DNA of 64,000 nt from Terriglobia bacterium. GTDB lineage: Bacteria; Acidobacteriota; Terriglobia; Terriglobales; Acidobacteriaceae. The notes beneath the pieces were generated by a model, which worked only from the letters and a program-made list of their open reading frames with translations, did no database searches and was not told the DNA's origin. Below are positions 1 to 64,000 of this stretch, one piece after another. Made by a program: the position numbers and the translations under genes. The stretch spans positions 62,001 to 126,000 of the forward strand of contig JAVUPY010000051.1 in assembly GCA_032252755.1 (NCBI GenBank). The letters run 5' to 3'. The stretch's first letter is position 1; each line of letters starts with the position of its first letter.

Positions 1-588
1 CCCCTTGCGCCGCAGGATAACTACAATCCATCAGCCGAACGCTCGACCTCGTTGTTCGACCAGCGTCACCGCTTCGTCTTCAGCGCGGTCGTTCAGAGTG
101 GCCACAGGGCGGGCGGTTTCGCCGGGCACCTGATGAATGATTGGACAGTAGCTCCGATTATTGAAATTGGTTCGGGTAGGCCGTTCAACATCATCACCGG
201 AGTCGACAACAATTTCGATTTCGGAACCTTGACCGACCGGCCATCGATGGCCACCGCGGGGCAGACGAACAGCTGCGGGTTTACGGCAGCAGCTTCGAAG
301 TTCTCGCCGACAGGGTACTTGATCGCGCCATGCTGGATGGACGGTGTCTTCACCGGAAATCTGCCACGCAATTCGGGCATCCGGCCAAAGACCGTGTTCA
401 CGGACATGCGCGTTTCGAAGCGCATCAGCCTGACGGAGCGGGTGAAACTGGACGCAATCATGGATGGCTTCAACCTGATCAACCGGTTCAACGTCGCTGA
501 TGTGAATCCGTTGTGGGACCAGGCGGGTAAGCCAACAGCGGCATTCGATCCGCGGCAGTTCCAGTTCGCGCTGCGATTGAGCTGGTAG
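1..588 (+). CDS. TonB-dependent receptor, C-terminal beta-barrel part (5' truncated by window)
   Basis: The reading frame is open from base 1 to the TAG at 586-588, so only the last 195 residues are present. The text reads like the end of a large acidobacterial Oar-like TonB-dependent outer-membrane receptor: a DQRHRFVFS stretch near the start, alternating strands, and a C-terminal LRLSW whose aromatic last residue is typical of proteins inserted by the Bam complex. Such receptors take up or bind large substrates at the outer membrane using TonB energy. The substrate cannot be told because the plug domain is outside the window. A strong terminator follows 16 bases later, so this is the last gene of its transcript. 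Confidence 0.8.
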   Translation, partial: PLAPQDNYNPSAERSTSLFDQRHRFVFSAVVQSGHRAGGFAGHLMNDWTVAPIIEIGSGRPFNIITGVDNNFDFGTLTDRPSMATAGQTNSCGFTAAASKFSPTGYLIAPCWMDGVFTGNLPRNSGIRPKTVFTDMRVSKRISLTERVKLDAIMDGFNLINRFNVADVNPLWDQAGKPTAAFDPRQFQFALRLSW

Positions 589-603
589 CCGAATTTAGGG
601 ATT

Positions 604-630
604 GGCCCCGGTACTCCGGGGCCTTTTTTC
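604..630 (+). terminator. Rho-independent terminator after the TonB receptor
   Basis: A perfect 8-bp GC stem (ggccccgg / ccggggcc, 604-611 and 616-623) with a 4-nt loop is followed by six T residues and a further T run. It ends the receptor transcript. Confidence 0.85.
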
Positions 631-767
631 TTTTGCGGTCAGATACTTGTTCCCTTTTCGGTGTGGCGCTTCAAATACCAGCAGGGCTGCATACGTGACC
701 AAAGCGAGCCGTTTCAGATTCGAATTGCAGCGTTGGAGGTTGCGGACCAGAGTGTGAATGATTTTCA

Positions 768-1961
768 ATGCAGGATGAGATGAAAATAAGGGCAAGAAGA
801 GAATCGACGATTTCGGTACACGGCGGGGAAGAGCGCCATGGCCAGAATGTATCGATGACAACCGACATCGCGCAGGCATCGGTATTTGCTCTTCGGGATA
901 CCGATGAACTGGAGCGATATGCGGAAGGGAAGTCCAACGCTTACCTGTATTCGCGATACGCGAACCCGACGGTGCGCGTGGCGGAGCGCAAGCTGGCCGA
1001 ACTCGAAGGCGGCGAGGACTGTGTCATCACCGCGAGTGGCATGGCCGCGCAGTTGTCGCTGGCGTTGGCGATTTGTCAGGCCGGAGACGAAATCGTCAGC
1101 ATGCTCGACATCTACGGCGGTACGCTGAAGCTGTTTCGCGATCTGTTGAGCCGCTGCGGCATCAAGACCCGCTTCGTGCCGTATCACGAGCTCGATCGCA
1201 TTGACAGCTACATCAACAAGCGCACGCGGATGATGTTTCTCGAGACGCCGACGAACCCGACGCTGCGCTGCGTCGACATTGAGCGATTGGCGGGTATTGG
1301 CAGGAAGAAGCGACTCTTCGTGGTGGTAGATAACACGTTCGCGACGCCGGTGCTGCAGAAGCCGCTGTCGCTGGGAGCGGACGCAGTTTGCCACTCCATC
1401 ACGAAATTTCTAGGTGGGCACAGCGATGTCACCGCCGGCGCGGTGGTGGGCGCGAAAAAGTGGATCGATCCAATCCGGCATACGACGATTTACACCGGCG
1501 CCTGTCTCGATCCGAACTCGGCGTTCCTGACGATCCGGGGAATGAAGACACTCCAGGTTCGGGTAGAGCGCGCTTGCAACAACGCGTTTGCCATCGCGGA
1601 ATTCTTGAAAGGGCATTCGCGGGTCCGGCGGGTTTATTACCCCGGGCTGATGGAAGCCGAGGGGCACGCGGCCGCAGTCAAGCAGATGCGCGACTTCGGG
1701 ATGATGGTCTCGTTCGACATCAAGGGCGCAGGCAAGGCGGCGCGAAAATTTATCGACTCCCTGCGATTGTGGTACCTGGCGGCGAGTTTGGGCGGAGTGG
1801 AGTCAACGGTGTCTTACCCGGTGCTGGCGTCGCATGTCGGACTCGATAAAAAGACATTGCAACTGCTGGGGGTGTCGCCGGCAACAGTTCGCTTGTCGGT
1901 TGGCATAGAGGATTCGGCAGATCTGGTTGCCGATCTTGACCAGGCATTACGTAGGGCGTAG
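768..1961 (+). CDS. Cys/Met metabolism PLP-dependent enzyme (cystathionine gamma-synthase / homoserine sulfhydrylase family)
   Basis: 397 residues, the normal length for this fold-type I PLP family. Visible marks are YSRYANPT near residue 60, the SGMAA cofactor-phosphate turn, ETPTNPTLR and VDNTFATP in the middle, and SITKFLGGHSDV, whose Lys should carry PLP. The C-terminal SVGIEDSADLVADL signature is complete. The family includes cystathionine gamma-synthase, O-acyl-homoserine sulfhydrylase and methionine gamma-lyase. Sequence reading alone does not separate these, and no other met gene is adjacent. The ATG at 768 has a poor ribosome site; the ATG at 780, with AGGA just upstream, is an alternative start. 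Confidence 0.88.
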   Translation: MQDEMKIRARRESTISVHGGEERHGQNVSMTTDIAQASVFALRDTDELERYAEGKSNAYLYSRYANPTVRVAERKLAELEGGEDCVITASGMAAQLSLALAICQAGDEIVSMLDIYGGTLKLFRDLLSRCGIKTRFVPYHELDRIDSYINKRTRMMFLETPTNPTLRCVDIERLAGIGRKKRLFVVVDNTFATPVLQKPLSLGADAVCHSITKFLGGHSDVTAGAVVGAKKWIDPIRHTTIYTGACLDPNSAFLTIRGMKTLQVRVERACNNAFAIAEFLKGHSRVRRVYYPGLMEAEGHAAAVKQMRDFGMMVSFDIKGAGKAARKFIDSLRLWYLAASLGGVESTVSYPVLASHVGLDKKTLQLLGVSPATVRLSVGIEDSADLVADLDQALRRA

Positions 1962-2037
1962 CCGTTTAGTACCGGGAGTAAGCCCTTCTGTGGATTGACC
2001 CTCGGGAACAAGGAAGGTTACGATTTTGCGACGGGTC

Positions 2038-2079
2038 TACCCACATCTGCTAATGGCGGATGCGGGGCAGGCGGGTAGA
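2038..2079. repeat. Degenerate family B palindrome upstream of mltD
   Basis: The segment starts ctacccacatctgc and continues with ggcggatgcggggc, then gggtag, giving imperfect arms around a TAAT loop. It resembles the better preserved CCCACATCTGC palindromes elsewhere in the window. Confidence 0.45.
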
Positions 2080-2095
2080 GCCCAAATAGAGGGAA

Positions 2096-4063
2096 ATGAG
2101 AATATCCAAGGGTTTACTGGCGCTCCCCCTATTAGGCGCCGCTATAGCTTCTACGGGTTGCGGATCCAAAGACGGCCGCCAGGCCGCCCATGCGACGCCC
2201 CCGAAAAACGCCACCGCCCCGACCATTACCCAGCAGCAGGCCCAGGAATCAAAGCCAGTCCCAACCGTTGAAGAAAAGCCGTCGGTTGCTCCGCAGCAAC
2301 AGGACCCCGTTCCCGCGCTGATCGCGCAGGTCGAGAGCGAATACCAGAAAGGGCAAGCCAATTACCAGGCCGGCCATCTCGAGGCCGCGAAGGCGAGCTT
2401 CGACAAGGCGTTCGACATGCTCCTTCAGGGCAAAGTCGGCGTAGAGAGCGACGATCGCCTGCAGAACGAGTTCGACAAGATTGTCGAGGCGGTGCACACC
2501 CTGGAGATGCAGGCGCTCAAAGAAGGTGACGGATTCACGGAGCAACCGGCGGAACCGGCGCCGATCGACGAGGCGAACGAGGTCACGTTCCCGGTCGATC
2601 CGAACGTGCGTGCCAAGGCAGAAGCCGAGCTGCGCATGACCAAGTCGGACTTGCCGCTTATGATGACCGACCAGGTGGCGAGCTTCATCAATTATTTTTC
2701 AACCAGAGGCAAGGGGACACTCGAGCGTGGGCTGGAGAGGTCGGGTCGGTACCGCGACATGATTGAACGCGTCCTGAAGGAAGAAGGCGTTCCGCAGGAC
2801 CTGATCTATCTTGCACAGGCCGAATCGGGGTTCCATCCGCTGGCGCTGTCGCGCGCGGGCGCACGAGGCATGTGGCAGTTCATGGCTTCCCGAGCGAGCG
2901 GTTACGGCTTACAGCGCAACTGGTGGGTTGACGAGAGACAGGACCCGGAGAAATCGACGCGCGCCGCCGCCAGGCACCTGAAGGATCTTTATAACGAGTT
3001 CGGCGACTGGTATCTCGCGATGGCGGCCTACAACTCAGGCCCGCTGACGGTGCAGCGCGCGGTGCAGCGCACAGGATACGCGGATTTCTGGGAGCTCTAT
3101 AAGCGCAACGTTCTGCCGAAGGAGACGAGGAACTACGTTCCCATCATCATCGCCGAGACCATCATGGCGAAGAATCCGGCGCAGTATGGCCTGCAAGATG
3201 TCGTGATGGATAAGCCACCGGCAGTGGACAAGGTGAAGATTGATTATCCGGTCGATCTTCGTCTCGTGGCGGAGTGCACCGATACTACGGTTGCCAATTT
3301 ACAGGACCTCAACCCGAGCCTTCTGCGCATGATGACACCGAAGGAAGGCGAATTCACGCTGAACGTTCCGGCGGGAACCGGTGAAAAGTTCGAACAGGCA
3401 ATTGCTGCGATTCCCCAGGATATGCGCGTATGGTGGCGCTATCACACGGTTGAACCCGGCGAGACGCTAAGCCGCATCGCCTCGCGATACCACACGACAT
3501 CGGCTGCAATCGCGCAGGTGAACAGCATCGATACAGATTCGGAACTGCAGGCCGACACGAAATTGATTATTCCGGTTACGCCGGGGCGACAGGTTGACCG
3601 CTTGACGTTTTCGAAGCACGCGACGCGTTACAAGGTGCGCCGGGGTGACACGGTTCTTTCCATCGCCGACGATTTTGGAGTTCCAGCGGAAAGGTTGCGC
3701 AGGTGGAATCACATTCGCGGGAACTACATAAGAGCTGGCCGGGTCATCCGTATCTATCGCCCGACCGGCACCGTCGAGGAATCTACTCGCGCAGCTTCCC
3801 GGGAGCGTGGCAAGAAAGCCACACTAGCGAAGACGCGGAAGGGGACGGCGAGCGATCACGGGACCCCGGAGATCGCGGCTAAGTCTAGTTATAACAGGAG
3901 CTTGCAGGCGACCAACGGGAAAGCATTACGGCATAAGGTTAGGCGTGGTGAAACCCTCACGAGCATTGCCAATTCCTATAACACGACGGTTGCCCAGTTG
4001 AAGAGAGATAACAATCTGGGCGCCGATAATCTCAAGGCCGGACAAGTCCTGGTAATCAAATAG
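2096..4063 (+). CDS. mltD: Membrane-bound lytic murein transglycosylase D-like, with three LysM domains
   Basis: 655 residues. An N-terminal hydrophobic segment ends in a lipobox-like STGC (Cys22), suggesting a lipoprotein, although the -3 residue is not the usual Leu. Residues about 40-150 are a low-complexity linker with a TPR-like stretch. The SLT domain covers about 205-350: AQAESGFHP holds the expected catalytic Glu243, followed by ARGMWQFM and MAAYNSGP. Three LysM modules follow (starting YHTVEPGETL, YKVRRGDTV and HKVRRGETL) and bind peptidoglycan glycans. The enzyme should cleave murein glycan strands at the outer-membrane face of the wall. The start ATG follows agaggga at good spacing. 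A terminator lies 20 bases after the stop. Confidence 0.92.
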   Translation: MRISKGLLALPLLGAAIASTGCGSKDGRQAAHATPPKNATAPTITQQQAQESKPVPTVEEKPSVAPQQQDPVPALIAQVESEYQKGQANYQAGHLEAAKASFDKAFDMLLQGKVGVESDDRLQNEFDKIVEAVHTLEMQALKEGDGFTEQPAEPAPIDEANEVTFPVDPNVRAKAEAELRMTKSDLPLMMTDQVASFINYFSTRGKGTLERGLERSGRYRDMIERVLKEEGVPQDLIYLAQAESGFHPLALSRAGARGMWQFMASRASGYGLQRNWWVDERQDPEKSTRAAARHLKDLYNEFGDWYLAMAAYNSGPLTVQRAVQRTGYADFWELYKRNVLPKETRNYVPIIIAETIMAKNPAQYGLQDVVMDKPPAVDKVKIDYPVDLRLVAECTDTTVANLQDLNPSLLRMMTPKEGEFTLNVPAGTGEKFEQAIAAIPQDMRVWWRYHTVEPGETLSRIASRYHTTSAAIAQVNSIDTDSELQADTKLIIPVTPGRQVDRLTFSKHATRYKVRRGDTVLSIADDFGVPAERLRRWNHIRGNYIRAGRVIRIYRPTGTVEESTRAASRERGKKATLAKTRKGTASDHGTPEIAAKSSYNRSLQATNGKALRHKVRRGETLTSIANSYNTTVAQLKRDNNLGADNLKAGQVLVIK

Positions 4064-4083
4064 GCGGAATAGAATGTCGCAGA

Positions 4084-4109
4084 AACGCCCACCAAGGAGG
4101 GCGTTTTTT
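4084..4109 (+). terminator. Rho-independent terminator after mltD
   Basis: Stem aacgccc / gggcgtt with an 8-nt loop, running into six T residues. Confidence 0.85.
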
Positions 4110-4289
4110 GTTGTCCATTGGCGCGTAAAACATGTAAGTTGCATCGGAGCAGTTGCAGGAGTAGTTTGTAGCGCTGTAATCCCGTGTGCGCTGGACCGCG
4201 CGTCCAACTCCGGGAAAACATAGTTGTGATGAAGGACGCTCTTGTTCTCCTTAATGAGGCGGAGCCTGGAAACGACATCAGGAGGAAGC

Positions 4290-4742
4290 ATGACGTTCCA
4301 CGACGAAACGCTGTACGGGCGTGATGATGAGATGGATGATTTCGGTGAGTCCAACTACGACGACAACCTCGACGAAGGATATGACGAAGAAGAAGAGGAG
4401 GAGGAAGAAGCCGGAGAGGCTGAGCCAGCAGTGTCTCACGCGGAAGAAGCGCCCGCGGTGAGCGCCTCGGAACCGGCCCCGGAACCTCCACCAGTGAAGG
4501 CACCCGCCAAGAAAGCGGCCAAGAAGCCGGCGAAGAAGGCTGCCAAGAAAGTAGCCAAGAAGCCAGCGAAGAAAGCGGCGAAAAAGGCGGCTTCGAAGAA
4601 GGCGGCGAAGAAAGTTTCCAAGAAGAAACCGGCGAAGAAGGCTGCAAAGAAAGCGGCGAAGAAGCCGGCGAAGAAGCCGGCGAAGAAAGCGGCCAAGAAG
4701 CCGGCGAAGAAAGCCAGGAAGGCGGCCAAGAAGCGTCGTTAG
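4290..4742 (+). CDS. Histone H1-like Lys/Ala/Pro-rich DNA-binding protein with acidic N-terminal arm
   Basis: 150 residues from the ATG at 4290, which is preceded by a strong aggagga site at 4280-4286; an upstream in-frame ATG at 4242 has none. Residues about 1-45 are strongly acidic, with a run of eight Glu. Residues about 46-75 are Ala/Pro/Glu linker. Residues about 78-150 are almost only AKKAAKKPAKK-type repeats, like the tail of eukaryotic histone H1 and bacterial Hc1/AlgP-like proteins. It probably binds DNA or RNA non-specifically and compacts the nucleoid. The charge-split design suggests the acidic arm could screen the basic tail. The repetitive codons make length variation between strains likely. 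Confidence 0.8.
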   Translation: MTFHDETLYGRDDEMDDFGESNYDDNLDEGYDEEEEEEEEAGEAEPAVSHAEEAPAVSASEPAPEPPPVKAPAKKAAKKPAKKAAKKVAKKPAKKAAKKAASKKAAKKVSKKKPAKKAAKKAAKKPAKKPAKKAAKKPAKKARKAAKKRR

Positions 4743-4764
4743 GCAATCTTCATGCAAAAATTAA

Positions 4765-4795
4765 GCCGCGACTCGTGTCGCGGCTTTCCCTTTTC
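4765..4795 (+). terminator. Terminator between the H1-like gene and the convergent small gene
   Basis: A perfect 8-bp stem gccgcgac / gtcgcggc with a TCGT loop, then ttt-ccc-tttt on the + strand. It lies between two converging genes. Confidence 0.75.
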
Positions 4796-4802
4796 GGGAA
4801 GA

Positions 4803-5018
4803 CTACTTCTTCGCTTTCACCGCGCTGAGGCACTGCCCATAAAGATCGAGCAGATGCTTGGCATAGTCCTCAGCCTTATTCACCGCGCCGGCCTGGAATC
4901 CCGCACCAGCACCGGTTGTCTTGCCGTAGCCCGTCGTTCCGGCAATGAACTTCATCATGTCCAGCGCGATGTCTTCGTCACGCCGCAATCCAACAGGAAA
5001 TCCGCTCAACTCGCTCAC
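4803..5018 (-). CDS. Small conserved-looking hypothetical protein (71 aa)
   Basis: The frame stays open upstream to 5198, but a GTG at 5018 preceded by GGGAGG at correct spacing is the best start. The product begins MSELSGFPVGLRRDEDIA and has a Gly-rich middle (GTTGYGKTTGAGAGF) and an amphipathic C-terminal helix with two more Lys at the end. The GxxGxGKT-like string resembles a P-loop but is too short and lacks the surrounding fold, so no ATPase role is claimed. Not recognised. It sits alone between the H1-like gene and the regulator of the phage-like island. Confidence 0.5.
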   Translation of the reverse strand: MSELSGFPVGLRRDEDIALDMMKFIAGTTGYGKTTGAGAGFQAGAVNKAEDYAKHLLDLYGQCLSAVKAKK

Positions 5019-5055
5019 GTAAACCTCCCGAACATTCTTGATGATAACAAAGCAA

Positions 5056-5099
5056 GCGATGGATCGTGCCCTGGTGCGAGCGCGCCATCGCGCCATCGC
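5056..5099. repeat. Possible remnant of family A repeat
   Basis: The words gcgatggatcgtgcc and gcgccatcgcgccatcgc occur head to head with a short spacer. They match the 8-nt unit of the long hairpins inside the phage-like island, but pairing is partial here. Confidence 0.35.
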
Positions 5100-5148
5100 A
5101 AGCATCGTTTCTTTCATCGCGTCTTTTACCTGCCACCACCCACACGCG

Positions 5149-5862
5149 TCAGGTTTCAATCGACACATGACACACGCGGCCGAGGATGTAGTCGCCATAG
5201 CTGTGCCCCGAGTCGATGGGAACGAAGTCGAGCGGTTTCGCGTGGACCTGTGGGCGCAGGGTTAGCTGCTTGCCCATGATCTCGACGTTGCGCACGAGCA
5301 CGGTGTTACCTTTCAGCACGGCGTACATATTGGTGTCGCCCCGGCGATAGGATCGCAACGAATTGTAGTGACGGTCGATGAGCAGGGTGGCCCGCGGAAG
5401 CACTCGCGGATACATCGCCGCGCCATCGTCATCGGACGCCTTGTAGAGCAGAAATCGAACCCACGAGGCGCGCGGCGTAACGGGATCCGCGCGCAGGCGA
5501 CGCAGGAAGTTGCGTTTGAACTTGAGTTGCTCCTCGATGCGCTGCAATTGCGGTTGAGGTTCGCGGAGGGCGGCGGCATCGACAAGCGCAACGCCATCGT
5601 ACTCGCGATCGGCGGCGTCCTTCGGTAAACGTTCTGATAGTTCTCCGGCGGGAATGAGATCAAGCACGGAGATTCCAAGTACCGTCAGTATGCGGTCCAT
5701 GCCTTCGAGGCTGAGCCCGCGCCGATTGTGCAGGTAGTTAGAGATGTGGGCCTGCCGGAAGCCGGTCTTGCGGGCCAGCGACAGTCCGGTGAGTTGGCGG
5801 GAGGCGATGCGCGTTGCCACGGCGTCGCGCAATCGAGTGTTCAGGCGTTGGAAGTCGACCAT
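5149..5862 (-). CDS. XRE-family regulator with S24/LexA-like C-terminal domain lacking the catalytic dyad
   Basis: 237 residues. Residues about 1-70 form a helix-turn-helix (LSLARKTGFRQAHISNYLHN, then a RRGLSLEGMDRILTVLG helix). The C-terminal 100 residues have the layout of an S24/LexA or CI dimerisation domain (LPRATLLIDRHYNSLRSYRRG, then NTVLVRNVEIMGKQLTLRP). The usual Ser-Met and the later catalytic Lys are not visible, so self-cleavage is unlikely. It is likely a DNA-binding repressor or regulator at the left end of the phage-like island, transcribed away from it. A near-palindrome just upstream of its start may be its operator. Confidence 0.75.
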   Translation of the reverse strand: MVDFQRLNTRLRDAVATRIASRQLTGLSLARKTGFRQAHISNYLHNRRGLSLEGMDRILTVLGISVLDLIPAGELSERLPKDAADREYDGVALVDAAALREPQPQLQRIEEQLKFKRNFLRRLRADPVTPRASWVRFLLYKASDDDGAAMYPRVLPRATLLIDRHYNSLRSYRRGDTNMYAVLKGNTVLVRNVEIMGKQLTLRPQVHAKPLDFVPIDSGHSYGDYILGRVCHVSIET

Positions 5863-5892
5863 GTGGTCTCCAGGTTGCGATGTTTCGCTTTC

Positions 5893-5906
5893 AGCAAATG
5901 TTTGCT
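5893..5906. promoter_or_regulatory. Candidate operator of the XRE regulator
   Basis: AGCAAA-TG-TTTGCT is a 6-bp-arm inverted repeat 31 bases upstream of the regulator start, in an AT-richer stretch that also contains TATAGT at 5913-5918. It would suit binding of a dimeric helix-turn-helix protein to the divergent control region. This is inferred from position and symmetry only. Confidence 0.35.
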
Positions 5907-6133
5907 AAAAGCTATAGTCTAAGTTGTTGAGTAATGCCCGTAGTAGTAATTTCATTTGCCTACCTCAGAGATTCCGAATTACTTTCGCGATGCGGTGTGA
6001 GTTCGTGGTTCGGCGGTGATTCACAGCCGGTAGCGCGCGCTCCGCCGATGCTTCAAGTCAACCAATGAGTGTGCCGGAAGCGGATATCTGCGGCGTTCCA
6101 GCGTGGGTTGCGCGACGGCTAAAGGGGAACCTG

Positions 6134-6382
6134 ATGCAGGAGAGAAGTACAGAGATCATCATCGAGTTGAAATATTGCGAGCGGTGTGGCGGATTGTGGT
6201 TTCGGGAGGCGGGAACGAATGCGAACTTGTGTGGCCCATGCATGAACCAGGAGCCGGTCTTGGCAAAACGTTATGCCGAGCGGGAGCAGCAGGCGGCGGC
6301 AGGTTGTAAATGGGCCGGAATGGGTTCCGTCGTCGTGCAGACTTTGCAGGGAGTGGCTGCGGAACCGGGGAGGCTCGCATGA
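6134..6382 (+). CDS. Small zinc-ribbon protein
   Basis: 82 residues from the ATG at 6134, which has AGGGGAA at the right distance; an ATG at 6065 in frame has no such site. CERCGGLWFRE followed 13 residues later by CGPC makes a four-Cys zinc ribbon. The rest is charged and Gln/Ala-rich. Its stop overlaps the start of the next gene (ATGA at 6379-6382), so the two are translationally coupled. The role is unknown; short zinc ribbons near phage genes often bind nucleic acid or another protein. Confidence 0.6.
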   Translation: MQERSTEIIIELKYCERCGGLWFREAGTNANLCGPCMNQEPVLAKRYAEREQQAAAGCKWAGMGSVVVQTLQGVAAEPGRLA

Positions 6383-6981
6383 AATTGTTGCAGATGCCTG
6401 CCCGCATCGCGGTCGTGGTGAGAGCCTCGGCAGAGGAGACGCGGGACGTCAGTGCCACTTTCAGGGGAAGCTTCGCGGATGAACAGACATGGGAAGAGCG
6501 CGGCGGAATTAACGAGGAGTGCAGCCCGTGGGCAATCTACAGGAATCACACAGTCGTACTTTTGCGGAAGTACTTCCGGATGTCGCTGGAGATCGGTCGA
6601 ATGCCGTCGCTGCTTGGGGGGGAACTGTTTCGAGCCAAGGTGACCGCGTACCAGGTGCACACGTTCGAGGACTCGGTGATCTTCGTGCATGACATGGAGC
6701 AGTGCCTGGCGAAGCTGGACTATCTGTCGCGGCTGCTGATCGCCCGCATTTTCTTCCAGGAATTCAGTCACGACGAAGTCGCCGCTGAATTGCGAATCAC
6801 AAGGCGACAGGTCATCCGGCGAATGTTCGACGCGCTGGATCGGACATCTGAGATCCTGCTGGAGAGGGAGTTGCTGGAGCCCTCTTATGGTGCGGACCTT
6901 GAAATGACGAAGAAGCCGCCCACCAGTGCAGGCGTTGTGGATACGACTACGATTCTGGAGTTCGGGAAGGCAGATTCGTAA
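6379..6981 (+). CDS. Sigma-factor region 4-like helix-turn-helix protein
   Basis: 200 residues, starting at the ATG that overlaps the previous stop. Residues about 112-165 (LDYLSRLLIARIFFQEFSHD, then AAELRITRRQVIRRMFDALD) read as a sigma70 region 4-type helix-turn-helix. The N-terminal half has no recognisable sigma region 2. It may be a phage-type late regulator (ArpU-like) or a host transcription factor. It precedes the structural genes of the island and is followed by a strong terminator, which makes it and the zinc-ribbon protein a separate two-gene unit. Confidence 0.6.
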   Translation: MKLLQMPARIAVVVRASAEETRDVSATFRGSFADEQTWEERGGINEECSPWAIYRNHTVVLLRKYFRMSLEIGRMPSLLGGELFRAKVTAYQVHTFEDSVIFVHDMEQCLAKLDYLSRLLIARIFFQEFSHDEVAAELRITRRQVIRRMFDALDRTSEILLERELLEPSYGADLEMTKKPPTSAGVVDTTTILEFGKADS

Positions 6982-7003
6982 CTGATGGGGCGGTTTCATG
7001 ATT

Positions 7004-7036
7004 CGGGGCGAGAGGAATCTCGCCCCGTCTTATTTT
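7004..7036 (+). terminator. Terminator after the sigma-like gene
   Basis: Perfect 9-bp stem cggggcgag / ctcgccccg with a 6-nt loop, then tcttatttt. Confidence 0.85.
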
Positions 7037-7168
7037 GAGAAGAAACTTGTCAAGAGACAAAAAATGTCAAAATCGCCGTAAGTGATTGCAGCACTAGAGA
7101 ATAAAGTTTTCGCCGAAATGTCACAGTAGGTGGGTCCAATTCGCTATTCTGAAAATAGAGGGTAAGAA

Positions 7169-7489
7169 ATGAGCGGACGAACCAGATGGACAGGCGGAAG
7201 ACGGCAGATGGCTCAAGGCGCGGATGTGAGCGATGAAGCAGAGCGTTTGAAGGTCGAGAAACTGCGGCAGGCGGCTGCAATCGTAATCAACGAACTTCCT
7301 GAGATCATGGCGGCGCTGGTCGAGAAGGCCAAGGAGGGCAGCTACCTTCACGCGAAATGCGCTTTTGAGTTGGCGCGGATCTCCGACATTGACTTGCCCC
7401 GGGATTCCAAGCCGGAACCGTGGGTCGAGGAACTTTTGACTGCGTTGCGCGCATTGCCGAACCCGGCAGAACCCGCGGCCGCCAGTTAG
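7169..7489 (+). CDS. Small hypothetical protein, possibly small terminase-like
   Basis: 106 residues. The ATG follows agagggtaag. The N-terminal 14 residues are basic (MSGRTRWTGGRRQ); the rest is mostly helical (EAERLKVEKLRQAAAIVINE, then AFELARISDI). No family is recognised with certainty. Its size, helical content and place at the head of a cluster containing a large terminase would fit a small terminase or another DNA-binding packaging protein. The large terminase is four kilobases away, which weakens this guess. Confidence 0.5.
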   Translation: MSGRTRWTGGRRQMAQGADVSDEAERLKVEKLRQAAAIVINELPEIMAALVEKAKEGSYLHAKCAFELARISDIDLPRDSKPEPWVEELLTALRALPNPAEPAAAS

Positions 7490-7538
7490 AATCAAATCTT
7501 AAGAATTCTTGCAGTCTTTACGGAGCAGATCATTGTCG

Positions 7539-7997
7539 ATGGACATGACGTGGATTACGGATCGGATTGCGGTTGGCGGGGGTATATGGGTCGAGAGCAA
7601 GATGGCCGAGGTCGCAAGCCAGGGCGTCACGCATATCATCGACATGCAGATTGAGTTCAACGACACGGAGATCGCGCGGCCTTTCGGGATCGAGGTGTTC
7701 TGGAACGCCGTGGATGACGATTTCCAGCCCAAGCCGCCATTCGTCTTCCAGGACGCGGTGGCATTTGGCTTGAGGGCACTGGAAACGCCGGATACGAAGT
7801 TGTATATCCATTGCGCTGCGGGAGTGCACCGGGCGCCGATGATGACCCTGGCGGTGCTTCGAGCGATGGGATACGGCCTTAAAGAGGCCATGCACCTGGT
7901 GCAATCGAAGCGCCACGTCGTGGATTTCGCCGACGTTTACGTCAAGAGCGTGGAACGGTTCATGGAAACATTTACGGATTCAAAGGTTTTAGAGTAG
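7539..7997 (+). CDS. Dual-specificity protein phosphatase-like protein
   Basis: About 152 residues from the ATG at 7539, with CGGAG upstream. The active-site signature HCAAGVHRAP fits HCx5R with catalytic Cys92 and Arg98. The general acid is probably in the NAVDDDF stretch about 30 residues before. The N-terminal WITDRIAVGGGIWVES is typical of the DSP fold. It should hydrolyse phosphoproteins, or possibly phosphorylated RNA or lipid. It is a single-domain cytoplasmic enzyme with no signal peptide. Finding it between phage-type genes suggests a cargo or host-manipulation gene. A family A hairpin follows immediately after its stop. Confidence 0.78.
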   Translation: MDMTWITDRIAVGGGIWVESKMAEVASQGVTHIIDMQIEFNDTEIARPFGIEVFWNAVDDDFQPKPPFVFQDAVAFGLRALETPDTKLYIHCAAGVHRAPMMTLAVLRAMGYGLKEAMHLVQSKRHVVDFADVYVKSVERFMETFTDSKVLE

Positions 7998-8080
7998 ATC
8001 GAGCACTCGCGCCATCGCACCATCTTCGACAGCGTTTCTCTTCGAAGATGGCCCATTAGCCCGATCCGCAATGGCTCGAT
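7998..8080. repeat. Family A long inverted repeat before the beta-helix gene
   Basis: Left arm atcgagc...gccatcgcaccatc ends in ttcga. Right arm tcgaagatggccc...gcaatggctcgat is close to its reverse complement, with a 10-15 nt loop between. It ends 17 bases before the start codon of the following gene. The arms are less regular than in the four copies between 15.0 and 18.6 kb. Confidence 0.7.
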
Positions 8081-8097
8081 TTAATGTGAGGAAGGAT

Positions 8098-11000
8098 ATG
8101 GAAAACAGGTGCCGCCCGGCAGGGCGGTTTTTTTGTTGGATTCTGACCGGACTTTTTCTTTTCGTCGCGGCTGCGCCCAGCCATGCCGCGCATACGACGC
8201 GAGTAAACGATACGATCTACCGGGCGGATGGACAGCCCGCTTCCGGTAACCTTGTGATCTCGTGGCCGGCGTTCACAACTGCGACAGGCGAAGCCATCGC
8301 GGCCGGAAGGATGCACTTACCGATCGGGCCGAACGGGTTCGTTGACGTGGCCCTGGTGCCGAACACGGGCTCGACGCCAGTTTCGTACTACACGGTCATC
8401 ATCAAGTCTGACGACGGTGTCAGCACGACCGAGTATTGGACGGTTCCAACCAGCGACTCATCGACGGTTGCCGCGGTTCGCTCGAAAGTAGTGCCGACGA
8501 GCGTGGCAGCGCAATTCGTAGGACGGGACTATGTCGACTCTGCCATTGCTTCCGTGGCCAAAGATAAATCCGGAATGGTGGGGCGACTCTCGGTACTGGA
8601 TTACGGCGCCGATCCCAGCGCGGGATTTTATTTCAGCGTCAACATGTCATCCGGCAGCGCGGCCGTAACCAACGTCTACTATGCGGGATTGAACACCGCG
8701 AGCGGCGTTCTCAGCGCGAACTCCGCGAAAGTCGGGCAGCGGTTCTGTGTCTCCGGTGCGGGCCCTTCGGGAGCGGATCTCTGTGGCCATGTAATTTCCA
8801 ACAACAACGGCTGGCCGGCGACGATCACGCTCGACGTGACCGCTTCGACGACCGTGAGCAATCGTGGGGCCTACTGGGGCAATGACAGTTCAGCGGCGTT
8901 TCAGAGCGCCATCAACCGTTGCGCCGATCCGTCCTACAACATTCTGGGTGGATGTGAAATCGATGTTCCTCCCGGGCAATACCTGCTGGGAACGACCGTT
9001 AACTTCTCGATAGTGAGCGAACTCAGAATCGGGCGCGAAACCGTGAAGTGCCCGGCCGGACGTGGCAGCACCAAACTAGTCTGGACGGGAGCCGACCGGG
9101 GCGACATGTTGCTCGCCCCTGCCGGCAGCGTACCAGTAGAAGTGAGCGGATGCAGTTTTGTGTCGAGCGATTATCTTGCCAACACCTCGTACACCGGCCG
9201 CCGGGCGGCGATCGCCATTCATATCAAGGGTGGAACCCAGCACCGCATCATCGACAGCAGGTTCGGAGACCTGTACGAAGGCATTCGACTTACAAGTACC
9301 TGGAACAACCTCATCGACCATAACTACTTTTATGGTCCGTACAATGCCGCCATACACAACGCCAACGAGGGTGTGGCGCCGGTGAACGCGACCACATTCA
9401 GCAACAACGAGTTCGGGTTCTATCATCTGCACGGCATCCTAAGCGATTCCGCGGGCCAGGGTGGGTCGAACGGGAACTTCTACTTCGGCAACGATATCGA
9501 AGGAACTTCCTCGGACACCATTTCCGATATCGACCTGAACGATAACTGGGGTTCATTTGGCCCCAACCGGTTTGAGACTTCAGGTTCCACTGTAAGTGGA
9601 TACCAGGCGCTGATCCTGCGCGGTACCTACAACAACGTCCAGGTCACATTTTGCGGCGGTGGCATGACGATTGCCGGAACGGACAACCAGATCACGTGCA
9701 GCAACGTCTCCAGTCCCATCAACGACACCGGCGGGTTTAACACCTATCACGCCGACACGACCCGCTCGGGTGGGCTCAGCGGTGGTGGAGCATTATCCGC
9801 AACAATCTTTGGAGGAAGGCGAGCTTCATCCTTCATCGACGCGCCAGGATTCAAAATGCTGGGAATCAACGCCGATAATCCCAGGCACACGCCGGCGTTC
9901 AGCATCGGATCCGCGCAGTCTTCGGGATTTGCAGGATTCTCCAGGCATCCGACACTGAGCTATGGGGCCGCCGTCCTGCCAAACGCTCCCGCAAACTCCA
10001 CCTTCAACATCGGAGATCAGTTACTGCCGATAGACCCCGGCTACGGTCCCGGCGGATATCGCAACAACGTGGCGTTCTGGGAGTGCATCGGCGGCACCAA
10101 CGCAACCTGCACCTTCGACGGGAGCACCTGGGGCGGCACAGGAGCACTCTATCGTTCGTATCTCTTCAGCAAGTTGCACGCCGAAAGCGCGAATGTTCCC
10201 GCGAGCGGAACCTCGGCGCAAGGCGACCTGGTGTGGAAGACGAACCCATCGGGTACGAATCCGCTGATCGGATGGTCCGTTACGACGGGCGGGACCCCAG
10301 GGACGTTCGCACCGATCTACGCCATCGACCCGGCGAATCCGCCGGCGTGGGGAGCCACAACGCCCGCGGCGGGCACGTTCACCAACGTGAGCGCCTCGAA
10401 CTCGATCGCGGCACCCGCCGCGCAATTCTCAGCGCCGGCAGACCTGAGCACGATTGCCGGCGGGCCCGCATTCTGGTGCAAGGCCGACGCACAGAACTAT
10501 GGAGACGGCGCGAGCGTTGCCTCGTGCGACGACTCAGCAGCCTCGCCGCACAACGCCAGCAGCGTGGGAACCGCACCGGTTTACAAGGCCGGCGTCACGC
10601 CAACCGGCAAGCCGGTCTTGCGGTTCTCCGGCTCTGGTTACCTGCAGACGGCGGCCTTCACGCTCAATCAACCTTCGACAGTCTGCGGCGTGTACTCGCG
10701 CGCAGCGGGATACTACGGTGGCGCGCTGTGGGACGGCCGTAACCTGAACTCGGCCAGCCACTACTTCGCGAGCGCGACGGCACTGGGCCTCTATACCAAC
10801 GGAGACGGTACGACCAACATAAGCGGCACGGTCGCGAATGACAACAAGTTCCACGTCGTCTGCTCGGTCATCAACAACCCCAACAGCGCCGTCTATGTCG
10901 ACGGAACGCAGATCGCAAGCGGTGCCTCGGGCTCGGCGAACATGGGCGGTGTCACCATCGGCGCGGCTGGCAGTGGCATAGTCAAGGCGACCGCGGATAT

Positions 11001-11469
11001 CGCCGAAGTCGTGGTATTCCCATCGGCGCTCAGCGTCGCAAACCGCCAGGCGGTAGAGAACTACCTCACGCAGAAGTACATCAGCGGGTTCGTCACCGTG
11101 AAGAACGCCGCCGGGACGATCGTCAGCCAGTTCGACACCAATGGGAAACTTTCATCCTCAGGTGCCGCGGTCGGATTCTCCAACGTAGCCTTCTCCGCGA
11201 CTCCGGTCTTCGATGGTTCCGCCGCCGATACGTTTAAGATCACGCTCAGCGGAAACGTCACGAGTTCAACGCTCGTAAGCGCCGTCGCGGGGCAGCCGCT
11301 GAACTTCATCGTCTGCCAGGACGCAACCGGATCGCGCACCATGAGCTGGCCGGCGAACGTCAAGGGTGCCATGACCGTCGGAAGCGCGGCGAGCAAGTGC
11401 AGCGCGCAGAGCTTCATCTTCGACGGCACGAACGCAATTGCAACCGGTTCAGGCGTAATCAACCAGTAA
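8098..11469 (+). CDS. Secreted right-handed beta-helix protein with LamG-like domain (tail-spike-like architecture)
   Basis: 1123 residues from the ATG at 8098, preceded by GAGGAAGG. A Sec signal peptide is clear: basic start, FFCWILTGLFLFVAAA core, and SHA-AHT cleavage. Residues about 40-150 form a beta-rich N-terminal module. From about 185, DYGADPS opens a pectin-lyase-like beta-helix as in tail spikes and polysaccharide lyases, running to about 560. A LamG/concanavalin-like domain lies near 780-980 (FWCKADAQNYGDG, then IAEVVVFPSALSVANRQAVE), and the last 130 residues resemble tail-fibre beta-structure. It probably binds or cuts a surface glycan. A signal peptide is unexpected for a virion protein, so it may be an exported host adhesin or glycan hydrolase. 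Confidence 0.75.
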   Translation: MENRCRPAGRFFCWILTGLFLFVAAAPSHAAHTTRVNDTIYRADGQPASGNLVISWPAFTTATGEAIAAGRMHLPIGPNGFVDVALVPNTGSTPVSYYTVIIKSDDGVSTTEYWTVPTSDSSTVAAVRSKVVPTSVAAQFVGRDYVDSAIASVAKDKSGMVGRLSVLDYGADPSAGFYFSVNMSSGSAAVTNVYYAGLNTASGVLSANSAKVGQRFCVSGAGPSGADLCGHVISNNNGWPATITLDVTASTTVSNRGAYWGNDSSAAFQSAINRCADPSYNILGGCEIDVPPGQYLLGTTVNFSIVSELRIGRETVKCPAGRGSTKLVWTGADRGDMLLAPAGSVPVEVSGCSFVSSDYLANTSYTGRRAAIAIHIKGGTQHRIIDSRFGDLYEGIRLTSTWNNLIDHNYFYGPYNAAIHNANEGVAPVNATTFSNNEFGFYHLHGILSDSAGQGGSNGNFYFGNDIEGTSSDTISDIDLNDNWGSFGPNRFETSGSTVSGYQALILRGTYNNVQVTFCGGGMTIAGTDNQITCSNVSSPINDTGGFNTYHADTTRSGGLSGGGALSATIFGGRRASSFIDAPGFKMLGINADNPRHTPAFSIGSAQSSGFAGFSRHPTLSYGAAVLPNAPANSTFNIGDQLLPIDPGYGPGGYRNNVAFWECIGGTNATCTFDGSTWGGTGALYRSYLFSKLHAESANVPASGTSAQGDLVWKTNPSGTNPLIGWSVTTGGTPGTFAPIYAIDPANPPAWGATTPAAGTFTNVSASNSIAAPAAQFSAPADLSTIAGGPAFWCKADAQNYGDGASVASCDDSAASPHNASSVGTAPVYKAGVTPTGKPVLRFSGSGYLQTAAFTLNQPSTVCGVYSRAAGYYGGALWDGRNLNSASHYFASATALGLYTNGDGTTNISGTVANDNKFHVVCSVINNPNSAVYVDGTQIASGASGSANMGGVTIGAAGSGIVKATADIAEVVVFPSALSVANRQAVENYLTQKYISGFVTVKNAAGTIVSQFDTNGKLSSSGAAVGFSNVAFSATPVFDGSAADTFKITLSGNVTSSTLVSAVAGQPLNFIVCQDATGSRTMSWPANVKGAMTVGSAASKCSAQSFIFDGTNAIATGSGVINQ

Positions 11470-11525
11470 GAGCTTTGTTGGGAGCAGAGCGGGGCAGCAG
11501 CGAGTAGCGAGTCTGTAAGTGCATG

Positions 11526-11606
11526 CCGTCATCCCGAGCGGAACTGCGGGTCGTTTACGCAGTGGAGTCGAGGGACCTGCATCTCTCGTTTCGTAAAGAT
11601 GCAGCA
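11526..11606. repeat. Family E repeat upstream of the terminase start
   Basis: Contains gtcatcccgagcggaactgc, then gtcgagggacctgcatct and its partner aagatgcag. It shares gtcatcccgagcgga with a segment inside dnaG. It argues that the open frame upstream of 11656 is not real terminase coding sequence. Confidence 0.55.
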
Positions 11607-11655
11607 GGACGGTTCGCCTTCCGGTCGCGCTGCTCGCTGCTGTTTGGGGGCAGCG

Positions 11656-13134
11656 GTGAGTTTGGTGGAGTTGGTTCTGCTGGAAGAGCTCGGGAAGAAC
11701 TTGAACGTTATTCCCGGGCCGGACAAAAACATTCGCGAAATCCTGATGCGTGCGCTGTTGCGGATTCGCGACAAGCAAGGGGGCCTGCAGCCGCTGGTCC
11801 TCAACCGCGCACAGCACGATTACCAGAGGCACTGCGGAAAGAAAAACATCGTTCTAAAGGCCAGGCAGCTTGGGATCACGACTTACGTGGCGGCGCGGTT
11901 CTTTCTGCGGACGATCACGCAACCGGGAACCCTGACGGTGCAGGTGGCGCACGACCAGCGCGCGGCGGAACAGATATTTCGGATTGTTTATCGATTCCTG
12001 GAGAACCTGCCGGAATCGCTACGGAAATCTTTGTACACGTCGCGCGCGAACGTGCGCCAGGTTGTCTTTCCCGAGATCGATTGCGAATATCGCGTGGAGA
12101 CAGCCTCGGACCGGCACGCCGGACGCGGCCTGACAATCCAGAACCTGCATTGCTCCGAGGTGGCCATGTGGCCCGACGGTGCTGCGGCGCTCGCGGCTTT
12201 ACGCGCGGCTGTGCCGCCGGGCGGTGAAATCGTTCTGGAATCGACCCCGAACGGCGCGGCGGGCGCCTTCTATCGGGAATGGCAGAACGCGGGCGAAACC
12301 GGCTACATCCGCCACTTCTTTCCGTGGTGGCTGGATGAATCTTATCGCGTGACCGGCCGTCCTGTAGGAGCACTCTCCGAAGAAGAGCGGATGCTGATCG
12401 AGCAGCACGGCCTGGACGAAGATCAGATCGCCTTCCGTCGCGACGTCAAAGCGAACTTCGGAGCCCGCGCGCGCGAAGAGTTCGCCGAGGACGCGCAGAC
12501 GTGCTTTCGCAGCAGCGGCGAGTGCGTCTTCGAACTGGATACGCTTGAAGAGCGGTTGAAGAACCTCGTGGAGCCGATTGAGCGCCGCGACAATGGCCGT
12601 CTGCGGATCTGGCTACCGTTCGTAGCCGGGCGACGCTTCATCATCGGCGTCGATCCGGCGGGCGGCGGCATCGACGGCGATTTCGCATGTGCCCAGGTTG
12701 TGGATCGCGACACCGGACTGCAGTGTGCCGAGTTACTCGGTCATCTGCGTCCCGAGGAACTGGCGCGCGAGATCGCGAGGCTGGGCCGCGAGTACGGCGA
12801 TGCCCTCGTCGCGGTCGAGCGCAACAACCACGGACACGCGGTTCTCGCCTGCCTGCAGTTGCAGGAGCGGTACGCCAATCTCTTTCACGAGGGCGGCGGC
12901 CCGCGGCGCGAGGCCGGATGGCTGACCACGGCCGCCAATCGTCCGCCGATGCTGGAGAACCTGGCGGCGGTGCTGCGGGCGAATCCGTCGTCGCTGCAGA
13001 GCCCGAGGCTGCTCGAACAATGCCGGACATTCGTCCGGGGAAAAGACGGGCGCGCCGAAGCCGCCGCCGGGAGTCACGACGATGCGGTGATGGCGATGGC
13101 CATCGCGCTCGCGGTTCGGGCGCAACTGGCTTGA
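11656..13134 (+). CDS. Phage terminase large subunit
   Basis: 492 residues from the GTG at 11656 with GGGGG upstream; the frame is open from 11599, but that part is repeat-derived. The ATPase half shows a Q-rich adenine region, a Walker A-like KARQLGITT, a Walker B-like LHCSEVAMWP and coupling motif LESTPNGA. The nuclease half has GVDPAGGGIDGDF, ALVAVERNNHG and SHDDAVMAM, the three acidic clusters of the RNase H-like fold. It should pump and cut concatemeric DNA into proheads through the portal. All expected key residues are present, so it looks active. It is separated from portal by the HipA-like/DUF3037 pair, which is not the usual phage order. Confidence 0.9.
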   Translation: MSLVELVLLEELGKNLNVIPGPDKNIREILMRALLRIRDKQGGLQPLVLNRAQHDYQRHCGKKNIVLKARQLGITTYVAARFFLRTITQPGTLTVQVAHDQRAAEQIFRIVYRFLENLPESLRKSLYTSRANVRQVVFPEIDCEYRVETASDRHAGRGLTIQNLHCSEVAMWPDGAAALAALRAAVPPGGEIVLESTPNGAAGAFYREWQNAGETGYIRHFFPWWLDESYRVTGRPVGALSEEERMLIEQHGLDEDQIAFRRDVKANFGARAREEFAEDAQTCFRSSGECVFELDTLEERLKNLVEPIERRDNGRLRIWLPFVAGRRFIIGVDPAGGGIDGDFACAQVVDRDTGLQCAELLGHLRPEELAREIARLGREYGDALVAVERNNHGHAVLACLQLQERYANLFHEGGGPRREAGWLTTAANRPPMLENLAAVLRANPSSLQSPRLLEQCRTFVRGKDGRAEAAAGSHDDAVMAMAIALAVRAQLA

Positions 13135-13228
13135 GTTCCGATTCGGGAAAATGCCGCTCCAAGATGGGAATTGTGTTCCGTTTTGGAGTTGTGGGAACGA
13201 TAGGATGCTGCTTGGTGCCTGCTCCGTG

Positions 13229-13259
13229 CCCCACATCCGCCGCAGTTGGCAGATGGGGG
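13229..13259. repeat. Family B palindrome between terminase and the HipA-like gene
   Basis: ccccacatccgcc and ggcagatggggg form an imperfect stem around a gcagtt loop. It is nearly identical to the copy at 24113-24142. Confidence 0.65.
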
Positions 13260-13322
13260 TTCGCGCAGTCAGCAGACATGGGTTCAAATGTGGCTTCAAG
13301 GATGTAGGTTTCCGGGGCAACG

Positions 13323-14129
13323 GTGGCCGTCGAAGCGGTTCAACATGTGAAGCGGATGCGCGGTGGTGCGCAGGGTCACCTGATGCGCGCCAGCGATGGC
13401 CACTATTACGTCGTGAAATTCCAGAACAATCCGCAGCACCTGCGGGTTTTGGCGAACGAGTTGCTCGCTACGAAATTGGGCGAACTGCTCGGACTGCCTG
13501 TTCCGCAGGTCGAAGTCGTGAACGTGGACTCCTGGTTGATCGAGCACACTCCGGAGCTCAGGATCGAGTTGGTTCACGGTGTGATCTCGTGTGTTCCCGG
13601 GCTGCAATGCGGGTCACGATATGTTGTTCCCCCGGCGGAGGGAGTTGTCTATGACTATCTTCCAGAGAATCTGCTGGAACGGGTTCGTAACCTGGAGGCT
13701 TTCGCCGGTGCGCTGATACTGGACAAATGGACGTGCAATGCCGATGGAAGACAGGCGGCCTTCTGGAAGAAGTCGCGCGAGCGCAAGTTCACGGTCTCGT
13801 TCATTGACCAGGGGTATTGTTTTAACGCCGGCGAATGGACTTTTCCGGATTCACCCCTGCGCGGCGTTTACGCACGGAACGATGTCTATCGCGGCATAAC
13901 GGGTTGGAATAGTTTCGAGCCATGGCTGAGCCGGTTGCAGGAACTCGACGAACAGAAGTTATGGCGGGTCGCGGAGACAGTTCCACCGGCCTGGTACGGC
14001 GATACGTGCGACATGGAGCGGCTGATCGAGCAGTTGCTGAAGCGGCGAAACCGGGTACCGGAGCTGATACTGAACTTCAGGAACTCGAGCCGCCAGCCGT
14101 TTCCGAACTGGGCGGAGCGGGTAAACTAA
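13323..14129 (+). CDS. HipA-like kinase domain protein (HipA_2 type)
   Basis: 268 residues with a GTG start. The N-terminus RMRGGAQGHLMRASDG and VVKFQNNPQH are hallmark strings of the short HipA-like family. Lys32 in VVKF is the likely ATP-contacting lysine. LILDKWTCNADGRQ (about 132-144) matches the catalytic loop and SFIDQGYCF (Asp162) the metal-binding DFG-like position. HipA toxins phosphorylate GltX or other targets; the substrate of this short family is not known to me. The gene lies directly before a DUF3037 gene, a pairing I know from other genomes. Its position inside a phage head module suggests accessory cargo, perhaps defensive or regulatory. Confidence 0.8.
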   Translation: MAVEAVQHVKRMRGGAQGHLMRASDGHYYVVKFQNNPQHLRVLANELLATKLGELLGLPVPQVEVVNVDSWLIEHTPELRIELVHGVISCVPGLQCGSRYVVPPAEGVVYDYLPENLLERVRNLEAFAGALILDKWTCNADGRQAAFWKKSRERKFTVSFIDQGYCFNAGEWTFPDSPLRGVYARNDVYRGITGWNSFEPWLSRLQELDEQKLWRVAETVPPAWYGDTCDMERLIEQLLKRRNRVPELILNFRNSSRQPFPNWAERVN

Positions 14130-14200
14130 CAAAGAACGATGCAGGGAAGCACCGCCCGGCGAAACGCCAGCGTTGCAGAAATCGAGATGGAGCAGAGGAT

Positions 14201-15016
14201 TTGAGGCCACCACAACGACAATGCGAGTTCTTCCTGGTTCGCTACATGCCGGACGCGGTCAAGGAGGAGTTTGTCAATGTGGGCGTCGCGCTTTACACGG
14301 TCGACACGGCCGGCCCACGATTTTCGGATGTCCTCTTTACGACCAACTGGTCACGTGTGCGGTGCCTCGATCCCGACGTCGAAGTCGAAGCAATCACCGG
14401 GTTGGAGCAGCAACTGCGCGAGGTGCTCTGGGCCCCGGGCAGCAGCGTTGCTGCAACTCTGCGGGAATCGCTCGGCGGAGTGCTGCAGTTGACCGAAGCG
14501 CGCCCGCTGATGACGGAATCACCCGAGGCGGAACTGAAGCTGCTTTCGCAGGCGTATCTAGAGCGGCACCGGCCGGCATCGCGCGATGCTTCCGGACGGC
14601 AGACGATTCTGCACGCCATGCGTCGCGAATTCGAACGCCAGGGAGTCTGGCAATTTTTGCGAACGGGGATTACCGTCGTGCCGTACACGGAAGAAGGCGA
14701 TCCGCTGAAGATTGATTTTGCCTACAACGCGTCGACCTCGGGGCAAGGCCTTGTGCGCATGTTCCAGGCGGTCTCACTGGAGCGCGACATCAACGCCGCC
14801 AAGGTGCTCGCCTTCAGTTGCCCACGAATCGCCTCCGGGCTTCGCGAGAAAGAAAGCTCCGACTTGCAGCTTACGGCCGTCATCGAAGCCGAACTTCCGC
14901 CGACACGCGAAATCGAATTTGGCAAGCGCGTCATGCGCGAGAACGGAGTCGTAATCAGGACCGTTGCCGATATCCCCGCGATCGCGGAGCGAGCGAGAGA
15001 AGAATTAAAGCTGTAA
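14201..15016 (+). CDS. DUF3037 protein paired with the HipA-like kinase
   Basis: About 271 residues. No ATG lies in a good place; a TTG at 14201 with GGAG upstream is the best start, and the first conserved stretch begins QCEFFLVRYMPDAVKEEFVN, the DUF3037 hallmark. The family has no established biochemical role. The gene follows the HipA-like kinase by 71 bases with no terminator between, so they are probably co-transcribed. A toxin-antitoxin or kinase-substrate relation is possible but only inferred from pairing. An alternative is that both are general housekeeping genes stranded here by rearrangement. Confidence 0.75.
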   Translation: MRPPQRQCEFFLVRYMPDAVKEEFVNVGVALYTVDTAGPRFSDVLFTTNWSRVRCLDPDVEVEAITGLEQQLREVLWAPGSSVAATLRESLGGVLQLTEARPLMTESPEAELKLLSQAYLERHRPASRDASGRQTILHAMRREFERQGVWQFLRTGITVVPYTEEGDPLKIDFAYNASTSGQGLVRMFQAVSLERDINAAKVLAFSCPRIASGLREKESSDLQLTAVIEAELPPTREIEFGKRVMRENGVVIRTVADIPAIAERAREELKL

Positions 15017-15096
15017 TCGTGCCATCTGGCGATCGGGCCAACGTGCGATTGTGTAGAGCATCGAGGGCCTGATCGCGATCTGTAAGTTCTAACGTA

Positions 15097-15175
15097 ATCG
15101 AGCCGTCGAGTCATCGGGTCATCGTGCCATCGGAAAAACAAATGGCGCGATGGCCCGATCGCACGATGGCTCGAT
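15097..15175. repeat. Family A hairpin before portal gene
   Basis: Two 34-nt arms (15097-15130 and 15142-15175) separated by an 11-nt A-rich loop. The right arm's reverse complement matches the left at most positions. Each arm is four 8-nt units of the form ATCGNGCC. It ends 8 bases before the AGGAG of the portal gene. The 15017-15075 stretch carries further scattered copies of the same unit. Confidence 0.85.
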
Positions 15176-15192
15176 CTGTTTACAGGAGACGC

Positions 15193-16395
15193 ATGGATAT
15201 TCGCGAAAAGCTGGGTGAAGTTCTTCGCCGCGCGCGCCGGCAGCGCGATGGGGGAGAGAAGCGCAAGACCGCGGCCCTGCCGCAAACGCTAATGGGCAAC
15301 GCCACGCGCAATGAGCCGATGCCGAAGCCGACTCCGGTGAACCTTCGCCGTTTCGCGGAGACGCCGGTGGCGCGCAAGGCCATCAACACCATCAAGGATC
15401 GCGTCGCCGGAATGAGTTGGCGCATCCAGCCGCGCCACGGCCGCAAGCTCGAGGAAATCGAAGACGGTGCGGCGCGTATCAGTATCCTGACCGAGATCTT
15501 CGAGCAGCCCAACCCGGACGATTCGTTTCGGTCGATGGCCGAGCAGGTTCTCGAAGACATTATTGTCGGCGGCTTCGGCGCTATCGAACTGCGCAAGACC
15601 GGCGATACTGAGCATCCGCTGGAACTCTGGCCGGTCGACGGCGCGACCATCAAGTTGCGCGCCGACTGGAACGGCCAGCCGGAATCGCCGCGCTACGTGC
15701 AGGTCACGGGTAAGTTCGGTGCTGCCGGCCAGGTCGTGCTCGCCGACGAGGAGTTGTCGTACATTCGACTGAACCCACGCACGCACACTCCATTCGGCCT
15801 TGGTCGGCTTGAAGTTGCCTTCGAGACCATCGCGAATTTCCTGAGCGCCCATCGCCACGCCGCGAAGCTTGCGAACAACTCGGTGGCGCAGTACGCGCTG
15901 TGGCTTGACGAACTCGACGCCGTGCAACACGAGCGCCTCATTCGCTGGTGGCAGGACGAAGTCGAAGGCACCGGCAAGGTGCCGATTATGAGTTCGCCGC
16001 ACAAGCCCGAAGTCGTGCGCTTCGGCGGCGGGACGGATTCCGACCTTCGCCTGCAATGGCAGGAGTTCCTGCTGCGCATCGTCGCCGATGCCTTCGATCT
16101 TCCACCTATGCTCTTGGGTCTGGAAGGGGACGTGAATCGCTCGACGGCCGGCGAACTGACCGATCACGCTTTCCATACCGCCATTGTGCCCACGGCAAAG
16201 CTCTTTGCCGAGCATCTCACGCGTGATGCCATTGCCAAGCGGCTCGGATGGAACGACCTCGAATTCGTCTTCGCCGACGTCGACGCCCCCAACGAACTCG
16301 CCAAGTCGGAAGTGCAGGAGCGGTTGCTGCGCTGCGGCGTCCTCACCGTCAACGAAGTGCGGCAGATGAGAGGGTTGGCGCCACTGGAAAACTAA
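15193..16395 (+). CDS. Phage portal protein (HK97-type)
   Basis: 400 residues from the ATG at 15193, which has ACAGGAG at good spacing; the in-frame upstream stretch is read-through of a repeat. Features fit the HK97-type portal: FAETPVARKAINTIKDRVAG, then GFGAIELRKTG, LNPRTHTPFGLGRLEVA, and late FDLPPMLLGLEGDVNRSTAGE. The portal is the dodecameric DNA gate at one capsid vertex and docks the terminase. The length is normal and no disruption is seen. The gene starts the compact head-assembly run that continues to 24.5 kb. Confidence 0.88.
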   Translation: MDIREKLGEVLRRARRQRDGGEKRKTAALPQTLMGNATRNEPMPKPTPVNLRRFAETPVARKAINTIKDRVAGMSWRIQPRHGRKLEEIEDGAARISILTEIFEQPNPDDSFRSMAEQVLEDIIVGGFGAIELRKTGDTEHPLELWPVDGATIKLRADWNGQPESPRYVQVTGKFGAAGQVVLADEELSYIRLNPRTHTPFGLGRLEVAFETIANFLSAHRHAAKLANNSVAQYALWLDELDAVQHERLIRWWQDEVEGTGKVPIMSSPHKPEVVRFGGGTDSDLRLQWQEFLLRIVADAFDLPPMLLGLEGDVNRSTAGELTDHAFHTAIVPTAKLFAEHLTRDAIAKRLGWNDLEFVFADVDAPNELAKSEVQERLLRCGVLTVNEVRQMRGLAPLEN

Positions 16396-16400
16396 AGCAG

Positions 16401-16482
16401 ATCGTGCCATCGCGCCATCGGGTCATCCTGCCATCGCAATTCCTTTCAATGGCACGGTGGCCCGTTCGCTTGATGGCTCGAT
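16401..16482. repeat. Family A hairpin before the prohead protease gene
   Basis: 34-nt arms at 16401-16434 and 16449-16482 with a 14-nt loop. Same phase and length as the copy before portal. It ends 5 bases before AAGGAG. Confidence 0.85.
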
Positions 16483-16498
16483 CACTCAAGGAGAACTC

Positions 16499-17014
16499 AT
16501 GCAGGTGGAAATGGAGGCGATGGCGATCGAGATGCCGCCGGTCGCTCGGCATCCCAACCGGATGCCGTTCGAAGGCGTGCTCACCATTGCGAACGAAGCC
16601 TCGGACAAACCGCCCAGCGGTGCGCGCGGTCATCGCGTCTTGCTGCCGGCGGCGTCGGTCGAGGCCGCTCTGCCCTCGTTGCTGGGCATGGCAGTTGATT
16701 ACGCGCCGAGTCTCGATCGTCACGACGCGCGCCGCAAGGTCGGCATCATCACCTCGGCAGAACTGGAACCGCACGGCGACAGCATCCGCAAGCTTGCGGT
16801 CGAGGGCTATCTCTTTGCCCAGGACTTTCCGGAGGTGGTGCGGGAGATGTCGGCCGGCGAGGGCTCGCTCGGAATGTCGTACGAGATTGCCGATGCCGTC
16901 GTGGTAGACGTGAACGCGCCGGTGTGGGTGGTGAACGAATTCACCTTCACCGGCGCGGCGGTGTTGCGGCGCGACAAAGCGGCGTATCGAAAAACTTCGA
17001 TTCGCCTGGTGTAA
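16499..17014 (+). CDS. Putative prohead protease
   Basis: 171 residues from the ATG at 16499, which has AAGGAG 7 bases upstream. Its place between portal and capsid, its size, and a probable His (SLDRHDARRKVG) and Ser (GSLGMSYEIADA) fit a prohead maturation protease, which trims scaffold and capsid before packaging. The hydrophobic core VEGYLFAQDFPEVVREM is typical of this fold. No family motif is strong enough to fix the catalytic triad by eye, so the role depends partly on gene order. Confidence 0.6.
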   Translation: MQVEMEAMAIEMPPVARHPNRMPFEGVLTIANEASDKPPSGARGHRVLLPAASVEAALPSLLGMAVDYAPSLDRHDARRKVGIITSAELEPHGDSIRKLAVEGYLFAQDFPEVVREMSAGEGSLGMSYEIADAVVVDVNAPVWVVNEFTFTGAAVLRRDKAAYRKTSIRLV

Positions 17015-17052
17015 GCGGGTACCTGGTACCCGGTGCCGAATTGGAGAAAACA

Positions 17053-17385
17053 ATGGAAGAAAACAACACAGAATCCTCACGCCTGGCCGCTGCGGCCGAA
17101 GCGCTCGAGCGGACGCTGGCGCGCATGGAAGCGCACTTCGTTTCGCTGGAACAGAAGATCGAGCACATCGTAGCCATGGTGGAAGAGCGTGCGGCGGTGA
17201 AGGCCGAGGCCGAACCTGAAGCACGTAAGACGGTTTCCGCCCGCACCAGCGCGCTACTTGCGAAGTTTGGCGCCGGCGATGGTCCGCTGGCCGCAACCTC
17301 TGCCGACGAAATGCTTCGCGCTCTGAGCGTCGAACAGCGCATCGCGGTCAAGGCCGAGCTGGCAAGAGCGGGAATCCTGCAGTAG
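17053..17385 (+). CDS. Coiled-coil protein, likely scaffold-like
   Basis: 110 residues from the ATG at 17053 (GGAG upstream). Residues 8-60 form a long heptad-rich helix (LAAAAEALERTLARMEAHFV, then LEQKIEHIVAMVEERAAV). An Ala/Glu linker follows, then a small helical C-terminus ending AGILQ. Placed between protease and capsid, as scaffolding or decoration proteins usually are. The sequence itself shows only the coiled coil. Confidence 0.6.
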   Translation: MEENNTESSRLAAAAEALERTLARMEAHFVSLEQKIEHIVAMVEERAAVKAEAEPEARKTVSARTSALLAKFGAGDGPLAATSADEMLRALSVEQRIAVKAELARAGILQ

Positions 17386-17412
17386 CCCCTGAGCAAACCG
17401 AAGGTTCGTTAT

Positions 17413-17487
17413 ATCGAGCCATCGTGCCATTGCGTCATCTTGCCATTGAACAAATGGCTCGATGGCTCGATCGCCCGACGGCTCGAT
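17413..17487. repeat. Family A hairpin before the capsid gene
   Basis: 34-nt arms at 17413-17446 and 17454-17487 with a 7-nt loop. Here both arms carry atcgagcc and atggctcg units. It ends 25 bases before the ribosome site of the capsid gene. Confidence 0.85.
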
Positions 17488-17522
17488 CTTCTTCGCTCCC
17501 GAGCGGAGCGCGAAAGGACATT

Positions 17523-18494
17523 ATGAGGACCCAATTCATCGATCTGAACGCCGCCGCCGACTTCATCGGACCCGGCGCAGTGGAAATCAACCGTTACCAG
17601 ACCGAGATCACCGACATCGTTCGCCGTCGCGGAATCTTCGGGCAGCGCATCAAGCAGATGCCCGCGACCGGGCATCCGTCGCGTTTCTTCGAGCAGACCG
17701 CGATCCCGTCGCCTTCCGCCGCGAGCGCCTTCGTTGATCCGCGCAACATCGTCGCGACCGTCAGTTCGCCGACACGTGTCGAGCGCTCCGTCCCGCTCAA
17801 GGCCCTGGTATCGCAGATCAACTACAACCTCTTCGACCTGGAAGTGGGCGCGCAGCAGAGCCAGTTCGCCTACCTGCAGGCGAAGGATCTCGCCGACGCC
17901 GTGGACGGCCTCATGCGCACGCATGACGTCGCGCTGTGGAACGGCAATGACACCTCGCTGAGCGCGCCGACCACCACGCAGTACTACGGCGCCTCCGCGC
18001 AGATCGATGCCGGCGGCAACATCGCCACCGTCGATACTGACGACAGCATCGTCGACGGCATCAAGTCGGCAATCGCCGCTATGGTCGCGAACTCGAATTA
18101 CGAAGTTCGTCCCACCGCGATCTACGCCAACCCGGTGTTGCTTGACCTGATCGATCGCGAGATGAAGACGGAATTCAACGTCGTCCTCTCGCCGACTGAA
18201 GTGGCCGCGGGCCTGCGCGTGAAGACGCTCTCGACCCAGGCGGGCGAGTTGCCGCTCATCCCCGAGTTCGCGCTCGGCTACACCGGAACTCCCGGCAGCG
18301 GCACTGCCATCCTGCCGGCCTGCATCGTGAGCGAGGACATGGTCGAGTACCACTGGCTCACAGATCCCAATCCGCGCGTCTTCCAACTCGGCATGACCGG
18401 CTCGCTGGCAGCGCAGATGGTAGTCGCGAAGTTCGGCGCCGTCGTCGTAAAAGGCGCCGGCTACGCGCACTGCAAGGTCAACGTGCACCGGTAA
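17523..18494 (+). CDS. Major capsid protein
   Basis: 323 residues from the ATG at 17523, with AAAGGA upstream. The first 50 residues are extended N-arm-like. Then VPLKALVSQINYNLFDLEVG, ADAVDGLMRTHDVALWNG, PTAIYANPVLLDLIDREM and a late MVEYHWLTDPNPRVFQLGM follow the layout of HK97-fold capsid proteins: a helix-rich P domain, then A-domain strands. It forms the shell. The gene sits exactly where a capsid gene is expected, after protease and scaffold, and has its own upstream hairpin. Confidence 0.8.
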   Translation: MRTQFIDLNAAADFIGPGAVEINRYQTEITDIVRRRGIFGQRIKQMPATGHPSRFFEQTAIPSPSAASAFVDPRNIVATVSSPTRVERSVPLKALVSQINYNLFDLEVGAQQSQFAYLQAKDLADAVDGLMRTHDVALWNGNDTSLSAPTTTQYYGASAQIDAGGNIATVDTDDSIVDGIKSAIAAMVANSNYEVRPTAIYANPVLLDLIDREMKTEFNVVLSPTEVAAGLRVKTLSTQAGELPLIPEFALGYTGTPGSGTAILPACIVSEDMVEYHWLTDPNPRVFQLGMTGSLAAQMVVAKFGAVVVKGAGYAHCKVNVHR

Positions 18495-18500
18495 AACGTA

Positions 18501-18578
18501 ATCGAGCCATCGTGCCAACGGGTCATCGTGCCATCGGAGATCAAATGGCTCGATGGCCCTTTCCTCGATGGCTCGAGT
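18501..18578. repeat. Family A hairpin before the head-tail connector gene
   Basis: 34-nt left arm at 18501-18534 and a right arm from 18545 to about 18578, loop about 10 nt. It ends 3 bases before TCAGGAGG of the next gene. Confidence 0.85.
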
Positions 18579-18592
18579 TTTCAGGAGGAAAC

Positions 18593-19216
18593 ATGCAGTA
18601 TCTCGCGGATTCGGAGTACGAAACTTACGGGCTCGAGGCGGCGACACCAGCGGCCCTCATAGCCTCGGCATCTTCGCTCATCGACAGCCTCTGCCGACGC
18701 CCCGCACTCGGGGTGACGCAATATACGGAACGCATTCGCATTGCCCCGCAGACCGGCCGCGCACGCCTCAGCTACCTGCCGCTCTGCGCGGTCGACGGTG
18801 CCTCCTCGCCGCTGGCGAAGGTACGCGTTCGCTACGGCCCATCCGACTTCGGCTTCAGCAGCGACCTCGGCATGGCCGTGATGCAGGTCTTCGGACTCGC
18901 CGGTACCTGGGTCGACGTCGACATCGCGCAGTGTGAGTTCGTCGCGGCGACGGGTGAACTCATTATTCCCGCACAGGTTCTCGGCGTGCCCTACATTGAG
19001 GCCGAGGTCACCTACACAGCCGGCTTCGCGACGATCCCTGATGGCGTGAAGTTCGCCTGCGCGCAACTCGTCCGCAACGCCCAGGCGTCGCCAGCGCTCA
19101 ATGTGCGCCGCTCCGGCCTGGACAAGATGCAGTTGGAATACTTCGGCGCGAGCCTCGCCGACGATGACGTGAAGCGCCTGCTGGCCCCATTCGTCGCCGT
19201 GAGGTGCGGAGCATGA
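18593..19216 (+). CDS. Head-tail connector protein (gp6-like)
   Basis: 207 residues from the ATG at 18593, with CAGGAGG upstream. The N-terminus LEAATPAALIASASSLIDSL and the later ATIPDGVKFACAQLVRNAQA fit connector proteins that ring the portal and mount the neck. The middle is beta-rich. Its stop overlaps the next start (ATGA at 19213-19216). Position after the capsid gene supports the call. Confidence 0.68.
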   Translation: MQYLADSEYETYGLEAATPAALIASASSLIDSLCRRPALGVTQYTERIRIAPQTGRARLSYLPLCAVDGASSPLAKVRVRYGPSDFGFSSDLGMAVMQVFGLAGTWVDVDIAQCEFVAATGELIIPAQVLGVPYIEAEVTYTAGFATIPDGVKFACAQLVRNAQASPALNVRRSGLDKMQLEYFGASLADDDVKRLLAPFVAVRCGA

Positions 19217-19617
19217 GCGTCGATTGGAATGATTCCTCGCGCGCCCAGGCACCGCGCCGCGCCGCCGCCGCTATGCTGCGCGCTCTCGGCGGCTCGGAGA
19301 TCGTCCTGCGGGTCTCTGCCCCGATGGGAACGGTAGACACGCGCGGCCTCGGATTGCAGCAATACGACATCAGCGAAATCCGGCTCTCGCCCGCGATAGT
19401 TCGCGAGGTCAAGGGCGCCCCAACTCCGCGGTGGGAGGCGCTCCTTCCGGCCGCCGAAGTCGAAGCGAAGCTCGGCACTGGCCGCGAAGCGATCGCCGCA
19501 GCTCTGCACCAGAATGCCGAGATTGTCTGGAACGCCAAGACACTCCGCATTCGCGACGTCTCGACTGAACTCTTTGCCAATTGTGAGTACCTCTATCGCA
19601 TCACCCTGGGAGAGTGA
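19213..19617 (+). CDS. Putative head-closure / neck protein
   Basis: 134 residues, starting at the ATG overlapping the previous stop. Mixed alpha/beta, with PTPRWEALLPAAEVEAKLG and NAEIVWNAKTLRIRDVSTEL. Not recognised by motif. Its size, position and coupling to the connector gene fit a head-closure or neck protein. Confidence 0.55.
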   Translation: MSVDWNDSSRAQAPRRAAAAMLRALGGSEIVLRVSAPMGTVDTRGLGLQQYDISEIRLSPAIVREVKGAPTPRWEALLPAAEVEAKLGTGREAIAAALHQNAEIVWNAKTLRIRDVSTELFANCEYLYRITLGE

Positions 19618-19618
19618 C

Positions 19619-20098
19619 ATGCAGGCAGTGAAAGACAGTTTCTACATGGCGTTGCGCCAGCGCCTCGCCCAGTCTTATCCCACGCGATCCATGGGCGACA
19701 CGAATCAGCCCGCGCTGATCGTCTGTGAAAACGTATCCCAATCTTGGGTTCCCGCGAACGATGTCTTCTACCTTCGCTGGACCTCAGACGAGAAACTCTC
19801 CCCGGACGCATCCGCTGCCGGATGGCGCGCCCAGCAGTGCGAAATTACCTATGGCACGGCGGGAAGCGAGAGCGCGAACGGCGAAGACCGCGGCCGCTCG
19901 CTCGCCGAACTCGATGCCGAGCTTCACTCGATTCTAGAGCCGCGCCAAACCGCGCTCCTCGATTACACGCAAGAGCCACCCGCAATGCTGAGCGGCACGG
20001 TGCTGTGGACGCACGCAACTCTCGATGACGCAAAAGATACCGGCGGAGTCATTCAACGCACCGCGCGCCTAAGCGTTCTCTGGCAGGAGGCACAATGA
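19619..20098 (+). CDS. Putative tail-completion protein
   Basis: 159 residues from the ATG at 19619, one base after the previous stop, with GGAGAG upstream. SFYMALRQRLAQSYPTRSMG at the start and ARLSVLWQEAQ at the end. The pattern of a small alpha/beta protein following the neck gene fits tail-completion or tail-terminator proteins. No firm family. Its stop overlaps the next start by ATGA. Confidence 0.5.
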   Translation: MQAVKDSFYMALRQRLAQSYPTRSMGDTNQPALIVCENVSQSWVPANDVFYLRWTSDEKLSPDASAAGWRAQQCEITYGTAGSESANGEDRGRSLAELDAELHSILEPRQTALLDYTQEPPAMLSGTVLWTHATLDDAKDTGGVIQRTARLSVLWQEAQ

Positions 20099-21057
20099 GC
20101 ATCGATCTCGTCACCCCCAACCAACCGGTCTCGACCGCCGTGCACGCCTTCGTTGCGCCGGTCCAGCGCGACTCGAGCCAGCCGACCGTATTCGACGCCA
20201 GCCAGGCCGCGTCGTTCGATCTCACGAATCCTCCCTCGCCATGGATCGGCCTCGGTCCGGTGGAAGGCTTTCAGCGAACCGCCGTCGACGAATCTACGTC
20301 CGTTCAGTCTGGCACGGATGCGACCGTGGTCGCGCAGTTCCGCAAGAAACTCGAGGCTCATGTCTCGTTCTCATTCCGTCGCTGGGGAAAGCTGCAACTC
20401 GCCATGGGGACCGGCGGCACGCACTGGAACGTACTCGCCCCTCGAAACGACGGAGAACCGTCGCCGGCCGGTGGCGACGCGATCACGGCAATGCCTGTCC
20501 TGAACGGCTCGACCGCAACCGCGCTGCAAATCGATTCGCAATTCGCGGCGCAACTCGCCCCCGGAGACCTCGTTGCCGTCGACCTCGACTACCTCCAGCA
20601 GACCGGATACCTCGGACTTGGATACCCCGGAGCGTACGTCGTCAGTTCCGGTACTGTTTCGCTGCAAGCCGACTTCGTCCGTCGCGTGACCTTCAACGTC
20701 GGCAAGGTCGCCGCCATCGCAGGTGGAACCGTGACGCTGGAGAATCCTCTGCCGGCAGGCGATCCCCCCAATAGCGCCAGGCTGCAAAAAGTGCTCGGCT
20801 TCACAGATCGCGAGGGCGGAGCATTTCGCCAGGAGTGGTCCGCACTGTTCTTCGAAGAGACGGTCAGCGGCGGGCGTGTCTGCTACTACTACCCGCGACT
20901 GCAATCGCTTCCCCAGGCCGCAGAGAAGAAGCACATCATCCTCGACGACTACCGGGCGATGCTGCTCGAAGCGCATCTCCTCGCCCTCCCCGCAACCGAT
21001 CCGCAGGACGGCGTCAGCGCCCTCTGGTACCGAACCTACATCCCGCCGAAAGGATAA
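20095..21057 (+). CDS. Putative tail protein (possibly tail tube)
   Basis: 320 residues. Mostly beta strands with Gly/Ser turns (GYPGAYVVSSGTVSLQADFV, then VTLENPLPAGDPPNSARLQK) and a late GFTDREGGAFRQEWSALFFE, which resembles tail-tube or major-tail proteins. Start overlaps the previous stop. No tape-measure gene follows, so if it is a tail tube the tail would be unusual or absent. It may instead be a minor structural protein. Confidence 0.55.
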   Translation: MSIDLVTPNQPVSTAVHAFVAPVQRDSSQPTVFDASQAASFDLTNPPSPWIGLGPVEGFQRTAVDESTSVQSGTDATVVAQFRKKLEAHVSFSFRRWGKLQLAMGTGGTHWNVLAPRNDGEPSPAGGDAITAMPVLNGSTATALQIDSQFAAQLAPGDLVAVDLDYLQQTGYLGLGYPGAYVVSSGTVSLQADFVRRVTFNVGKVAAIAGGTVTLENPLPAGDPPNSARLQKVLGFTDREGGAFRQEWSALFFEETVSGGRVCYYYPRLQSLPQAAEKKHIILDDYRAMLLEAHLLALPATDPQDGVSALWYRTYIPPKG

Positions 21058-21124
21058 CCGGCAAGGCCACAAAGGTTCACGAAGGCCTTCGTGTCCTTAG
21101 TAGTTTGTTCTTCTCAGGAGACCC

Positions 21125-23434
21125 ATGAAGCTCTACATCGACAATCTCGACGTGGCGGGTCCGCGCGACTACACGCAGTTTCTCAGCGGCGGTCGCGGTC
21201 CCGTAATTCGCCGCAAGCTGAACCACCCCGACGAACTCGAGGCAACGCTGCTAAGCGAATCGCAGTTCATGCTGATGCCGATCGCCGGCGCACGCGTTCA
21301 ACTGGTTCGCGATGACGGCAGCAAGCTTTTCACCGGCTATCTCACCGAGCCTCTCCGGGGCGTCAGCCTCGGCGATAGCGAACGTGGTCCCTGGTATTCG
21401 TACGTGCTCAAGGCGACCGGCGATGAAGCGCTGCTCGATCATCGTCCCCTGCCCGCGCGCCCGAACTACGCCCGCGTGACTGCCGGCCAACTGCTCGAAG
21501 ATCTCGCTGAAGAACTTTGTCCCGGCGCTTTCGAAACCAGTGGCCTAGGCGACGGCGGCACCGTCGTCGCGGTTTCCTGCGGCGGAGCGCGCCGCTGGAG
21601 CGACATCGCACAACAGCTGGCAAACCAAACCCGCTGCGCCTGTCGCGTCCACGACCACGCCATTACCTTGCGCCCCGTCGAAAGCCTTGTGCACGTGCTC
21701 AACGAGAACGATCCCGCGCTCGATAACCGGAAGCTGCAGGCAGAGCAATCGGGCACCGTGGTCAACAAGGCCACTGTCCTCTCCGGCAACGAACCCGACT
21801 CTTACGTTAATGACCAGTTCGTCGGCGATGGCTACATGCTCGTCTTCTCGCTGTCGAACTATCCCTACCTCCGTACCCAGCAGACGGTTCTCGAAGAAGA
21901 ATTCACCACCTCTCTTGCGCCCTATCTCTGGGACGTCAAGGACACTGCAGGCGCATTGCAGGTGCAGCACGGCCAACTCAGCACTGCTGGCGGAACGGGA
22001 GACGCGGAGGCTTGCTCCGTCACCTTGCAGCAGGCCATCGAACTCGGCGGTGCGTGGCAGTTCCAGCACGGAGAACTTGCCGTTGACAGCGGCAGTGGCT
22101 GGATCGGTGGCCTCTTCGACCACACCATCGATGCCGCCCACTGCATCGCCGGCTTTCGCGTCACCGACTCCGGCGGCCAACGCAACATTCAGCCCCTGAT
22201 CAACGGCACCGCGGTCGGAACAGTGGTCACGGCTCGCGCCGGTTGCCGCTACGCGCTCAGCACGCGACTGTACGGCAGCGACCACTTCCGCCTTCACTCG
22301 TCTTTCTGTTCACCGGCGGGAATTCTTGGCGGGCAGGATACCGCGACGAGCATGCGCGTGGTCCTTGAGTGTCGCGAGATAGATCCTGCGAACCCGGCGA
22401 CCTTCGCGCAACCGGCGACAGCGCTGTTCGACGACCTGATCACGCGAGTGCCGTCGACGTGCTTGTACGTCCCCGTCGCCAGCGAGAACCTGCACGCCTC
22501 GCTCAATTTCCTCCGCATCCGCCGAATGCCTGAAGTCCTCGTCCGCAGCGCGCTCCAGGGACAACCCTTCCGCACGCGACTCGTAGGCGCCTTGTCCGAG
22601 GGTGCCGAGTGCGGCATCTCTACCAGCGGCGATCTCTATTTCTACTCGGTGAATCCGCCGGCACCGAACGAATCCATCGTGGTCACCTACCGCACCGCCG
22701 CGCGCGCCGCCGGCAGCGCGAGTGACGCCGAGAGCATCGCCAACCTTGTTCATGTCGGAGACGACGGTGTTCGCGCCAGCGTGGCCAGCCTGGTCGCACC
22801 TGTAGCACGGAGTTCAGAAGACTGCGTGCTCGCCGCGCAAGCGTGGCTCTCTGCGTCCAAGGACGGCGGATGGTCCGGCGAATATTCCTGCTGGCGAGAT
22901 TCGCTGCCTCTCGGAACCGAGATCTTCCCTGGCGATGCCGTCAGCGTCGTCGCTCCGTCGCGTGACGCCCGGTTCTCTGCCATCATCCGCGACGTGCAAA
23001 TCGATGTGGAAGACCTGATCGGCGAACGCGAGTGGATCAGGTTCCATTTCGCCGACGATGGCGCCGATGCCTTCGCCATGCAACTGTCTCGCGAGCAGGA
23101 CGGCTACGAGTGGCCGCGCATCGTCGTCGACGCGACTGCACCGCCGGCCCTCGATCCCCTGAGCAACGCGAAGTACACCGCGATCACCTCGACAACGCTC
23201 ATGGTCGACGCCGGCATCGATCCCCCCGCCGGCGGCGGAATCGAGGTGCGCCGCAGCGACTCCGGGTGGAGTCCCGATATCGACCGCAACCTCGCCGGAC
23301 GTTTCACCAGTCGAACTTTCACCCTGCCGCGACTGGCGCGGAACCAGCAGTACTGCTTCCGGCAGTACGACGGTTCGAACCCGCCACGCTATTCGCGACA
23401 CACAACCATCCTCTACGTGGATCTGCCGTTATGA
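21125..23434 (+). CDS. Large tail hub / baseplate-like protein
   Basis: 769 residues with AGGAG before the ATG. The first 90 residues (YIDNLDVAGPRDYTQFLSGG, later KLFTGYLTEPL) fit the beta-barrel start of tail hub (gp27/Dit-like) proteins. The middle has beta-sandwich stretches with HGQLS/HGELA repeats near 300-345, and the end has a fibronectin-type strand pattern (EVRRSDSGWSPDIDRNLAGR, then QQYCFRQYDGSNPPRYSRHT). It is expected at the tail tip to hold fibres or a lytic domain. The stop overlaps the next start. Confidence 0.6.
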   Translation: MKLYIDNLDVAGPRDYTQFLSGGRGPVIRRKLNHPDELEATLLSESQFMLMPIAGARVQLVRDDGSKLFTGYLTEPLRGVSLGDSERGPWYSYVLKATGDEALLDHRPLPARPNYARVTAGQLLEDLAEELCPGAFETSGLGDGGTVVAVSCGGARRWSDIAQQLANQTRCACRVHDHAITLRPVESLVHVLNENDPALDNRKLQAEQSGTVVNKATVLSGNEPDSYVNDQFVGDGYMLVFSLSNYPYLRTQQTVLEEEFTTSLAPYLWDVKDTAGALQVQHGQLSTAGGTGDAEACSVTLQQAIELGGAWQFQHGELAVDSGSGWIGGLFDHTIDAAHCIAGFRVTDSGGQRNIQPLINGTAVGTVVTARAGCRYALSTRLYGSDHFRLHSSFCSPAGILGGQDTATSMRVVLECREIDPANPATFAQPATALFDDLITRVPSTCLYVPVASENLHASLNFLRIRRMPEVLVRSALQGQPFRTRLVGALSEGAECGISTSGDLYFYSVNPPAPNESIVVTYRTAARAAGSASDAESIANLVHVGDDGVRASVASLVAPVARSSEDCVLAAQAWLSASKDGGWSGEYSCWRDSLPLGTEIFPGDAVSVVAPSRDARFSAIIRDVQIDVEDLIGEREWIRFHFADDGADAFAMQLSREQDGYEWPRIVVDATAPPALDPLSNAKYTAITSTTLMVDAGIDPPAGGGIEVRRSDSGWSPDIDRNLAGRFTSRTFTLPRLARNQQYCFRQYDGSNPPRYSRHTTILYVDLPL

Positions 23435-23655
23435 ATGATTTCGAACAGCGTGTTTTGACTGACCTTGCGGAATTAAAGGCCCACATGCGTTATCTCGTGG
23501 GCACGGGCAGCGAAGGCAAAATGCAGGAACTCGATTCCCGCGTTCAACGGAATGAAGCGCAATTGCACCGGATGGGCGGCATCGGTGCCGCTTTCGGCGT
23601 CCTGCTCACGCTCATCCATCTCGCCTTCGACTATTTGCGGGTACATAAGCTATGA
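23431..23655 (+). CDS. XhlA-like coiled-coil membrane protein
   Basis: 74 residues. A heptad N-terminal half (EQRVLTDLAELKAHMRYL, then DSRVQRNEAQLHRM) is followed by one hydrophobic helix (GGIGAAFGVLLTLIHLAF) and a short basic tail. This is the layout of XhlA/hemolysin-like phage proteins that work with holin and endolysin. ATGA overlaps link it to both neighbours. Confidence 0.6.
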   Translation: MNDFEQRVLTDLAELKAHMRYLVGTGSEGKMQELDSRVQRNEAQLHRMGGIGAAFGVLLTLIHLAFDYLRVHKL

Positions 23656-24098
23656 CCAGAGAAGAATTCTTGCAGCAAGCGACGGCAGCTGCCCAGGCGA
23701 GTTCCAAAACCAGCGCACTGCCCGCCGGCATCACCGTCGCGCAAGCCGCACTCGAAAGCGCATTTGGCAACTCGGCGCTTTCACGAAAAGCGAACAACTA
23801 TTTCGGCATCAAGGCCCACGGCCGCCACGCCGTTCTCGAAATGCCGACAACCGAAGTGATCAACGGAGACGTGCAGAAGGTGACCGCCCGTTTCGCCGCC
23901 TATAAAGACATGGCCGAGTGCTTCACATGCCGCGACCAGCTGATCGCCAACGGCGCGGTCTACGCCGAGGCCCGCGCGAACGCACACGATCCCGAACTGT
24001 TCACGCACGCCCTCGCGAAGCATTGGGCCACAGACCCCAGCTACGCAGAGAAAATCCTGAAGATCTATTACGAAAACAACTTAAGCAGCTTGATGTAG
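23652..24098 (+). CDS. Glucosaminidase-type endolysin (FlgJ/LytD-like)
   Basis: 148 residues. GITVAQAALESAFGNSALSR contains the probable catalytic Glu of the mannosyl-glycoprotein endo-beta-N-acetylglucosaminidase family, followed by KANNYFGIKAHG. The C-terminal ELFTHALAKHWATDPSYAEK is also conserved. It would cut murein glycan strands. There is no signal peptide, so it likely needs the neighbouring membrane protein for access to the wall. Coupled to the XhlA-like gene by ATGA. Confidence 0.82.
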   Translation: MTREEFLQQATAAAQASSKTSALPAGITVAQAALESAFGNSALSRKANNYFGIKAHGRHAVLEMPTTEVINGDVQKVTARFAAYKDMAECFTCRDQLIANGAVYAEARANAHDPELFTHALAKHWATDPSYAEKILKIYYENNLSSLM

Positions 24099-24112
24099 AC
24101 CACATTCGGTGC

Positions 24113-24142
24113 CCCACATCTGCCGCAGTTGGCAGATGTGGG
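24113..24142. repeat. Family B palindrome after the endolysin gene
   Basis: cccacatctgcc and ggcagatgtggg form a perfect 12-bp stem around gcagtt. This is the best preserved copy. Confidence 0.8.
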
Positions 24143-24217
24143 TCTTTCTGTTCCCTGCGACTTGTGACCTGTGACGTCTTTTCGACTTCAGACTTCGACT
24201 TAACTAAAGGAGCCAGC

Positions 24218-24475
24218 ATGAACTTCCTGGGAAAACTACTCAGCGGTATCGCCTTCATCCCTGCCGTCGTGCACGGGGTAGAGGCTTTATTTGGCAGCAA
24301 ATCCGGCGCGGAAAAGAAAGAAGCCGCGCTGTCCTTCGCATCCTCCGCGGTTTCGATGACCGATGCCGTCATGAACAAGCAGATCATCGATCCTGACAAA
24401 TTCCGCGACGGCCTCGGCAAAATCATCGACGGCGTCGTCCAGTGCCTCAACGCCTCTGCCTGGGCCAAGAGCTAA
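24218..24475 (+). CDS. Small hypothetical protein at the end of the lysis module
   Basis: 85 residues from the ATG at 24218 (AAAGGAG upstream). A hydrophobic N-terminal stretch (LGKLLSGIAFIPAVVHGVEA) is followed by a charged, helical remainder. It may be membrane-associated, which would suit a holin accessory. Not recognised. A terminator 80 bases on ends the cluster. Confidence 0.55.
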   Translation: MNFLGKLLSGIAFIPAVVHGVEALFGSKSGAEKKEAALSFASSAVSMTDAVMNKQIIDPDKFRDGLGKIIDGVVQCLNASAWAKS

Positions 24476-24554
24476 GTTGTGGTTGACCGTTGACTGGTAC
24501 TGGACTTAGGCTGACCTTGGTTTGGCAGACCGCGTAAGTACCGATTGGTACGGA

Positions 24555-24586
24555 AAGCTCCGGCTTGATAACCCGGAGCTTTTTCC
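24555..24586 (+). terminator. Terminator at the right end of the phage-like island
   Basis: Stem aagctccgg / ccggagctt with a 9-nt loop, then ttttccttt. Confidence 0.85.
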
Positions 24587-24730
24587 TTTGCTCTCAATAT
24601 TTTGAGATTTAACGCCAACCCTCTCATAGATTTGAAGCCAAAATTTCCCTAAATCAATGATCCTGCTAGATCGCAAGAATAGGGGGTGGGGCAAAGCAAA
24701 GAGCCCGTCCGAAGACAGGCCCTTAAGAGA

Positions 24731-24775
24731 TTTGGTCTTCAGTTTTGCCCTTTTCCCTCTACCCTTTTGCCCTTA
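24731..24775. repeat. Family C related words at the E2 3' end
   Basis: tttggtcttcagttttgccc followed by repeated ttttgccc words. The same phrase recurs before the cytochrome c gene at 26561-26647. No good stem is seen here; a gcaaagcaaagagc string 30 bases earlier is a weak partner. Confidence 0.35.
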
Positions 24776-26497
24776 AACAATCGGCTCGTTCCAGTTCTCC
24801 AGGTAGTTCTTAACCACGCTCATGAACTGGTCTGCGACCGCGCCATCAATGATGCGGTGATCGTACCCGATCGACAGGTGCATCATCGAACGGATCGCGA
24901 TCGAGTCGTTGCCGTCCTTGTCAGTTACGACCATTGGTTTCTTCGTGATTGCGCCGACGCCCATGATCGCCAGCTGCGGTTGCGAGATGATCGGCATCCC
25001 GAACTTTGCGCCGAATATTCCGGGATTGGTGATCGTGAAAGTACCGCCCTGCACGTCTTCCGGCTTCAGGCGCTTGCTTCGGGCCCGCTCGCCGAGATCG
25101 TTGATTGCGCGCTGCACGCCCGCAAAGCTCAACTCGTCCGCGTGCTTCACGACAGGAACGATCAGTCCCCAGTCGAGTGCCACGGCGATGCCGATATTGA
25201 TGTCGCGCTTGTAATGAATGTTCTCGCCTTCCACCGAAGCGTTGACGATGGGCCACAGGCGCAACGCATGAGCGACTGCCCGCGTAAAGAACGGCGTGAA
25301 GGTCAGCTTCAGCCCCGTCGCCTGCTGGAAGCGGTCCTTCATCTTCTCGCGCAGTTTGACGATACGCGTCATGTCGATCTCGAAGACGCCGTGAACGTGA
25401 GCGCTAGTGCGCTTCGACATCACCATGTGCTCGGCGATCTTCTTGCGCATCACGCTCATCGGCTCGACCGTCCCCGGAACCCCCGCGAACTTGTTCGCCG
25501 GAGTCGCCGGAAGAGGCGTAGCCGGTACCTCCGCGGCTGCGGCCGCAGGCGCAGCGTACGTCGGAGCGGATGGTGCCTGCGGTGCTGGAGCACTCGGCGG
25601 AGCGCCCGCCGGATACTTAGCGATGAACGTCTCGATGTCTTCCTTCGTGATCCGTCCGCCGGAGCCGGTTCCGGTCACCTGGCGAAGATCGACGTTGTGT
25701 TCTTGCGCCAGCCTGCGCACCAGCGGTGAAGACCGAAGCCTCTCTTCTTCGCCAACGGCAGCGCGAGGAGCAGCGGGAGCGGCTGCGACAGGTGCAGATG
25801 CTGGAGGTGCCGTCGCTTGTGGCGCGGCCGTGACTGGGGCCGCAGCTTGCGCGGCTTGTGCGGCACCGCCGCCGATCACGCCGACCACGGTGTTGACCTG
25901 CACGGTGGTTCCGGGTTGTACGCGGATCTCGGTCAGCGTGCCGGCCGCGGGAGCCGGGATCTCCGCGTCCACTTTGTCAGTGGAGATTTCGAATAGCGGC
26001 TCGTCGCGATTGACGTGATCGCCGACCTTCTTCATCCAGCGCGTCAGCGTGCCCTCGAAGATCGACTCGCCCATCTGCGGCATCGTCACTTCGGTGCGCG
26101 GCCCCGAGGGCGCTTGCGGCGCCGCCGCTGCGGGAGCGGGAGTCGGAGCAGGGCTTGCGACCGGAGGAGCAGGCGCAGGCGGAGGTGGCGCCGCCTGTGG
26201 AGTAGATGCCACTGGCTCCGGGGCCGGTGCTGAGGGTTGGGGCGCCGCACTCGCCGCGCCGCTCTCGTCGATGACGCCGACGACTGTGTTTACCTGCACG
26301 GTCGCGCCTGGCTGCACCTTGATGTCGCGCAGCACGCCGCTGGCCGGCGCAGGCACTTCCGCATCAACCTTGTCGGTTGAAATTTCGAACAGCGGCTCGT
26401 CGCGATTAACGTGGTCGCCCGGCTTCTTCAGCCACTTGGTAACAGTGCCCTCAAAGATGGATTCGCCCATCTGCGGCATAACGACGTCAGTTGGCAT
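24773..26497 (-). CDS. 2-oxoacid dehydrogenase E2 component (dihydrolipoamide acyltransferase)
   Basis: 574 residues. Two lipoyl domains (about 1-80 and 135-215) each carry the STDKVDAE lipoylation motif (Lys43 in the first). Ala/Pro-rich swinging linkers separate them. A peripheral-subunit binding domain follows near 265-300 (SSPLVRRLAQEHNVDLRQVT). The catalytic domain ends with IGYDHRIIDGAVADQF, His about 547. It transfers the acyl group from lipoate to CoA. E1 beta and E1 alpha lie upstream on the same strand, but DUF2007 and a cytochrome c intervene. The substrate (pyruvate, branched-chain or 2-oxoglutarate) is not decided. The E3 subunit is not in the window. Confidence 0.9.
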   Translation of the reverse strand: MPTDVVMPQMGESIFEGTVTKWLKKPGDHVNRDEPLFEISTDKVDAEVPAPASGVLRDIKVQPGATVQVNTVVGVIDESGAASAAPQPSAPAPEPVASTPQAAPPPPAPAPPVASPAPTPAPAAAAPQAPSGPRTEVTMPQMGESIFEGTLTRWMKKVGDHVNRDEPLFEISTDKVDAEIPAPAAGTLTEIRVQPGTTVQVNTVVGVIGGGAAQAAQAAAPVTAAPQATAPPASAPVAAAPAAPRAAVGEEERLRSSPLVRRLAQEHNVDLRQVTGTGSGGRITKEDIETFIAKYPAGAPPSAPAPQAPSAPTYAAPAAAAAEVPATPLPATPANKFAGVPGTVEPMSVMRKKIAEHMVMSKRTSAHVHGVFEIDMTRIVKLREKMKDRFQQATGLKLTFTPFFTRAVAHALRLWPIVNASVEGENIHYKRDINIGIAVALDWGLIVPVVKHADELSFAGVQRAINDLGERARSKRLKPEDVQGGTFTITNPGIFGAKFGMPIISQPQLAIMGVGAITKKPMVVTDKDGNDSIAIRSMMHLSIGYDHRIIDGAVADQFMSVVKNYLENWNEPIV

Positions 26498-26560
26498 TTA
26501 TGACCTTCCGAGGGGGTGCTTTATAACGAAGAACATCCCACAGCAAACTTTTAATTATAA

Positions 26561-26647
26561 AACGGCAAAACGGCAAAGGTAAAAACGCCAGAAGCCAAGC
26601 CGCTTTGGTCTCAGTTTTGCCGTTTTGCCCTTAGCCGTTTTGCCGTT
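26561..26647. repeat. Family C inverted repeat between E2 and cytochrome c genes
   Basis: aacggcaaaacggcaaagg on the left pairs with ccgttttgccgtt on the right, with a second copy of the word ttttgccgttttgccc between. It lies just after the cytochrome c stop on the minus strand. Confidence 0.7.
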
Positions 26648-26654
26648 GTCTTTA

Positions 26655-27242
26655 CTACTTCTTCCTTTGCTGAGGCTTTGCGTTCTGCTGCTGCGCCTTT
26701 GGAGTTGGTGTCACCTCGTTGGTTGTCGCATGTTGTTGGGAAGCCTGTTCCCACATCTGCTGAACGTCCGGCGGCAGGTTATTGGAGTGCTTGATGAACG
26801 AGACCGTCTTCCATATCTCGTCATCGCTCATGACGCCTTCCCACGAGGGCATTCCGGTCATGCGGGCGCCGTGCTTCACCATCCAGAAGAGGTGAGCATC
26901 GGGATCGTGCGGTATGCGCTGCAAAATCTGTGGCACCGGCGGGCTGAATTTGTGAGCCAGCGGGCTGGTGCGATCCTTGCCGCCGCCGTGGCACAGCGCG
27001 CAATGCTTCTCGTAGAGAATGGCGCCTTCCATCAGGTTCGATGAGTTCGCCTGCACCGGGTTATTACCCTGCGGCATGTGCTTCTCCACGTAGGCATCCA
27101 TGGCCATGTTGGCGTACTTGCGCTCTAAGGCGCCCGGCGGATTATCGGCGCCGACGGGGAACCATCCCTGCGACACTGTTAGATAGAAACCCCCGAAGAT
27201 TACAGCCAGCGTAATGACGACTCCGATGATGAAACCTTTCAT
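26655..27242 (-). CDS. Membrane-anchored monohaem cytochrome c
   Basis: 195 residues. An N-terminal transmembrane anchor at about 4-24, then a periplasmic class I-type cytochrome c domain. The haem motif is CALCH (Cys81, Cys84, His85), with a probable axial Met in ARMTGMPSWEG. The C-terminal 35 residues are Gln/Pro/Lys-rich and look disordered. It carries electrons at the outer face of the inner membrane. It is placed between genes of a dehydrogenase complex without an obvious functional link. Confidence 0.88.
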   Translation of the reverse strand: MKGFIIGVVITLAVIFGGFYLTVSQGWFPVGADNPPGALERKYANMAMDAYVEKHMPQGNNPVQANSSNLMEGAILYEKHCALCHGGGKDRTSPLAHKFSPPVPQILQRIPHDPDAHLFWMVKHGARMTGMPSWEGVMSDDEIWKTVSFIKHSNNLPPDVQQMWEQASQQHATTNEVTPTPKAQQQNAKPQQRKK

Positions 27243-27276
27243 TCAGCACCCCAATGTGAGTTGGTGGAATTGTATC

Positions 27277-27558
27277 TTATGACTCGCCGCTTTCGTTAAG
27301 CGAGGGACTGGACGCTTCGTCTATCTCCTCGATCAGCTTCATTGCACGTTCGGCATCGCGTGACCGCACCTGCAGACGCATGCCACCAACCGCGGTCGCG
27401 TACAGTCCACCGGTGCTTGCGACGAGCCGTTCCTCTGGAGCCCACGAGGGAATGCCTTCGGATTCCAGAAAGCCACGCGCAATGTCCAGTTCTGGCTGGT
27501 TCGTAAATCGAGCGATAGTAACCAACTCGTCGGAATCGGATCTGCCCTGATTGGCCAT
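27277..27558 (-). CDS. DUF2007-type putative signal-transducing protein
   Basis: 93 residues. TIARFTNQPELDIARGFLES, then IPSWAPEERL and GGMRLQVRSRDAERAMKLIE fit the small DUF2007 alpha/beta fold. It starts one base from the E1 beta stop codon, so translation is probably coupled. Its role is not established; the family is often called a putative signal-transducing protein. Confidence 0.72.
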   Translation of the reverse strand: MANQGRSDSDELVTIARFTNQPELDIARGFLESEGIPSWAPEERLVASTGGLYATAVGGMRLQVRSRDAERAMKLIEEIDEASSPSLNESGES

Positions 27559-27559
27559 T

Positions 27560-28534
27560 CTAGTAGGTCCTCAGCCGCCTAGCTTCGCGCACCACGTCTT
27601 CCACGCGCGGCAGGAAAACCTCTTCCAGCGGCGGCGAGAATGGAACCGGAGTGTCCGCCGAAGCGATGCGCGTGATCGGCGCGTCGAGCCAGTCGAAGGC
27701 GTCTTCGTTGATGCAGGCCGCGATTTCTCCGGCGATTCCGCCGGTCTTCGTATCCTCGTGCAGCACGATCACCCTATTAGTCCTGCGAACCGTATTGGCA
27801 ATCGTCTCGCGATCCAGCGGCAGCAGCGAGCGCAAGTCCACCACTTCGAGTTCGATACCCTCGTTCGTCAAGACCTTCGCCGCATCCAGCGCGACGTAAA
27901 GCATCGCTCCGTACGTGATCACCGAAACGTGGCGGCCCTCACGTGCGACGCGAGCCTTGCCGATCTCGATCGTGTATTCGTCCTGCGGCAACTCTTCTTT
28001 GATGCGTCTGTAGAGGAACTTGTGTTCAAGAAACAGCACGGGGTTGTTGTCACGAATCGCTGACTTGATTAGCCCTTTGGCGTCGTACGCTGTAGCAGGA
28101 GCCACCACTTTCATGCCGGGCGTGTGCACGTAATACATCTCCGGGTTCTGCGAGTGGAACGGTCCGCCGTGCACTCCGCCGCCGCACGGCCCGCGCAGGA
28201 CGACTGGCACCGGCGCGCCCCAACGGAAGTGCGCCTTCGCCAACAGGTTCGTGATCTGGTTGAATGCGCAGGCAATGAAGTCGATGAACTGGAACTCCGC
28301 AACCGGACGCAGTCCCGTCAGCGCCGCGCCAAAGGCCGCATTGACGATCGCCATCTCGGAGATCGGGGTATCGATGACCCGCTCCGGCCCGAAGCGGTCG
28401 ATGAGGCCTTCGGTGACCTTGAAAGCTCCACCATAGATGCCAATATCCTCACCGATGCAGAAGACGCTGGAGTCGCGCTCCATTTCTTCAAAGAGTCCGG
28501 CGCGAATGGCTTCGAGATAGGTATATAAAGGCAA
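27560..28534 (-). CDS. 2-oxoacid dehydrogenase E1 component, beta subunit
   Basis: 324 residues from a TTG start. CIGEDIGIYGGAFKVTEGLI, GPERVIDTPISEMAIVNAAF and GPCGGGVHGGPFHSQNPE are E1 beta marks; VVDLRSLLPLDRETI lies in the transketolase C-terminal domain. With the alpha subunit it forms the ThDP-dependent decarboxylase of a pyruvate- or branched-chain-type complex. It lies 35 bases after the alpha gene and one base before DUF2007, as in a compact operon. Confidence 0.92.
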   Translation of the reverse strand: MPLYTYLEAIRAGLFEEMERDSSVFCIGEDIGIYGGAFKVTEGLIDRFGPERVIDTPISEMAIVNAAFGAALTGLRPVAEFQFIDFIACAFNQITNLLAKAHFRWGAPVPVVLRGPCGGGVHGGPFHSQNPEMYYVHTPGMKVVAPATAYDAKGLIKSAIRDNNPVLFLEHKFLYRRIKEELPQDEYTIEIGKARVAREGRHVSVITYGAMLYVALDAAKVLTNEGIELEVVDLRSLLPLDRETIANTVRRTNRVIVLHEDTKTGGIAGEIAACINEDAFDWLDAPITRIASADTPVPFSPPLEEVFLPRVEDVVREARRLRTY

Positions 28535-28569
28535 GTTCTTCGTTCCTCGTTCTTCGTTCGTCGTGAAAC

Positions 28570-29892
28570 CTACTTCAGGTGAACTGCACCTTCATTGGTG
28601 TCCGACTTGGCGAGTGTCTTCGCGGTCTCGAACTCTACGGTCCCATACTTCGGCTTGATCTCATGACACTCCGGCGAGCAGTACACGCCCTGATGCTTGC
28701 GGTCTTCTTCCGGCGTCGGCATGGGCGAGGCCTCGGCAGCGGCGCGTTCCTGTTCGAGGAAGGCATCGACTTCGCTGACGAGCTTGTCGTGTGACTCGCG
28801 CGTCAGCCATTTCTTCACGTGTACGAGATAGTTCTCGAAGCGTGCGATCGGGTCGCGCTTCTGCCAGTATTCGAATAGCGGTCGCGGGACGTATTGTGCG
28901 GCGTCGTGGATGGCGTGGCCCTTCATGCGCATCATCTTGGCTTCGATCAGCGTTGGGCCTTCGCCGCGACGGGCGCGTTCGCAGGCTTCGTGGGTCGCAT
29001 CGTAAACCTGGCACGGATCGGTGCCATCGACAATCACTCCGGGAATGCCGTAGGCGATGGAGCGCTCGGCAAGGTCCTTCACGCGGAACTGCATGTCGGA
29101 AGGCGTCGAGTATCCCCAAAGATTGTTTTCGACGATGAGCACGACGCCGAGTTTCTGCACGGCGGCGAAGTTGAGGCTTTCATAGGTGACTCCGGTCGAC
29201 TGGCCCCCGTCGCCGATGTAGGTGAGCCCGGCAATGTTGCGCCCCTGTAACCGCGCGCCGAGGCAGACGCCGGCCATGATGCCGATGAGTTCGCCGAGCA
29301 TGGAGATCGGGGCGGACACATTGCGCTCGCGAATGTCGCCGAAGTGGGACGACGCGTCGCGGCCGAATGTCGGTGAGTCGGCCTTGGCCATGTACTGCCG
29401 CATGATGTCCGCCGGGGAGAAACCGCGCACCAGCAGCGCTCCCTGGTTGCGGATCATCGGCCCCATCCAGTCATCTTTCTGGAGCGCGCAGGCGGAGGCG
29501 CACGAGCAGCCCTCCTGCCCCAGACCGAAGTAAACGCCGCCCACGACCTTGCTCTGCTTGTAGAGCGATTCGAGGACCGCTTCCATCTTGCGGTTCAGCA
29601 GCATCCAGCGATAGATCTCGATGCACTGTTCCCGCGAGAGGTACTTCGAGTCGCGGATCGGCGGCGCGTCGGCCGAGAGGTCGCCTTCGACGGAATAGCG
29701 CGTTTCTCCGGTTGTCGAATCGCGCTCTGTGGCGATGGAGAACTCGGGATGTTCAAGGCGGTAATCGGGAATGTTGTAGCAGCGGAGTGCACTGGCGGCG
29801 GCTTCGGCGTCAGCAGCAGAGCGATTCGGCTTGGCCGGAGATTTCTTTGGAACAGATTTGCTGGATGTGGGCTTTTCCGGTTTCTTGGGCAT
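28570..29892 (-). CDS. 2-oxoacid dehydrogenase E1 component, alpha subunit
   Basis: 440 residues. A Lys/Pro-rich N-terminal extension of about 35 residues precedes the ThDP-binding fold. YIGDGGQSTGVTYESLNFAA with the following IVENN is the ThDP motif. HAIHDAAQY occupies the phosphorylation-loop position. It is first in a minus-strand operon with E1 beta, DUF2007, cytochrome c and E2. The C-terminal 40 residues, with a CSPEC pair, are unusual and could bind a metal, but this is not proved. Confidence 0.9.
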   Translation of the reverse strand: MPKKPEKPTSSKSVPKKSPAKPNRSAADAEAAASALRCYNIPDYRLEHPEFSIATERDSTTGETRYSVEGDLSADAPPIRDSKYLSREQCIEIYRWMLLNRKMEAVLESLYKQSKVVGGVYFGLGQEGCSCASACALQKDDWMGPMIRNQGALLVRGFSPADIMRQYMAKADSPTFGRDASSHFGDIRERNVSAPISMLGELIGIMAGVCLGARLQGRNIAGLTYIGDGGQSTGVTYESLNFAAVQKLGVVLIVENNLWGYSTPSDMQFRVKDLAERSIAYGIPGVIVDGTDPCQVYDATHEACERARRGEGPTLIEAKMMRMKGHAIHDAAQYVPRPLFEYWQKRDPIARFENYLVHVKKWLTRESHDKLVSEVDAFLEQERAAAEASPMPTPEEDRKHQGVYCSPECHEIKPKYGTVEFETAKTLAKSDTNEGAVHLK

Positions 29893-29999
29893 GGACGCTT
29901 TCCGGGGCGACCAAGAATTTAATCACAAAGGCAGCCAAGTCGCACGCCGCCAACATAATCCGCTGCAGGCGTAGTAGACTCTCTGCCCGCGAGGACGGC

Positions 30000-30485
30000 A
30001 TGAGCACGTATTCCTTCCTGGTCGACACCTACGAAACCGAGATTCTGAAAACTGTTGAAACGTGGGACACATTTGCTGAAGAAGCCATGAATTTCCGCCC
30101 AGCGCCGAAATCGCGAACGGTGCTTGAGCAGCTCGAGCACCAACTCAAGTCCGAGGGCGCATGGATGCGGGACATGCTCGGGATCGATGTAGGCGAGATT
30201 CTCCCGTCCGAGTACACGAAAATCGCCTTCATCGAGAAGTACAGAACGGATGCTTCCAGGCGTCTCGAAATCCTGCGGCGGAAGCCCGATTCGTGGTGGG
30301 AGGAGACGGTGAACTTCTTCGACGTCCCGCGCTCGCGGGCGTGGGTGATGGTTCGGCGGATGAACCACTCCACGCATCATCGAGGGCAACTGGTGGTCTA
30401 CCTGCGTCTGCTGGAGCAACGGGTGACCTCGGTTTATGGCCCAACGGCCGATACCGATGGTAAGGTCGTTTACCGCTTCGAATGA
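30000..30485 (+). CDS. DinB-family putative metalloenzyme
   Basis: 161 residues from the ATG at 30000 (GAGG upstream). It has the four-helix DinB/YfiT layout. TVLEQLEHQLKSEGAWMRDM supplies the first His, and MNHSTHHRGQLVVYLRLLEQ the other metal ligands. Members are often metal-dependent thiol transferases or of unknown role. It stands alone, divergent from the dehydrogenase operon. Confidence 0.75.
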   Translation: MSTYSFLVDTYETEILKTVETWDTFAEEAMNFRPAPKSRTVLEQLEHQLKSEGAWMRDMLGIDVGEILPSEYTKIAFIEKYRTDASRRLEILRRKPDSWWEETVNFFDVPRSRAWVMVRRMNHSTHHRGQLVVYLRLLEQRVTSVYGPTADTDGKVVYRFE

Positions 30486-30569
30486 ACATAAATCCTACCG
30501 GGCTTTACACCTTAGTGTCGCAACTTCCGCAGAGAACCCGGTTTAAAATTCAGTGTAGAAGCTGGCCGG

Positions 30570-30839
30570 ATGTTCACTCTCTCTCCGAAGTTCGTTCTGC
30601 TGCTGATGCTGACGACGCTGGCGCTTTTCCTGTTTCCGGCACCACGGGGCTCATTTACGTCTACTCACGGACCAACGACAGCGCTGCGTGCCGACGCTCG
30701 TTTCCGCGCAGTCATATCAGCCCTTGCAGCCTGGACCGCACTCTTAGCCGGCAAAGTCGTACTCAGCAGTAGCGGTCGGCAAAACAGTGAAGCAGAAGTG
30801 TTGACCGCCTCGTATCCGGCTTCGCAACTTCGCTGTTAG
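30570..30839 (+). CDS. Small membrane-directed hypothetical protein
   Basis: 89 residues. It opens with a strongly hydrophobic segment (FVLLLMLTTLALFLF) suitable as a signal or anchor, then a less hydrophobic stretch (AVISALAAWTALLAGKVVL). No clear ribosome site and no recognised family. It lies 57 bases before pal and may be co-transcribed. Confidence 0.35.
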   Translation: MFTLSPKFVLLLMLTTLALFLFPAPRGSFTSTHGPTTALRADARFRAVISALAAWTALLAGKVVLSSSGRQNSEAEVLTASYPASQLRC

Positions 30840-30896
30840 CTATTGCCGCAAATCCTTAGTGCCATTCAAATCAAAATCTCTCTAGAGGAGGAAGTT

Positions 30897-31628
30897 ATGT
30901 CCGCGCGTTTCACTCGTCTATTTCTCTCTCTTGGCGTGGCCGCTCTTGCGGTCTCGCTGGGCGCCTGCGCCAAAAAGGTGGCCACGGCCAAGGCGACTCC
31001 AGCACCACCTCCGCCCCCAGCTCCCACCGCGAGTCTGAGCGCGTCGCCCAGCAATCTGCAGAAGGGCCAGTCAACCACCCTGACGTGGAGCACGCAGAAC
31101 GCGAACGACATTACGATCGACGGCTTGGGTACAGTCACAGCCAGCGGATCGCGGACCGTATCGCCCGAAGACTCGACCACCTACAAACTGGTCGCAAAGG
31201 GTCCCGGCGGCACGCAAGAAGCGGATGCCCGCGTCACAGTGGCCACTCCACCGCCGCCGGTTGCTCAAGGGCCGACGGATGCCGAACTGTTTGCGCAGAA
31301 CGTCAAGGACCTGTACTTCAACTACGACAAGTATGACGTACGATCCGATGAGCAGGCGATTCTTAAGGCTGACGCTGCGTTCCTGGCGGCACATCCCAAC
31401 TACAAGCTAACCATTTCGGGGCACTGCGACGAGCGTGGGTCCGAGGAGTACAACCTGGCGCTTGGCTCGAACCGGGCCAACACCGTGCGGGATCAACTCG
31501 TGGCCATGGGCGTCAGTTCCGATCGTATCAAGACGATCAGCTACGGCAAGGAAAAGCCCTTCTGCACGCAAGAAAACGATCAGTGCTGGCAGTCAAACCG
31601 GCGTGCACATTTCGAGATGAATCAGTAG
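30897..31628 (+). CDS. pal: Peptidoglycan-associated lipoprotein Pal
   Basis: 243 residues from the ATG at 30897 with GAGGAGGAAG upstream. Lipobox LGAC puts the lipid on Cys24. A Pro/Ala linker leads to an Ig-like module at about 45-120, then the OmpA-like domain with TISGHCDERGSEEYNLALG and a C-terminal CTQENDQCWQSNRRAHFEM. Pal ties the outer membrane to peptidoglycan and works with TolB, which is not nearby. A terminator with a UUCG loop follows. Confidence 0.9.
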   Translation: MSARFTRLFLSLGVAALAVSLGACAKKVATAKATPAPPPPPAPTASLSASPSNLQKGQSTTLTWSTQNANDITIDGLGTVTASGSRTVSPEDSTTYKLVAKGPGGTQEADARVTVATPPPPVAQGPTDAELFAQNVKDLYFNYDKYDVRSDEQAILKADAAFLAAHPNYKLTISGHCDERGSEEYNLALGSNRANTVRDQLVAMGVSSDRIKTISYGKEKPFCTQENDQCWQSNRRAHFEMNQ

Positions 31629-31645
31629 TAGATCTACAGCGATCG

Positions 31646-31674
31646 AGGGGAGTGCTTCGGCGCTCCCCTTTTTA
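31646..31674 (+). terminator. Terminator after pal
   Basis: Stem aggggagtgc / gcgctcccct with a stable TTCG tetraloop, then ttttt. It lies between convergent pal and lipB. Confidence 0.9.
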
Positions 31675-31678
31675 ATTA

Positions 31679-32434
31679 TCAGGCGAGGAAAGTTTTATCG
31701 CCGTGAAGCTCGCGGATGTTATCCGGCACCTTGAGGGGCGTGTCTTCGGGGACGGGAGCTGAGCCCGGCAGGTCTTCCAGCGAATCGACCCACAAAATCT
31801 GGCTTTTGAATACCTCGCCAAAGCTGCGGGTAACGATCGGCAGTATGTCGTCAATGCCAGGATGCTTGCCGGTTTCGAACTCGATCGAAGTGACGGGTTT
31901 GGTAAGGCCGCAGGGAACGATCAGCTTGAAGTAATCGAGGTCCGTGGTGACATTCAGGGCAAAGCCATGCGAAGTAACGCCGCGAGAGATGTGGACGCCG
32001 ATGGCGGCTATCTTTCGCTCTGATAACGTCCAGACGCCCGTCATTCCCTGGATGCGCTGGGTTTCGATCTGGTAGTGAATGCAGGTGCGGATCAGGGCTT
32101 CTTCGATCCGCCGTACGTACTCGACGACGCCGATCTTCTCGGGAAAGCTTCGCAGGTCGAAGATGGGATAACCGACGAGTTGTCCCGGACCATGAAAGGT
32201 CACATCGCCGCCGCGATTGATTTCGAACACCTCGACCCCCTTGCTGGCAAGGAAATCACGAGGCGCGACGATGTTCGTGTCATTGGCATTGCGGCCGAGC
32301 GTGATCACAGGCGGGTGTTCAAGCAGCAGGAGAACATTATCGATACGGTTCTGTTTGCGAAGTTCGACGAGGTGCTCCTGCAGGCGCAGAGCGGAGCCGT
32401 AATCAATGGTTCCGAGATGGACGACGGAGATCAA
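31679..32434 (-). CDS. lipB: Octanoyltransferase LipB
   Basis: 251 residues from a TTG start. RGGDVTFHGPGQLVGYP, KIAAIGVHISRGVTSHGFALN and the catalytic Cys in VPCGLTKPVTS are all present. It moves octanoyl from ACP to the lipoyl domains of E2 proteins, so it likely supplies the E2 gene at 24.8-26.5 kb. The last 40 residues extend beyond the usual catalytic core. Confidence 0.92.
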   Translation of the reverse strand: MISVVHLGTIDYGSALRLQEHLVELRKQNRIDNVLLLLEHPPVITLGRNANDTNIVAPRDFLASKGVEVFEINRGGDVTFHGPGQLVGYPIFDLRSFPEKIGVVEYVRRIEEALIRTCIHYQIETQRIQGMTGVWTLSERKIAAIGVHISRGVTSHGFALNVTTDLDYFKLIVPCGLTKPVTSIEFETGKHPGIDDILPIVTRSFGEVFKSQILWVDSLEDLPGSAPVPEDTPLKVPDNIRELHGDKTFLA

Positions 32435-32440
32435 AAGCTA

Positions 32441-32466
32441 TTCACCACAGGGGTACAGAGCCACAA
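32441..32466. repeat. Family D word between hemB and lipB
   Basis: ttcaccacaggggtacagag then ccacaaag. It matches the left arm of the family D hairpin at 48559-48665. Only one arm is present here. Confidence 0.5.
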
Positions 32467-32536
32467 AGAAATGATAAACCAAACACGAAAGGGTTGGCAG
32501 ACGAGCCAACCCTCTTCGTCGAACTAGGTAGCCCCT

Positions 32537-33571
32537 CTACGCGAGCAACCTTGCCACATCCTTCGCGAAGTACGTCAGGATGATCGATGCTCCGGCGCGC
32601 TGAATGCTCAGCAGGCTTTCCATCATGACGCGGTCGTGGTCGATCCAGTGGTTCTGGGCCGCGGCCTTGATCATCGCGTATTCGCCGCTGACCTGGTAGG
32701 CCGCGAGCGGAACGTCGAAACGCCGCCGGGCTTCGGAGATCACGTCAAGATAGGGGAGCGCGGGCTTCACCATGATCATGTCCGCGCCTTCCTGGAGATC
32801 GAGTTCGATCTCGCGCATAGCCTCGCGAAGATTGGCAGGATCCATCTGGTAGGAGCGCCGGTCGCCGAATTGCGGTGCGCTGTCGGCGGCTTCCCTGAAG
32901 GGGCCGTAGAAACCGGAGGCGAACTTGGCGGCGTAGCTGAGGATCGGGATGCTCTCGTATCCGTTCTTGTCCAGCGCCGTGCGAATCGCACCCACGCGGC
33001 CATCCATCATGTCCGAGGGGGCGATGATGTCCATCCCCGCGCGGACCTGAGAAACAGCGGTCCTGGCGAGAATGTCCAGGGTCGCGTCATTCACGATTTC
33101 GTAGTCGACAGCAGTTGCGGAGGGCGGCGCGGCAGCGGCCGCTCCCACCGACTGCGGCTGGGCAACTGGCTTCACAATTCCGCAATGGCCGTGCGACATG
33201 TACTCGCAAAGGCAAACGTCGCCCATCAACAGCAGGTTCGGCACTTCGCGCTTGATCGCTCGCGCTGCCTTCTGCACGATGCCGTCGTCGGCCCAGGCGC
33301 CGGTCGCCTTTTCGTCCTTTGATTCGGGCAGGCCGAACAGGATGACCGAGGGGATTCCGAGCGAGGCGACTTCGCGGCACTCGTTAACGGCTTCGTCAAC
33401 CGACATGTTGAATACGCCGGGCATGGAGCGGACTTCTTTGCGAATGCCTTCGCCCGGACAGACAAACAAGGGGTAGACGAACCCTTCAGGCGACAAGCGG
33501 GTTTCACGGACGAACGATCGCAAACTCTCGGTGCGGCGAAGACGTCGGGGACGCTGGACTGGAAATGCCAT
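32537..33571 (-). CDS. hemB: Porphobilinogen synthase (delta-aminolaevulinic acid dehydratase)
   Basis: 344 residues, about the usual length. [14 protein letters not shown] holds the metal-binding Cys residues of a zinc-type enzyme. [18 protein letters not shown] and [12 protein letters not shown] carry the two active-site Lys residues. It condenses two aminolaevulinate molecules to porphobilinogen in haem synthesis. It lies upstream of lipB on the same strand with a repeat in the gap. Confidence 0.93.
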
Positions 33572-33708
33572 AACAGTAAAATTCTAGCACCCAGTTTGAC
33601 AATCTCCTCTGTGATAAGGCTCACAAAAACCCCTATTTTCCGGGGTATCCTTGAGCAACCCAGGTGCGAAACCATGGTAACTTTCGCCTGTTTCGGAAGC
33701 ATGGTCGA

Positions 33709-35505
33709 ATGTTGCCAAGAAGCAACCGGTCTTCCATGGCATTACCCGTCTCAAAACGCTGGGCCGTTGCGCCGTTAGGGGCGCTCATCGTATATGTCGC
33801 GGTGACCCTGCTTTACTTTCATAGGGTAACCGGCCCGCCAGCAGTTGAGCCGCCGCAAAACCGGATTCTGGTAGCCTTTGCGGACATTTCCCAGTTCATC
33901 CTGATGCTCGCGCCAGCCATTGTGGCGATCTGGAAATCGGTTCGTTCTCATGGGAGGCCGCGCGTTTTTTGGGTACTGATGGCGGCCGGCTTTGCGACAT
34001 GGGCTACCGCGCAGGCTGGATGGATCTACGTCGAAGTTATTCGTCAGCAGGCGATTCCGGACCCCTTCTGGGCCGATGTCGTGCTCTTTTTCCATTTCGT
34101 GCCCTTCACGGCGGCACTTATTGTCCGGCCACAAGTGCCGGGCGAACTCCGCCGCATGACGTTGTCGGCCATCGACTGGACTATGCTCCTGCTCTGGTGG
34201 CTCTACTTGTACGTTTTCCTCGTCTTCCCATCCCAATTTATCCGGCTTGACATGGCGGCGTATGACACCAGTTATAACGCCCTCTACCTTGCTGAGAACC
34301 TGGTCTGGTTGGGGCTGCTGGCATTCTTGTTTATCAGCACGCGGGACGAGTGGAAACTGACGTTTGGAAGTCTGCTTGGTGCCGGTACTCTGTACATTGT
34401 TTCATCACAAATAATTAACCTGGCCATTCAGAGCGGCACTTATTACTCAGGGAGTCTCTACGATGTCCCGCTGATAAGTGCGATCTTGTGGTACCTGTGG
34501 ACCGTCGTTCGTGGACCCGAAGAGACCTCGGGGAGTGACAACGTCGGCGAAGCTGATACAGCCGACGAACACGCCTGGGTTCCTCGAATCGCGCTCTTTG
34601 CGCTCCTTTCCATTCCGATAATGGCCGCGGTTATGGAATACCGGGTCTCGTCCCATGACTCAATCTTCCGGTTCCGGCTTGTAGTGAGCATGGTCGCCAT
34701 TGTCATGCTCGGGACGCTGGTTTTCGTGAAGCAGTACCTGCTGGATCGCGAGAGAGTTCGGCTGCTTGCAGAGAGCCGCCGCGCATATGCCGATTTGCAG
34801 AGGTTGCAAGCGCAAGTGGTACAGTCGGAGAAATTGGCATCGATTGGCCAGTTGGTCTCCGGAGCGGCCCATGAGATCAATAATCCGCTGACGGCGATTC
34901 TCGGGTATTCCGAGCTGATGGAGACGGACCCCGCGGCCGACGAAACGATCCGAGCCCACGCGACGAAGATCAAGATCCAGGCATTACGTACGAAAAATCT
35001 CGTCGGCAACCTGCTGAAGTTCGCGCGCCAGAGCAAGCCTGAGAGGAAACTCGTTCACCTGAACACGGTCGTCGAAAACGCGCTTAGGCTTCGCGAAATG
35101 GACGAGTTAGGCAAACCGGTTCAATTCGTTCGGCAACTGGCGGCAGAACTGCCCTGGACATGGGGCGACGCGTCACAGCTCGCGGATGTTTGCCTGCAGC
35201 TTCTGGGAAACGCAAAAGACGCCCTTGGAGATCAAGGCGGAACAATTACAGTCAGGACCTATGCGCAGAATGGGTCTGTAATCCTCGAAGTCACCGACAC
35301 AGGGTCCGGGATATCGGAGCCCACCCGAGTGTTCGATCCTTTCTACACGACCAAGGGACTCGGCAAAGGCCCCGGACTCGGCCTCAGCGTGTGTTACGGA
35401 ATCATTGCCGACCACAAAGGCGAGATCACGGCCGAGAATATGCCCGAGGGCGGCGCCCGATTCAGAGTACGTCTTCCGGCGGCACAGAAATCCGCGGTCG
35501 GCTAG
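33709..35505 (+). CDS. Membrane sensor histidine kinase
   Basis: 598 residues if the ATG at 33709 (GGAAG upstream) is used; 33664 and 33736 are alternatives. The first 330 residues hold several transmembrane helices. A linker coiled coil (RRAYADLQRLQAQVVQSEKL) leads to the HisKA box AAHEINNPLTAILGYSEL, whose His is the phosphorylation site. The ATPase domain shows LLGNAKDAL, VTDTGSGI and GPGLGLSV. No PAS domain or adjacent response regulator is seen, so the partner is elsewhere. The signal is unknown. Confidence 0.85.
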   Translation: MLPRSNRSSMALPVSKRWAVAPLGALIVYVAVTLLYFHRVTGPPAVEPPQNRILVAFADISQFILMLAPAIVAIWKSVRSHGRPRVFWVLMAAGFATWATAQAGWIYVEVIRQQAIPDPFWADVVLFFHFVPFTAALIVRPQVPGELRRMTLSAIDWTMLLLWWLYLYVFLVFPSQFIRLDMAAYDTSYNALYLAENLVWLGLLAFLFISTRDEWKLTFGSLLGAGTLYIVSSQIINLAIQSGTYYSGSLYDVPLISAILWYLWTVVRGPEETSGSDNVGEADTADEHAWVPRIALFALLSIPIMAAVMEYRVSSHDSIFRFRLVVSMVAIVMLGTLVFVKQYLLDRERVRLLAESRRAYADLQRLQAQVVQSEKLASIGQLVSGAAHEINNPLTAILGYSELMETDPAADETIRAHATKIKIQALRTKNLVGNLLKFARQSKPERKLVHLNTVVENALRLREMDELGKPVQFVRQLAAELPWTWGDASQLADVCLQLLGNAKDALGDQGGTITVRTYAQNGSVILEVTDTGSGISEPTRVFDPFYTTKGLGKGPGLGLSVCYGIIADHKGEITAENMPEGGARFRVRLPAAQKSAVG

Positions 35506-35577
35506 CCAGGCTCTGCGCAATCGCAGCAGAGCTAGCCCTCCTCTTCGTTGTCCCTGTAACATCAGAATGGACGGCCC

Positions 35578-38016
35578 ATGCCAGACTCTCTTGCACACAG
35601 CAGTGCGCGTGTACTCGAGTACGACCAGTTTCGGAACTGGTTGAGTACTTTCGCGCAATCCGAACTTGGTCGAGGCCGTATCGGGAAGCTTGAGCCCACG
35701 ACTGACCGCGAGTGGATCGCGAATCAGCATCAGCTGACGGCGGAGATACGGTCCTACCTCCGGGCTGGCGGCCATTTTGATTTTGCCAGTCTGGTCGATC
35801 CCGGAGAAATTCTGGACAAAGCGCGAATCCAAGGCGTCGCGCTGGAAATCCCCGAAATTCGTAGCATCCTCTTCGCTGCCGGCAGGGCCGCCGAGTGGCG
35901 GGAAATCGTACTGCATCCACCCACGCAACTGAAGGCAGAGTGGCCGGCTGTGAGGGAACTCTCGGCGCGGCTGGCGGACTTCACCGAATTGCTGCGGTAC
36001 TTTGGCAACAAACTATTGCCGGATGGATCGCTGGACGACCGCGCTTCGCCGGAGTTCGCGCGCATTCGGCGTGAAACCGAAAAGCAGCGCCGCCACATCC
36101 AGCACACGCTCGAGGGTTACCTGCGCCGGCTCGCCGAAGGCGGGGCGGTGCAGGACGAACTCATCACCATTCGCGGCGAACGCTTCGTCATTCCTGTGAA
36201 AATCGAACAGAAGCGACGTGTTCCCGGCGTAATTCATGGAACCAGCTCGTCCGGCCAGACAGTTTTCGTCGAGCCGATGGAGACCATCGAGCAGAACAAC
36301 GACCTGGTGCGGCTGCTCGAAGAAGAACAGGCGGAGATACATCGCATTCTTGCCGAGATGACGGCTCGGCTAGGGCAGAGTGCACCGGCCATTGCCGAAG
36401 CCGTCGACGTTCTGGCCGAACTCGAGTTGCAGTTTGCGAAGGCTCATTTTGCCGAACAATACGACTGCGCCGCGCTGACTGTTCTCGATCGCGGCGCCTC
36501 AGACGTGATGGCTTTGCGGAATGCCCGGCATCCCCTGCTCGAGCGGAACCTGCGAGCGAAGGGCGGCAAAGTTGTGCCGATGACGCTGGAGATGGACCGC
36601 GATCACCGCCAGTTGATCATCAGCGGCCCCAACACGGGTGGAAAGACCGTTTCACTGAAGACTGTCGGTCTGCTGGTGCTGATGGGGCAGGCCGGGGTGC
36701 CGGTCCCCGCCGATCGCGCCGAGTTCCCGATCTTCGACAACGTGCTGGCAGATATCGGCGATTACCAATCGATCGAGCAGAACCTGTCTACGTTCTCGGC
36801 TCATGTCACCAATATTGATTTCATCTCGCATACGGCGACGGAGCAGTCGCTGGTGCTGCTCGACGAGCTAGGTTCGGCTACCGATCCCGAAGAAGGCGCG
36901 GCGCTTGCCGTGGCTATTGCCGACTTTTTCCGGCGGGCGCAATGCGTAACAATCATTTCGACTCACCACACGTCTCTCAAGGTCTATGCGGCGAACACGC
37001 ATGGCGTATTGAACGCCGCTGTCGGATTCGATGAGCGCACGCTTGCGCCGACGTACGAGCTTCGCGTGGGGGTCCCCGGCGCATCGGCAGGTATCAACGT
37101 CGCTCAGCATATTGGGCTGAATCAGCAGATTGTCACCGAAGCCCGCGCCCGGCTTAGCTCTCAGACTCAGGATGTCGCGCGGTTTCTCGATAATCTGCAC
37201 GCTCGTTTGCGCGAACTTGAGTCGGAACGCCAGCGCATCCAGGTCCGCGAGGAGCAACTCGCGAGAGAACAGAAGCGGCTCGAAACTGAAGGGTTGAAAG
37301 AGCAGCGAGATAAGGTTCGCGACCTGGAGAAGAAGCTGGAAAGCCTGATTCGCGACTTCGAGTACCACGCGCGCGAAGCCGTGAATGCAATCCAGGACCG
37401 TGCCGCCGCTCAGAAGCTGTCCAAAGAAGCAGAGCGCCGAATCGCACGCGCACGCCGCGAATTCCGTGAGCAGTTCAACCAGGCTGTGGTGGCGCACAGC
37501 AGCGGAGCCGATCAGGGCGACAGCGCCGCCCAGCCACACGTGGTTCAGCGCGTACAGGAAGGGGACACGGTTCAACTGAAATCACTGGGCCGGGCCGGTC
37601 GCGTCACGCGCAAACTGGACGATCAGGCGATTGAAGTGGAGGTTGGCATGATGAAGATGCGAGTGCCGCTCGACGATGTCGCCCAGGTCATCGGCCGCGC
37701 CGCTGACAATCCGGTGCAGGCGGCCCGAGCCCGAGGAATCAACGTCACGCTGCGCGAGGAACCGACGTCCGCGCCGTCGGAGATCAACGTGATCGGCTTC
37801 ACCGTGGATGACGCGACGCGGGAGGTGGAGAAGTTTATCGACCGCGCGTTCCTCGCCGGCATGTCGCGCGTACGCATCGTTCACGGGTCAGGGATGGGAA
37901 TTCTAAGGAAAGCGCTTCGGCAATACCTGAATTCGAATCCGCAAGTTGCAAGTGTTACCGAGCCGCCGCAGAAGGAAGGCGGGGCCGGAGCAACCGTGGT
38001 TGAGCTGAAAGTTTAG
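35578..38016 (+). CDS. mutS2: Endonuclease MutS2 with Smr domain
   Basis: 812 residues. The ATPase core has SGPNTGGKTVSLKTVG (Walker A) and LVLLDELGSATDPEEG (Walker B). A long coiled coil at about 540-640 follows, then a KOW-like stretch, and the C-terminal Smr nuclease domain (VRIVHGSGMGILRKALR) at about 740-812. In bacteria MutS2 limits recombination and rescues collided ribosomes. Its stop overlaps the 3' end of the convergent glycosyltransferase gene by a few bases. Confidence 0.93.
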   Translation: MPDSLAHSSARVLEYDQFRNWLSTFAQSELGRGRIGKLEPTTDREWIANQHQLTAEIRSYLRAGGHFDFASLVDPGEILDKARIQGVALEIPEIRSILFAAGRAAEWREIVLHPPTQLKAEWPAVRELSARLADFTELLRYFGNKLLPDGSLDDRASPEFARIRRETEKQRRHIQHTLEGYLRRLAEGGAVQDELITIRGERFVIPVKIEQKRRVPGVIHGTSSSGQTVFVEPMETIEQNNDLVRLLEEEQAEIHRILAEMTARLGQSAPAIAEAVDVLAELELQFAKAHFAEQYDCAALTVLDRGASDVMALRNARHPLLERNLRAKGGKVVPMTLEMDRDHRQLIISGPNTGGKTVSLKTVGLLVLMGQAGVPVPADRAEFPIFDNVLADIGDYQSIEQNLSTFSAHVTNIDFISHTATEQSLVLLDELGSATDPEEGAALAVAIADFFRRAQCVTIISTHHTSLKVYAANTHGVLNAAVGFDERTLAPTYELRVGVPGASAGINVAQHIGLNQQIVTEARARLSSQTQDVARFLDNLHARLRELESERQRIQVREEQLAREQKRLETEGLKEQRDKVRDLEKKLESLIRDFEYHAREAVNAIQDRAAAQKLSKEAERRIARARREFREQFNQAVVAHSSGADQGDSAAQPHVVQRVQEGDTVQLKSLGRAGRVTRKLDDQAIEVEVGMMKMRVPLDDVAQVIGRAADNPVQAARARGINVTLREEPTSAPSEINVIGFTVDDATREVEKFIDRAFLAGMSRVRIVHGSGMGILRKALRQYLNSNPQVASVTEPPQKEGGAGATVVELKV

Positions 38017-39185
38017 GTAGCGTCAACATTGCCAGGAAGCGCTTGCGGGGCTTTCTTGCGCACAACGTCTTCATAGACTTCTATCATTCTCTTCACCGAC
38101 GTTTCCCACGAAAATTTCTCCGCCTGTGCAAGCCCGGCAGTTTTCATCTTCTCGCGCAATGGCTGATCCGTCAGAACACGGAACATCGCGCGGCTGATTT
38201 CAAACACATTCTCCGGATTGACCAGCACCGCAGCCTTGCCGACGACCTCAGGCAGCGACGACGTGTTGCTCGCGACGACCGGGGTGCCGTGCGCCATCGC
38301 CTCGAGCGGTGGCAGCCCGAAGCCTTCGTACAGAGAAGGGAAAATGAAAACCTTGGCGGTGTCGTAGAAGATACGAAGGACCTCGATAGGGACGAAGCCC
38401 AGGAAGCGCACATCGTACTGAACGGCACTCTTGATTACGGCACGGCGGAGGTCGGGATGTTTTGAAACCTCGTCGCCGATGATGATCAGCTTGAGATCAT
38501 CCAGGCGGCCTTCTTTGGCGAGTTCCGTCTTTAACGCGGAAAACGCTTCGATGATGCGGACCACGTTCTTATGCGGAGAGATGCGGCCCGAATAGAGAAT
38601 GAACGGGTAGTGAACCTGGTAGCGCTCGGCGATCAGTTCTTTGTCGGCGTCGTTCGTCGGACCCAGGCGAAAGCGTTCGTCGAGAGCGTTGTATACAACT
38701 TCGATCTTTTTCTCCGGTACCTGGAAGAGCCGTGCGACATCCTGTTTCGTGAAGTTCGACACCGCAAAAATGCGTGCCGCATGATGGAGAGCGAACCGCG
38801 TGAGCCGGTAGTGCACGTGCTGGCTGAAGTTGGAATGGCCCTTCACTCGGTAAAGATAGTCGAGCACATCGTGCACAGTCATCACGTAGGGGCATGATGT
38901 GGGTCGCGGTCGCCAGAATGTATGTGGAATGTGGACGAGATCGCAATGCAGCCGGCCGACAATGTTCCGCAACTGGAGATAACTCCGAAGCCCAATCGGT
39001 TCTTCGCTGAAACGTATCGAGTGGAAATTTCCCGGCAGGTCACCGAACTCGCGCAGCCTGTCCGCCATACCGATCAGAAAATATTGGTTCTCTGAGTCGA
39101 GTTTGCCAAGAGTGCGGACAACGTTGCGGATGTATGTTGCGATACCGAAATCCGCCATGCGCCGAATATCGAGAGCGATTCTCAC
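38013..39185 (-). CDS. Glycosyltransferase family 4 protein
   Basis: 390 residues in a GT-B fold. The first half has [20 protein letters not shown] and [11 protein letters not shown]. The donor-binding half has [33 protein letters not shown] and [20 protein letters not shown] with the retaining-enzyme Glu pattern. It likely transfers a sugar from a nucleotide donor in surface-polysaccharide synthesis. It stands alone among housekeeping genes. Confidence 0.88.
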
Positions 39186-39217
39186 CGCGGATAGTGTATC
39201 CCGTCAGGTATGGAAAA

Positions 39218-40390
39218 TCAGTGTTCTGCTGGAAACGGCTTGAACGCGTTGTGTCGACGCAAAATTTCAAGCGTTCGGTCGATAGGAAGTGCCTCGACCG
39301 TATGCCCGTTGCCCTTGACCGTGGTCGCCCGGAAGAGCGAATTATAGACCGCTTCCTCCGTGGCTTCGATTACCGCTAGAAACAGCGGTGACATTTGGTC
39401 ATTCGTTACCAGCGTGGCCGGGCTGGAGAGATCCATCGTGGAAAACGCAATGGCGTAATCGCCGCTCCCGTTCGATCCCCCGGCGCCGGTCCGGCCGAGT
39501 CCAAGCATAGCCCGCGCCGCCATGCGTTTCAGGTTGCGAGAGTCCACGGGGGCATCGGTAGCGATAATGACCATTACGGAGCCGTTCGCATTATCGCTGG
39601 GGGTGGACCCCTTGCTGGACTTCTGTGGCTCCAAAACATTGCTGAATTCATATCGGCCGAGTTCGCGTCCGACCGGAGCACCGTTAATCGTCAGGACGCC
39701 GGCGTAGTTCGTCTGCACCAGCACGCCGATCGTGTAACCGCTGAGCTCTTTCGGCAGTTTTCGCGACGAGGTCCCAATCCCGCCCTTCCATCCGAACGCC
39801 ACCGTACCAGTACCCGCCCCAACGGATCCTTCTTCGACTGGACCGCTTTTCGCGTTCTTGATTGCGGCAAAAACCTCGTCTCGACCGACCGGCCGCGAGC
39901 GAATGTCGTTCAGGTATCCGTCATTGGTTTCGCCCACCACGGGGTTCATCGAGCGCACCTCGCGGTTGTACGGCAGGGCGAGCATGAAGTCGAGCAGCGC
40001 ATCGGCAACGCGCGGCACGTTCAGCGTCGAGGTCAGCAGGATGGGTGTTTCGATCTCGCCGAGTTCCTCGATCTGCGTAGAGCCCATCAGCTTCCCATAG
40101 GCGTTTCCAACGAAAACCGCCGCTGGCAGGCGATGCATCGTCCAGTTCGGGTCGTTGCGCACCATCACCTCGGGGACAATCGCCGTCACGCCGGTTCGGA
40201 TATTGTCGCCACGAATCAGCGTGCTCTGCCCGACCAGCACTCCGGACACATCCGTAATCGCATTCAGAGGACCTGTCGGGAAAATACCGACCTCGATCCC
40301 GAGATCTCGGGCCCGCGGCCTTGGCGTGGAGTCCTGGGCGGAAGAGGAAATGCACAAGCCGATGAGGCAAAGCAAAAGTATGCGGCGCAT
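39218..40390 (-). CDS. Secreted P1-family peptidase (DmpA/BapA-like aminopeptidase)
   Basis: About 390 residues from the ATG at 40390; a GTG at 40402 adds four. A signal peptide (LLLCLIGLCISSSAQDS) directs export. GAGTGTVAFGWKGGIGTSSR and the later NGSVMVIIATDAPVDSRNLK are DmpA-type blocks. The Gly-Ser in the second is the expected autocleavage point that frees the nucleophilic Ser. Family members are aminopeptidases acting on D-, L- or beta-amino acyl peptides; which one applies is unknown. Confidence 0.85.
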   Translation of the reverse strand: MRRILLLCLIGLCISSSAQDSTPRPRARDLGIEVGIFPTGPLNAITDVSGVLVGQSTLIRGDNIRTGVTAIVPEVMVRNDPNWTMHRLPAAVFVGNAYGKLMGSTQIEELGEIETPILLTSTLNVPRVADALLDFMLALPYNREVRSMNPVVGETNDGYLNDIRSRPVGRDEVFAAIKNAKSGPVEEGSVGAGTGTVAFGWKGGIGTSSRKLPKELSGYTIGVLVQTNYAGVLTINGAPVGRELGRYEFSNVLEPQKSSKGSTPSDNANGSVMVIIATDAPVDSRNLKRMAARAMLGLGRTGAGGSNGSGDYAIAFSTMDLSSPATLVTNDQMSPLFLAVIEATEEAVYNSLFRATTVKGNGHTVEALPIDRTLEILRRHNAFKPFPAEH

Positions 40391-40434
40391 GATGCGCCGC
40401 ACAATATCAGATATTCAGGTTTCAGACGAGCCGC

Positions 40435-41724
40435 TTACGCCGTCACCATCTCGGCATGGCGCTGCCGACGAGTTGCATAAAGCGGGAACTGCTCGCAAAG
40501 CTCAAGCACCTCGCGGCGAATCTTTTGCAGCACCGCCGGCTCGTTCCGATGGTTGAGAGCCTGCGTGATCCAGTGGCCGATCTGCTTCATCTCGGCCTCC
40601 TTCATCCCTCGCGTCGTAAGCGCGGGCGTTCCGATGCGGATGCCGCTCGGTTTCAGCGGCGGATTCGTGTCGAACGGAATCGCATTCTTGTTGACCGTGA
40701 TCCCGGCTTCGCCAAGCGCCTTCTCCGCCTCACTGCCTAACATTCCCTTGCTGAAGACGTCGATCAGCATCAGGTGCGTATCGGTGCCGCCGGAGATAAC
40801 GCGATAGCCATCGTCGGCCATGGTCTGCGCCAGTATCTTCGCGTTGCTTACGATCTGCGCCGCATATTCCTTGAACGAGGGCTGCAGCGCCTCCTTGAAG
40901 CAAACGGCCTTTGCCGCCATGATATGCACCAGCGGGCCGCCCTGGCAGCCCGGGAATACGCTCTTGTCCACCGCGGCCGCGTGTTCCGCTTTGCAGAGAA
41001 TCATGCCCGCCCGCGGCCCGCGCAGCGTCTTGTGGGTCGTGGTAGTGACGATGTGAGCGTGTGGTACCGGCGAAGGATGAACGCCACCCGCAACGAGCCC
41101 GGCAAAATGCGCCATGTCGACGAGGTAGAACGCGCCGACCTTGTCAGCGATCTGCCGCATTCGGGCAAAATCGATGATGCGCGGATAGGCCGACCCGCCG
41201 CCGATGATCATCTTCGGACGCTCGCGCTCGGCGACCTTCTCCAACTCATCGTAGTCAATCGTCTCGGTGTCGCGGGAGACGCCGTACGAAACGATCTTGT
41301 AGGTCTTGCCAGAAAAACTCAGCTTGTGGCCGTGCGTCAGGTGGCCGCCGTGCGCGAGGTCGAGTCCCATGACGACATCGCCCGGCTGGATGATCGCCGC
41401 ATACGCGGCCATGTTTGCTGATGATCCCGAGTGCGGCTGCACGTTGGCGTGTTCCGCGCCGAATAGCTGTTTCGCGCGGTCGCGAGCCAGGTTCTCGACG
41501 ATGTCGGTGAATTCACAGCCCCCGTAATAGCGTTTGCCCGGATAACCTTCGGCGTACTTGTTGGTAAACACGGAGCCCGCCGCTTCCAGCACAGCCTCGC
41601 TAACGAAATTCTCGGACGCGATCAGTTCCAGGCCTTCATGTTGCCGCAGTTCTTCACTGCGAATCGCCTTCGCAATCTCCGGGTCCGATGCGCTCAAGGG
41701 GCGCTCCATCCATTCATTATTCAT
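40435..41724 (-). CDS. glyA: Serine hydroxymethyltransferase
   Basis: About 429 residues from the ATG at 41724; in-frame sequence 36 bases upstream lacks the family match. [24 protein letters not shown] and [11 protein letters not shown] mark the N-terminal half. [16 protein letters not shown] holds the PLP lysine. It interconverts serine and glycine with tetrahydrofolate. It follows rpiB and a GNAT gene on the same strand, a common bacterial arrangement for rpiB and glyA. Confidence 0.94.
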
Positions 41725-41756
41725 GACACGTCCGTTTCCGGCCAAGCCAGGCCATC

Positions 41757-42236
41757 TCACTTGTAAGCGTCTTTATTTATAAGTTCCAGGTACGCGGCCG
41801 GCCTCTGTACCGACATGAAGCCCATCTGGCGGTAAAGTCCGTGAGCCTCCGCCGTAACAATGCACTTGCGTTGCAAGTTCACAAGTTCAGGACACGCGAG
41901 AATCGTCGAAATCAACCACTTTCCGAGTCCGCGGCCTCGGTGAGACTCGGTGATGAAGAAATCGCCGATATACGCGAAGGTAACGAAATCGGTGATCACG
42001 CGCGAGAAACCCACCTGCGTCTCGCCATCGTACACGCCAAAGCAGAACGAAGTTTGGATCGACCGTTCGACCTTGTCTCGTGAAATTCCCTCGGACCAGG
42101 GGCAGTGCGTAAGGGAGCGGTGGATGAAATCGATATCGAGTCGTTTGCGGTCGGTGCTGATCGTGTGGCCATCGCGGGTGAACTCGTGGAAGGGAGTATC
42201 AAGGTGTGCGATAACGGCTGTATTTGTGTCAGTCAT
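41757..42236 (-). CDS. GNAT-family N-acetyltransferase
   Basis: 159 residues. [20 protein letters not shown] is the acetyl-CoA pyrophosphate-binding motif A, and [20 protein letters not shown] the C-terminal motif. The start overlaps the rpiB stop by ATGA. The substrate is unknown. Confidence 0.88.
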
Positions 42237-42682
42237 GGGTGGTTCCGTTGCTCAATATTCATAATCTTGTCGACTCGGCGCTGGTGGCGTCCCCCAGCGA
42301 ACGGGGTGTGCAGCCATTTGTCGACGACTTTTAAGGCCATGAGTTCGTCGAGAACGCGTGCCCCCAGCGTCAGGACATTCGCATCGTTGTGCTCGCGCGC
42401 CATTTCGGCTTCGAACTCGGTGGAGACATTGGCCGCCCGAATACCATGAACCTTGTTGGCGGCCATCGACATGCCAATCCCGGTGCCGCAAACCAGGATG
42501 CCGAGATCGACGCGCTTCTGGACTACATCTTCGCCAACCAGGCGGGCAAAATCGGGGTAGTCCACCGAATCGCCCGAGTTTGTGCCCTCGTCCTGAACCT
42601 GAATTCCGCTCGAAAGCAAGTGCTGCTTGATCTTTTCTTTCAGTTCGAAGCCGGCGTGGTCGGCGCCCAGGGCGATCTTCAT
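42233..42682 (-). CDS. rpiB: Ribose 5-phosphate isomerase B
   Basis: 149 residues from the ATG at 42682 (MKIALGADHAGFELK). VDYPDFA, GILVCGTGIGMSMAANKVHG with its active-site Cys, and AREHNDANVLTLGARV are all standard RpiB motifs. It isomerises ribose 5-phosphate and ribulose 5-phosphate. First gene of a unit with GNAT and glyA. Confidence 0.93.
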   Translation of the reverse strand: MKIALGADHAGFELKEKIKQHLLSSGIQVQDEGTNSGDSVDYPDFARLVGEDVVQKRVDLGILVCGTGIGMSMAANKVHGIRAANVSTEFEAEMAREHNDANVLTLGARVLDELMALKVVDKWLHTPFAGGRHQRRVDKIMNIEQRNHP

Positions 42683-42819
42683 AAAACACAATTTTAGCAT
42701 TCGGGACGGAGACCTCGTTACTGGTTACGGTAGGTCAAGACCGCCAGTCTGTTGTAAGCAGTTGCTATTCAGCCGATAATCGATTCGCACCAAGCCCTAT
42801 CGTCTGCCGAGGAGCGCCC

Positions 42820-43617
42820 ATGGCGTCTGCGGAAACAACTATCGCGGGAAAGAGTTACAAGTTCATCAAGTTCGAACTGTCTTCATTCGTGGCGCGCATC
42901 ACGCTGAACCACCCGCAGTACAATGTGCTGACCGTGCCCATGATGACGGAACTCGCCACCGCCATCGAGAGCCTCGACGGCCGCGGCGACATCAAGTGCA
43001 TCGTGCTCGACTCCTCGCAGAAATACTTCTCCGCCGGAATCTCCGTCGAGGACTCGAAGCCCGACCGCGTCTTCCAGACGCTGGACGCATTCAACCACGT
43101 TTTCCAGTCAATCCTGGAAGTCTCGAAGCCACTGATTGTGGTCGTTAACGGGCAGGCGGTCGGTGCCGGCTCCGAACTGGTCGCTTTCGGAGACATGGTG
43201 ATCGCGACTCCGAATGCCCGCTTTGCTCAGCCGGAAGTCAAGATGGGAACGTTCCCGCCATTCGCGGCGATCATGCTGCCGCAACTCATCGGCCCGAAGA
43301 AGACCTACGAACTGATTCTCACCGGGCAGCAGTTGTCGGCGCAGGAAGCGCTCGAACTCGGATTCGTGAACCGCGTCGTTCCCGAGGCTGACCTCACCAA
43401 GATCGTGAACGAAATCCTGGCACGCATCGGCGAGTTTAGCGGGCCGGTGCTCGAGATGACGAAGAAAGTAATTGGCGGCTGCCTGGGACTTCCACTGCGC
43501 GACGCCATCAAGAAATCGCACGACATCTATCTCAACCAGCTAATGGCATTGGAAGATGCGCAGGAAGGTCTGCGCGCTCTGTTGGAAAAACGCAAACCGA
43601 GTTGGAAGAACAAATAG
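42820..43617 (+). CDS. Enoyl-CoA hydratase/isomerase family protein
   Basis: 265 residues of crotonase fold. KYFSAGISVEDSKP and the oxyanion-hole stretch VNGQAVGAGSELVAFGDMVI are clear; the second half has QPEVKMGTFPPFAAIMLPQL. The Glu at the usual hydratase site is replaced or shifted (MGTFPP), so it may act as a dienoyl-CoA hydratase or isomerase. It is not part of an obvious beta-oxidation operon. Confidence 0.82.
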   Translation: MASAETTIAGKSYKFIKFELSSFVARITLNHPQYNVLTVPMMTELATAIESLDGRGDIKCIVLDSSQKYFSAGISVEDSKPDRVFQTLDAFNHVFQSILEVSKPLIVVVNGQAVGAGSELVAFGDMVIATPNARFAQPEVKMGTFPPFAAIMLPQLIGPKKTYELILTGQQLSAQEALELGFVNRVVPEADLTKIVNEILARIGEFSGPVLEMTKKVIGGCLGLPLRDAIKKSHDIYLNQLMALEDAQEGLRALLEKRKPSWKNK

Positions 43618-43646
43618 CTGAGTCAGCAGCGGTGACAAGTAAAAAC

Positions 43647-43672
43647 GGGCACGCTTTATGCGTGCCCTTGTT
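43647..43672 (+). terminator. Likely terminator after the enoyl-CoA hydratase gene
   Basis: Perfect 8-bp stem gggcacgc / gcgtgccc with a 5-nt loop. The T tract after it is short (ttgttg), so strength is uncertain. Confidence 0.6.
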
Positions 43673-43793
43673 GCTCTCTGGGGGGAGGAAACAATAAGAA
43701 TAATGTAGTCAGGGTTCTATTCCGAATCCAGAGAAATCGTGAGTTGCAGCAGGATTTTTGCGGGCACAAACGTGCCTGTAAAAATGTGCACTG

Positions 43794-44915
43794 TTAGCTG
43801 CCGAATGCCTGCGCGACAAACCGTGAGATGTTCCAGCCGAGCATGTACTTGTATGGGCTTTCGCCGATGGTGTAGTGCCCGCACGGCATGCACTTGATCA
43901 TCGCGTTCAGTCCCCAGCGCTTGAATTCCGCCGCTATCTGCTCGCTGAATTCGGGCAGGAAGGTCAGATCGTACTTCGCATAGAGCATCAGGCAGCGCTT
44001 CGGCCAACGCGCGAATTTGTGGAAGTAGACCATCGGGCTGATGCCGAGCAGCGCTTTGCGCAGACCGTCCTGATCCATTACCTCTTCAATGGCCGCGCGA
44101 ATGTGCCGCGTCGACTGGCCCGTCCACACGACGTCGCCGAAGTACGTGGACGCGTGATTGAAGACGTTGATCTTCAGCCGTTCGTCGTGGGCGCTCGCAA
44201 TGAACGCGTAACAAGACCCGAGGCTCGTTCCCATGATGCCGATCTCGCTGTAGCCCTGTTCTTCAAGCCAATCGACGCAGCAACGGATGTCGATAACGCC
44301 TTGTCGCGCTGCATCAATCGTCCGTCCCATATTCGCCGAAACCGCGTAGTCCGCCCGCTTTAATTCGGCCGGCATCCGCGCATCGTGATAGGGCATGCTG
44401 ATGCGCAGGCCTGAAATTCCCAGTTTGTTCCATATCCTGCAAAGAGCGTTATGGCTGATCGCGTCCGAATTCCACTGCGGGATGACAATCATCGCCTTGC
44501 GCGAGCGCTCCACCGGGAACCATCGCGCATTCATGTGGTTGTTTTCGGGATACGGCGTCTCGACCGGTGACGTGAAGCGAAGAAAAGTTCCAATCTGCTT
44601 GGCGTGCTTCAGGTCGAGCTTTGGATCAGGGTTGCTTCCGGTCTGGTGGACGCGAACCGGGCGTTGTTCCAGCCGAAAATCCCTTGCGCGTTGGTAGCTG
44701 TAGAACTCGTCGCTGTGCTCGACGATGCGCTCGTTGAGTTCGAACCAGTAGCGCTCGATTTCCACTTCGGAGTGATCTTTCGGCGCGCCGTGCGCGACCG
44801 GCCAGCGGTCGGCCCAATCCAGCCCCCACTCGAATGGACGCACGATGCGGTTCGTATCGCGCGACGTGAGCGCGTGCTCCCACCGGTACATCCACTCCTG
44901 GTATTTCCTTCGCAT
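43794..44915 (-). CDS. Alpha/beta hydrolase (ABHD18-like)
   Basis: About 373 residues from the ATG at 44915. It matches the alpha/beta-hydrolase fold with nucleophile elbow IGIMGTSLGSCYAF, a following LKINVFNHASTYFGDVVW, and a late acid/His pair (MLYAKYDLTF, CGHYTIGE). The N-terminal 130 residues are a cap-like extension. The length and layout resemble the ABHD18-type family. The substrate is unknown. Confidence 0.75.
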   Translation of the reverse strand: MRRKYQEWMYRWEHALTSRDTNRIVRPFEWGLDWADRWPVAHGAPKDHSEVEIERYWFELNERIVEHSDEFYSYQRARDFRLEQRPVRVHQTGSNPDPKLDLKHAKQIGTFLRFTSPVETPYPENNHMNARWFPVERSRKAMIVIPQWNSDAISHNALCRIWNKLGISGLRISMPYHDARMPAELKRADYAVSANMGRTIDAARQGVIDIRCCVDWLEEQGYSEIGIMGTSLGSCYAFIASAHDERLKINVFNHASTYFGDVVWTGQSTRHIRAAIEEVMDQDGLRKALLGISPMVYFHKFARWPKRCLMLYAKYDLTFLPEFSEQIAAEFKRWGLNAMIKCMPCGHYTIGESPYKYMLGWNISRFVAQAFGS

Positions 44916-45052
44916 CGCCAATAAAAATCATAACAAAGCGAGACAGGAGCAGCTGTCAGCCAGCAGCGAACGGTAACAATCCCGCCCTGAATGGACCGGG
45001 CGCTTGTGTCAGCAATGAAGATGGATTTGCCTTCAACAGAACGAAGAACCGC

Positions 45053-46222
45053 TTACTCGTCCACGTACTTTCTCGGCACTCGCGGCGACAACCCGCAGAG
45101 AATCTCGTAGGGAATTGTCTGCGTATGTAACGCGTGTTCTTCGACGTCGATTCGGCAGGTTTCCGTGCAGCCCAGCAGAATGACCTCGTCTCCGAGGCTT
45201 GTACCGTCGATATCGGTCGCATCGACCGTCACCAGGTCCATCGAGACGTTGCCTACAATCGGGGCATACTGATCGCGAATGATGACGCGCCCCTTGTTGG
45301 AGAGATGGCGGCTGAAGCCGTCGCCATAGCCGACCGGAATCACAGCGACGCGTGTCGGCCGGGTCGTCTTGTACGTTCCGCCATAGCCGATCGCCTGTCC
45401 GCTTTCCAGATCTTTCAAGGCAATGACGCGAGTCTTCCAACTCAGAACGGGCGTGATTGGCGGAACTTTTGTGTCGCCTGCGCTCGTTCCTTCCAGCGGC
45501 AAGCATCCGCCGTAGAGCAGCAATCCCGGGCGAATCATGTTGTGCCAGGTGTCGTGCCGCCCCACCACCGCCGCGCTGTTGGCAAGGTGCCGGTACGTCG
45601 GCGTGATTCCCTGATCGGCAAAGGTCTTCAGCACGTCATCGAAGCAGAGGATCTGCCACTGTGCATCTTCTGCATCGAGCGCCTCCGACGAGGCGAGGTG
45701 GCTGAATACCCCTTCGACGACGATGTCCTCGGCCTTCTTCAGTTCTTCAATGAATGACGGCAACTGCGCCATTGGCAGTCCGAGCCGGCTCATGCCCGTA
45801 TCGACCTTCACATGCACGTGCACCGGACGCTTCGGCCGGCGCTCGGCCGCGCGTTGCAGAGCCTGAAGGTGCTCCACCGACCAGATCGCCGGAGTGAGAT
45901 CGCTGTCCAGTATCTCGTCTTCTTCTCCGCGCCAGAAGCCGGTCATCACGAGAATCCGGGCCGTAATCCCGCCGCGCCGCAGTTTCACAGCTTCTTCGGT
46001 CGATGTCACCCCGAACCAGTTTGCGCCAATCTCCTGTAGCGCGCGTGAGCATTCGACCGCGCCATGGCCGTAGCCGTCGCATTTCACGACGCAGCAAATC
46101 GTGGCTTCGGAAGAAACCAGCGCCTGAACAGCACGATAGTTCTGCTGCAGGGCAGTGAGGTTCACTTCCGCCCAGGTCGGGCGTGCGCTCACGTGAATGG
46201 CAAGATCGGTCGAAGAGGCCAA
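45053..46222 (-). CDS. alr: Alanine racemase
   Basis: 389 residues from a TTG start. VVKCDGYGHGA holds the PLP Lys47. YGGCLPLEG, IGYGGTYKT, with its Tyr, and GNVSMDLVTVDATD follow the usual order. It makes D-alanine for peptidoglycan. It is not next to other wall genes. Confidence 0.94.
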   Translation of the reverse strand: MASSTDLAIHVSARPTWAEVNLTALQQNYRAVQALVSSEATICCVVKCDGYGHGAVECSRALQEIGANWFGVTSTEEAVKLRRGGITARILVMTGFWRGEEDEILDSDLTPAIWSVEHLQALQRAAERRPKRPVHVHVKVDTGMSRLGLPMAQLPSFIEELKKAEDIVVEGVFSHLASSEALDAEDAQWQILCFDDVLKTFADQGITPTYRHLANSAAVVGRHDTWHNMIRPGLLLYGGCLPLEGTSAGDTKVPPITPVLSWKTRVIALKDLESGQAIGYGGTYKTTRPTRVAVIPVGYGDGFSRHLSNKGRVIIRDQYAPIVGNVSMDLVTVDATDIDGTSLGDEVILLGCTETCRIDVEEHALHTQTIPYEILCGLSPRVPRKYVDE

Positions 46223-46587
46223 CGTCGGTACCTGTTTCGATTATAGGGGTGAACCGCCCCGGACCGTCCATCGGGCATACCGCTGAGCAACACGGAAGTG
46301 AGCGCACCCCTGGTTTGGTGCCTCACATTGCTTTGGCCCCCTCATCTGCCTCCTTTTGGCAGATGTGGGTTTTTCCCGCCGTGAATTCACACCGCGCCCT
46401 GTGATGTGTGACTTTGACACCATCCCGCCCCCGGCCTAACATCATGACAACTTGGCCCCTCGGAGCTGAAGAGGCGCCTATGACCTGCTCCGTCCGCACC
46501 TACGTTCCATCCGTCCTAAACGCGAGACCCATGCCCCGGGCCGGCTTCTCTGCCCGTCGCCGATGACCGGGAGAACAGGAGCGATTT
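46223..46587. other. Intergenic region between alr and the YbaK-like gene
   Basis: 365 bases between divergent genes. It holds a family B palindrome (46337-46370) and a moderately structured stretch (46440-46570) ending in the AGGAG of the next gene. No coding frame or known RNA is convincing. Confidence 0.5.
46337..46370. repeat. Family B palindrome between alr and the YbaK-like gene
   Basis: cccctcatctgcc and ggcagatgtgggt form imperfect arms around tccttt. Confidence 0.65.
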
Positions 46588-47091
46588 ATGCCAGTGCAAC
46601 GCCTTAAAGACCTGCTGGACAAGAACGACATCCGTTACGTCTGCATCTCCCATTCGCGCGCCTACACCGCGGCAGCCATCGGCGCCATCACCCACATCCC
46701 CGGCCGCGAAATCGCCAAAACTGTCATGGTGAAACTGGACGGCAAGCTGGCGATGGTGGTGGTGCCGGGTTCGCGCCACATAGATTTGGCGGTTCTCAAG
46801 AGAGAACTTGGCGTCAACTCAGCCCTGCTCGTCACCGAGCCCGAATTCGCCGACGCCTTCCCGGATTGCGAGGTCGGCGCCATGCCGCCGTTCGGCGAAC
46901 TCTATGACCTGCCGGTCTATGTCGACGAGTTGCTGACCCGCGACGAAGAGATCGCCTTCAATGCCGGCTCGCACCGCGAACTGATCCGCATGAGCTACAA
47001 GGATTTCGAGCGATTGGTAAAGCCGAAAGTGCTCCGCATCGTGAAGAAGACCTCGGCGGAACTGCGCGCGGCGGAAAGAGCCACCGCCTAG
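46588..47091 (+). CDS. YbaK/EbsC-type aminoacyl-tRNA deacylase-like protein
   Basis: 167 residues; the ATG has ACAGGAG upstream. GREIAKTVMVKLDGKLAMVV and GSRHIDLAVLKRELG match the YbaK editing-domain fold, with the conserved Lys in AKTVMVK. Family members hydrolyse mischarged tRNAs. The C-terminal 35 residues are an extension. It stands alone between repeat-containing gaps. Confidence 0.85.
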   Translation: MPVQRLKDLLDKNDIRYVCISHSRAYTAAAIGAITHIPGREIAKTVMVKLDGKLAMVVVPGSRHIDLAVLKRELGVNSALLVTEPEFADAFPDCEVGAMPPFGELYDLPVYVDELLTRDEEIAFNAGSHRELIRMSYKDFERLVKPKVLRIVKKTSAELRAAERATA

Positions 47092-47173
47092 GAGGGCATA
47101 AGGCAGAAGGCAAAGGGCGGAACGGAGAAGGCTTTTCGTTTTGCCCTCTGCCCTCTACCTTTTGCCTTCTCCC
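47092..47173. repeat. Family C inverted repeat after the YbaK-like gene
   Basis: gaagggcaaag-like words on the left (ggcagaaggcaaagggcgg) face ccctctgccctctacc and ttttgccttctccct on the right. It also lies at the dnaB 3' end and could act as a bidirectional terminator. Confidence 0.65.
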
Positions 47174-48543
47174 TAGATCCACTCGCTGCGGTCGAGGTTC
47201 TCGAAGCGTGTCCACTGCTTGATGTAAGCGAGTTGTATTGTGTCGGTTGGGCCGTTGCGCTGCTTGGCGATGATCAGCTTTGCCTTATTCTCAACCGTCG
47301 GATCGTCGCGGTTGTAGTACTCCGGACGGTAGATGAACATGACGACATCCGCGTCCTGCTCGATCGAGCCCGACTCGCGCAGATCGCTCAGTTTTGGCTC
47401 GTTGTCCTTGGTCCCGCGAGTCTCAGGCGCACGGCTGAGCTGAGACAGGGCGACCATGGGAACTTTCAACTCCTTGGCGATGGCCTTCAGGCCGCGCGAA
47501 ATTGCCGACACTTCCTGTGTCCGGTTCTCATATCGCTTGCCGCCCGGCGCAGTCGCCGACATCAGCTGCAGGTAATCCACGACGATCATCCCCAAGCCGG
47601 TCGTGTGTTTCAGCCGCCTGGCTTTCGCGCGCAGCTCTGTTAGCGAAATGCCCGGAGTATCGTCGATGTACATTGGCGCCTGCAGCAGGGCGTCGAGGCC
47701 ATTGCGAATCTTTGTAAGATCTTCTTTCCCGAGAAAACCGGTCCGGAACTTGTGCGAGTCCACCCGCGATTGCGAGCACAGCATGCGTCGCAGTAAGGCC
47801 TCGCGCGACATTTCCAGCGAGAAGATCGCAACTGGTTGACCTCCCAGTATTGCGACGTTCTCTGCCATGTTGATCGCCAGTGCCGTCTTGCCCATCGAGG
47901 GACGCGCCGCAACTATCACGAGATCCGAAGGCTGAAGACCACTGGTCAGCTCATCGAGATCGGCAAAGTGCGTCTCGACGCCGGTGATGCGCCGCCCAGC
48001 TTCATAGAGAGTGTCGAGTCCGCCAGGAAAGGACTCCCTCACGATGTCCTTCAGCGCCATCAGGTCCTGGCCGATGCGCGCCTCGGTCAGCGCGAACAAC
48101 GAAGCTTCGGCTGAGTCGAGAACCTCAGCGGTTTCATCCTCCTGGTCGAGCGCCTTCGTGATCATGCTGTTCGCGGCATGAATCAGTCCTCGGAGCAGGG
48201 CCTTATCCTTGACCAGCCGGATGTAATGCTCGATCGATTGCCGCCTGGGCACGCCATCCGTCAGCGACGTGAGATACGCGACTCCGCCGACAGACTCCAA
48301 CTCCTTGTACCGCCCCAACTCGTCGGCCAACGAAATGATATCGATCGGCTTACCGAACTCGTTCAGGTCCAGCATCCGCTGGTAAATGCGCCGATGCGAG
48401 TCGAGATAGAAATGCTCTGCCTTGAGCGCGGCCGCCGCTTCATTCTGGAGGAAGTTGTCGAGGAGAATGCCGCCGAGTATCGACCGCTCGGCGTCGGGAC
48501 TGGCTGGTAAACCGCGGTCTAAACTGTGATCGAGAGTGGCCAT
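47173..48543 (-). CDS. dnaB: Replicative DNA helicase DnaB
   Basis: 456 residues. The N-terminal domain (about 1-110) is helical and includes PDAERSILGGILLDN. The RecA-like domain has IVAARPSMGKTALAINMA (Walker A) and IVVDYLQLM (Walker B), then LSQLSRAPETRGTKDNEP. It unwinds DNA at the fork with DnaG, which lies 4.4 kb away. Full-length and intact. Confidence 0.95.
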   Translation of the reverse strand: MATLDHSLDRGLPASPDAERSILGGILLDNFLQNEAAAALKAEHFYLDSHRRIYQRMLDLNEFGKPIDIISLADELGRYKELESVGGVAYLTSLTDGVPRRQSIEHYIRLVKDKALLRGLIHAANSMITKALDQEDETAEVLDSAEASLFALTEARIGQDLMALKDIVRESFPGGLDTLYEAGRRITGVETHFADLDELTSGLQPSDLVIVAARPSMGKTALAINMAENVAILGGQPVAIFSLEMSREALLRRMLCSQSRVDSHKFRTGFLGKEDLTKIRNGLDALLQAPMYIDDTPGISLTELRAKARRLKHTTGLGMIVVDYLQLMSATAPGGKRYENRTQEVSAISRGLKAIAKELKVPMVALSQLSRAPETRGTKDNEPKLSDLRESGSIEQDADVVMFIYRPEYYNRDDPTVENKAKLIIAKQRNGPTDTIQLAYIKQWTRFENLDRSEWI

Positions 48544-48558
48544 CCAACTGAAAACCTA

Positions 48559-48665
48559 TTCACCACAGAGGCGCAGAGCCACAGAGCAGATGGTCCAAAG
48601 AACAAAACCAATCGGAGTTTGCAGTCTGAATCGAACCCTCTGTGCCTCTGCGTCTCTGTAGTGAG
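48559..48665. repeat. Family D inverted repeat upstream of dnaB
   Basis: ttcaccacagaggcgcagag followed by ccacagag on the left faces cctctgtgcctctgcgtctc then tgtagtgag on the right. The 50-nt middle is unrelated. Similar CACAGAGGC repeats are common in many bacterial phyla. Confidence 0.75.
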
Positions 48666-49374
48666 ATCGTGATCCGATACTACACCGAAAACCAAGATTA
48701 AGTAGCGAAAACAGGGCGAAGCGGGGGAGTTTGTACTTCGCCCTGGTCCGCATGTTCGGCCCTGACACTGTGCTCTTCCAGAATTCGGGCCCGGCAGCGC
48801 CAGCCGCACATGCCGGGCCCATGGTCGGACGAAATGCGCTCGCTTTCGCAGTGCTCTCTTGCTCCCGCCGCCGTTGCGGAAGACCCGGAGCGACGCTGCT
48901 GGGGAGCACCTTGGGCGCTCGGAGTGACGATTCTTACGAAGCGCCCAATCCGTTTCCCGCGCATCTACTCCTATTCCCGTCTTCACATGAACTCATGCCC
49001 GTTGCCCAGGCAGGATGCTTCGGATCGTCAGGACGCGCCCGGTGGAGGCACGCTCGTCGGTGAAGATTCTCTTCGCGAAAGCGGGTTGCGGCCGCTCTCG
49101 CATCCGTCATCGCAGAATCAGCAGGATGCCGGTGCCGCGATAATCGCATCCCGGAAAGAACTCATGCAGTACCGGGGAAAGCACCACGCCAAGGCATCTC
49201 GTCTTCGCGTGTGGAAGCAGATTGCATGATGATCCTCAATCCCTCAAGACCGATTCGGCTGTCCGCCTGTGGGAAGGTTGTGGAATACGCGATTTGTTGT
49301 GGATTGCGTTGGAAAAGTTGGTGAAAATTTGGCCACCGAACTCACGCGGAAGTTCTGTGCGCGAATCCGCGGTC
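48666..49374. other. Long region with no convincing gene
   Basis: About 700 bases between the family D repeat and the serine hydrolase 3' end. Several frames are open because GC is high, but none shows a recognised domain. One 80-residue frame at 48987-49229 is listed separately at low confidence. No tRNA, SRP RNA or tmRNA motif was found. Confidence 0.4.
48987..49229 (+). CDS. Doubtful small hypothetical protein
   Basis: 80 residues, hydrophilic, ending with a basic helix-like stretch (IASRKELMQYRGKHHAKASR). No clear ribosome site and no recognised family. It is the most protein-like frame in an otherwise empty 700-bp region. Confidence 0.25.
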   Translation: MNSCPLPRQDASDRQDAPGGGTLVGEDSLRESGLRPLSHPSSQNQQDAGAAIIASRKELMQYRGKHHAKASRLRVWKQIA

Positions 49375-50820
49375 TTAATTCGCCTTCTGCTCGAGCAATT
49401 TCTTCAGCATTGCCTGTCCATCTTTATTTGCGGGATTCAACTCGAGCGATTTCTTGTAGTGAGTGATCGCGGGTTCTCGTTGCCCATCCGCGGCCAATCC
49501 TTCACCGGCACTGTCCCACGCTTCCCATTGATTCGGAAAATACTCGACATTCAGTGCGAACACAGCCACAGCCTTACTGGTTTCTCCGGCATGAAGCAGC
49601 GCATATCCCAGACGGTTCAGCGCCCGCCAGTTATCGAGGTCGTATTCGGAGGAGTTCGTCTTCTTCAGCGTGCGGTATTGCGCAACCGCGGCGTCCATTC
49701 CTTGCTCCCGCATCGCACGCGCGAACTCTCGCGCAATCGGCTTCTTGGGGAGCGTGCAGGTGCCGCGATAAAGAACGTTGAAGATCTCCCGCTGAATTTC
49801 ATCGAAGGTGTCCATATCTGTGTTGTCGATGGTCAGCACCATCGTTTCCGTCTCCGGCACGCGCGTGTACATCGTGAAGAAACCAAAAATATGACCTTCA
49901 TGGAACTGGAGCGTTCGCCCTGCGGCGGGGTGCTCTTTGGGCGCAGTTCGGACAAACCACCCCAGGCCGCCGCGCTGAGTTGCGGGCGTGAACATCAGTT
50001 CGCGCGTCTTTGCCGACAGCAATTTGTCTCCGTAAAGAGCACGATCGAAGCGGAACATGTCTTCGGCCGTCGAGTAAATATCGCCCGTGCCCAGTGCGGT
50101 CGAGATCTCGCTATACGGCCCGGGACGCAAACCGGCCAGCGGCGACCACTCGTACCCATAGGCACGCTTCGAAAGAAACAATTGCGAGGTGTCGACTCCG
50201 CTGTCATTCATCCCCGCCGGAATCAAAATGCGCTCACGCAGGAGTTGGGTGTACGGTTTTCCGGTCGAGCGTTCCAGGATCAGCCCGAGCAAAAGGTAGC
50301 CGCAGTTGTTGTAGCCCCAACTCGTGCCCGGTTCGAATTCCAGGTCTCCGCTGCACCATTTCTTCACAAGCTCCGGTTTGGCAATCGGAGAAGTCTGCTC
50401 AAGGATTTGCGGAGCTTTGTAAGTAGGTATTCCCGAGGTGTGGGTCAGAAGATGACGTATCGTTACCTTCGCGCCCGTGTCAGCCCGATACTCTGGCAGG
50501 TATTCCGATACCGGCGCGTCCAGTTTGATTTTTCCTGCCTCGACCTGCTGGAGCACGAGAATCGCCGTGAATGGTTTTGTCACGGAACCGATCCGAAATT
50601 TTGTATCGGTCGTGTTCGGAACCTGCCATTCAAAATTCGCGTAACCAAATCCCTTTTGGTAGATCACTTCTCCGTGATCCGCGACGAGCACCACTCCATT
50701 CAGCAAGCCGGCTTCGTGATATGCGTTCAGCAATTTGTCGAGTTTGGCAACGGTGTCGTCGGAGGCGAGCGAGGTAGCAGCCAGCAAAAATATAATGGCG
50801 ACAGACCGGAACAGTTTCAT
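49375..50820 (-). CDS. Serine hydrolase, beta-lactamase class C family, with C-terminal TPR-like tail
   Basis: 481 residues with a signal peptide (FRSVAIIFLLAATSLAS) and AGGAGAAG before the ATG. The catalytic SVTK is in RIGSVTKPFTAILVLQQ; GYNNCGYLLLGLILERSTGK gives the Tyr-x-Asn motif, and FHEGHIFGFF the third HxG box. About 100 C-terminal residues form tetratricopeptide-like helices. It may be a periplasmic esterase, peptidase or DD-peptidase; resistance is not implied. Confidence 0.85.
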   Translation of the reverse strand: MKLFRSVAIIFLLAATSLASDDTVAKLDKLLNAYHEAGLLNGVVLVADHGEVIYQKGFGYANFEWQVPNTTDTKFRIGSVTKPFTAILVLQQVEAGKIKLDAPVSEYLPEYRADTGAKVTIRHLLTHTSGIPTYKAPQILEQTSPIAKPELVKKWCSGDLEFEPGTSWGYNNCGYLLLGLILERSTGKPYTQLLRERILIPAGMNDSGVDTSQLFLSKRAYGYEWSPLAGLRPGPYSEISTALGTGDIYSTAEDMFRFDRALYGDKLLSAKTRELMFTPATQRGGLGWFVRTAPKEHPAAGRTLQFHEGHIFGFFTMYTRVPETETMVLTIDNTDMDTFDEIQREIFNVLYRGTCTLPKKPIAREFARAMREQGMDAAVAQYRTLKKTNSSEYDLDNWRALNRLGYALLHAGETSKAVAVFALNVEYFPNQWEAWDSAGEGLAADGQREPAITHYKKSLELNPANKDGQAMLKKLLEQKAN

Positions 50821-51000
50821 GCGCTTCTCCTATGGAGGAGAGTACGCAAGGGTCGGTGGCATCGTTCAAGCGAAAACCGCGTCTGATGCAGATTTAGCGG
50901 GAGTCACCACTCAGGATTTCAAAGACGCAAAACAAAACGGGCGCGATCTTCATCGCGCCCGTGCAATTCAATCCGCGTTCATCCGCGGGTAAAAATCTAG

Positions 51001-52695
<1,695 letters not shown>

Positions 52696-52969
52696 AGCCT
52701 ATAATCCTAATTGCGGCGCCGTCGCGCGGCGTTCCGCGTTGCACACTGCGGCGGGATCGGCACTGGAAAGTGCCGACACATGCAGAAACTTACGTATTTT
52801 ATCATTTCAGAGGTCTGCCTGCTACCCAGACCCATACCATCTGCCCGCCAGCGGTGTTGCTCTTGACTTGTTAGATGGCCACCCAGGCAGAATGGTTTCT
52901 GAGAATTTGCGCCGTAACCCCAAGCAAAACAATTGCTTAGCCCGGCACTAAGGTTGCGCGTCGGGGCAG

Positions 52970-54856
52970 TTAAACGAGCGTCCCTGCCGCGCTCCGAAGA
53001 TGCCGGTCGAGTTCCAGCTTCTCAGTAATTAGCTCCCGCAGGCGCTGAGCGTCGTTCTTCCTTTCCGCTTCCGCGATCTGCTCCTTCAACTCGCGCTGGC
53101 GCGCCTCCAGTTTTCGCCGCCGCAGTGCTTCAATCGCACTCTCCAGCAGCTCGGGCGTGATCTCTTCGTCTTCCTTCATCAGCGCTTCCGCGAGATAGGA
53201 GCGCTCTTCATCAGGCAAGTCGAGCGACATGGGATCAGAGCTGTCATCGAAGCTCTTCAGTAGCGCTGCCATCAGTCCCTCGGTTCGTAAACCAATATGG
53301 AGCGCTTCGTCCCTCAGCGCGTAGTGCGTCTGCCTCGCCGGTTCGAAGTCGAGTTCCTGTCCCTCGCGGCTGCTGACGGGATCGCGTCCTAGATCTCGCG
53401 CCGTCGCGAGCGCCCGAATCAGCACGCGTTCGGAATCGCTGATAGGCGACTCTTTCGGCGCGATCACTTTCGTTGCCGAACGCGTTCCCGCGACGTACTT
53501 CAACTCTTGCCTGAGAACCGCGTTATCGATTCGCAACTTGTTCGCGATCTCCGTCGCCAGTTCGTCGCGAACAATCCGGCTCTGCACTCGCTGGATATGA
53601 GGCAGAAGATAGTTCACAGCCTTGGCTTTGCCTTCAGGCGTTCGAACCGGGAACTGTGTTCGCGCGCGCTCGACGAGATAATCGAAATATCGCGGCGCTT
53701 TTCGCACGGCCTGCGCGTATGCTTCCCGGCCCTTCTTGCGGACGTAGAGATCGGGATCGAATCCCTGCTCCAGGGTCAGAACTTTGATCTCGAAATCTTC
53801 GCCCACGAGCATTCCTAGCGACCGCTCCGCGGCGGCGGCGCCGGCCGTATCGGGGTCAAAGTTCACCACGATCTTGCTCGTGAAGCGCTTGAGCAGCTTT
53901 ACCTGGAACTCAGTGAACGCCGTTCCGGAACTCGCAATCACATTCTGGAACCCGGCGTTGTAGACCGAGATGCAGTCCATCTGTCCTTCGACGAGGATCA
54001 CGTGATCGAACTTCCGGATCCACTCCTTCGCGAGATGCAGGTTGTAGAGCACGCGCGATTTCGAATAGACCGCCGTCTCCGGCGAGTTCAGGTACTTCGG
54101 CCCCGCCTTCTCATCCGTCGCCAGCGTCCGTCCCGTGAACGCAATCACCTTGCCCGACTCATTGCAGATCGGGAACATTATTCGATTGCGAAACTTTGAG
54201 TAGATCGCAGCCTTCGGATTGCTGCCGTTACCGTCATCCCGAGCGGAGCGGCCTTCAGGCCGCGCAGCCGAGTGACCCGCATTTTCCTTCCACGAGAACA
54301 GCCCCGACTCGCGCAGCGCCTCCTCATCGGCTTCGCCCTTCAGTCGGTCTCGCAGCAGGAAGCCTGATTCCGGCGCGTAGCCGATTCGAAACAGGTCAAT
54401 GCCTTTCTGGTCCAATCCGCGCGACTTCAGGTACTCACGCGCCGCAGCAGCTTCCGGCCTCCGCAACTGTTCCTGGAACCACTGGCAAGCGGTCTCGTTC
54501 AGGTCGAGCAGTACGGTTCGCTGCTTCGCTTCCGCGGCTTCCTGCGGCGACGAGAATTGCATCTTCGGCACCGCGATGCCGAGCTTCTGCGCGACCAGGC
54601 GAACGGCTTCGGGAAACGTAATGTTCTCGATCTTCTGGACGAAGCTGAAGACGTCACCACCAGCCTTGCAGCCGAAACAGTGATAGAACTGTCGCGACGC
54701 ATGTACCGAAAGGGATCCTGTCTTTTCTTTGTGAAACGGACATAACCCCTGGTAGTTTTGCGGCCCGGCTTTGCGCAGCTTGATGTACTCGCCCACAATT
54801 CGGACGATGTCAGCCTGCTGCTTGACGGTGTACGCAAAATCGCCGGGATTGGCCAT
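52970..54856 (-). CDS. dnaG: DNA primase DnaG with an in-frame repeat insertion
   Basis: 628 residues. The zinc domain has CPFHKEKTGSL and HCFGCKAGGDVF. The catalytic part has KFRNRIMFPICNESGKVIAF and a Toprim motif VEGQMDCISVYNAG. The C-terminal helicase-binding region is helical. Residues about 191-208 (AGHSAARPEGRSARDDGN) are encoded by a copy of repeat family E and look inserted between the conserved WKEN-type segment and the KFRNRIMFP core. The frame is kept, so the primase is probably functional. Confidence 0.94.
   Translation of the reverse strand: MANPGDFAYTVKQQADIVRIVGEYIKLRKAGPQNYQGLCPFHKEKTGSLSVHASRQFYHCFGCKAGGDVFSFVQKIENITFPEAVRLVAQKLGIAVPKMQFSSPQEAAEAKQRTVLLDLNETACQWFQEQLRRPEAAAAREYLKSRGLDQKGIDLFRIGYAPESGFLLRDRLKGEADEEALRESGLFSWKENAGHSAARPEGRSARDDGNGSNPKAAIYSKFRNRIMFPICNESGKVIAFTGRTLATDEKAGPKYLNSPETAVYSKSRVLYNLHLAKEWIRKFDHVILVEGQMDCISVYNAGFQNVIASSGTAFTEFQVKLLKRFTSKIVVNFDPDTAGAAAAERSLGMLVGEDFEIKVLTLEQGFDPDLYVRKKGREAYAQAVRKAPRYFDYLVERARTQFPVRTPEGKAKAVNYLLPHIQRVQSRIVRDELATEIANKLRIDNAVLRQELKYVAGTRSATKVIAPKESPISDSERVLIRALATARDLGRDPVSSREGQELDFEPARQTHYALRDEALHIGLRTEGLMAALLKSFDDSSDPMSLDLPDEERSYLAEALMKEDEEITPELLESAIEALRRRKLEARQRELKEQIAEAERKNDAQRLRELITEKLELDRHLRSAAGTLV
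54233..54284. repeat. Family E repeat inside dnaG
   Basis: gtcatcccgagcggagcggc, then the palindrome gcggccttcaggccgc and gagtgacccgcattt. It shares gtcatcccgagcgga with the copy at 11526 and lies in frame in dnaG. Confidence 0.65.
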
Positions 54857-54995
54857 GAAGCTCTAGTGTGCCATCAGCGGCTTGGGAATCGGCAACAATT
54901 CCCGCAGCTCGAATCGGCGACTGTGGAAATCCTGTAGATTTCAGGGTTTTCGCCTGGAGGGGATGTGGAAATCGAGAGAAGGTTGCTTGGAAAGA

Positions 54996-55580
54996 CTAAG
55001 ATTTTATCCATCCTGCCGCGCAAGCGTCTGCAATCACTTTCTCCACCGTCGAATAGATGTTCGGCATTCCGATTCTGACTGGCTCCATGCGCTTAATCAC
55101 CTTGTCCTTGGTCACCTTGTGGATGCGCCAGGTTCCGCCCTGGGTCTGGGCGTTGTGAAGCAGAGGCTGAAGGCGGTCAAGGGCATTCGCGTACTTCGAT
55201 TCCGGCGTTTGGCGTGCCTCAAATTCTTCCCAGAGGTTGCGGAACTCGCGGCCTTGTTCTTCCGGGAGGAGACCGAAGATCCTCTCTGCGGCCTTTTGCT
55301 CGCGGTCGTCCTTGTCGGCGTACCCGGCAGTGTCGTAGGCGAAGGTGTCGCCAGCATCGATCTCGACGATGTCGTGGACGAGCAGCATCTTGATTGTCTT
55401 CAGCAGGTTCACTGGTTCCGCAGCGTATTCCTCGAGCAGGACCGCCATTGTGGCCAAGTGCCAGGAGTGCTCGGCGGAGTTCTCGCGGCGGGACATGTCG
55501 ATTAGGAGCGTCTGGCGGAAGACGGTTTTGAGCTTGTCGAGTTCGAGGATGAAGGCGAGTTGATCTTCGAGCCGATTCAT
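54996..55580 (-). CDS. HD-domain nucleotidase-like protein (YfbR/HDDC2 type)
   Basis: 194 residues from the ATG at 55580 with AGGA upstream. SAEHSWHLATMAVLLEEYAA gives the first His; KMLLVHDIVEIDAGDTF the HD pair and following Glu. This pattern fits 5'-deoxynucleotidase-type HD hydrolases that act on dNMPs. It stands alone upstream of dnaG with no clear operon link. Confidence 0.82.
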   Translation of the reverse strand: MNRLEDQLAFILELDKLKTVFRQTLLIDMSRRENSAEHSWHLATMAVLLEEYAAEPVNLLKTIKMLLVHDIVEIDAGDTFAYDTAGYADKDDREQKAAERIFGLLPEEQGREFRNLWEEFEARQTPESKYANALDRLQPLLHNAQTQGGTWRIHKVTKDKVIKRMEPVRIGMPNIYSTVEKVIADACAAGWIKS

Positions 55581-55796
55581 TGTTCCTGATTGTGCCACAA
55601 GGAGATAGCGGGAAAAGATACTTCGACCCACCCCCCTGATTCGTGATCTATTGTTTTCATAGATCTACGGAAATTTCGGCGGTAAATCTATGAATATTAA
55701 TGGCTTAAATCCGAAAATCCGGGTTGACAGGTGACCCCAGGGAAATTGGTTCCGAGCGGCGGAGTTCACCGTGGGAGTGCCATCGCATTCCAGGTC

Positions 55797-56153
55797 CTAA
55801 CAAGCGTGGAAGAGAGCGGCATTGTCCCGCTCACGGAGAATGGAATTGTCCGGCCGGTCGGGCTGATACCGGATCATCACAGACTGGTTGCGAACGGAAT
55901 CCAGGAACTTTTCTGCTGCCGATTCCGTGCTGAATTTTCGCTGATACAGGCCCGAGTAGTACTCCCCGTTCGAAGAATAGGAATAGCCAAGTTCGGCCAC
56001 ATGGCCGTACTCGCCGGATGTGTATGCCGTTTCGACTCTGCCGGATGTGATCGGCCAACTCTCGGACCGCCTCTTCTTCAACCAGATCGCAATCCACGAT
56101 GCGGCAGCGAAAATCAAGATGTAGAGTTCTTTGGCCAGGAAGAAATTGTGCAT
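55797..56153 (-). CDS. DUF3592-like membrane protein
   Basis: About 118 residues if the ATG at 56153 is used. One N-terminal transmembrane helix (ELYILIFAAASWIAIWLKKR) is followed by a soluble beta-rich part (SGRVETAYTSGEYGHVAELG, YSSNGEYYSGLYQRKFSTES), the DUF3592 pattern. Function unknown; probably faces the periplasm or cytoplasm near the membrane. Confidence 0.6.
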   Translation of the reverse strand: MHNFFLAKELYILIFAAASWIAIWLKKRRSESWPITSGRVETAYTSGEYGHVAELGYSYSSNGEYYSGLYQRKFSTESAAEKFLDSVRNQSVMIRYQPDRPDNSILRERDNAALFHAC

Positions 56154-56380
56154 GGGCTCGCGTAGCTCCGGACCGGCTATTCTGGCAGACCGAACCCCGC
56201 GATGGTAGGGCACTGCCGCAACTGGGAACGTAGCTTCCCAGCGCTGAACTTTCTTCCCAAATCATGGAGCTTCAGCAACTTCTCGCAACCCGCGGGCACC
56301 TCGTTGTGCCCGCCGAATCATCACATTGACACGCTTCCATTGTGGCAAGCCATTTGCATCAGGCAAGGTGGGGTCAGCAA

Positions 56381-57130
56381 GTGATTCAAAGCTGCAAACT
56401 CGCGATAGTTGGTGCCGTTCTCCTGACAACGGCGATAATTCTGGAAGCGCAGACGCGAGTACCCGATCTCGGGACGATTGTGCAGCGTCTTGAGCAGACG
56501 CAAGAGGCGAATCACGGGAATGTACGTCCATACCAGGTCACACGCCAGTACCTGTTTTACGAGGGCCATGACAAGCCACAGGCCGATTCTTCCGTAGTAG
56601 CGGACGTAAGCTATTACCCGCCGAACACGAAGCAGTTCGAGATCGTGAATGCTTCAGGTGGCGGACGCGGGCAGCACGTGGTTAGAACGGTGCTTGAGCA
56701 CGAATCGGAGATGGCGACGGATTGGCACAAGACCGCTATCACCCGGAAGAATTATGAGTTCTCATTGCTGGGTGAGGAAACTCTGAACGGGCGGCGATGC
56801 TTCATCCTGGGGCTGGAGCCGCGCCGGAAATCGAAGGAACTGCTCGACGGGAAGGCTTGGATAGACGCGAGGGACTATCACATCATCCAAATCCAGGGGG
56901 AACCCTCGAAGAGCCCGTCGTTCTGGATCAAGAAAGTGAACGTGACGCTTTACTTCTCGAACGTCCAGGGCATGTGGTTGCAGACAGCGATTCGTGCGGT
57001 TGCGGATGTGAGATTCCTCGGGACGAACATTCTCTCGGAGCGGGATTTGAATTATCGTGTGGGCGCAGAAAGCGTCGCGAAGAGGCCGCCGCGAAATCCG
57101 GAGATCAATATCGCGGCGTACGTGCGGTAG
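56381..57130 (+). CDS. Secreted LolA/RseB-like lipid-binding-fold protein
   Basis: About 249 residues if the GTG at 56381 (AAGGTGGGG upstream) is the start; an ATG at 56342 is the alternative. A signal peptide (LAIVGAVLLTTAIILEAQT) is followed by a beta-rich domain with SYYPPNTKQFEIVNASGGGR and YEFSLLGEETLNGRRCFIL, resembling LolA or RseB/MucB proteins. It may sense or carry lipoprotein parts, but no lol partner is nearby. Confidence 0.6.
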   Translation: MIQSCKLAIVGAVLLTTAIILEAQTRVPDLGTIVQRLEQTQEANHGNVRPYQVTRQYLFYEGHDKPQADSSVVADVSYYPPNTKQFEIVNASGGGRGQHVVRTVLEHESEMATDWHKTAITRKNYEFSLLGEETLNGRRCFILGLEPRRKSKELLDGKAWIDARDYHIIQIQGEPSKSPSFWIKKVNVTLYFSNVQGMWLQTAIRAVADVRFLGTNILSERDLNYRVGAESVAKRPPRNPEINIAAYVR

Positions 57131-57175
57131 GATCGGCAATTCTCGTCAAGACAGATCGAAGCTTGGTACCCGCAA

Positions 57176-57919
57176 TTACTCAGAAATATCCTCTCCGAGA
57201 AGTCGCCAGTGGCCGTCGATCTTCGTCCAAGTATGGGCGACGCGGACCCACTTTGGCGTCCCACGCCCGAGATTGTCCAGCCACAGCGTCTTCACGCTGT
57301 AGTACGCAACGGCAGCATTTCCGTTAGCCCGAACCTCAATCGGGCCAAGCGAATATTCGTCAAGTTCCAGTTTGCCTGCTTCATATCTCCGTAGCCACGT
57401 AGCCACGTCCTTTTGCCCGAATAAGTAATAGCCCTCCTGTCGCAAAGCTACCGCGTCTTTTGCCCACGAGGCTTCGTAGTTCCTGACATCGAGATCGGCG
57501 ACATACTTCCACAACGCATTCTCCAACTGCCAGACTTCCTGTTCATCCGGCGAGCGGGTGCTGGTTAGGAACACAAGCGAGCCCTCGCCAAGCCGAAGTG
57601 CGAAAGTAACCATCTGGCTCGTGTTCGCAGCCACCTCGAACTTCTGTGACGCAGGTTTAAATCCGTTCGCCTGCACGAAGATTTCGTAGGGTCCCGGGGA
57701 TAAAGGCACATCAACGACACCTTCTGAGCTGGTTTCCAACTTAAGGGACAACGCAAGCGGATAAGGAACGATTCGCATGCGCGCGTGCGGGATCGGTGCA
57801 CCTGTCGGATCAAGAACTTTTATTGTGACCCTGCCCGCCACTGGAGCAGCCTGGGCGGATGCAAAAGGATGAATCGAAGCAAGCAGGAACACTGCCATTA
57901 AAGCAGTGGTTCTTAACAT
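57176..57919 (-). CDS. Secreted protein: Ig-like carboxypeptidase-regulatory domain plus NTF2-like domain
   Basis: About 247 residues from the ATG at 57919 (GAAGGGA upstream). Signal peptide (LMAVFLLASIHPFASAQA), then a small beta-sandwich (KVLDPTGAPIPHARMRIVPY, VDVPLSPGPYEIFVQANGFK) of the carboxypeptidase-regulatory type. Then an NTF2/SnoaL-like domain (QLENALWKYVADLDVRNYEA, GHWRLLGEDISE). The regulatory domain is common in acidobacterial exported proteins. Function unknown. Confidence 0.65.
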   Translation of the reverse strand: MLRTTALMAVFLLASIHPFASAQAAPVAGRVTIKVLDPTGAPIPHARMRIVPYPLALSLKLETSSEGVVDVPLSPGPYEIFVQANGFKPASQKFEVAANTSQMVTFALRLGEGSLVFLTSTRSPDEQEVWQLENALWKYVADLDVRNYEASWAKDAVALRQEGYYLFGQKDVATWLRRYEAGKLELDEYSLGPIEVRANGNAAVAYYSVKTLWLDNLGRGTPKWVRVAHTWTKIDGHWRLLGEDISE

Positions 57920-58050
57920 CGTGCGAATAGTCCCTTCTGTGTTGCTCTGATACGTGTTGGCGAAGATAACGGCCCAATCGTTTCTACTAATTACGGCCAC
58001 AAGTATGCAGCCGCACATCCTGAGTTGTCGTCAGTCAGAGCCAGGAGAGA

Positions 58051-58875
58051 CTACGATTGGGTGCTTTCGGTCCGTTGCTTTATGCTATCCAGCCACTGGC
58101 GCCGGAGCAGGCCGCTGCCGGGCACGATCAGTCGCCAGTAACGGCCCATGCCGCGACGGGTCGAATCGTCGAGTGCCACGACGCGCGTCTCAGTACTGAC
58201 GGTGGACCATCCGCCTCCCGCATCTTCCGCCCTGAAATCGAAAGCGACTTTGAGCGCACCCGACTCGCGGTAGTCGGCGCACTCCTGCAGCGTTCGCGGT
58301 TGCAACGGGCGCTTCGCGGGCACGTTCACACCGCCGCACATGACGATCTCGTGACCGTTGCCGCCCAAGGCATAACCGGATGCTGAAAATGCTTCGAGAA
58401 TCTGCCTGTCCTGCAAGGAGTCGGCGGTGGAATGAATGCGCAGGGCGGCGGCGCGAATTTTCATGAGCGTGGCCACTGATTTCATGTCGCGGAAACGCGA
58501 CTCGCGGACAGCCTGCATCACCTGCTCAGGCTTGGCGTGAATGCGCAGCGAGTGCCGCTCGTAGAACTGGTACTCGGGCATAACGTCGTCGAGCAGCTTG
58601 TTGTGTTGCGCGACGCGGATGGTCGGGGCCGGCCAGAGAAGGGCCACAAAAGCCAAGGCCACACCGCCGGCGAAAATCAGCGCTCCGGCGTATCGCTTGC
58701 GGATTCCGAGAAAACGGAAGGGAAGCGCGAGGTTCGCAAGGCCACAAAGAGCTACGGCGATTCCGGCGTAAGCGAGCGTGCTGAGCGGCTGATAAGAAGC
58801 CCAATAATTAAATAGCAGTATGAGGGCAAGACCGAGTGCGGAAATGACTGTCCAGGATACGGCCTTGAAGGACAT
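58051..58875 (-). CDS. Membrane protein with START/SRPBCC-like domain
   Basis: 274 residues; GAAAGGAG precedes the ATG. Three N-terminal transmembrane helices (residues about 5-85) are followed by a soluble domain with RIHAKPEQVMQAVRESRFRD and ETRVVALDDSTRRGMGRYWR. The shape fits a START/SRPBCC-type ligand-binding fold. Ligand and role are unknown. Confidence 0.6.
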   Translation of the reverse strand: MSFKAVSWTVISALGLALILLFNYWASYQPLSTLAYAGIAVALCGLANLALPFRFLGIRKRYAGALIFAGGVALAFVALLWPAPTIRVAQHNKLLDDVMPEYQFYERHSLRIHAKPEQVMQAVRESRFRDMKSVATLMKIRAAALRIHSTADSLQDRQILEAFSASGYALGGNGHEIVMCGGVNVPAKRPLQPRTLQECADYRESGALKVAFDFRAEDAGGGWSTVSTETRVVALDDSTRRGMGRYWRLIVPGSGLLRRQWLDSIKQRTESTQS

Positions 58876-58920
58876 CGGCTCATGCTCCTTTCGGACGGAA
58901 AACTCCGCGTCATAGACAGA

Positions 58921-58951
58921 CCCACATCTGCGAAAGACGTGCAGATGTAGG
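58921..58951. repeat. Family B palindrome between two membrane protein genes
   Basis: cccacatctgc and gcagatgtagg around gaaagacgt. Confidence 0.7.
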
Positions 58952-58967
58952 CAACCAGGTCGTCGGA

Positions 58968-59360
58968 TTACGAATGAGCCGCTTTTCGCAGCTCAAACCC
59001 GCGCACGACAACGTAAGCGATAAGCGTGAACAGGAAGAAGATCAAGAGCATCCAGGTGACGCTCTGCAGCGATCCGATGACCGTCTTGTAAATCTCCAAG
59101 CCCCACCGTTGCGATGTGAGAGCGAGCAACTTGCCGTCTTTATCCGGCGTGATGTACTTCTCGAGATCCCAGACGCGCACGCCACCCGCAATGCCGACTA
59201 CCAAAACGGCGAACATGATGTAGCGTCTCCAAATCGGAGCGAGTTCGTCGGAGACGAGCCTTGCCATAATCTTCTTCACGGGCACCGAAAAGACAACGGC
59301 AGTGACAACCGCGGTTGCTGCGGCTACCAGAAATGTGACGATGAGCAATGTTCCGAACAT
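58968..59360 (-). CDS. Small multi-pass membrane protein
   Basis: About 130 residues from the ATG at 59360, which has AAAGGAG upstream. Three hydrophobic segments (about 1-27, 44-62 and 105-125) separated by charged parts. No family recognised. Confidence 0.6.
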   Translation of the reverse strand: MFGTLLIVTFLVAAATAVVTAVVFSVPVKKIMARLVSDELAPIWRRYIMFAVLVVGIAGGVRVWDLEKYITPDKDGKLLALTSQRWGLEIYKTVIGSLQSVTWMLLIFFLFTLIAYVVVRGFELRKAAHS

Positions 59361-59452
59361 GACAGCTCCTTTCGGCAACGGCTTCTGGTCCTTGACTGAG
59401 CAGGAGCCACGCAAAGAGCCGATAGTGTGGATGGGGGAAGTCTACACCCGGA

Positions 59453-59482
59453 AAGATCGGTGGTCTTAAGATCGGTGGTCTT
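59453..59482. repeat. 15-bp tandem duplication
   Basis: aagatcggtggtctt occurs twice head to tail. It lies 187 bases before the quinone-oxidoreductase-like gene and 93 bases from the small membrane protein start; no role is evident. Confidence 0.7.
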
Positions 59483-59668
59483 GTGCGATTGTGAGCGAAG
59501 AGAGGATCAATTTGAACGCTATTTCGGGGCCTTGGATTGGTTTGGGGATATTGCATCAACTACCCTTCCTGAAACATCGCACCAACAACAAGGGTGTGAC
59601 GGTAGTCACAAGTACGTGCGTCAACTCTTGGATATAATCCCTCGCCGAATGCCCGGGACGGAGGGCCT

Positions 59669-60724
59669 GTGAAATACAGGCGAATCGTCGTCACCCATTA
59701 CGGCGGGCCCGAAGCGCTCCAGGTGCTTGAAGAAGAGTGTCCGCAGGCAAAGCCGGGCGAAGTGCGCGTGAAAGTGCTCGCTGCCGGCGTCTCCTTGCCT
59801 GACCTGATGGCACGCGAGGGAATTCATCCTGAAACACCGAAGATTCCTTACACACCGGGGTGGGATCTAGTCGGCGTGGTAGATCAACTCGGCGATGGTG
59901 TCTCAGGATTCGAACGGGGCCAGAGGGTCGCTTCGATGCCGATCCACGGTGCCTATGCCGAGTTCATTTGCCTGCCGAGACGTGAATTGATACCGGTGCC
60001 GACGGGGCTGGATGCAGGCGAGACCGTCAGCTTGATCCTGAACTACATCACTGCATACCAGATGCTGCATCATTCCGCCAAGGTGAAACCGGGACAGCGG
60101 GTTCTGATTCACGGCGCAGCAGGCGGCGTCGGCACGGCACTTCTGCAACTGGGGCGTCTCGCCGGACTGGAGATGTACGGCACTTGTTCGTTGCGAAGCA
60201 CATCAGCAGTTTCCGATCTCGGCTGTACTCCCATTGATTACAAAGAAGCCGACTTCCTGAAAGAAATTCAACGGCTGACGGATGATGGCGTGGACGTTGT
60301 CTTTGACCCAATAGGTGGTGATCACCTCTGGCAATCCCGCAAGGCACTTCGTCGAGGTGGACGCGTCATTGGTTACGGAAATACGACCTCCCTGCGCGGT
60401 CAGGGATTGTCGTCAAGTCGTCCAGGCCGCCGGAATCGGCTCCACGGTATCCCTATTTATGCGGTATACATCGCAGGCGGTTGGATATTGCCCGGGAGAA
60501 AACGGGTGATTCCCTACAGCATTCAGACGCTGAAACGTTTGCGTCCCGCCTTATTCCGAGAGAATCTGATCGCACTCCTGGATCTTCTTCAACAGCAGAA
60601 GATCAAGCCAATCGTTGCGCAACGATTTCCTCTTGCCGAGGCCAGGGCTGCGCATGAGCTGCTCGGGAAAGGCGGCGTGACAGGGAAGATCGTTCTCGTT
60701 ACTGAGAATGCAGTAGGTTGTTAA
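59669..60724 (+). CDS. Quinone oxidoreductase-like medium-chain dehydrogenase
   Basis: 351 residues from a GTG with GGAGG upstream. VTHYGGPEALQVLEEE opens the GroES-like domain, and GQRVLIHGAAGGVGTALLQL is the NADP-binding glycine motif. No catalytic-zinc Cys set is seen, so it is of the zinc-independent quinone oxidoreductase type. IGGDHLWQSRKALRRGGRVI supports this. The substrate is unknown. Confidence 0.85.
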   Translation: MKYRRIVVTHYGGPEALQVLEEECPQAKPGEVRVKVLAAGVSLPDLMAREGIHPETPKIPYTPGWDLVGVVDQLGDGVSGFERGQRVASMPIHGAYAEFICLPRRELIPVPTGLDAGETVSLILNYITAYQMLHHSAKVKPGQRVLIHGAAGGVGTALLQLGRLAGLEMYGTCSLRSTSAVSDLGCTPIDYKEADFLKEIQRLTDDGVDVVFDPIGGDHLWQSRKALRRGGRVIGYGNTTSLRGQGLSSSRPGRRNRLHGIPIYAVYIAGGWILPGRKRVIPYSIQTLKRLRPALFRENLIALLDLLQQQKIKPIVAQRFPLAEARAAHELLGKGGVTGKIVLVTENAVGC

Positions 60725-60855
60725 CGGGAACAGGGGATCGTGTCCTGTCCCTGTAAATTCGGGCGGTAATCCCACGAAAAGCTCAGGTGCAGCGAAAATC
60801 GTCGCATGGCCGGCGGCGGGAGTGTTACTCTCGCGCGCATACTCAGGAGGGTGCG

Positions 60856-61413
60856 ATGGCATCGCGTCCGGATCGGCATCATTACTTCATGGGAATTGCG
60901 TTGGCGGTTCGTCAGCGCGCGGACTGCACGGGGCAGAAGGTTGGAGCGGTGATCGTGGTGGATCGGCGGATTGTTTCGACCGGCTACAACGGGACGCCGA
61001 GCGGAATGCAGAATTGTTCCGACGGGGGCTGCCACCGGTGCGCGAATCGCGACAAGAAGTACGCTTCGGGTACCGCGTACGATCTCTGCATCTGCGTTCA
61101 CGCGGAACAGAACGCAATTTTGGCGGCGGCGAGGTTCGGCATCAGCATACAGGGCGCGGTGATGTATACGACGACGGAGCCGTGCTTTGGGTGCCTGAAG
61201 GAGATGCTGCAGGCGGGGATTTCCGAGGTGTACTACCTACATCCGTGGAGTTCGCCTCGGGATGAAAACCAGCAGCGGCAGTACCAGTCGCTGCAGAACG
61301 CGATTGAGCACGGAGTTCACCAACTGAACATGCCTGACGATCGGGAAGCGTGGGCGAAGGGCGCGTCGGCTGCAGTGGGATCGGCGGATTCTCACGGGAT
61401 GCAGACACCGTAA
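60856..61413 (+). CDS. dCMP deaminase-family protein
   Basis: 185 residues from the ATG at 60856, with AGGAGG at 60845-60850; the upstream open frame has no such site. CVHAEQNAILAAARFG holds the zinc His and catalytic Glu, and TTTEPCFGCLKEML the two zinc Cys. GYNGTPSGMQNC and CHRCANRDK mark a zinc-bearing family insert. It likely deaminates dCMP to dUMP, feeding thymidylate. Confidence 0.88.
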   Translation: MASRPDRHHYFMGIALAVRQRADCTGQKVGAVIVVDRRIVSTGYNGTPSGMQNCSDGGCHRCANRDKKYASGTAYDLCICVHAEQNAILAAARFGISIQGAVMYTTTEPCFGCLKEMLQAGISEVYYLHPWSSPRDENQQRQYQSLQNAIEHGVHQLNMPDDREAWAKGASAAVGSADSHGMQTP

Positions 61414-61462
61414 AGGTGGGCTGTGGCTCCGCAATCGAGCGCCGGCGATGAAAGAGAAACAG

Positions 61463-61496
61463 ACTCACATTTGCGAACAACGCGCAGACGTGGGGA
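61463..61496. repeat. Degenerate family B palindrome after the dCMP deaminase gene
   Basis: actcacatttgcg and cgcagacgtgggga around aacaacg. Confidence 0.5.
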
Positions 61497-61522
61497 CCTT
61501 CATCGATTCTCACGGGATGCAA

Positions 61523-61557
61523 AAGGAAACCGCTCCTGCGGTTTAGACAGGAGCGGT
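61523..61557 (-). terminator. Likely terminator of rnpB
   Basis: On the minus strand accgctcctg pairs with caggagcggt (10 bp), followed by ttcctttt. It lies just past the rnpB 3' end. Confidence 0.75.
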
Positions 61558-61574
61558 CACGTATAGCAGCCGGA

Positions 61575-61979
61575 TCTATAAGCCGAATTCTGTCCGCGGC
61601 TTGCGCCGTGGGGCGATCATTCCTCTTGGCCAGCCATTACTGGCTGGCTCCAGCGACCTACCCGAAGGTTTGACGTGCCGAGCCGGCGCGTGCACCCGAA
61701 GGCGCTTCCTCCCTATTTGGTCTTGCTCCGTGTGGGGTTTGCCATGCCCCGGACATTACTGCCCGGGCGGTGCGCTCTTACCGCACCTTTTCACCCTTAC
61801 CTCGTCGAAACGAGGCGGTATATTCTCTGTGGCACTTTCCGTCAGTTGCCCTTGACGGCAACCGCCCGGACGTTATCCGGCACACTGCTCTGCGGAGTTC
61901 GGACTTTCCTCTCCCGCTTCCGTGCGGCCTGGCAGAACCAGCGTAAACGGGACGGCAGCGATCACCCGATCCAGCGGCT
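61575..61979 (-). ncRNA. rnpB: RNase P RNA, bacterial type A
   Basis: Read on the minus strand, the 5' part contains gagaggaaagtccgaactcc followed by gcagagcag, the P4 5' strand and CR-I core. The middle has gggtgaaaaggtgcggtaag and agcgcaccg (CR-II/III). The 3' end has acagaattcggcttataga, the P4 3' strand. Together these are the universal core of RNase P RNA, which trims tRNA 5' leaders. Ends are estimated to within about 10 bases. Confidence 0.95.
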
Positions 61980-61989
61980 AACAATGAAT

Positions 61990-61995
61990 ATTATA
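61990..61995 (-). promoter_or_regulatory. Probable rnpB -10 element
   Basis: TATAAT on the minus strand, about 11 bases before the estimated RNA 5' end. No good -35 box is seen. The element overlaps the stop codon of the upstream gene. Confidence 0.6.
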
Positions 61996-63742
61996 GCGAA
62001 TTGGCTGCCCGGCGGATGGCGGTCGAGACCTGCACTTCCAGCCGATACTGTTCCGCCGCTTCGGTTTCTCGGCCCTGGGCATGCAAGGCCTTGGCGAGAG
62101 CTCCGTGATAGCCGACGGTCTGGGGTGCCAATGTCGTGGCGATGCGATACCAGCGTTCGGCTTCGGCGTAGTCCTTTTCTTTCATGGCAAGGTTGCCGAC
62201 CTTCGAGGCACAGATCGGCTTGAGATTGCCGAAAGAATCCGCGGTGAAAGCTCGCTCATAGCCGGACTTGGCCTTGGTCAGATCGTCTCGCCTCTCGGCC
62301 AGGGCGGCTTGCGAATACAGGAGATAAGCAGAGGCCGGGTGCGCGTTGAGACCTTCCGTGATTATCTCTTCGGCAGCCGGAAGATTGCCGGCGAGGGCAT
62401 ACTCGTCCGCGAGAACTACCTTGGGACGTACTGAGTTGGGTGCGATGACGCTGGCGCGCTGCCAGAGCGAGAGATTATCCACCCAGAAGCCGGTTTCGTG
62501 CCAGGTACTCGCTGCCCAAGAAGCAATCAGCAACAGGCCGATTGCGTAGCGAGCCTGCGCGGGAACACGGCTTGGGGCCAGAAGCAGCCACGCGATCAGC
62601 GCAGCGAAGGGATAGCTTGCGAGATACAGGTATCGGTCGTGCTGCTGCGCCATGGGTGCTAGCACAATGTAGGGCGCCATCGTGAGCACGAAGAATGCAA
62701 CCATAACGGTCGCTTCTACCGAGCGGTGCCGCAGCCATATCCAGATGCCAATCCCCCCAGAGAGCAGCAATGCGATTCCCGGAGCGACGAAGTTCCAGAG
62801 CTTGGGCGTGGTGACGATGATGGAGTCGTACATCACGGCGAGACCGGTGGGCCACACCAGGTGCTTTACGTACCACCAGCAGGCGAGCGGTGCGCTCCAG
62901 ATGTTCGTGGCCGTGAAGGAAGGTTTCAGGTAAGGCTTTCCCACTCCGGCGCTGACGACATGAGGCGTAAGCGCGATGTGTCGCAGAACGAAGTATCCGG
63001 CGATTGCAATGGCGTAAGGAAGCAGAAGGAGAAAGCTTTTGCGAATTTTTTGGCGGCTGGTTTCCGAAAGCCAGAAATGTACCGCGATGAGGCCCGGCAG
63101 AACGGCGAGCGTCTCTTTTGTGAGCAGGCAGGCCGCATAGAATAGAAGCGAACCGGCAATCCAGCCGTTCCGCGAGGTTTCGCGCCATTTGAAGTAGCAG
63201 ATGAGAGATGCGAAGAAGAAAAGAGCACCGATACCGTCGCACCAACTGCTGCCGACCCATGCGACCGGTTCTACTTTCGCCGGGTGAATGGAGTAGAAAA
63301 ATGCGGTCAGCAGGGCCATCCATTCGGAACGAAACAGGTGGCGTCCGAAGAGGTATGCCAGATAAAACGCGGTGACATGAATGGCAACGGCGGCGAGGTG
63401 AAACCATCCGGGAGTGCCACCGGTCCAATGTACGAAGATGATGCCTAGAGCCGACGATAACGGACGATAGTAGTCGGACCCGGTGCCGGAAGCCGAGGCG
63501 AAAAGATCATGTAGAAAGAGGGATTTGAGAGCGGCCCAGCCCTTCCACTGGATGAAAACAATTCCGAGGTCGTCGTAGACGAAGCCGTAAGTGACAGTTC
63601 GCACGTAGAGCGCTGCCAGAAAAATGGCGGAAAGGCGCAGGAGAACCCCGGGCTCGCGCAACTTGCGGGCGAGCCACCCGAGTTTAGGGGAATCCCTCAC
63701 CGTCTCGGACCGCAGTGGTTCTGTATATGTGCCTGTGTTCAA
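61991..63742 (-). CDS. GT-C-type glycosyltransferase membrane protein with C-terminal TPR
   Basis: 583 residues from a TTG start. Ten or so transmembrane helices cover about 30-410, with the luminal YDD motif (GFVYDDLGIVF) near residue 56 typical of GT-C protein mannosyltransferases. DYYRPLSSALGIIFVHWTGG follows. The last 140 residues are TPR-like helices. It resembles the TMTC/O-mannosyltransferase type, which moves sugars from lipid carriers to proteins. Its stop lies at the rnpB promoter. Confidence 0.78.
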   Translation of the reverse strand: MNTGTYTEPLRSETVRDSPKLGWLARKLREPGVLLRLSAIFLAALYVRTVTYGFVYDDLGIVFIQWKGWAALKSLFLHDLFASASGTGSDYYRPLSSALGIIFVHWTGGTPGWFHLAAVAIHVTAFYLAYLFGRHLFRSEWMALLTAFFYSIHPAKVEPVAWVGSSWCDGIGALFFFASLICYFKWRETSRNGWIAGSLLFYAACLLTKETLAVLPGLIAVHFWLSETSRQKIRKSFLLLLPYAIAIAGYFVLRHIALTPHVVSAGVGKPYLKPSFTATNIWSAPLACWWYVKHLVWPTGLAVMYDSIIVTTPKLWNFVAPGIALLLSGGIGIWIWLRHRSVEATVMVAFFVLTMAPYIVLAPMAQQHDRYLYLASYPFAALIAWLLLAPSRVPAQARYAIGLLLIASWAASTWHETGFWVDNLSLWQRASVIAPNSVRPKVVLADEYALAGNLPAAEEIITEGLNAHPASAYLLYSQAALAERRDDLTKAKSGYERAFTADSFGNLKPICASKVGNLAMKEKDYAEAERWYRIATTLAPQTVGYHGALAKALHAQGRETEAAEQYRLEVQVSTAIRRAANSL

Positions 63743-63892
63743 GTTCCCGGACTCCGTTGGATGGCTTGACTATACAGCAAGTTACGGCGAAACCTGGACT
63801 GACGGAAGTGCAATGAATATAGGTTTTTGCGTCTACGGGGCGAGCTCATCCGTCTGCTAAACTGTGAGAACCTCGTCGCCGCGCAGGTTTGC

Positions 63893-64000
63893 ATGAATCT
63901 CGCCGAAGCCGTCCGGCTGGCCCTGCAATCGTTGTGGGCTAACAAATTGCGAACGGTGGTCACTCTCGCCGGAGTCGTCATCGGAGTGGCCGCCGTGATC
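63893..64000 (+). CDS. ABC transporter permease (MacB/FtsX-like), N-terminus, cut by window end
   Basis: Begins MNLAEAVRLALQSLWANK, then LRTVVTLAGVVIGVAAVI, the first transmembrane segment of MacB-type permeases. A weak CAGG site precedes the ATG. Only 36 residues are inside the window. Confidence 0.75.
   Translation, partial: MNLAEAVRLALQSLWANKLRTVVTLAGVVIGVAAVI

Follow-up and report, generated by a model that had tools for sequence, protein, structure and literature searches.

Short-unit intergenic repeats have been described in Xanthomonas and Nostoc, with GGGAATC heptamers (PMC4692102). The REP elements of E. coli, as outlined in PMC12306157, citing Liang 2015, are extragenic palindromes that are reported to form exoribonuclease barriers; some of them lie within 15 nt of a stop codon, where they are reported to stall ribosomes. 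Among phages, T7 carries a leaky terminator behind its capsid gene 10, the downstream genes being expressed by read-through (PMC5592923), and of the 34 copies of the 17-bp palindrome of Cluster O mycobacteriophages counted in phage Corndog, 14 lie in short intergenic regions, according to PMC4351075. The locus considered below shares features with each of these systems. It lies in the window, which is the whole stretch of 64,000 nucleotides of the Terriglobia contig JAVUPY010000051.1 that was analysed, and it combines a head-gene cluster of phage type with four hairpins (Table 1).

Table 1. Hairpins, repeat copies and genes of the window, in order of position
Feature	Position	Strand	Remarks
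Single half-site	5063..5098	+	score 37; pattern match with 1 mismatch; outside the genome-wide list of 64
Degenerate copy	7998..8070	+	directly 3' of stop codon 7995-7997
Terminase large subunit (TerL)	11599..13134	+	phrog_2, E 3e-29
HipA_2 kinase-like gene within the cluster	13323..14129	+	PF20613; tblastn match in 32/40 relatives
DUF3037 gene	14246..15016	+	PF11236; start from in-house gene caller
Half-site	15016..15051	+	score 45; in the genome-wide list of 64; overlaps stop codon of the DUF3037 gene preceding portal
Hairpin 1	15097..15175	+	before portal; -58 kcal/mol, z -8.9 (RNAfold)
Portal protein	15193..16395	+	PF04860, E 1.2e-44
Hairpin 2	16401..16482	+	5 nt 3' of portal stop; -47 kcal/mol, z -7.3 (RNAfold)
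Conserved 171-aa protein	16499..17014	+	'protease' of the preliminary description; tblastn match in 40/40 relatives
Small conserved protein preceding capsid (gpX here)	17053..17385	+	match in 40/40 relatives
Hairpin 3	17413..17487	+	27 nt 3' of stop of the gene preceding capsid; -42 kcal/mol, z -6.2 (RNAfold)
Major capsid protein	17523..18494	+	gene order and weak SU10_MCP match in relatives
Hairpin 4	18501..18578	+	6 nt 3' of capsid stop; -46 kcal/mol, z -6.3 (RNAfold)
Head-tail adaptor/connector	18593..19216	+	phrog_442, E 1.7e-15
Endolysin/glucosaminidase, close to cluster end	23652..24098	+	PF01832
Intrinsic-terminator-like hairpin 3' of endolysin gene	24113..24142	+	
Host 2-oxoacid dehydrogenase acyltransferase (E2), downstream neighbour	24773..26497	-	PF00198; downstream in 23/40 relatives' stretches

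Four hairpins and a dispersed short-unit repeat

Chance does not account for the four hairpins, which are genuine but are not a device of the head genes. None of 200 shuffles folded as stably (RNAfold), and the energies and z-scores bear out the preliminary description, which had placed the stem-loops at these positions; its 8-nt units also stand, while its 34-nt arms of four units each are to be corrected to 36 nt, or 4.5 units. A pattern of two and a half units, with up to 3 mismatches allowed, gave 25 matches in the window against 0.21 expected. Hairpins 1 to 4 end about 8, 6, 25 and 4 nt before a Shine-Dalgarno-like sequence, in agreement with the 3-25 bases given earlier, and all these sites lie outside the stems. 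Hairpin 4, alone among the four, is followed by four consecutive T; a terminator consensus scan called none of the four on the plus strand, including this very stable stem, and one stem inside hairpin 1 on the minus strand. Rfam returned no known RNA family, the two microRNA-precursor matches on hairpins 1 and 3 lying far under the gathering scores. The looser fifth copy noted previously at 7998 proved weak (half-site score 12, z -1.7), yet it starts exactly behind a stop codon. Two half-sites, 15016-15051 and 5063-5098, come in addition to those noted before, and the window contains further short-unit hairpins, at 26498-26654 and 47092-47172.

The half-site of the repeat comprises 36 nt, or roughly 4.5 units of 8 nt (ATCGNGCC), and is found singly or in inverted pairs. 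With 150 of 2685 candidates scored, at least 64 half-sites at E<=0.01 occupy about 50 places in the 5.4-Mb genome, 9 of the 64 being in the window, and the reversed control pattern had 0 matches; this genome-wide distribution rules out a phage-specific element and lends no support to the special tie to head genes that had been proposed. In a tally of 45 places, where hairpin 4 counts as single owing to an indel in its 3' arm, 30 are single and 15 are pairs, 39 being intergenic and 6 inside genes; the single arms are not palindromic by themselves. Their anchor is the stop codon, within 12 nt of which 22 of 32 copies lie, against 11.9 expected (P<5e-5), as counted in own-genome stretches that were selected for holding the element, that cover the places found by the pattern search, and whose gene ends beyond the annotated ones come from a simple in-house gene caller. 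For co-directional copies the median distance is 5.5 nt to the stop and 59.5 nt to the start, and 20 of 24 are closer to the upstream stop, so that the tie to ribosome sites suggested at the outset is not supported; where single half-sites lie at a stop, their 5' end is the one at the stop in 10 of 11. Tandem units of 7-9 nt, single or inverted pairs that are mainly intergenic, and stop proximity, the marks of the Xanthomonas-type class, are all found here, and the repeat is a new member of this known type of short-unit intergenic repeats. The earlier notion of a palindromic element inserted repeatedly survives as a broad class, with many copies.

The genome-wide scatter that the preliminary description had set against its own reading is indeed present, yet there is also a significant local cluster, namely four places in 3.56 kb; taking 47 places genome-wide, its corrected probability is about 6e-5, and a count of 50 alters this little. 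The 5' arms of the four copies have 86% mutual identity and 75% identity to the others (P 0.02), in counts that omit the one window 3' arm with an indel; they have C16 and T23 in common, while G16 is present in all three of the 3' arms that were compared, giving an unpaired combination. The four hairpins are thus a subtype confined to this locus and probably arose by local copying.

As to pairing, the arms of 16 hairpins, with hairpin 4 added by hand, reached an energy of -35.9 with their own partner and of -38.5 with permuted partners (P 0.98), a result which, the pairs being those with both arms found by score and hence possibly biased, gives no support for pairing rather than a disproof. 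Since the arms pair no better with their own partner than with the arms of other copies, their variation shows no compensation and compensatory covariation is rejected; selection on RNA structure, to which the pairing-preserving variation had earlier been ascribed, is not supported, and the covariation by which it was to be checked was not found. Where the two arms derive from complementary repeats, sequences that differ and can still pair do not speak for covariation.

The head-gene cluster and its inheritance

The caudoviricete-derived structural proteins of the cluster are TerL, the portal and the adaptor. The capsid owes its name to its place in the gene order and to a weak family match in 3 of 15 members, the window's own protein having none; PHROGs gave two weak 'major head protein' matches (E 0.05) for the 15 capsids, a solved-structure search had no match, and the structure prediction was unusable (pLDDT 33). 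For the 171-aa protein, no family match was obtained and the solved-structure search returned only weak lysozyme matches (E 0.43 or worse). In tblastn against 50,697 phage records, neither the capsid nor the 171-aa protein had a match, and the portal matched 20, all below 60% identity, with 21-25% in the best rows.

The capsid gene was found in 88 of 150 family genomes, with one match each, and in a phylum sample 35 of 396 genomes had a capsid match, all 35 in the one Acidobacteriota (Terriglobia) family. A scan of named genomes with the pattern of the repeat yielded 107 stretches in many phyla, and of seven that were followed one genome has the capsid; among viral contigs it yielded 4 stretches, one of them the cluster's nearest relative. 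The distances of the cluster agree with those of rpoB (Mantel r 0.81) over 21 genomes, 7 of the 28 rpoB genomes being left out with TerL or portal incomplete in the stretch read, so that the cluster looks vertically inherited. The gene order of relatives fits this, and dN is well under dS in the computed cluster gene pairs (TerL excluded, with one pair out of frame). As to full endogenisation in the host genome, the observations are the one capsid match per genome, the E2 neighbour in 23 of 40 relatives' stretches and the lack of an integrase among the window proteins scanned. The cluster is phage-derived and looks gene-transfer-agent-like.

The position behind the capsid gene and its explanations

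A stable fold (z<-3) was found in the post-capsid gap of 43 of 77 relatives and in the post-portal gap of 1 of 40. The relatives form two sets, neither a random draw and with several genera shared, that together hold 80 of the 87 with a capsid match, set 1 being picked from the top of the list plus complete genomes and set 2 from the rest. Of the 37 capsid gaps of set 1, 25 reached z<-3, as did 9 of the 61 co-directional gaps classed as 'other'; the comparison of the capsid gaps with 189 pooled gaps gave P 9e-13. The effect was seen in 21 of 32 genera, and the capsid excess recurred in the 40 genomes of set 2 (P 2.6e-7). Paired within genomes, the capsid gaps were stronger than the portal gaps (P 1.6e-5). 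Sequence resemblance between capsid gaps is rare, at 15 of 780 pairs, and the gap in the window resembles none of the others. The median gap length is 111 nt for portal and DUF3037 against 118 nt after capsid, and the former two had no significant excess of stable folds in set 1; in set 2, z<-3 was found in 9 of 30 DUF3037 gaps. Stem-loops of -15 kcal/mol or lower are common elsewhere (in set 2, after portal in 12 of 17 gaps and after DUF3037 in 25 of 30), and the capsid claim therefore rests on z-scores. With 'strong' set at -18 kcal/mol or lower, the gaps holding such stems numbered 36 of 40 between capsid and adaptor, 27 of 40 ahead of capsid, 15 of 32 between DUF3037 and portal and 10 of 37 after portal; in the set-2 and T-tail counts the term means -15 or lower. 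The post-capsid stem-loops are often terminator-like. A T-rich tail accompanies 17 of 34 strong ones, compared with 9 of 40 at the ends of convergent genes (P 0.016); such a tail is lacking from half of the strong ones of set 1 and from 25 of 39 of those of set 2. An excess before the capsid gene, with P 5e-5 in the first 40 genomes, was not replicated in the second 40 (P 0.11).

A strong stem-loop that is common after the capsid gene whatever its sequence fits a tuning of stoichiometry or a protection of mRNA, and this part of the preliminary proposal is partly supported, for one of the four junctions only. The explanation that we favour, and hold to be rather probable as a whole, is that of local repeat copies in a vertically inherited phage-derived cluster, with the post-capsid stem-loop selected and the other three mainly passengers. 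The post-capsid position would be under selection for a stem-loop acting as a leaky terminator and/or by stabilising the mRNA at its 3' end, so that capsid is made in quantity and connector in smaller amount, as in T7 with its terminator behind gene 10. Hairpin 4 would take this role in the present genome and is probably such a terminator or stabiliser between capsid and connector; hairpins 1 to 3 are probably passengers, which may affect ribosome release or coupling.

Against this stands the possibility that all the hairpins are neutral, functionless intergenic repeats, the long post-capsid gap of relatives tolerating insertions and retaining or attracting hairpins. It accords with the genome-wide spread, with single half-sites that are not palindromes, with own-partner pairing that is not maintained and with the further short-unit hairpins of the window, as well as with the differing hairpins at the same junctions of the nearest relative (L236). 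We nevertheless consider it unlikely, though the most serious competitor, for portal and DUF3037 gaps of similar median length are without a significant excess of stable folds, capsid exceeds portal within genomes, and T-rich tails are commoner post-capsid than at convergent gene ends. The same relative bears on the reading of the preliminary description, a dedicated RNA family that occludes or frees the ribosome site of each successive head gene and is kept by selection on pairing: it keeps the octamer hairpin only after portal, at the position of hairpin 2, the other three junctions being without the element and a terminator-like stem replacing the octamer in its post-capsid gap. Local clustering beyond chance and the occurrence at four successive head-gene junctions, 4-25 nt before Shine-Dalgarno-like sequences, speak for such a family; with no own-partner advantage, 9 of the 64 half-sites here, stops rather than starts as the anchor, and ribosome sites outside the stems, it is largely refuted and appears improbable. 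Least probable of all, and rejected, is a REP/MITE element moved by a RAYT (Y1 transposase), since none of the six Y1_Tnp genes of the genome has a half-site within about 1.5 kb on each side (best score 12.4, threshold 20), the flanks have no conserved GTAG or CGTC tag and the single arms are not themselves palindromes, even if palindromic pairs, intergenic and near stops, together with the presence of these genes, would suit it.

The proposed selection for a post-capsid stem-loop could be extended to a new, vertically inherited gene transfer agent of this Acidobacteriota family, in which the capsid stem-loop would be obligatory and would keep its structure and position, its sequence being replaced again and again in each host genome by the hairpin of whichever short-unit repeat spreads there; this we put forward as a tentative and somewhat doubtful proposal. 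Apart from it, the apparent head-gene regulators turn out to be plainly copies of a dispersed repeat, exposing a gene-transfer-agent-like cluster fixed in a family of soil bacteria and a post-capsid control point where structure is apparently retained and sequence swapped.

Comparison with known systems

The closest likeness is to the Xanthomonas and Nostoc repeats, with 7-8-nt units, mostly about four per array, present singly or in inverted pairs, near or over stop codons and variable among close relatives (PMC4692102). The present repeat differs from them in its 8-nt unit, in its occurrence also in a phage-derived cluster and in not being G-rich; by inspection, its consensus has no quadruplex-forming G-tract per unit. 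With the E. coli REP it shares the extragenic, stop-proximal palindromes, as these are outlined in PMC12306157, but not the GTAG tag or a RAYT link, its arms consisting of tandem units and often standing single. The Cluster O palindromes likewise repeat one palindrome many times, but, in the account of PMC4351075, they are short, nearly invariant, without units and in phage genomes, whereas the copies described here are distributed through the genome of a bacterium. Gene transfer agents, as characterised in PMC9662315, are similarly phage-derived clusters in one copy in the host genome that co-diverge with the host; here the likeness is read from genes, and the cluster includes a HipA_2-DUF3037 pair. 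With T7 the putative control point shares its position downstream of capsid, being deduced here from stem-loops whose sequences mostly differ between genomes.

Copies of a dispersed repeat

The four stem-loops beside the portal and capsid genes were all found as the preliminary description gave them, far from chance (z-scores of their minimum free energies -8.9 to -6.2), and each ends a short way upstream of a Shine-Dalgarno-like sequence (table). A pattern of two and a half units has 25 matches in the window versus 0.21 expected, and the four places within 3.56 kb form a local cluster of the repeat (P about 6e-5, corrected), with 5' arms 86% alike among themselves and 75% alike to others (P 0.02), a shared local subtype that points to local copying.

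Features of the window with their positions
Feature	Position (nt)	Minimum free energy (kcal/mol)	Approximate distance to Shine-Dalgarno-like sequence (nt)	Remark
Degenerate 12/24/36-nt tandem repeat	4506-4733			Within ORF 4290-4742
Weak further copy	7998			Directly at stop codon
Phage-derived head-tail cluster	11599-24142			
HipA_2 kinase-like and DUF3037 genes	13323-15016			Between terminase and portal
Further half-site	15016			Directly at stop codon
Octamer hairpin	15097-15175	-58	8	Before portal
Octamer hairpin	16401-16482	-47	6	After portal
Octamer hairpin	17413-17487	-42	25	Before capsid
Octamer hairpin	18501-18578	-46	4	After capsid
Short-unit hairpin	26498-26654			Arm unit about CGGCAAAA
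Short-unit hairpin	47092-47172			Arm unit about AGAAGGC

The half-site of the repeat is 36 nt long, ATCGTGCCATCGGGCGATCGTGCCATCGTGCCATTG (weight matrix built from the copies), and a sequence-only model placed at least 64 half-sites, nine of them in the cluster, in about 50 places of the 5.39-Mb genome (E<=0.01, with 150 candidates scored out of the 2685 from a first look). Searching by pattern yielded 95 matches, against none for the reversed control. In 38 stretches of the same genome, namely the window and 37 picked for holding the repeat or adjoining the window, 45 places were counted (30 single half-sites and 15 inverted pairs), 39 of them intergenic and 6 inside genes. Matches at E<=0.001 occur in 6 of 61 genomes, with 54 in the genome itself and 13, 7, 4, 1 and 1 in the others among its 60 relatives.

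The placement before ribosome sites, described earlier, gave way to an anchoring at stop codons. Among intergenic copies next to a stop codon, 22 of 32 are no more than 12 nt away from it, versus 11.9 expected when copies are slid within the same gaps (P<5e-5). Of the co-directional copies, 20 of 24 are closer to the stop on their upstream side (median 5.5 nt) than to the downstream start (median 59.5 nt), and single intergenic half-sites have a stop within 12 nt in 11 of 24 cases, with the 5' end facing it in 10 of the 11; these distances make a position behind stop codons the better description. In two contigs of a viral collection without a match to the cluster proteins tested, L233 (about 5533) and L235 (about 3060), the same octamer hairpin starts inside the TAA stop codon (TAATCG) of an open frame, 148 codons long in the first and 174 in the second.

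Nothing in the folding results points to selection on pairing, also proposed earlier: when each 5' arm of 16 inverted pairs was folded against each 3' arm, own partners averaged -35.9 kcal/mol versus -38.5 for random ones (P 0.98), and -48.0 versus -48.9 for the window four only (P 0.83), while in the three window pairs whose arms align without indel C16 of the 5' arm stands opposite G16 of the 3' arm, in the same numbering, as a shared unpaired position. The arms still pair because each derives from a repeat complementary to the other. The window's hairpins with other short tandem units (table) indicate that several unit families of this genome have a common architecture. A further unit of 7 nt, GTTGGTC, is scattered through 13 of the 61 genomes; the highest count in any of them is 68 matches, and the window's own has none.

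The head-tail cluster and its inheritance

Terminase, portal and adaptor were assigned by family models. The capsid was named from its place in the gene order and from a weak match to SU10_MCP, seen in 3 of 15 relatives; the 171-aa protein, previously called a protease, matched no family model. The capsid gene has one match each in 88 of the 150 family genomes, and in a phylum sample in 35 of 396 genomes, all within the same family, and neither it nor the 171-aa protein had a match among 50,697 phage records. Gene order is retained in 40 related loci as far as the stretches or contigs extend, two rearranged loci excepted, and the host acyltransferase gene E2 follows on the downstream side in 23 of the 40 stretches; of these 40, 33 reach more than 1.5 kb beyond the final gene of the comparison. 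In 21 genomes the protein distances of terminase, portal and capsid follow those of rpoB (r 0.81; reached by 0 of 5000 permutations), and in the computed pairs of capsid, portal, adaptor, HipA_2 and the 171-aa protein dN lies well under dS. Judged by its genes, the cluster appears to be a gene-transfer-agent-like element passed on vertically within one Terriglobia family.

Matches to HipA_2 and DUF3037 recur in 32 of the 40 related clusters; for a phage-like cluster, such a conserved passenger or regulator is unusual. In two genomes of one genus (L295 and L296) the cluster is arranged differently in the 16 kb read, with a terminase match on the right, repressor- and sigma-like genes upstream, and neither a portal nor a HipA_2 match. 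The tandem repeat at the left of the window has a unit that would encode mainly lysine and alanine.

The stem-loop behind the capsid gene

In 40 relatives of 34 genera (set 1), the 100 nt that follow the capsid stop folded far better than their shuffles, with a median z of -3.8. Among gaps of at least 60 nt, 25 of 37 had z<-3, compared with 9 of 61 among other co-directional gaps (P 9e-13 when tested against a pool of 189 co-directional gaps); by genus the count is 21 of 32, and paired within-genome tests agree. A second 40 genomes, with genera partly those of set 1, gave 18 of 40 (P 2.6e-7). No significant excess followed portal, DUF3037 and terminase in set 1 (1/23, 4/27 and 2/27), and set 2 gave 0/17 after portal and 9/30 after DUF3037 (P 0.10). 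An excess before the capsid was withdrawn, set 2 having shown no effect (5/38, P 0.11). T-rich tails stand behind 17 of 34 strong capsid stems of set 1 versus 9 of 40 convergent ends (P 0.016), behind 8 of 51 other co-directional ends, and behind 14 of 39 strong capsid stems in set 2. By blastn, capsid gaps of set 1 are alike in 15 of their 780 pairings, spread over 15 genomes, so that the structure is shared mostly without sequence; none of the 40 is similar to the gap in the window.

We consider it probable that the stem-loop in the capsid gap acts as a leaky terminator or mRNA stabiliser, holding capsid above connector, and that in this genome the octamer hairpin has taken over its place, though a consensus terminator scan did not call the window hairpin. 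The other three hairpins, at positions without a reproducible stem-loop excess in relatives, are probably passengers. An undescribed gene transfer agent whose capsid stem-loop is continually replaced is a more doubtful reading. The nearest relative compared, L236, a 6.1-kb contig of a viral collection with a portal 88% identical, has the octamer hairpin only in the gap after portal, terminator-like stems in the DUF3037-portal and capsid-adaptor gaps, a 7-nt-unit hairpin in another gap and weak folding before the capsid. Among the papers listed, mostly open-access with few preprints, none described an acidobacterial or terriglobial gene transfer agent of this kind. The probable and the more doubtful reading are both slightly weakened by the 9 of 30 set-2 DUF3037 gaps that fold unusually well and by the genera common to the two sets.

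Comparison with known systems

The sequence-based gene transfer agent criteria in the part of PMC9662315 cited here agree with the cluster as far as tested, the cluster being known from its genes alone; prophages have been reported in acidobacteria, and are not treated as a gene transfer agent in the cited part of Eichorst 2018 (PMC5900883). In T7, the sole phage-polymerase terminator lies directly behind capsid gene 10, and read-through makes genes 11 and 12 (PMC5592923, as cited in part). Ribosomes are reported to stall at REP hairpins no more than 15 nt from a stop, and exoribonucleases to be hindered by REPs (PMC12306157, likewise); the tag and transposase link of REP elements are absent from the present repeat as examined. 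The closest known repeats, as far as the cited part of PMC4692102 describes them, are Xanthomonas heptamers (GGGAATC), which mostly come in four units, form convergent pairs in 70 and 75 cases among 186 and 183 arrays, lie near stop codons and vary between relatives; the present repeat lacks their G-tracts, but shares unit number, convergent pairs, stop proximity and variability.
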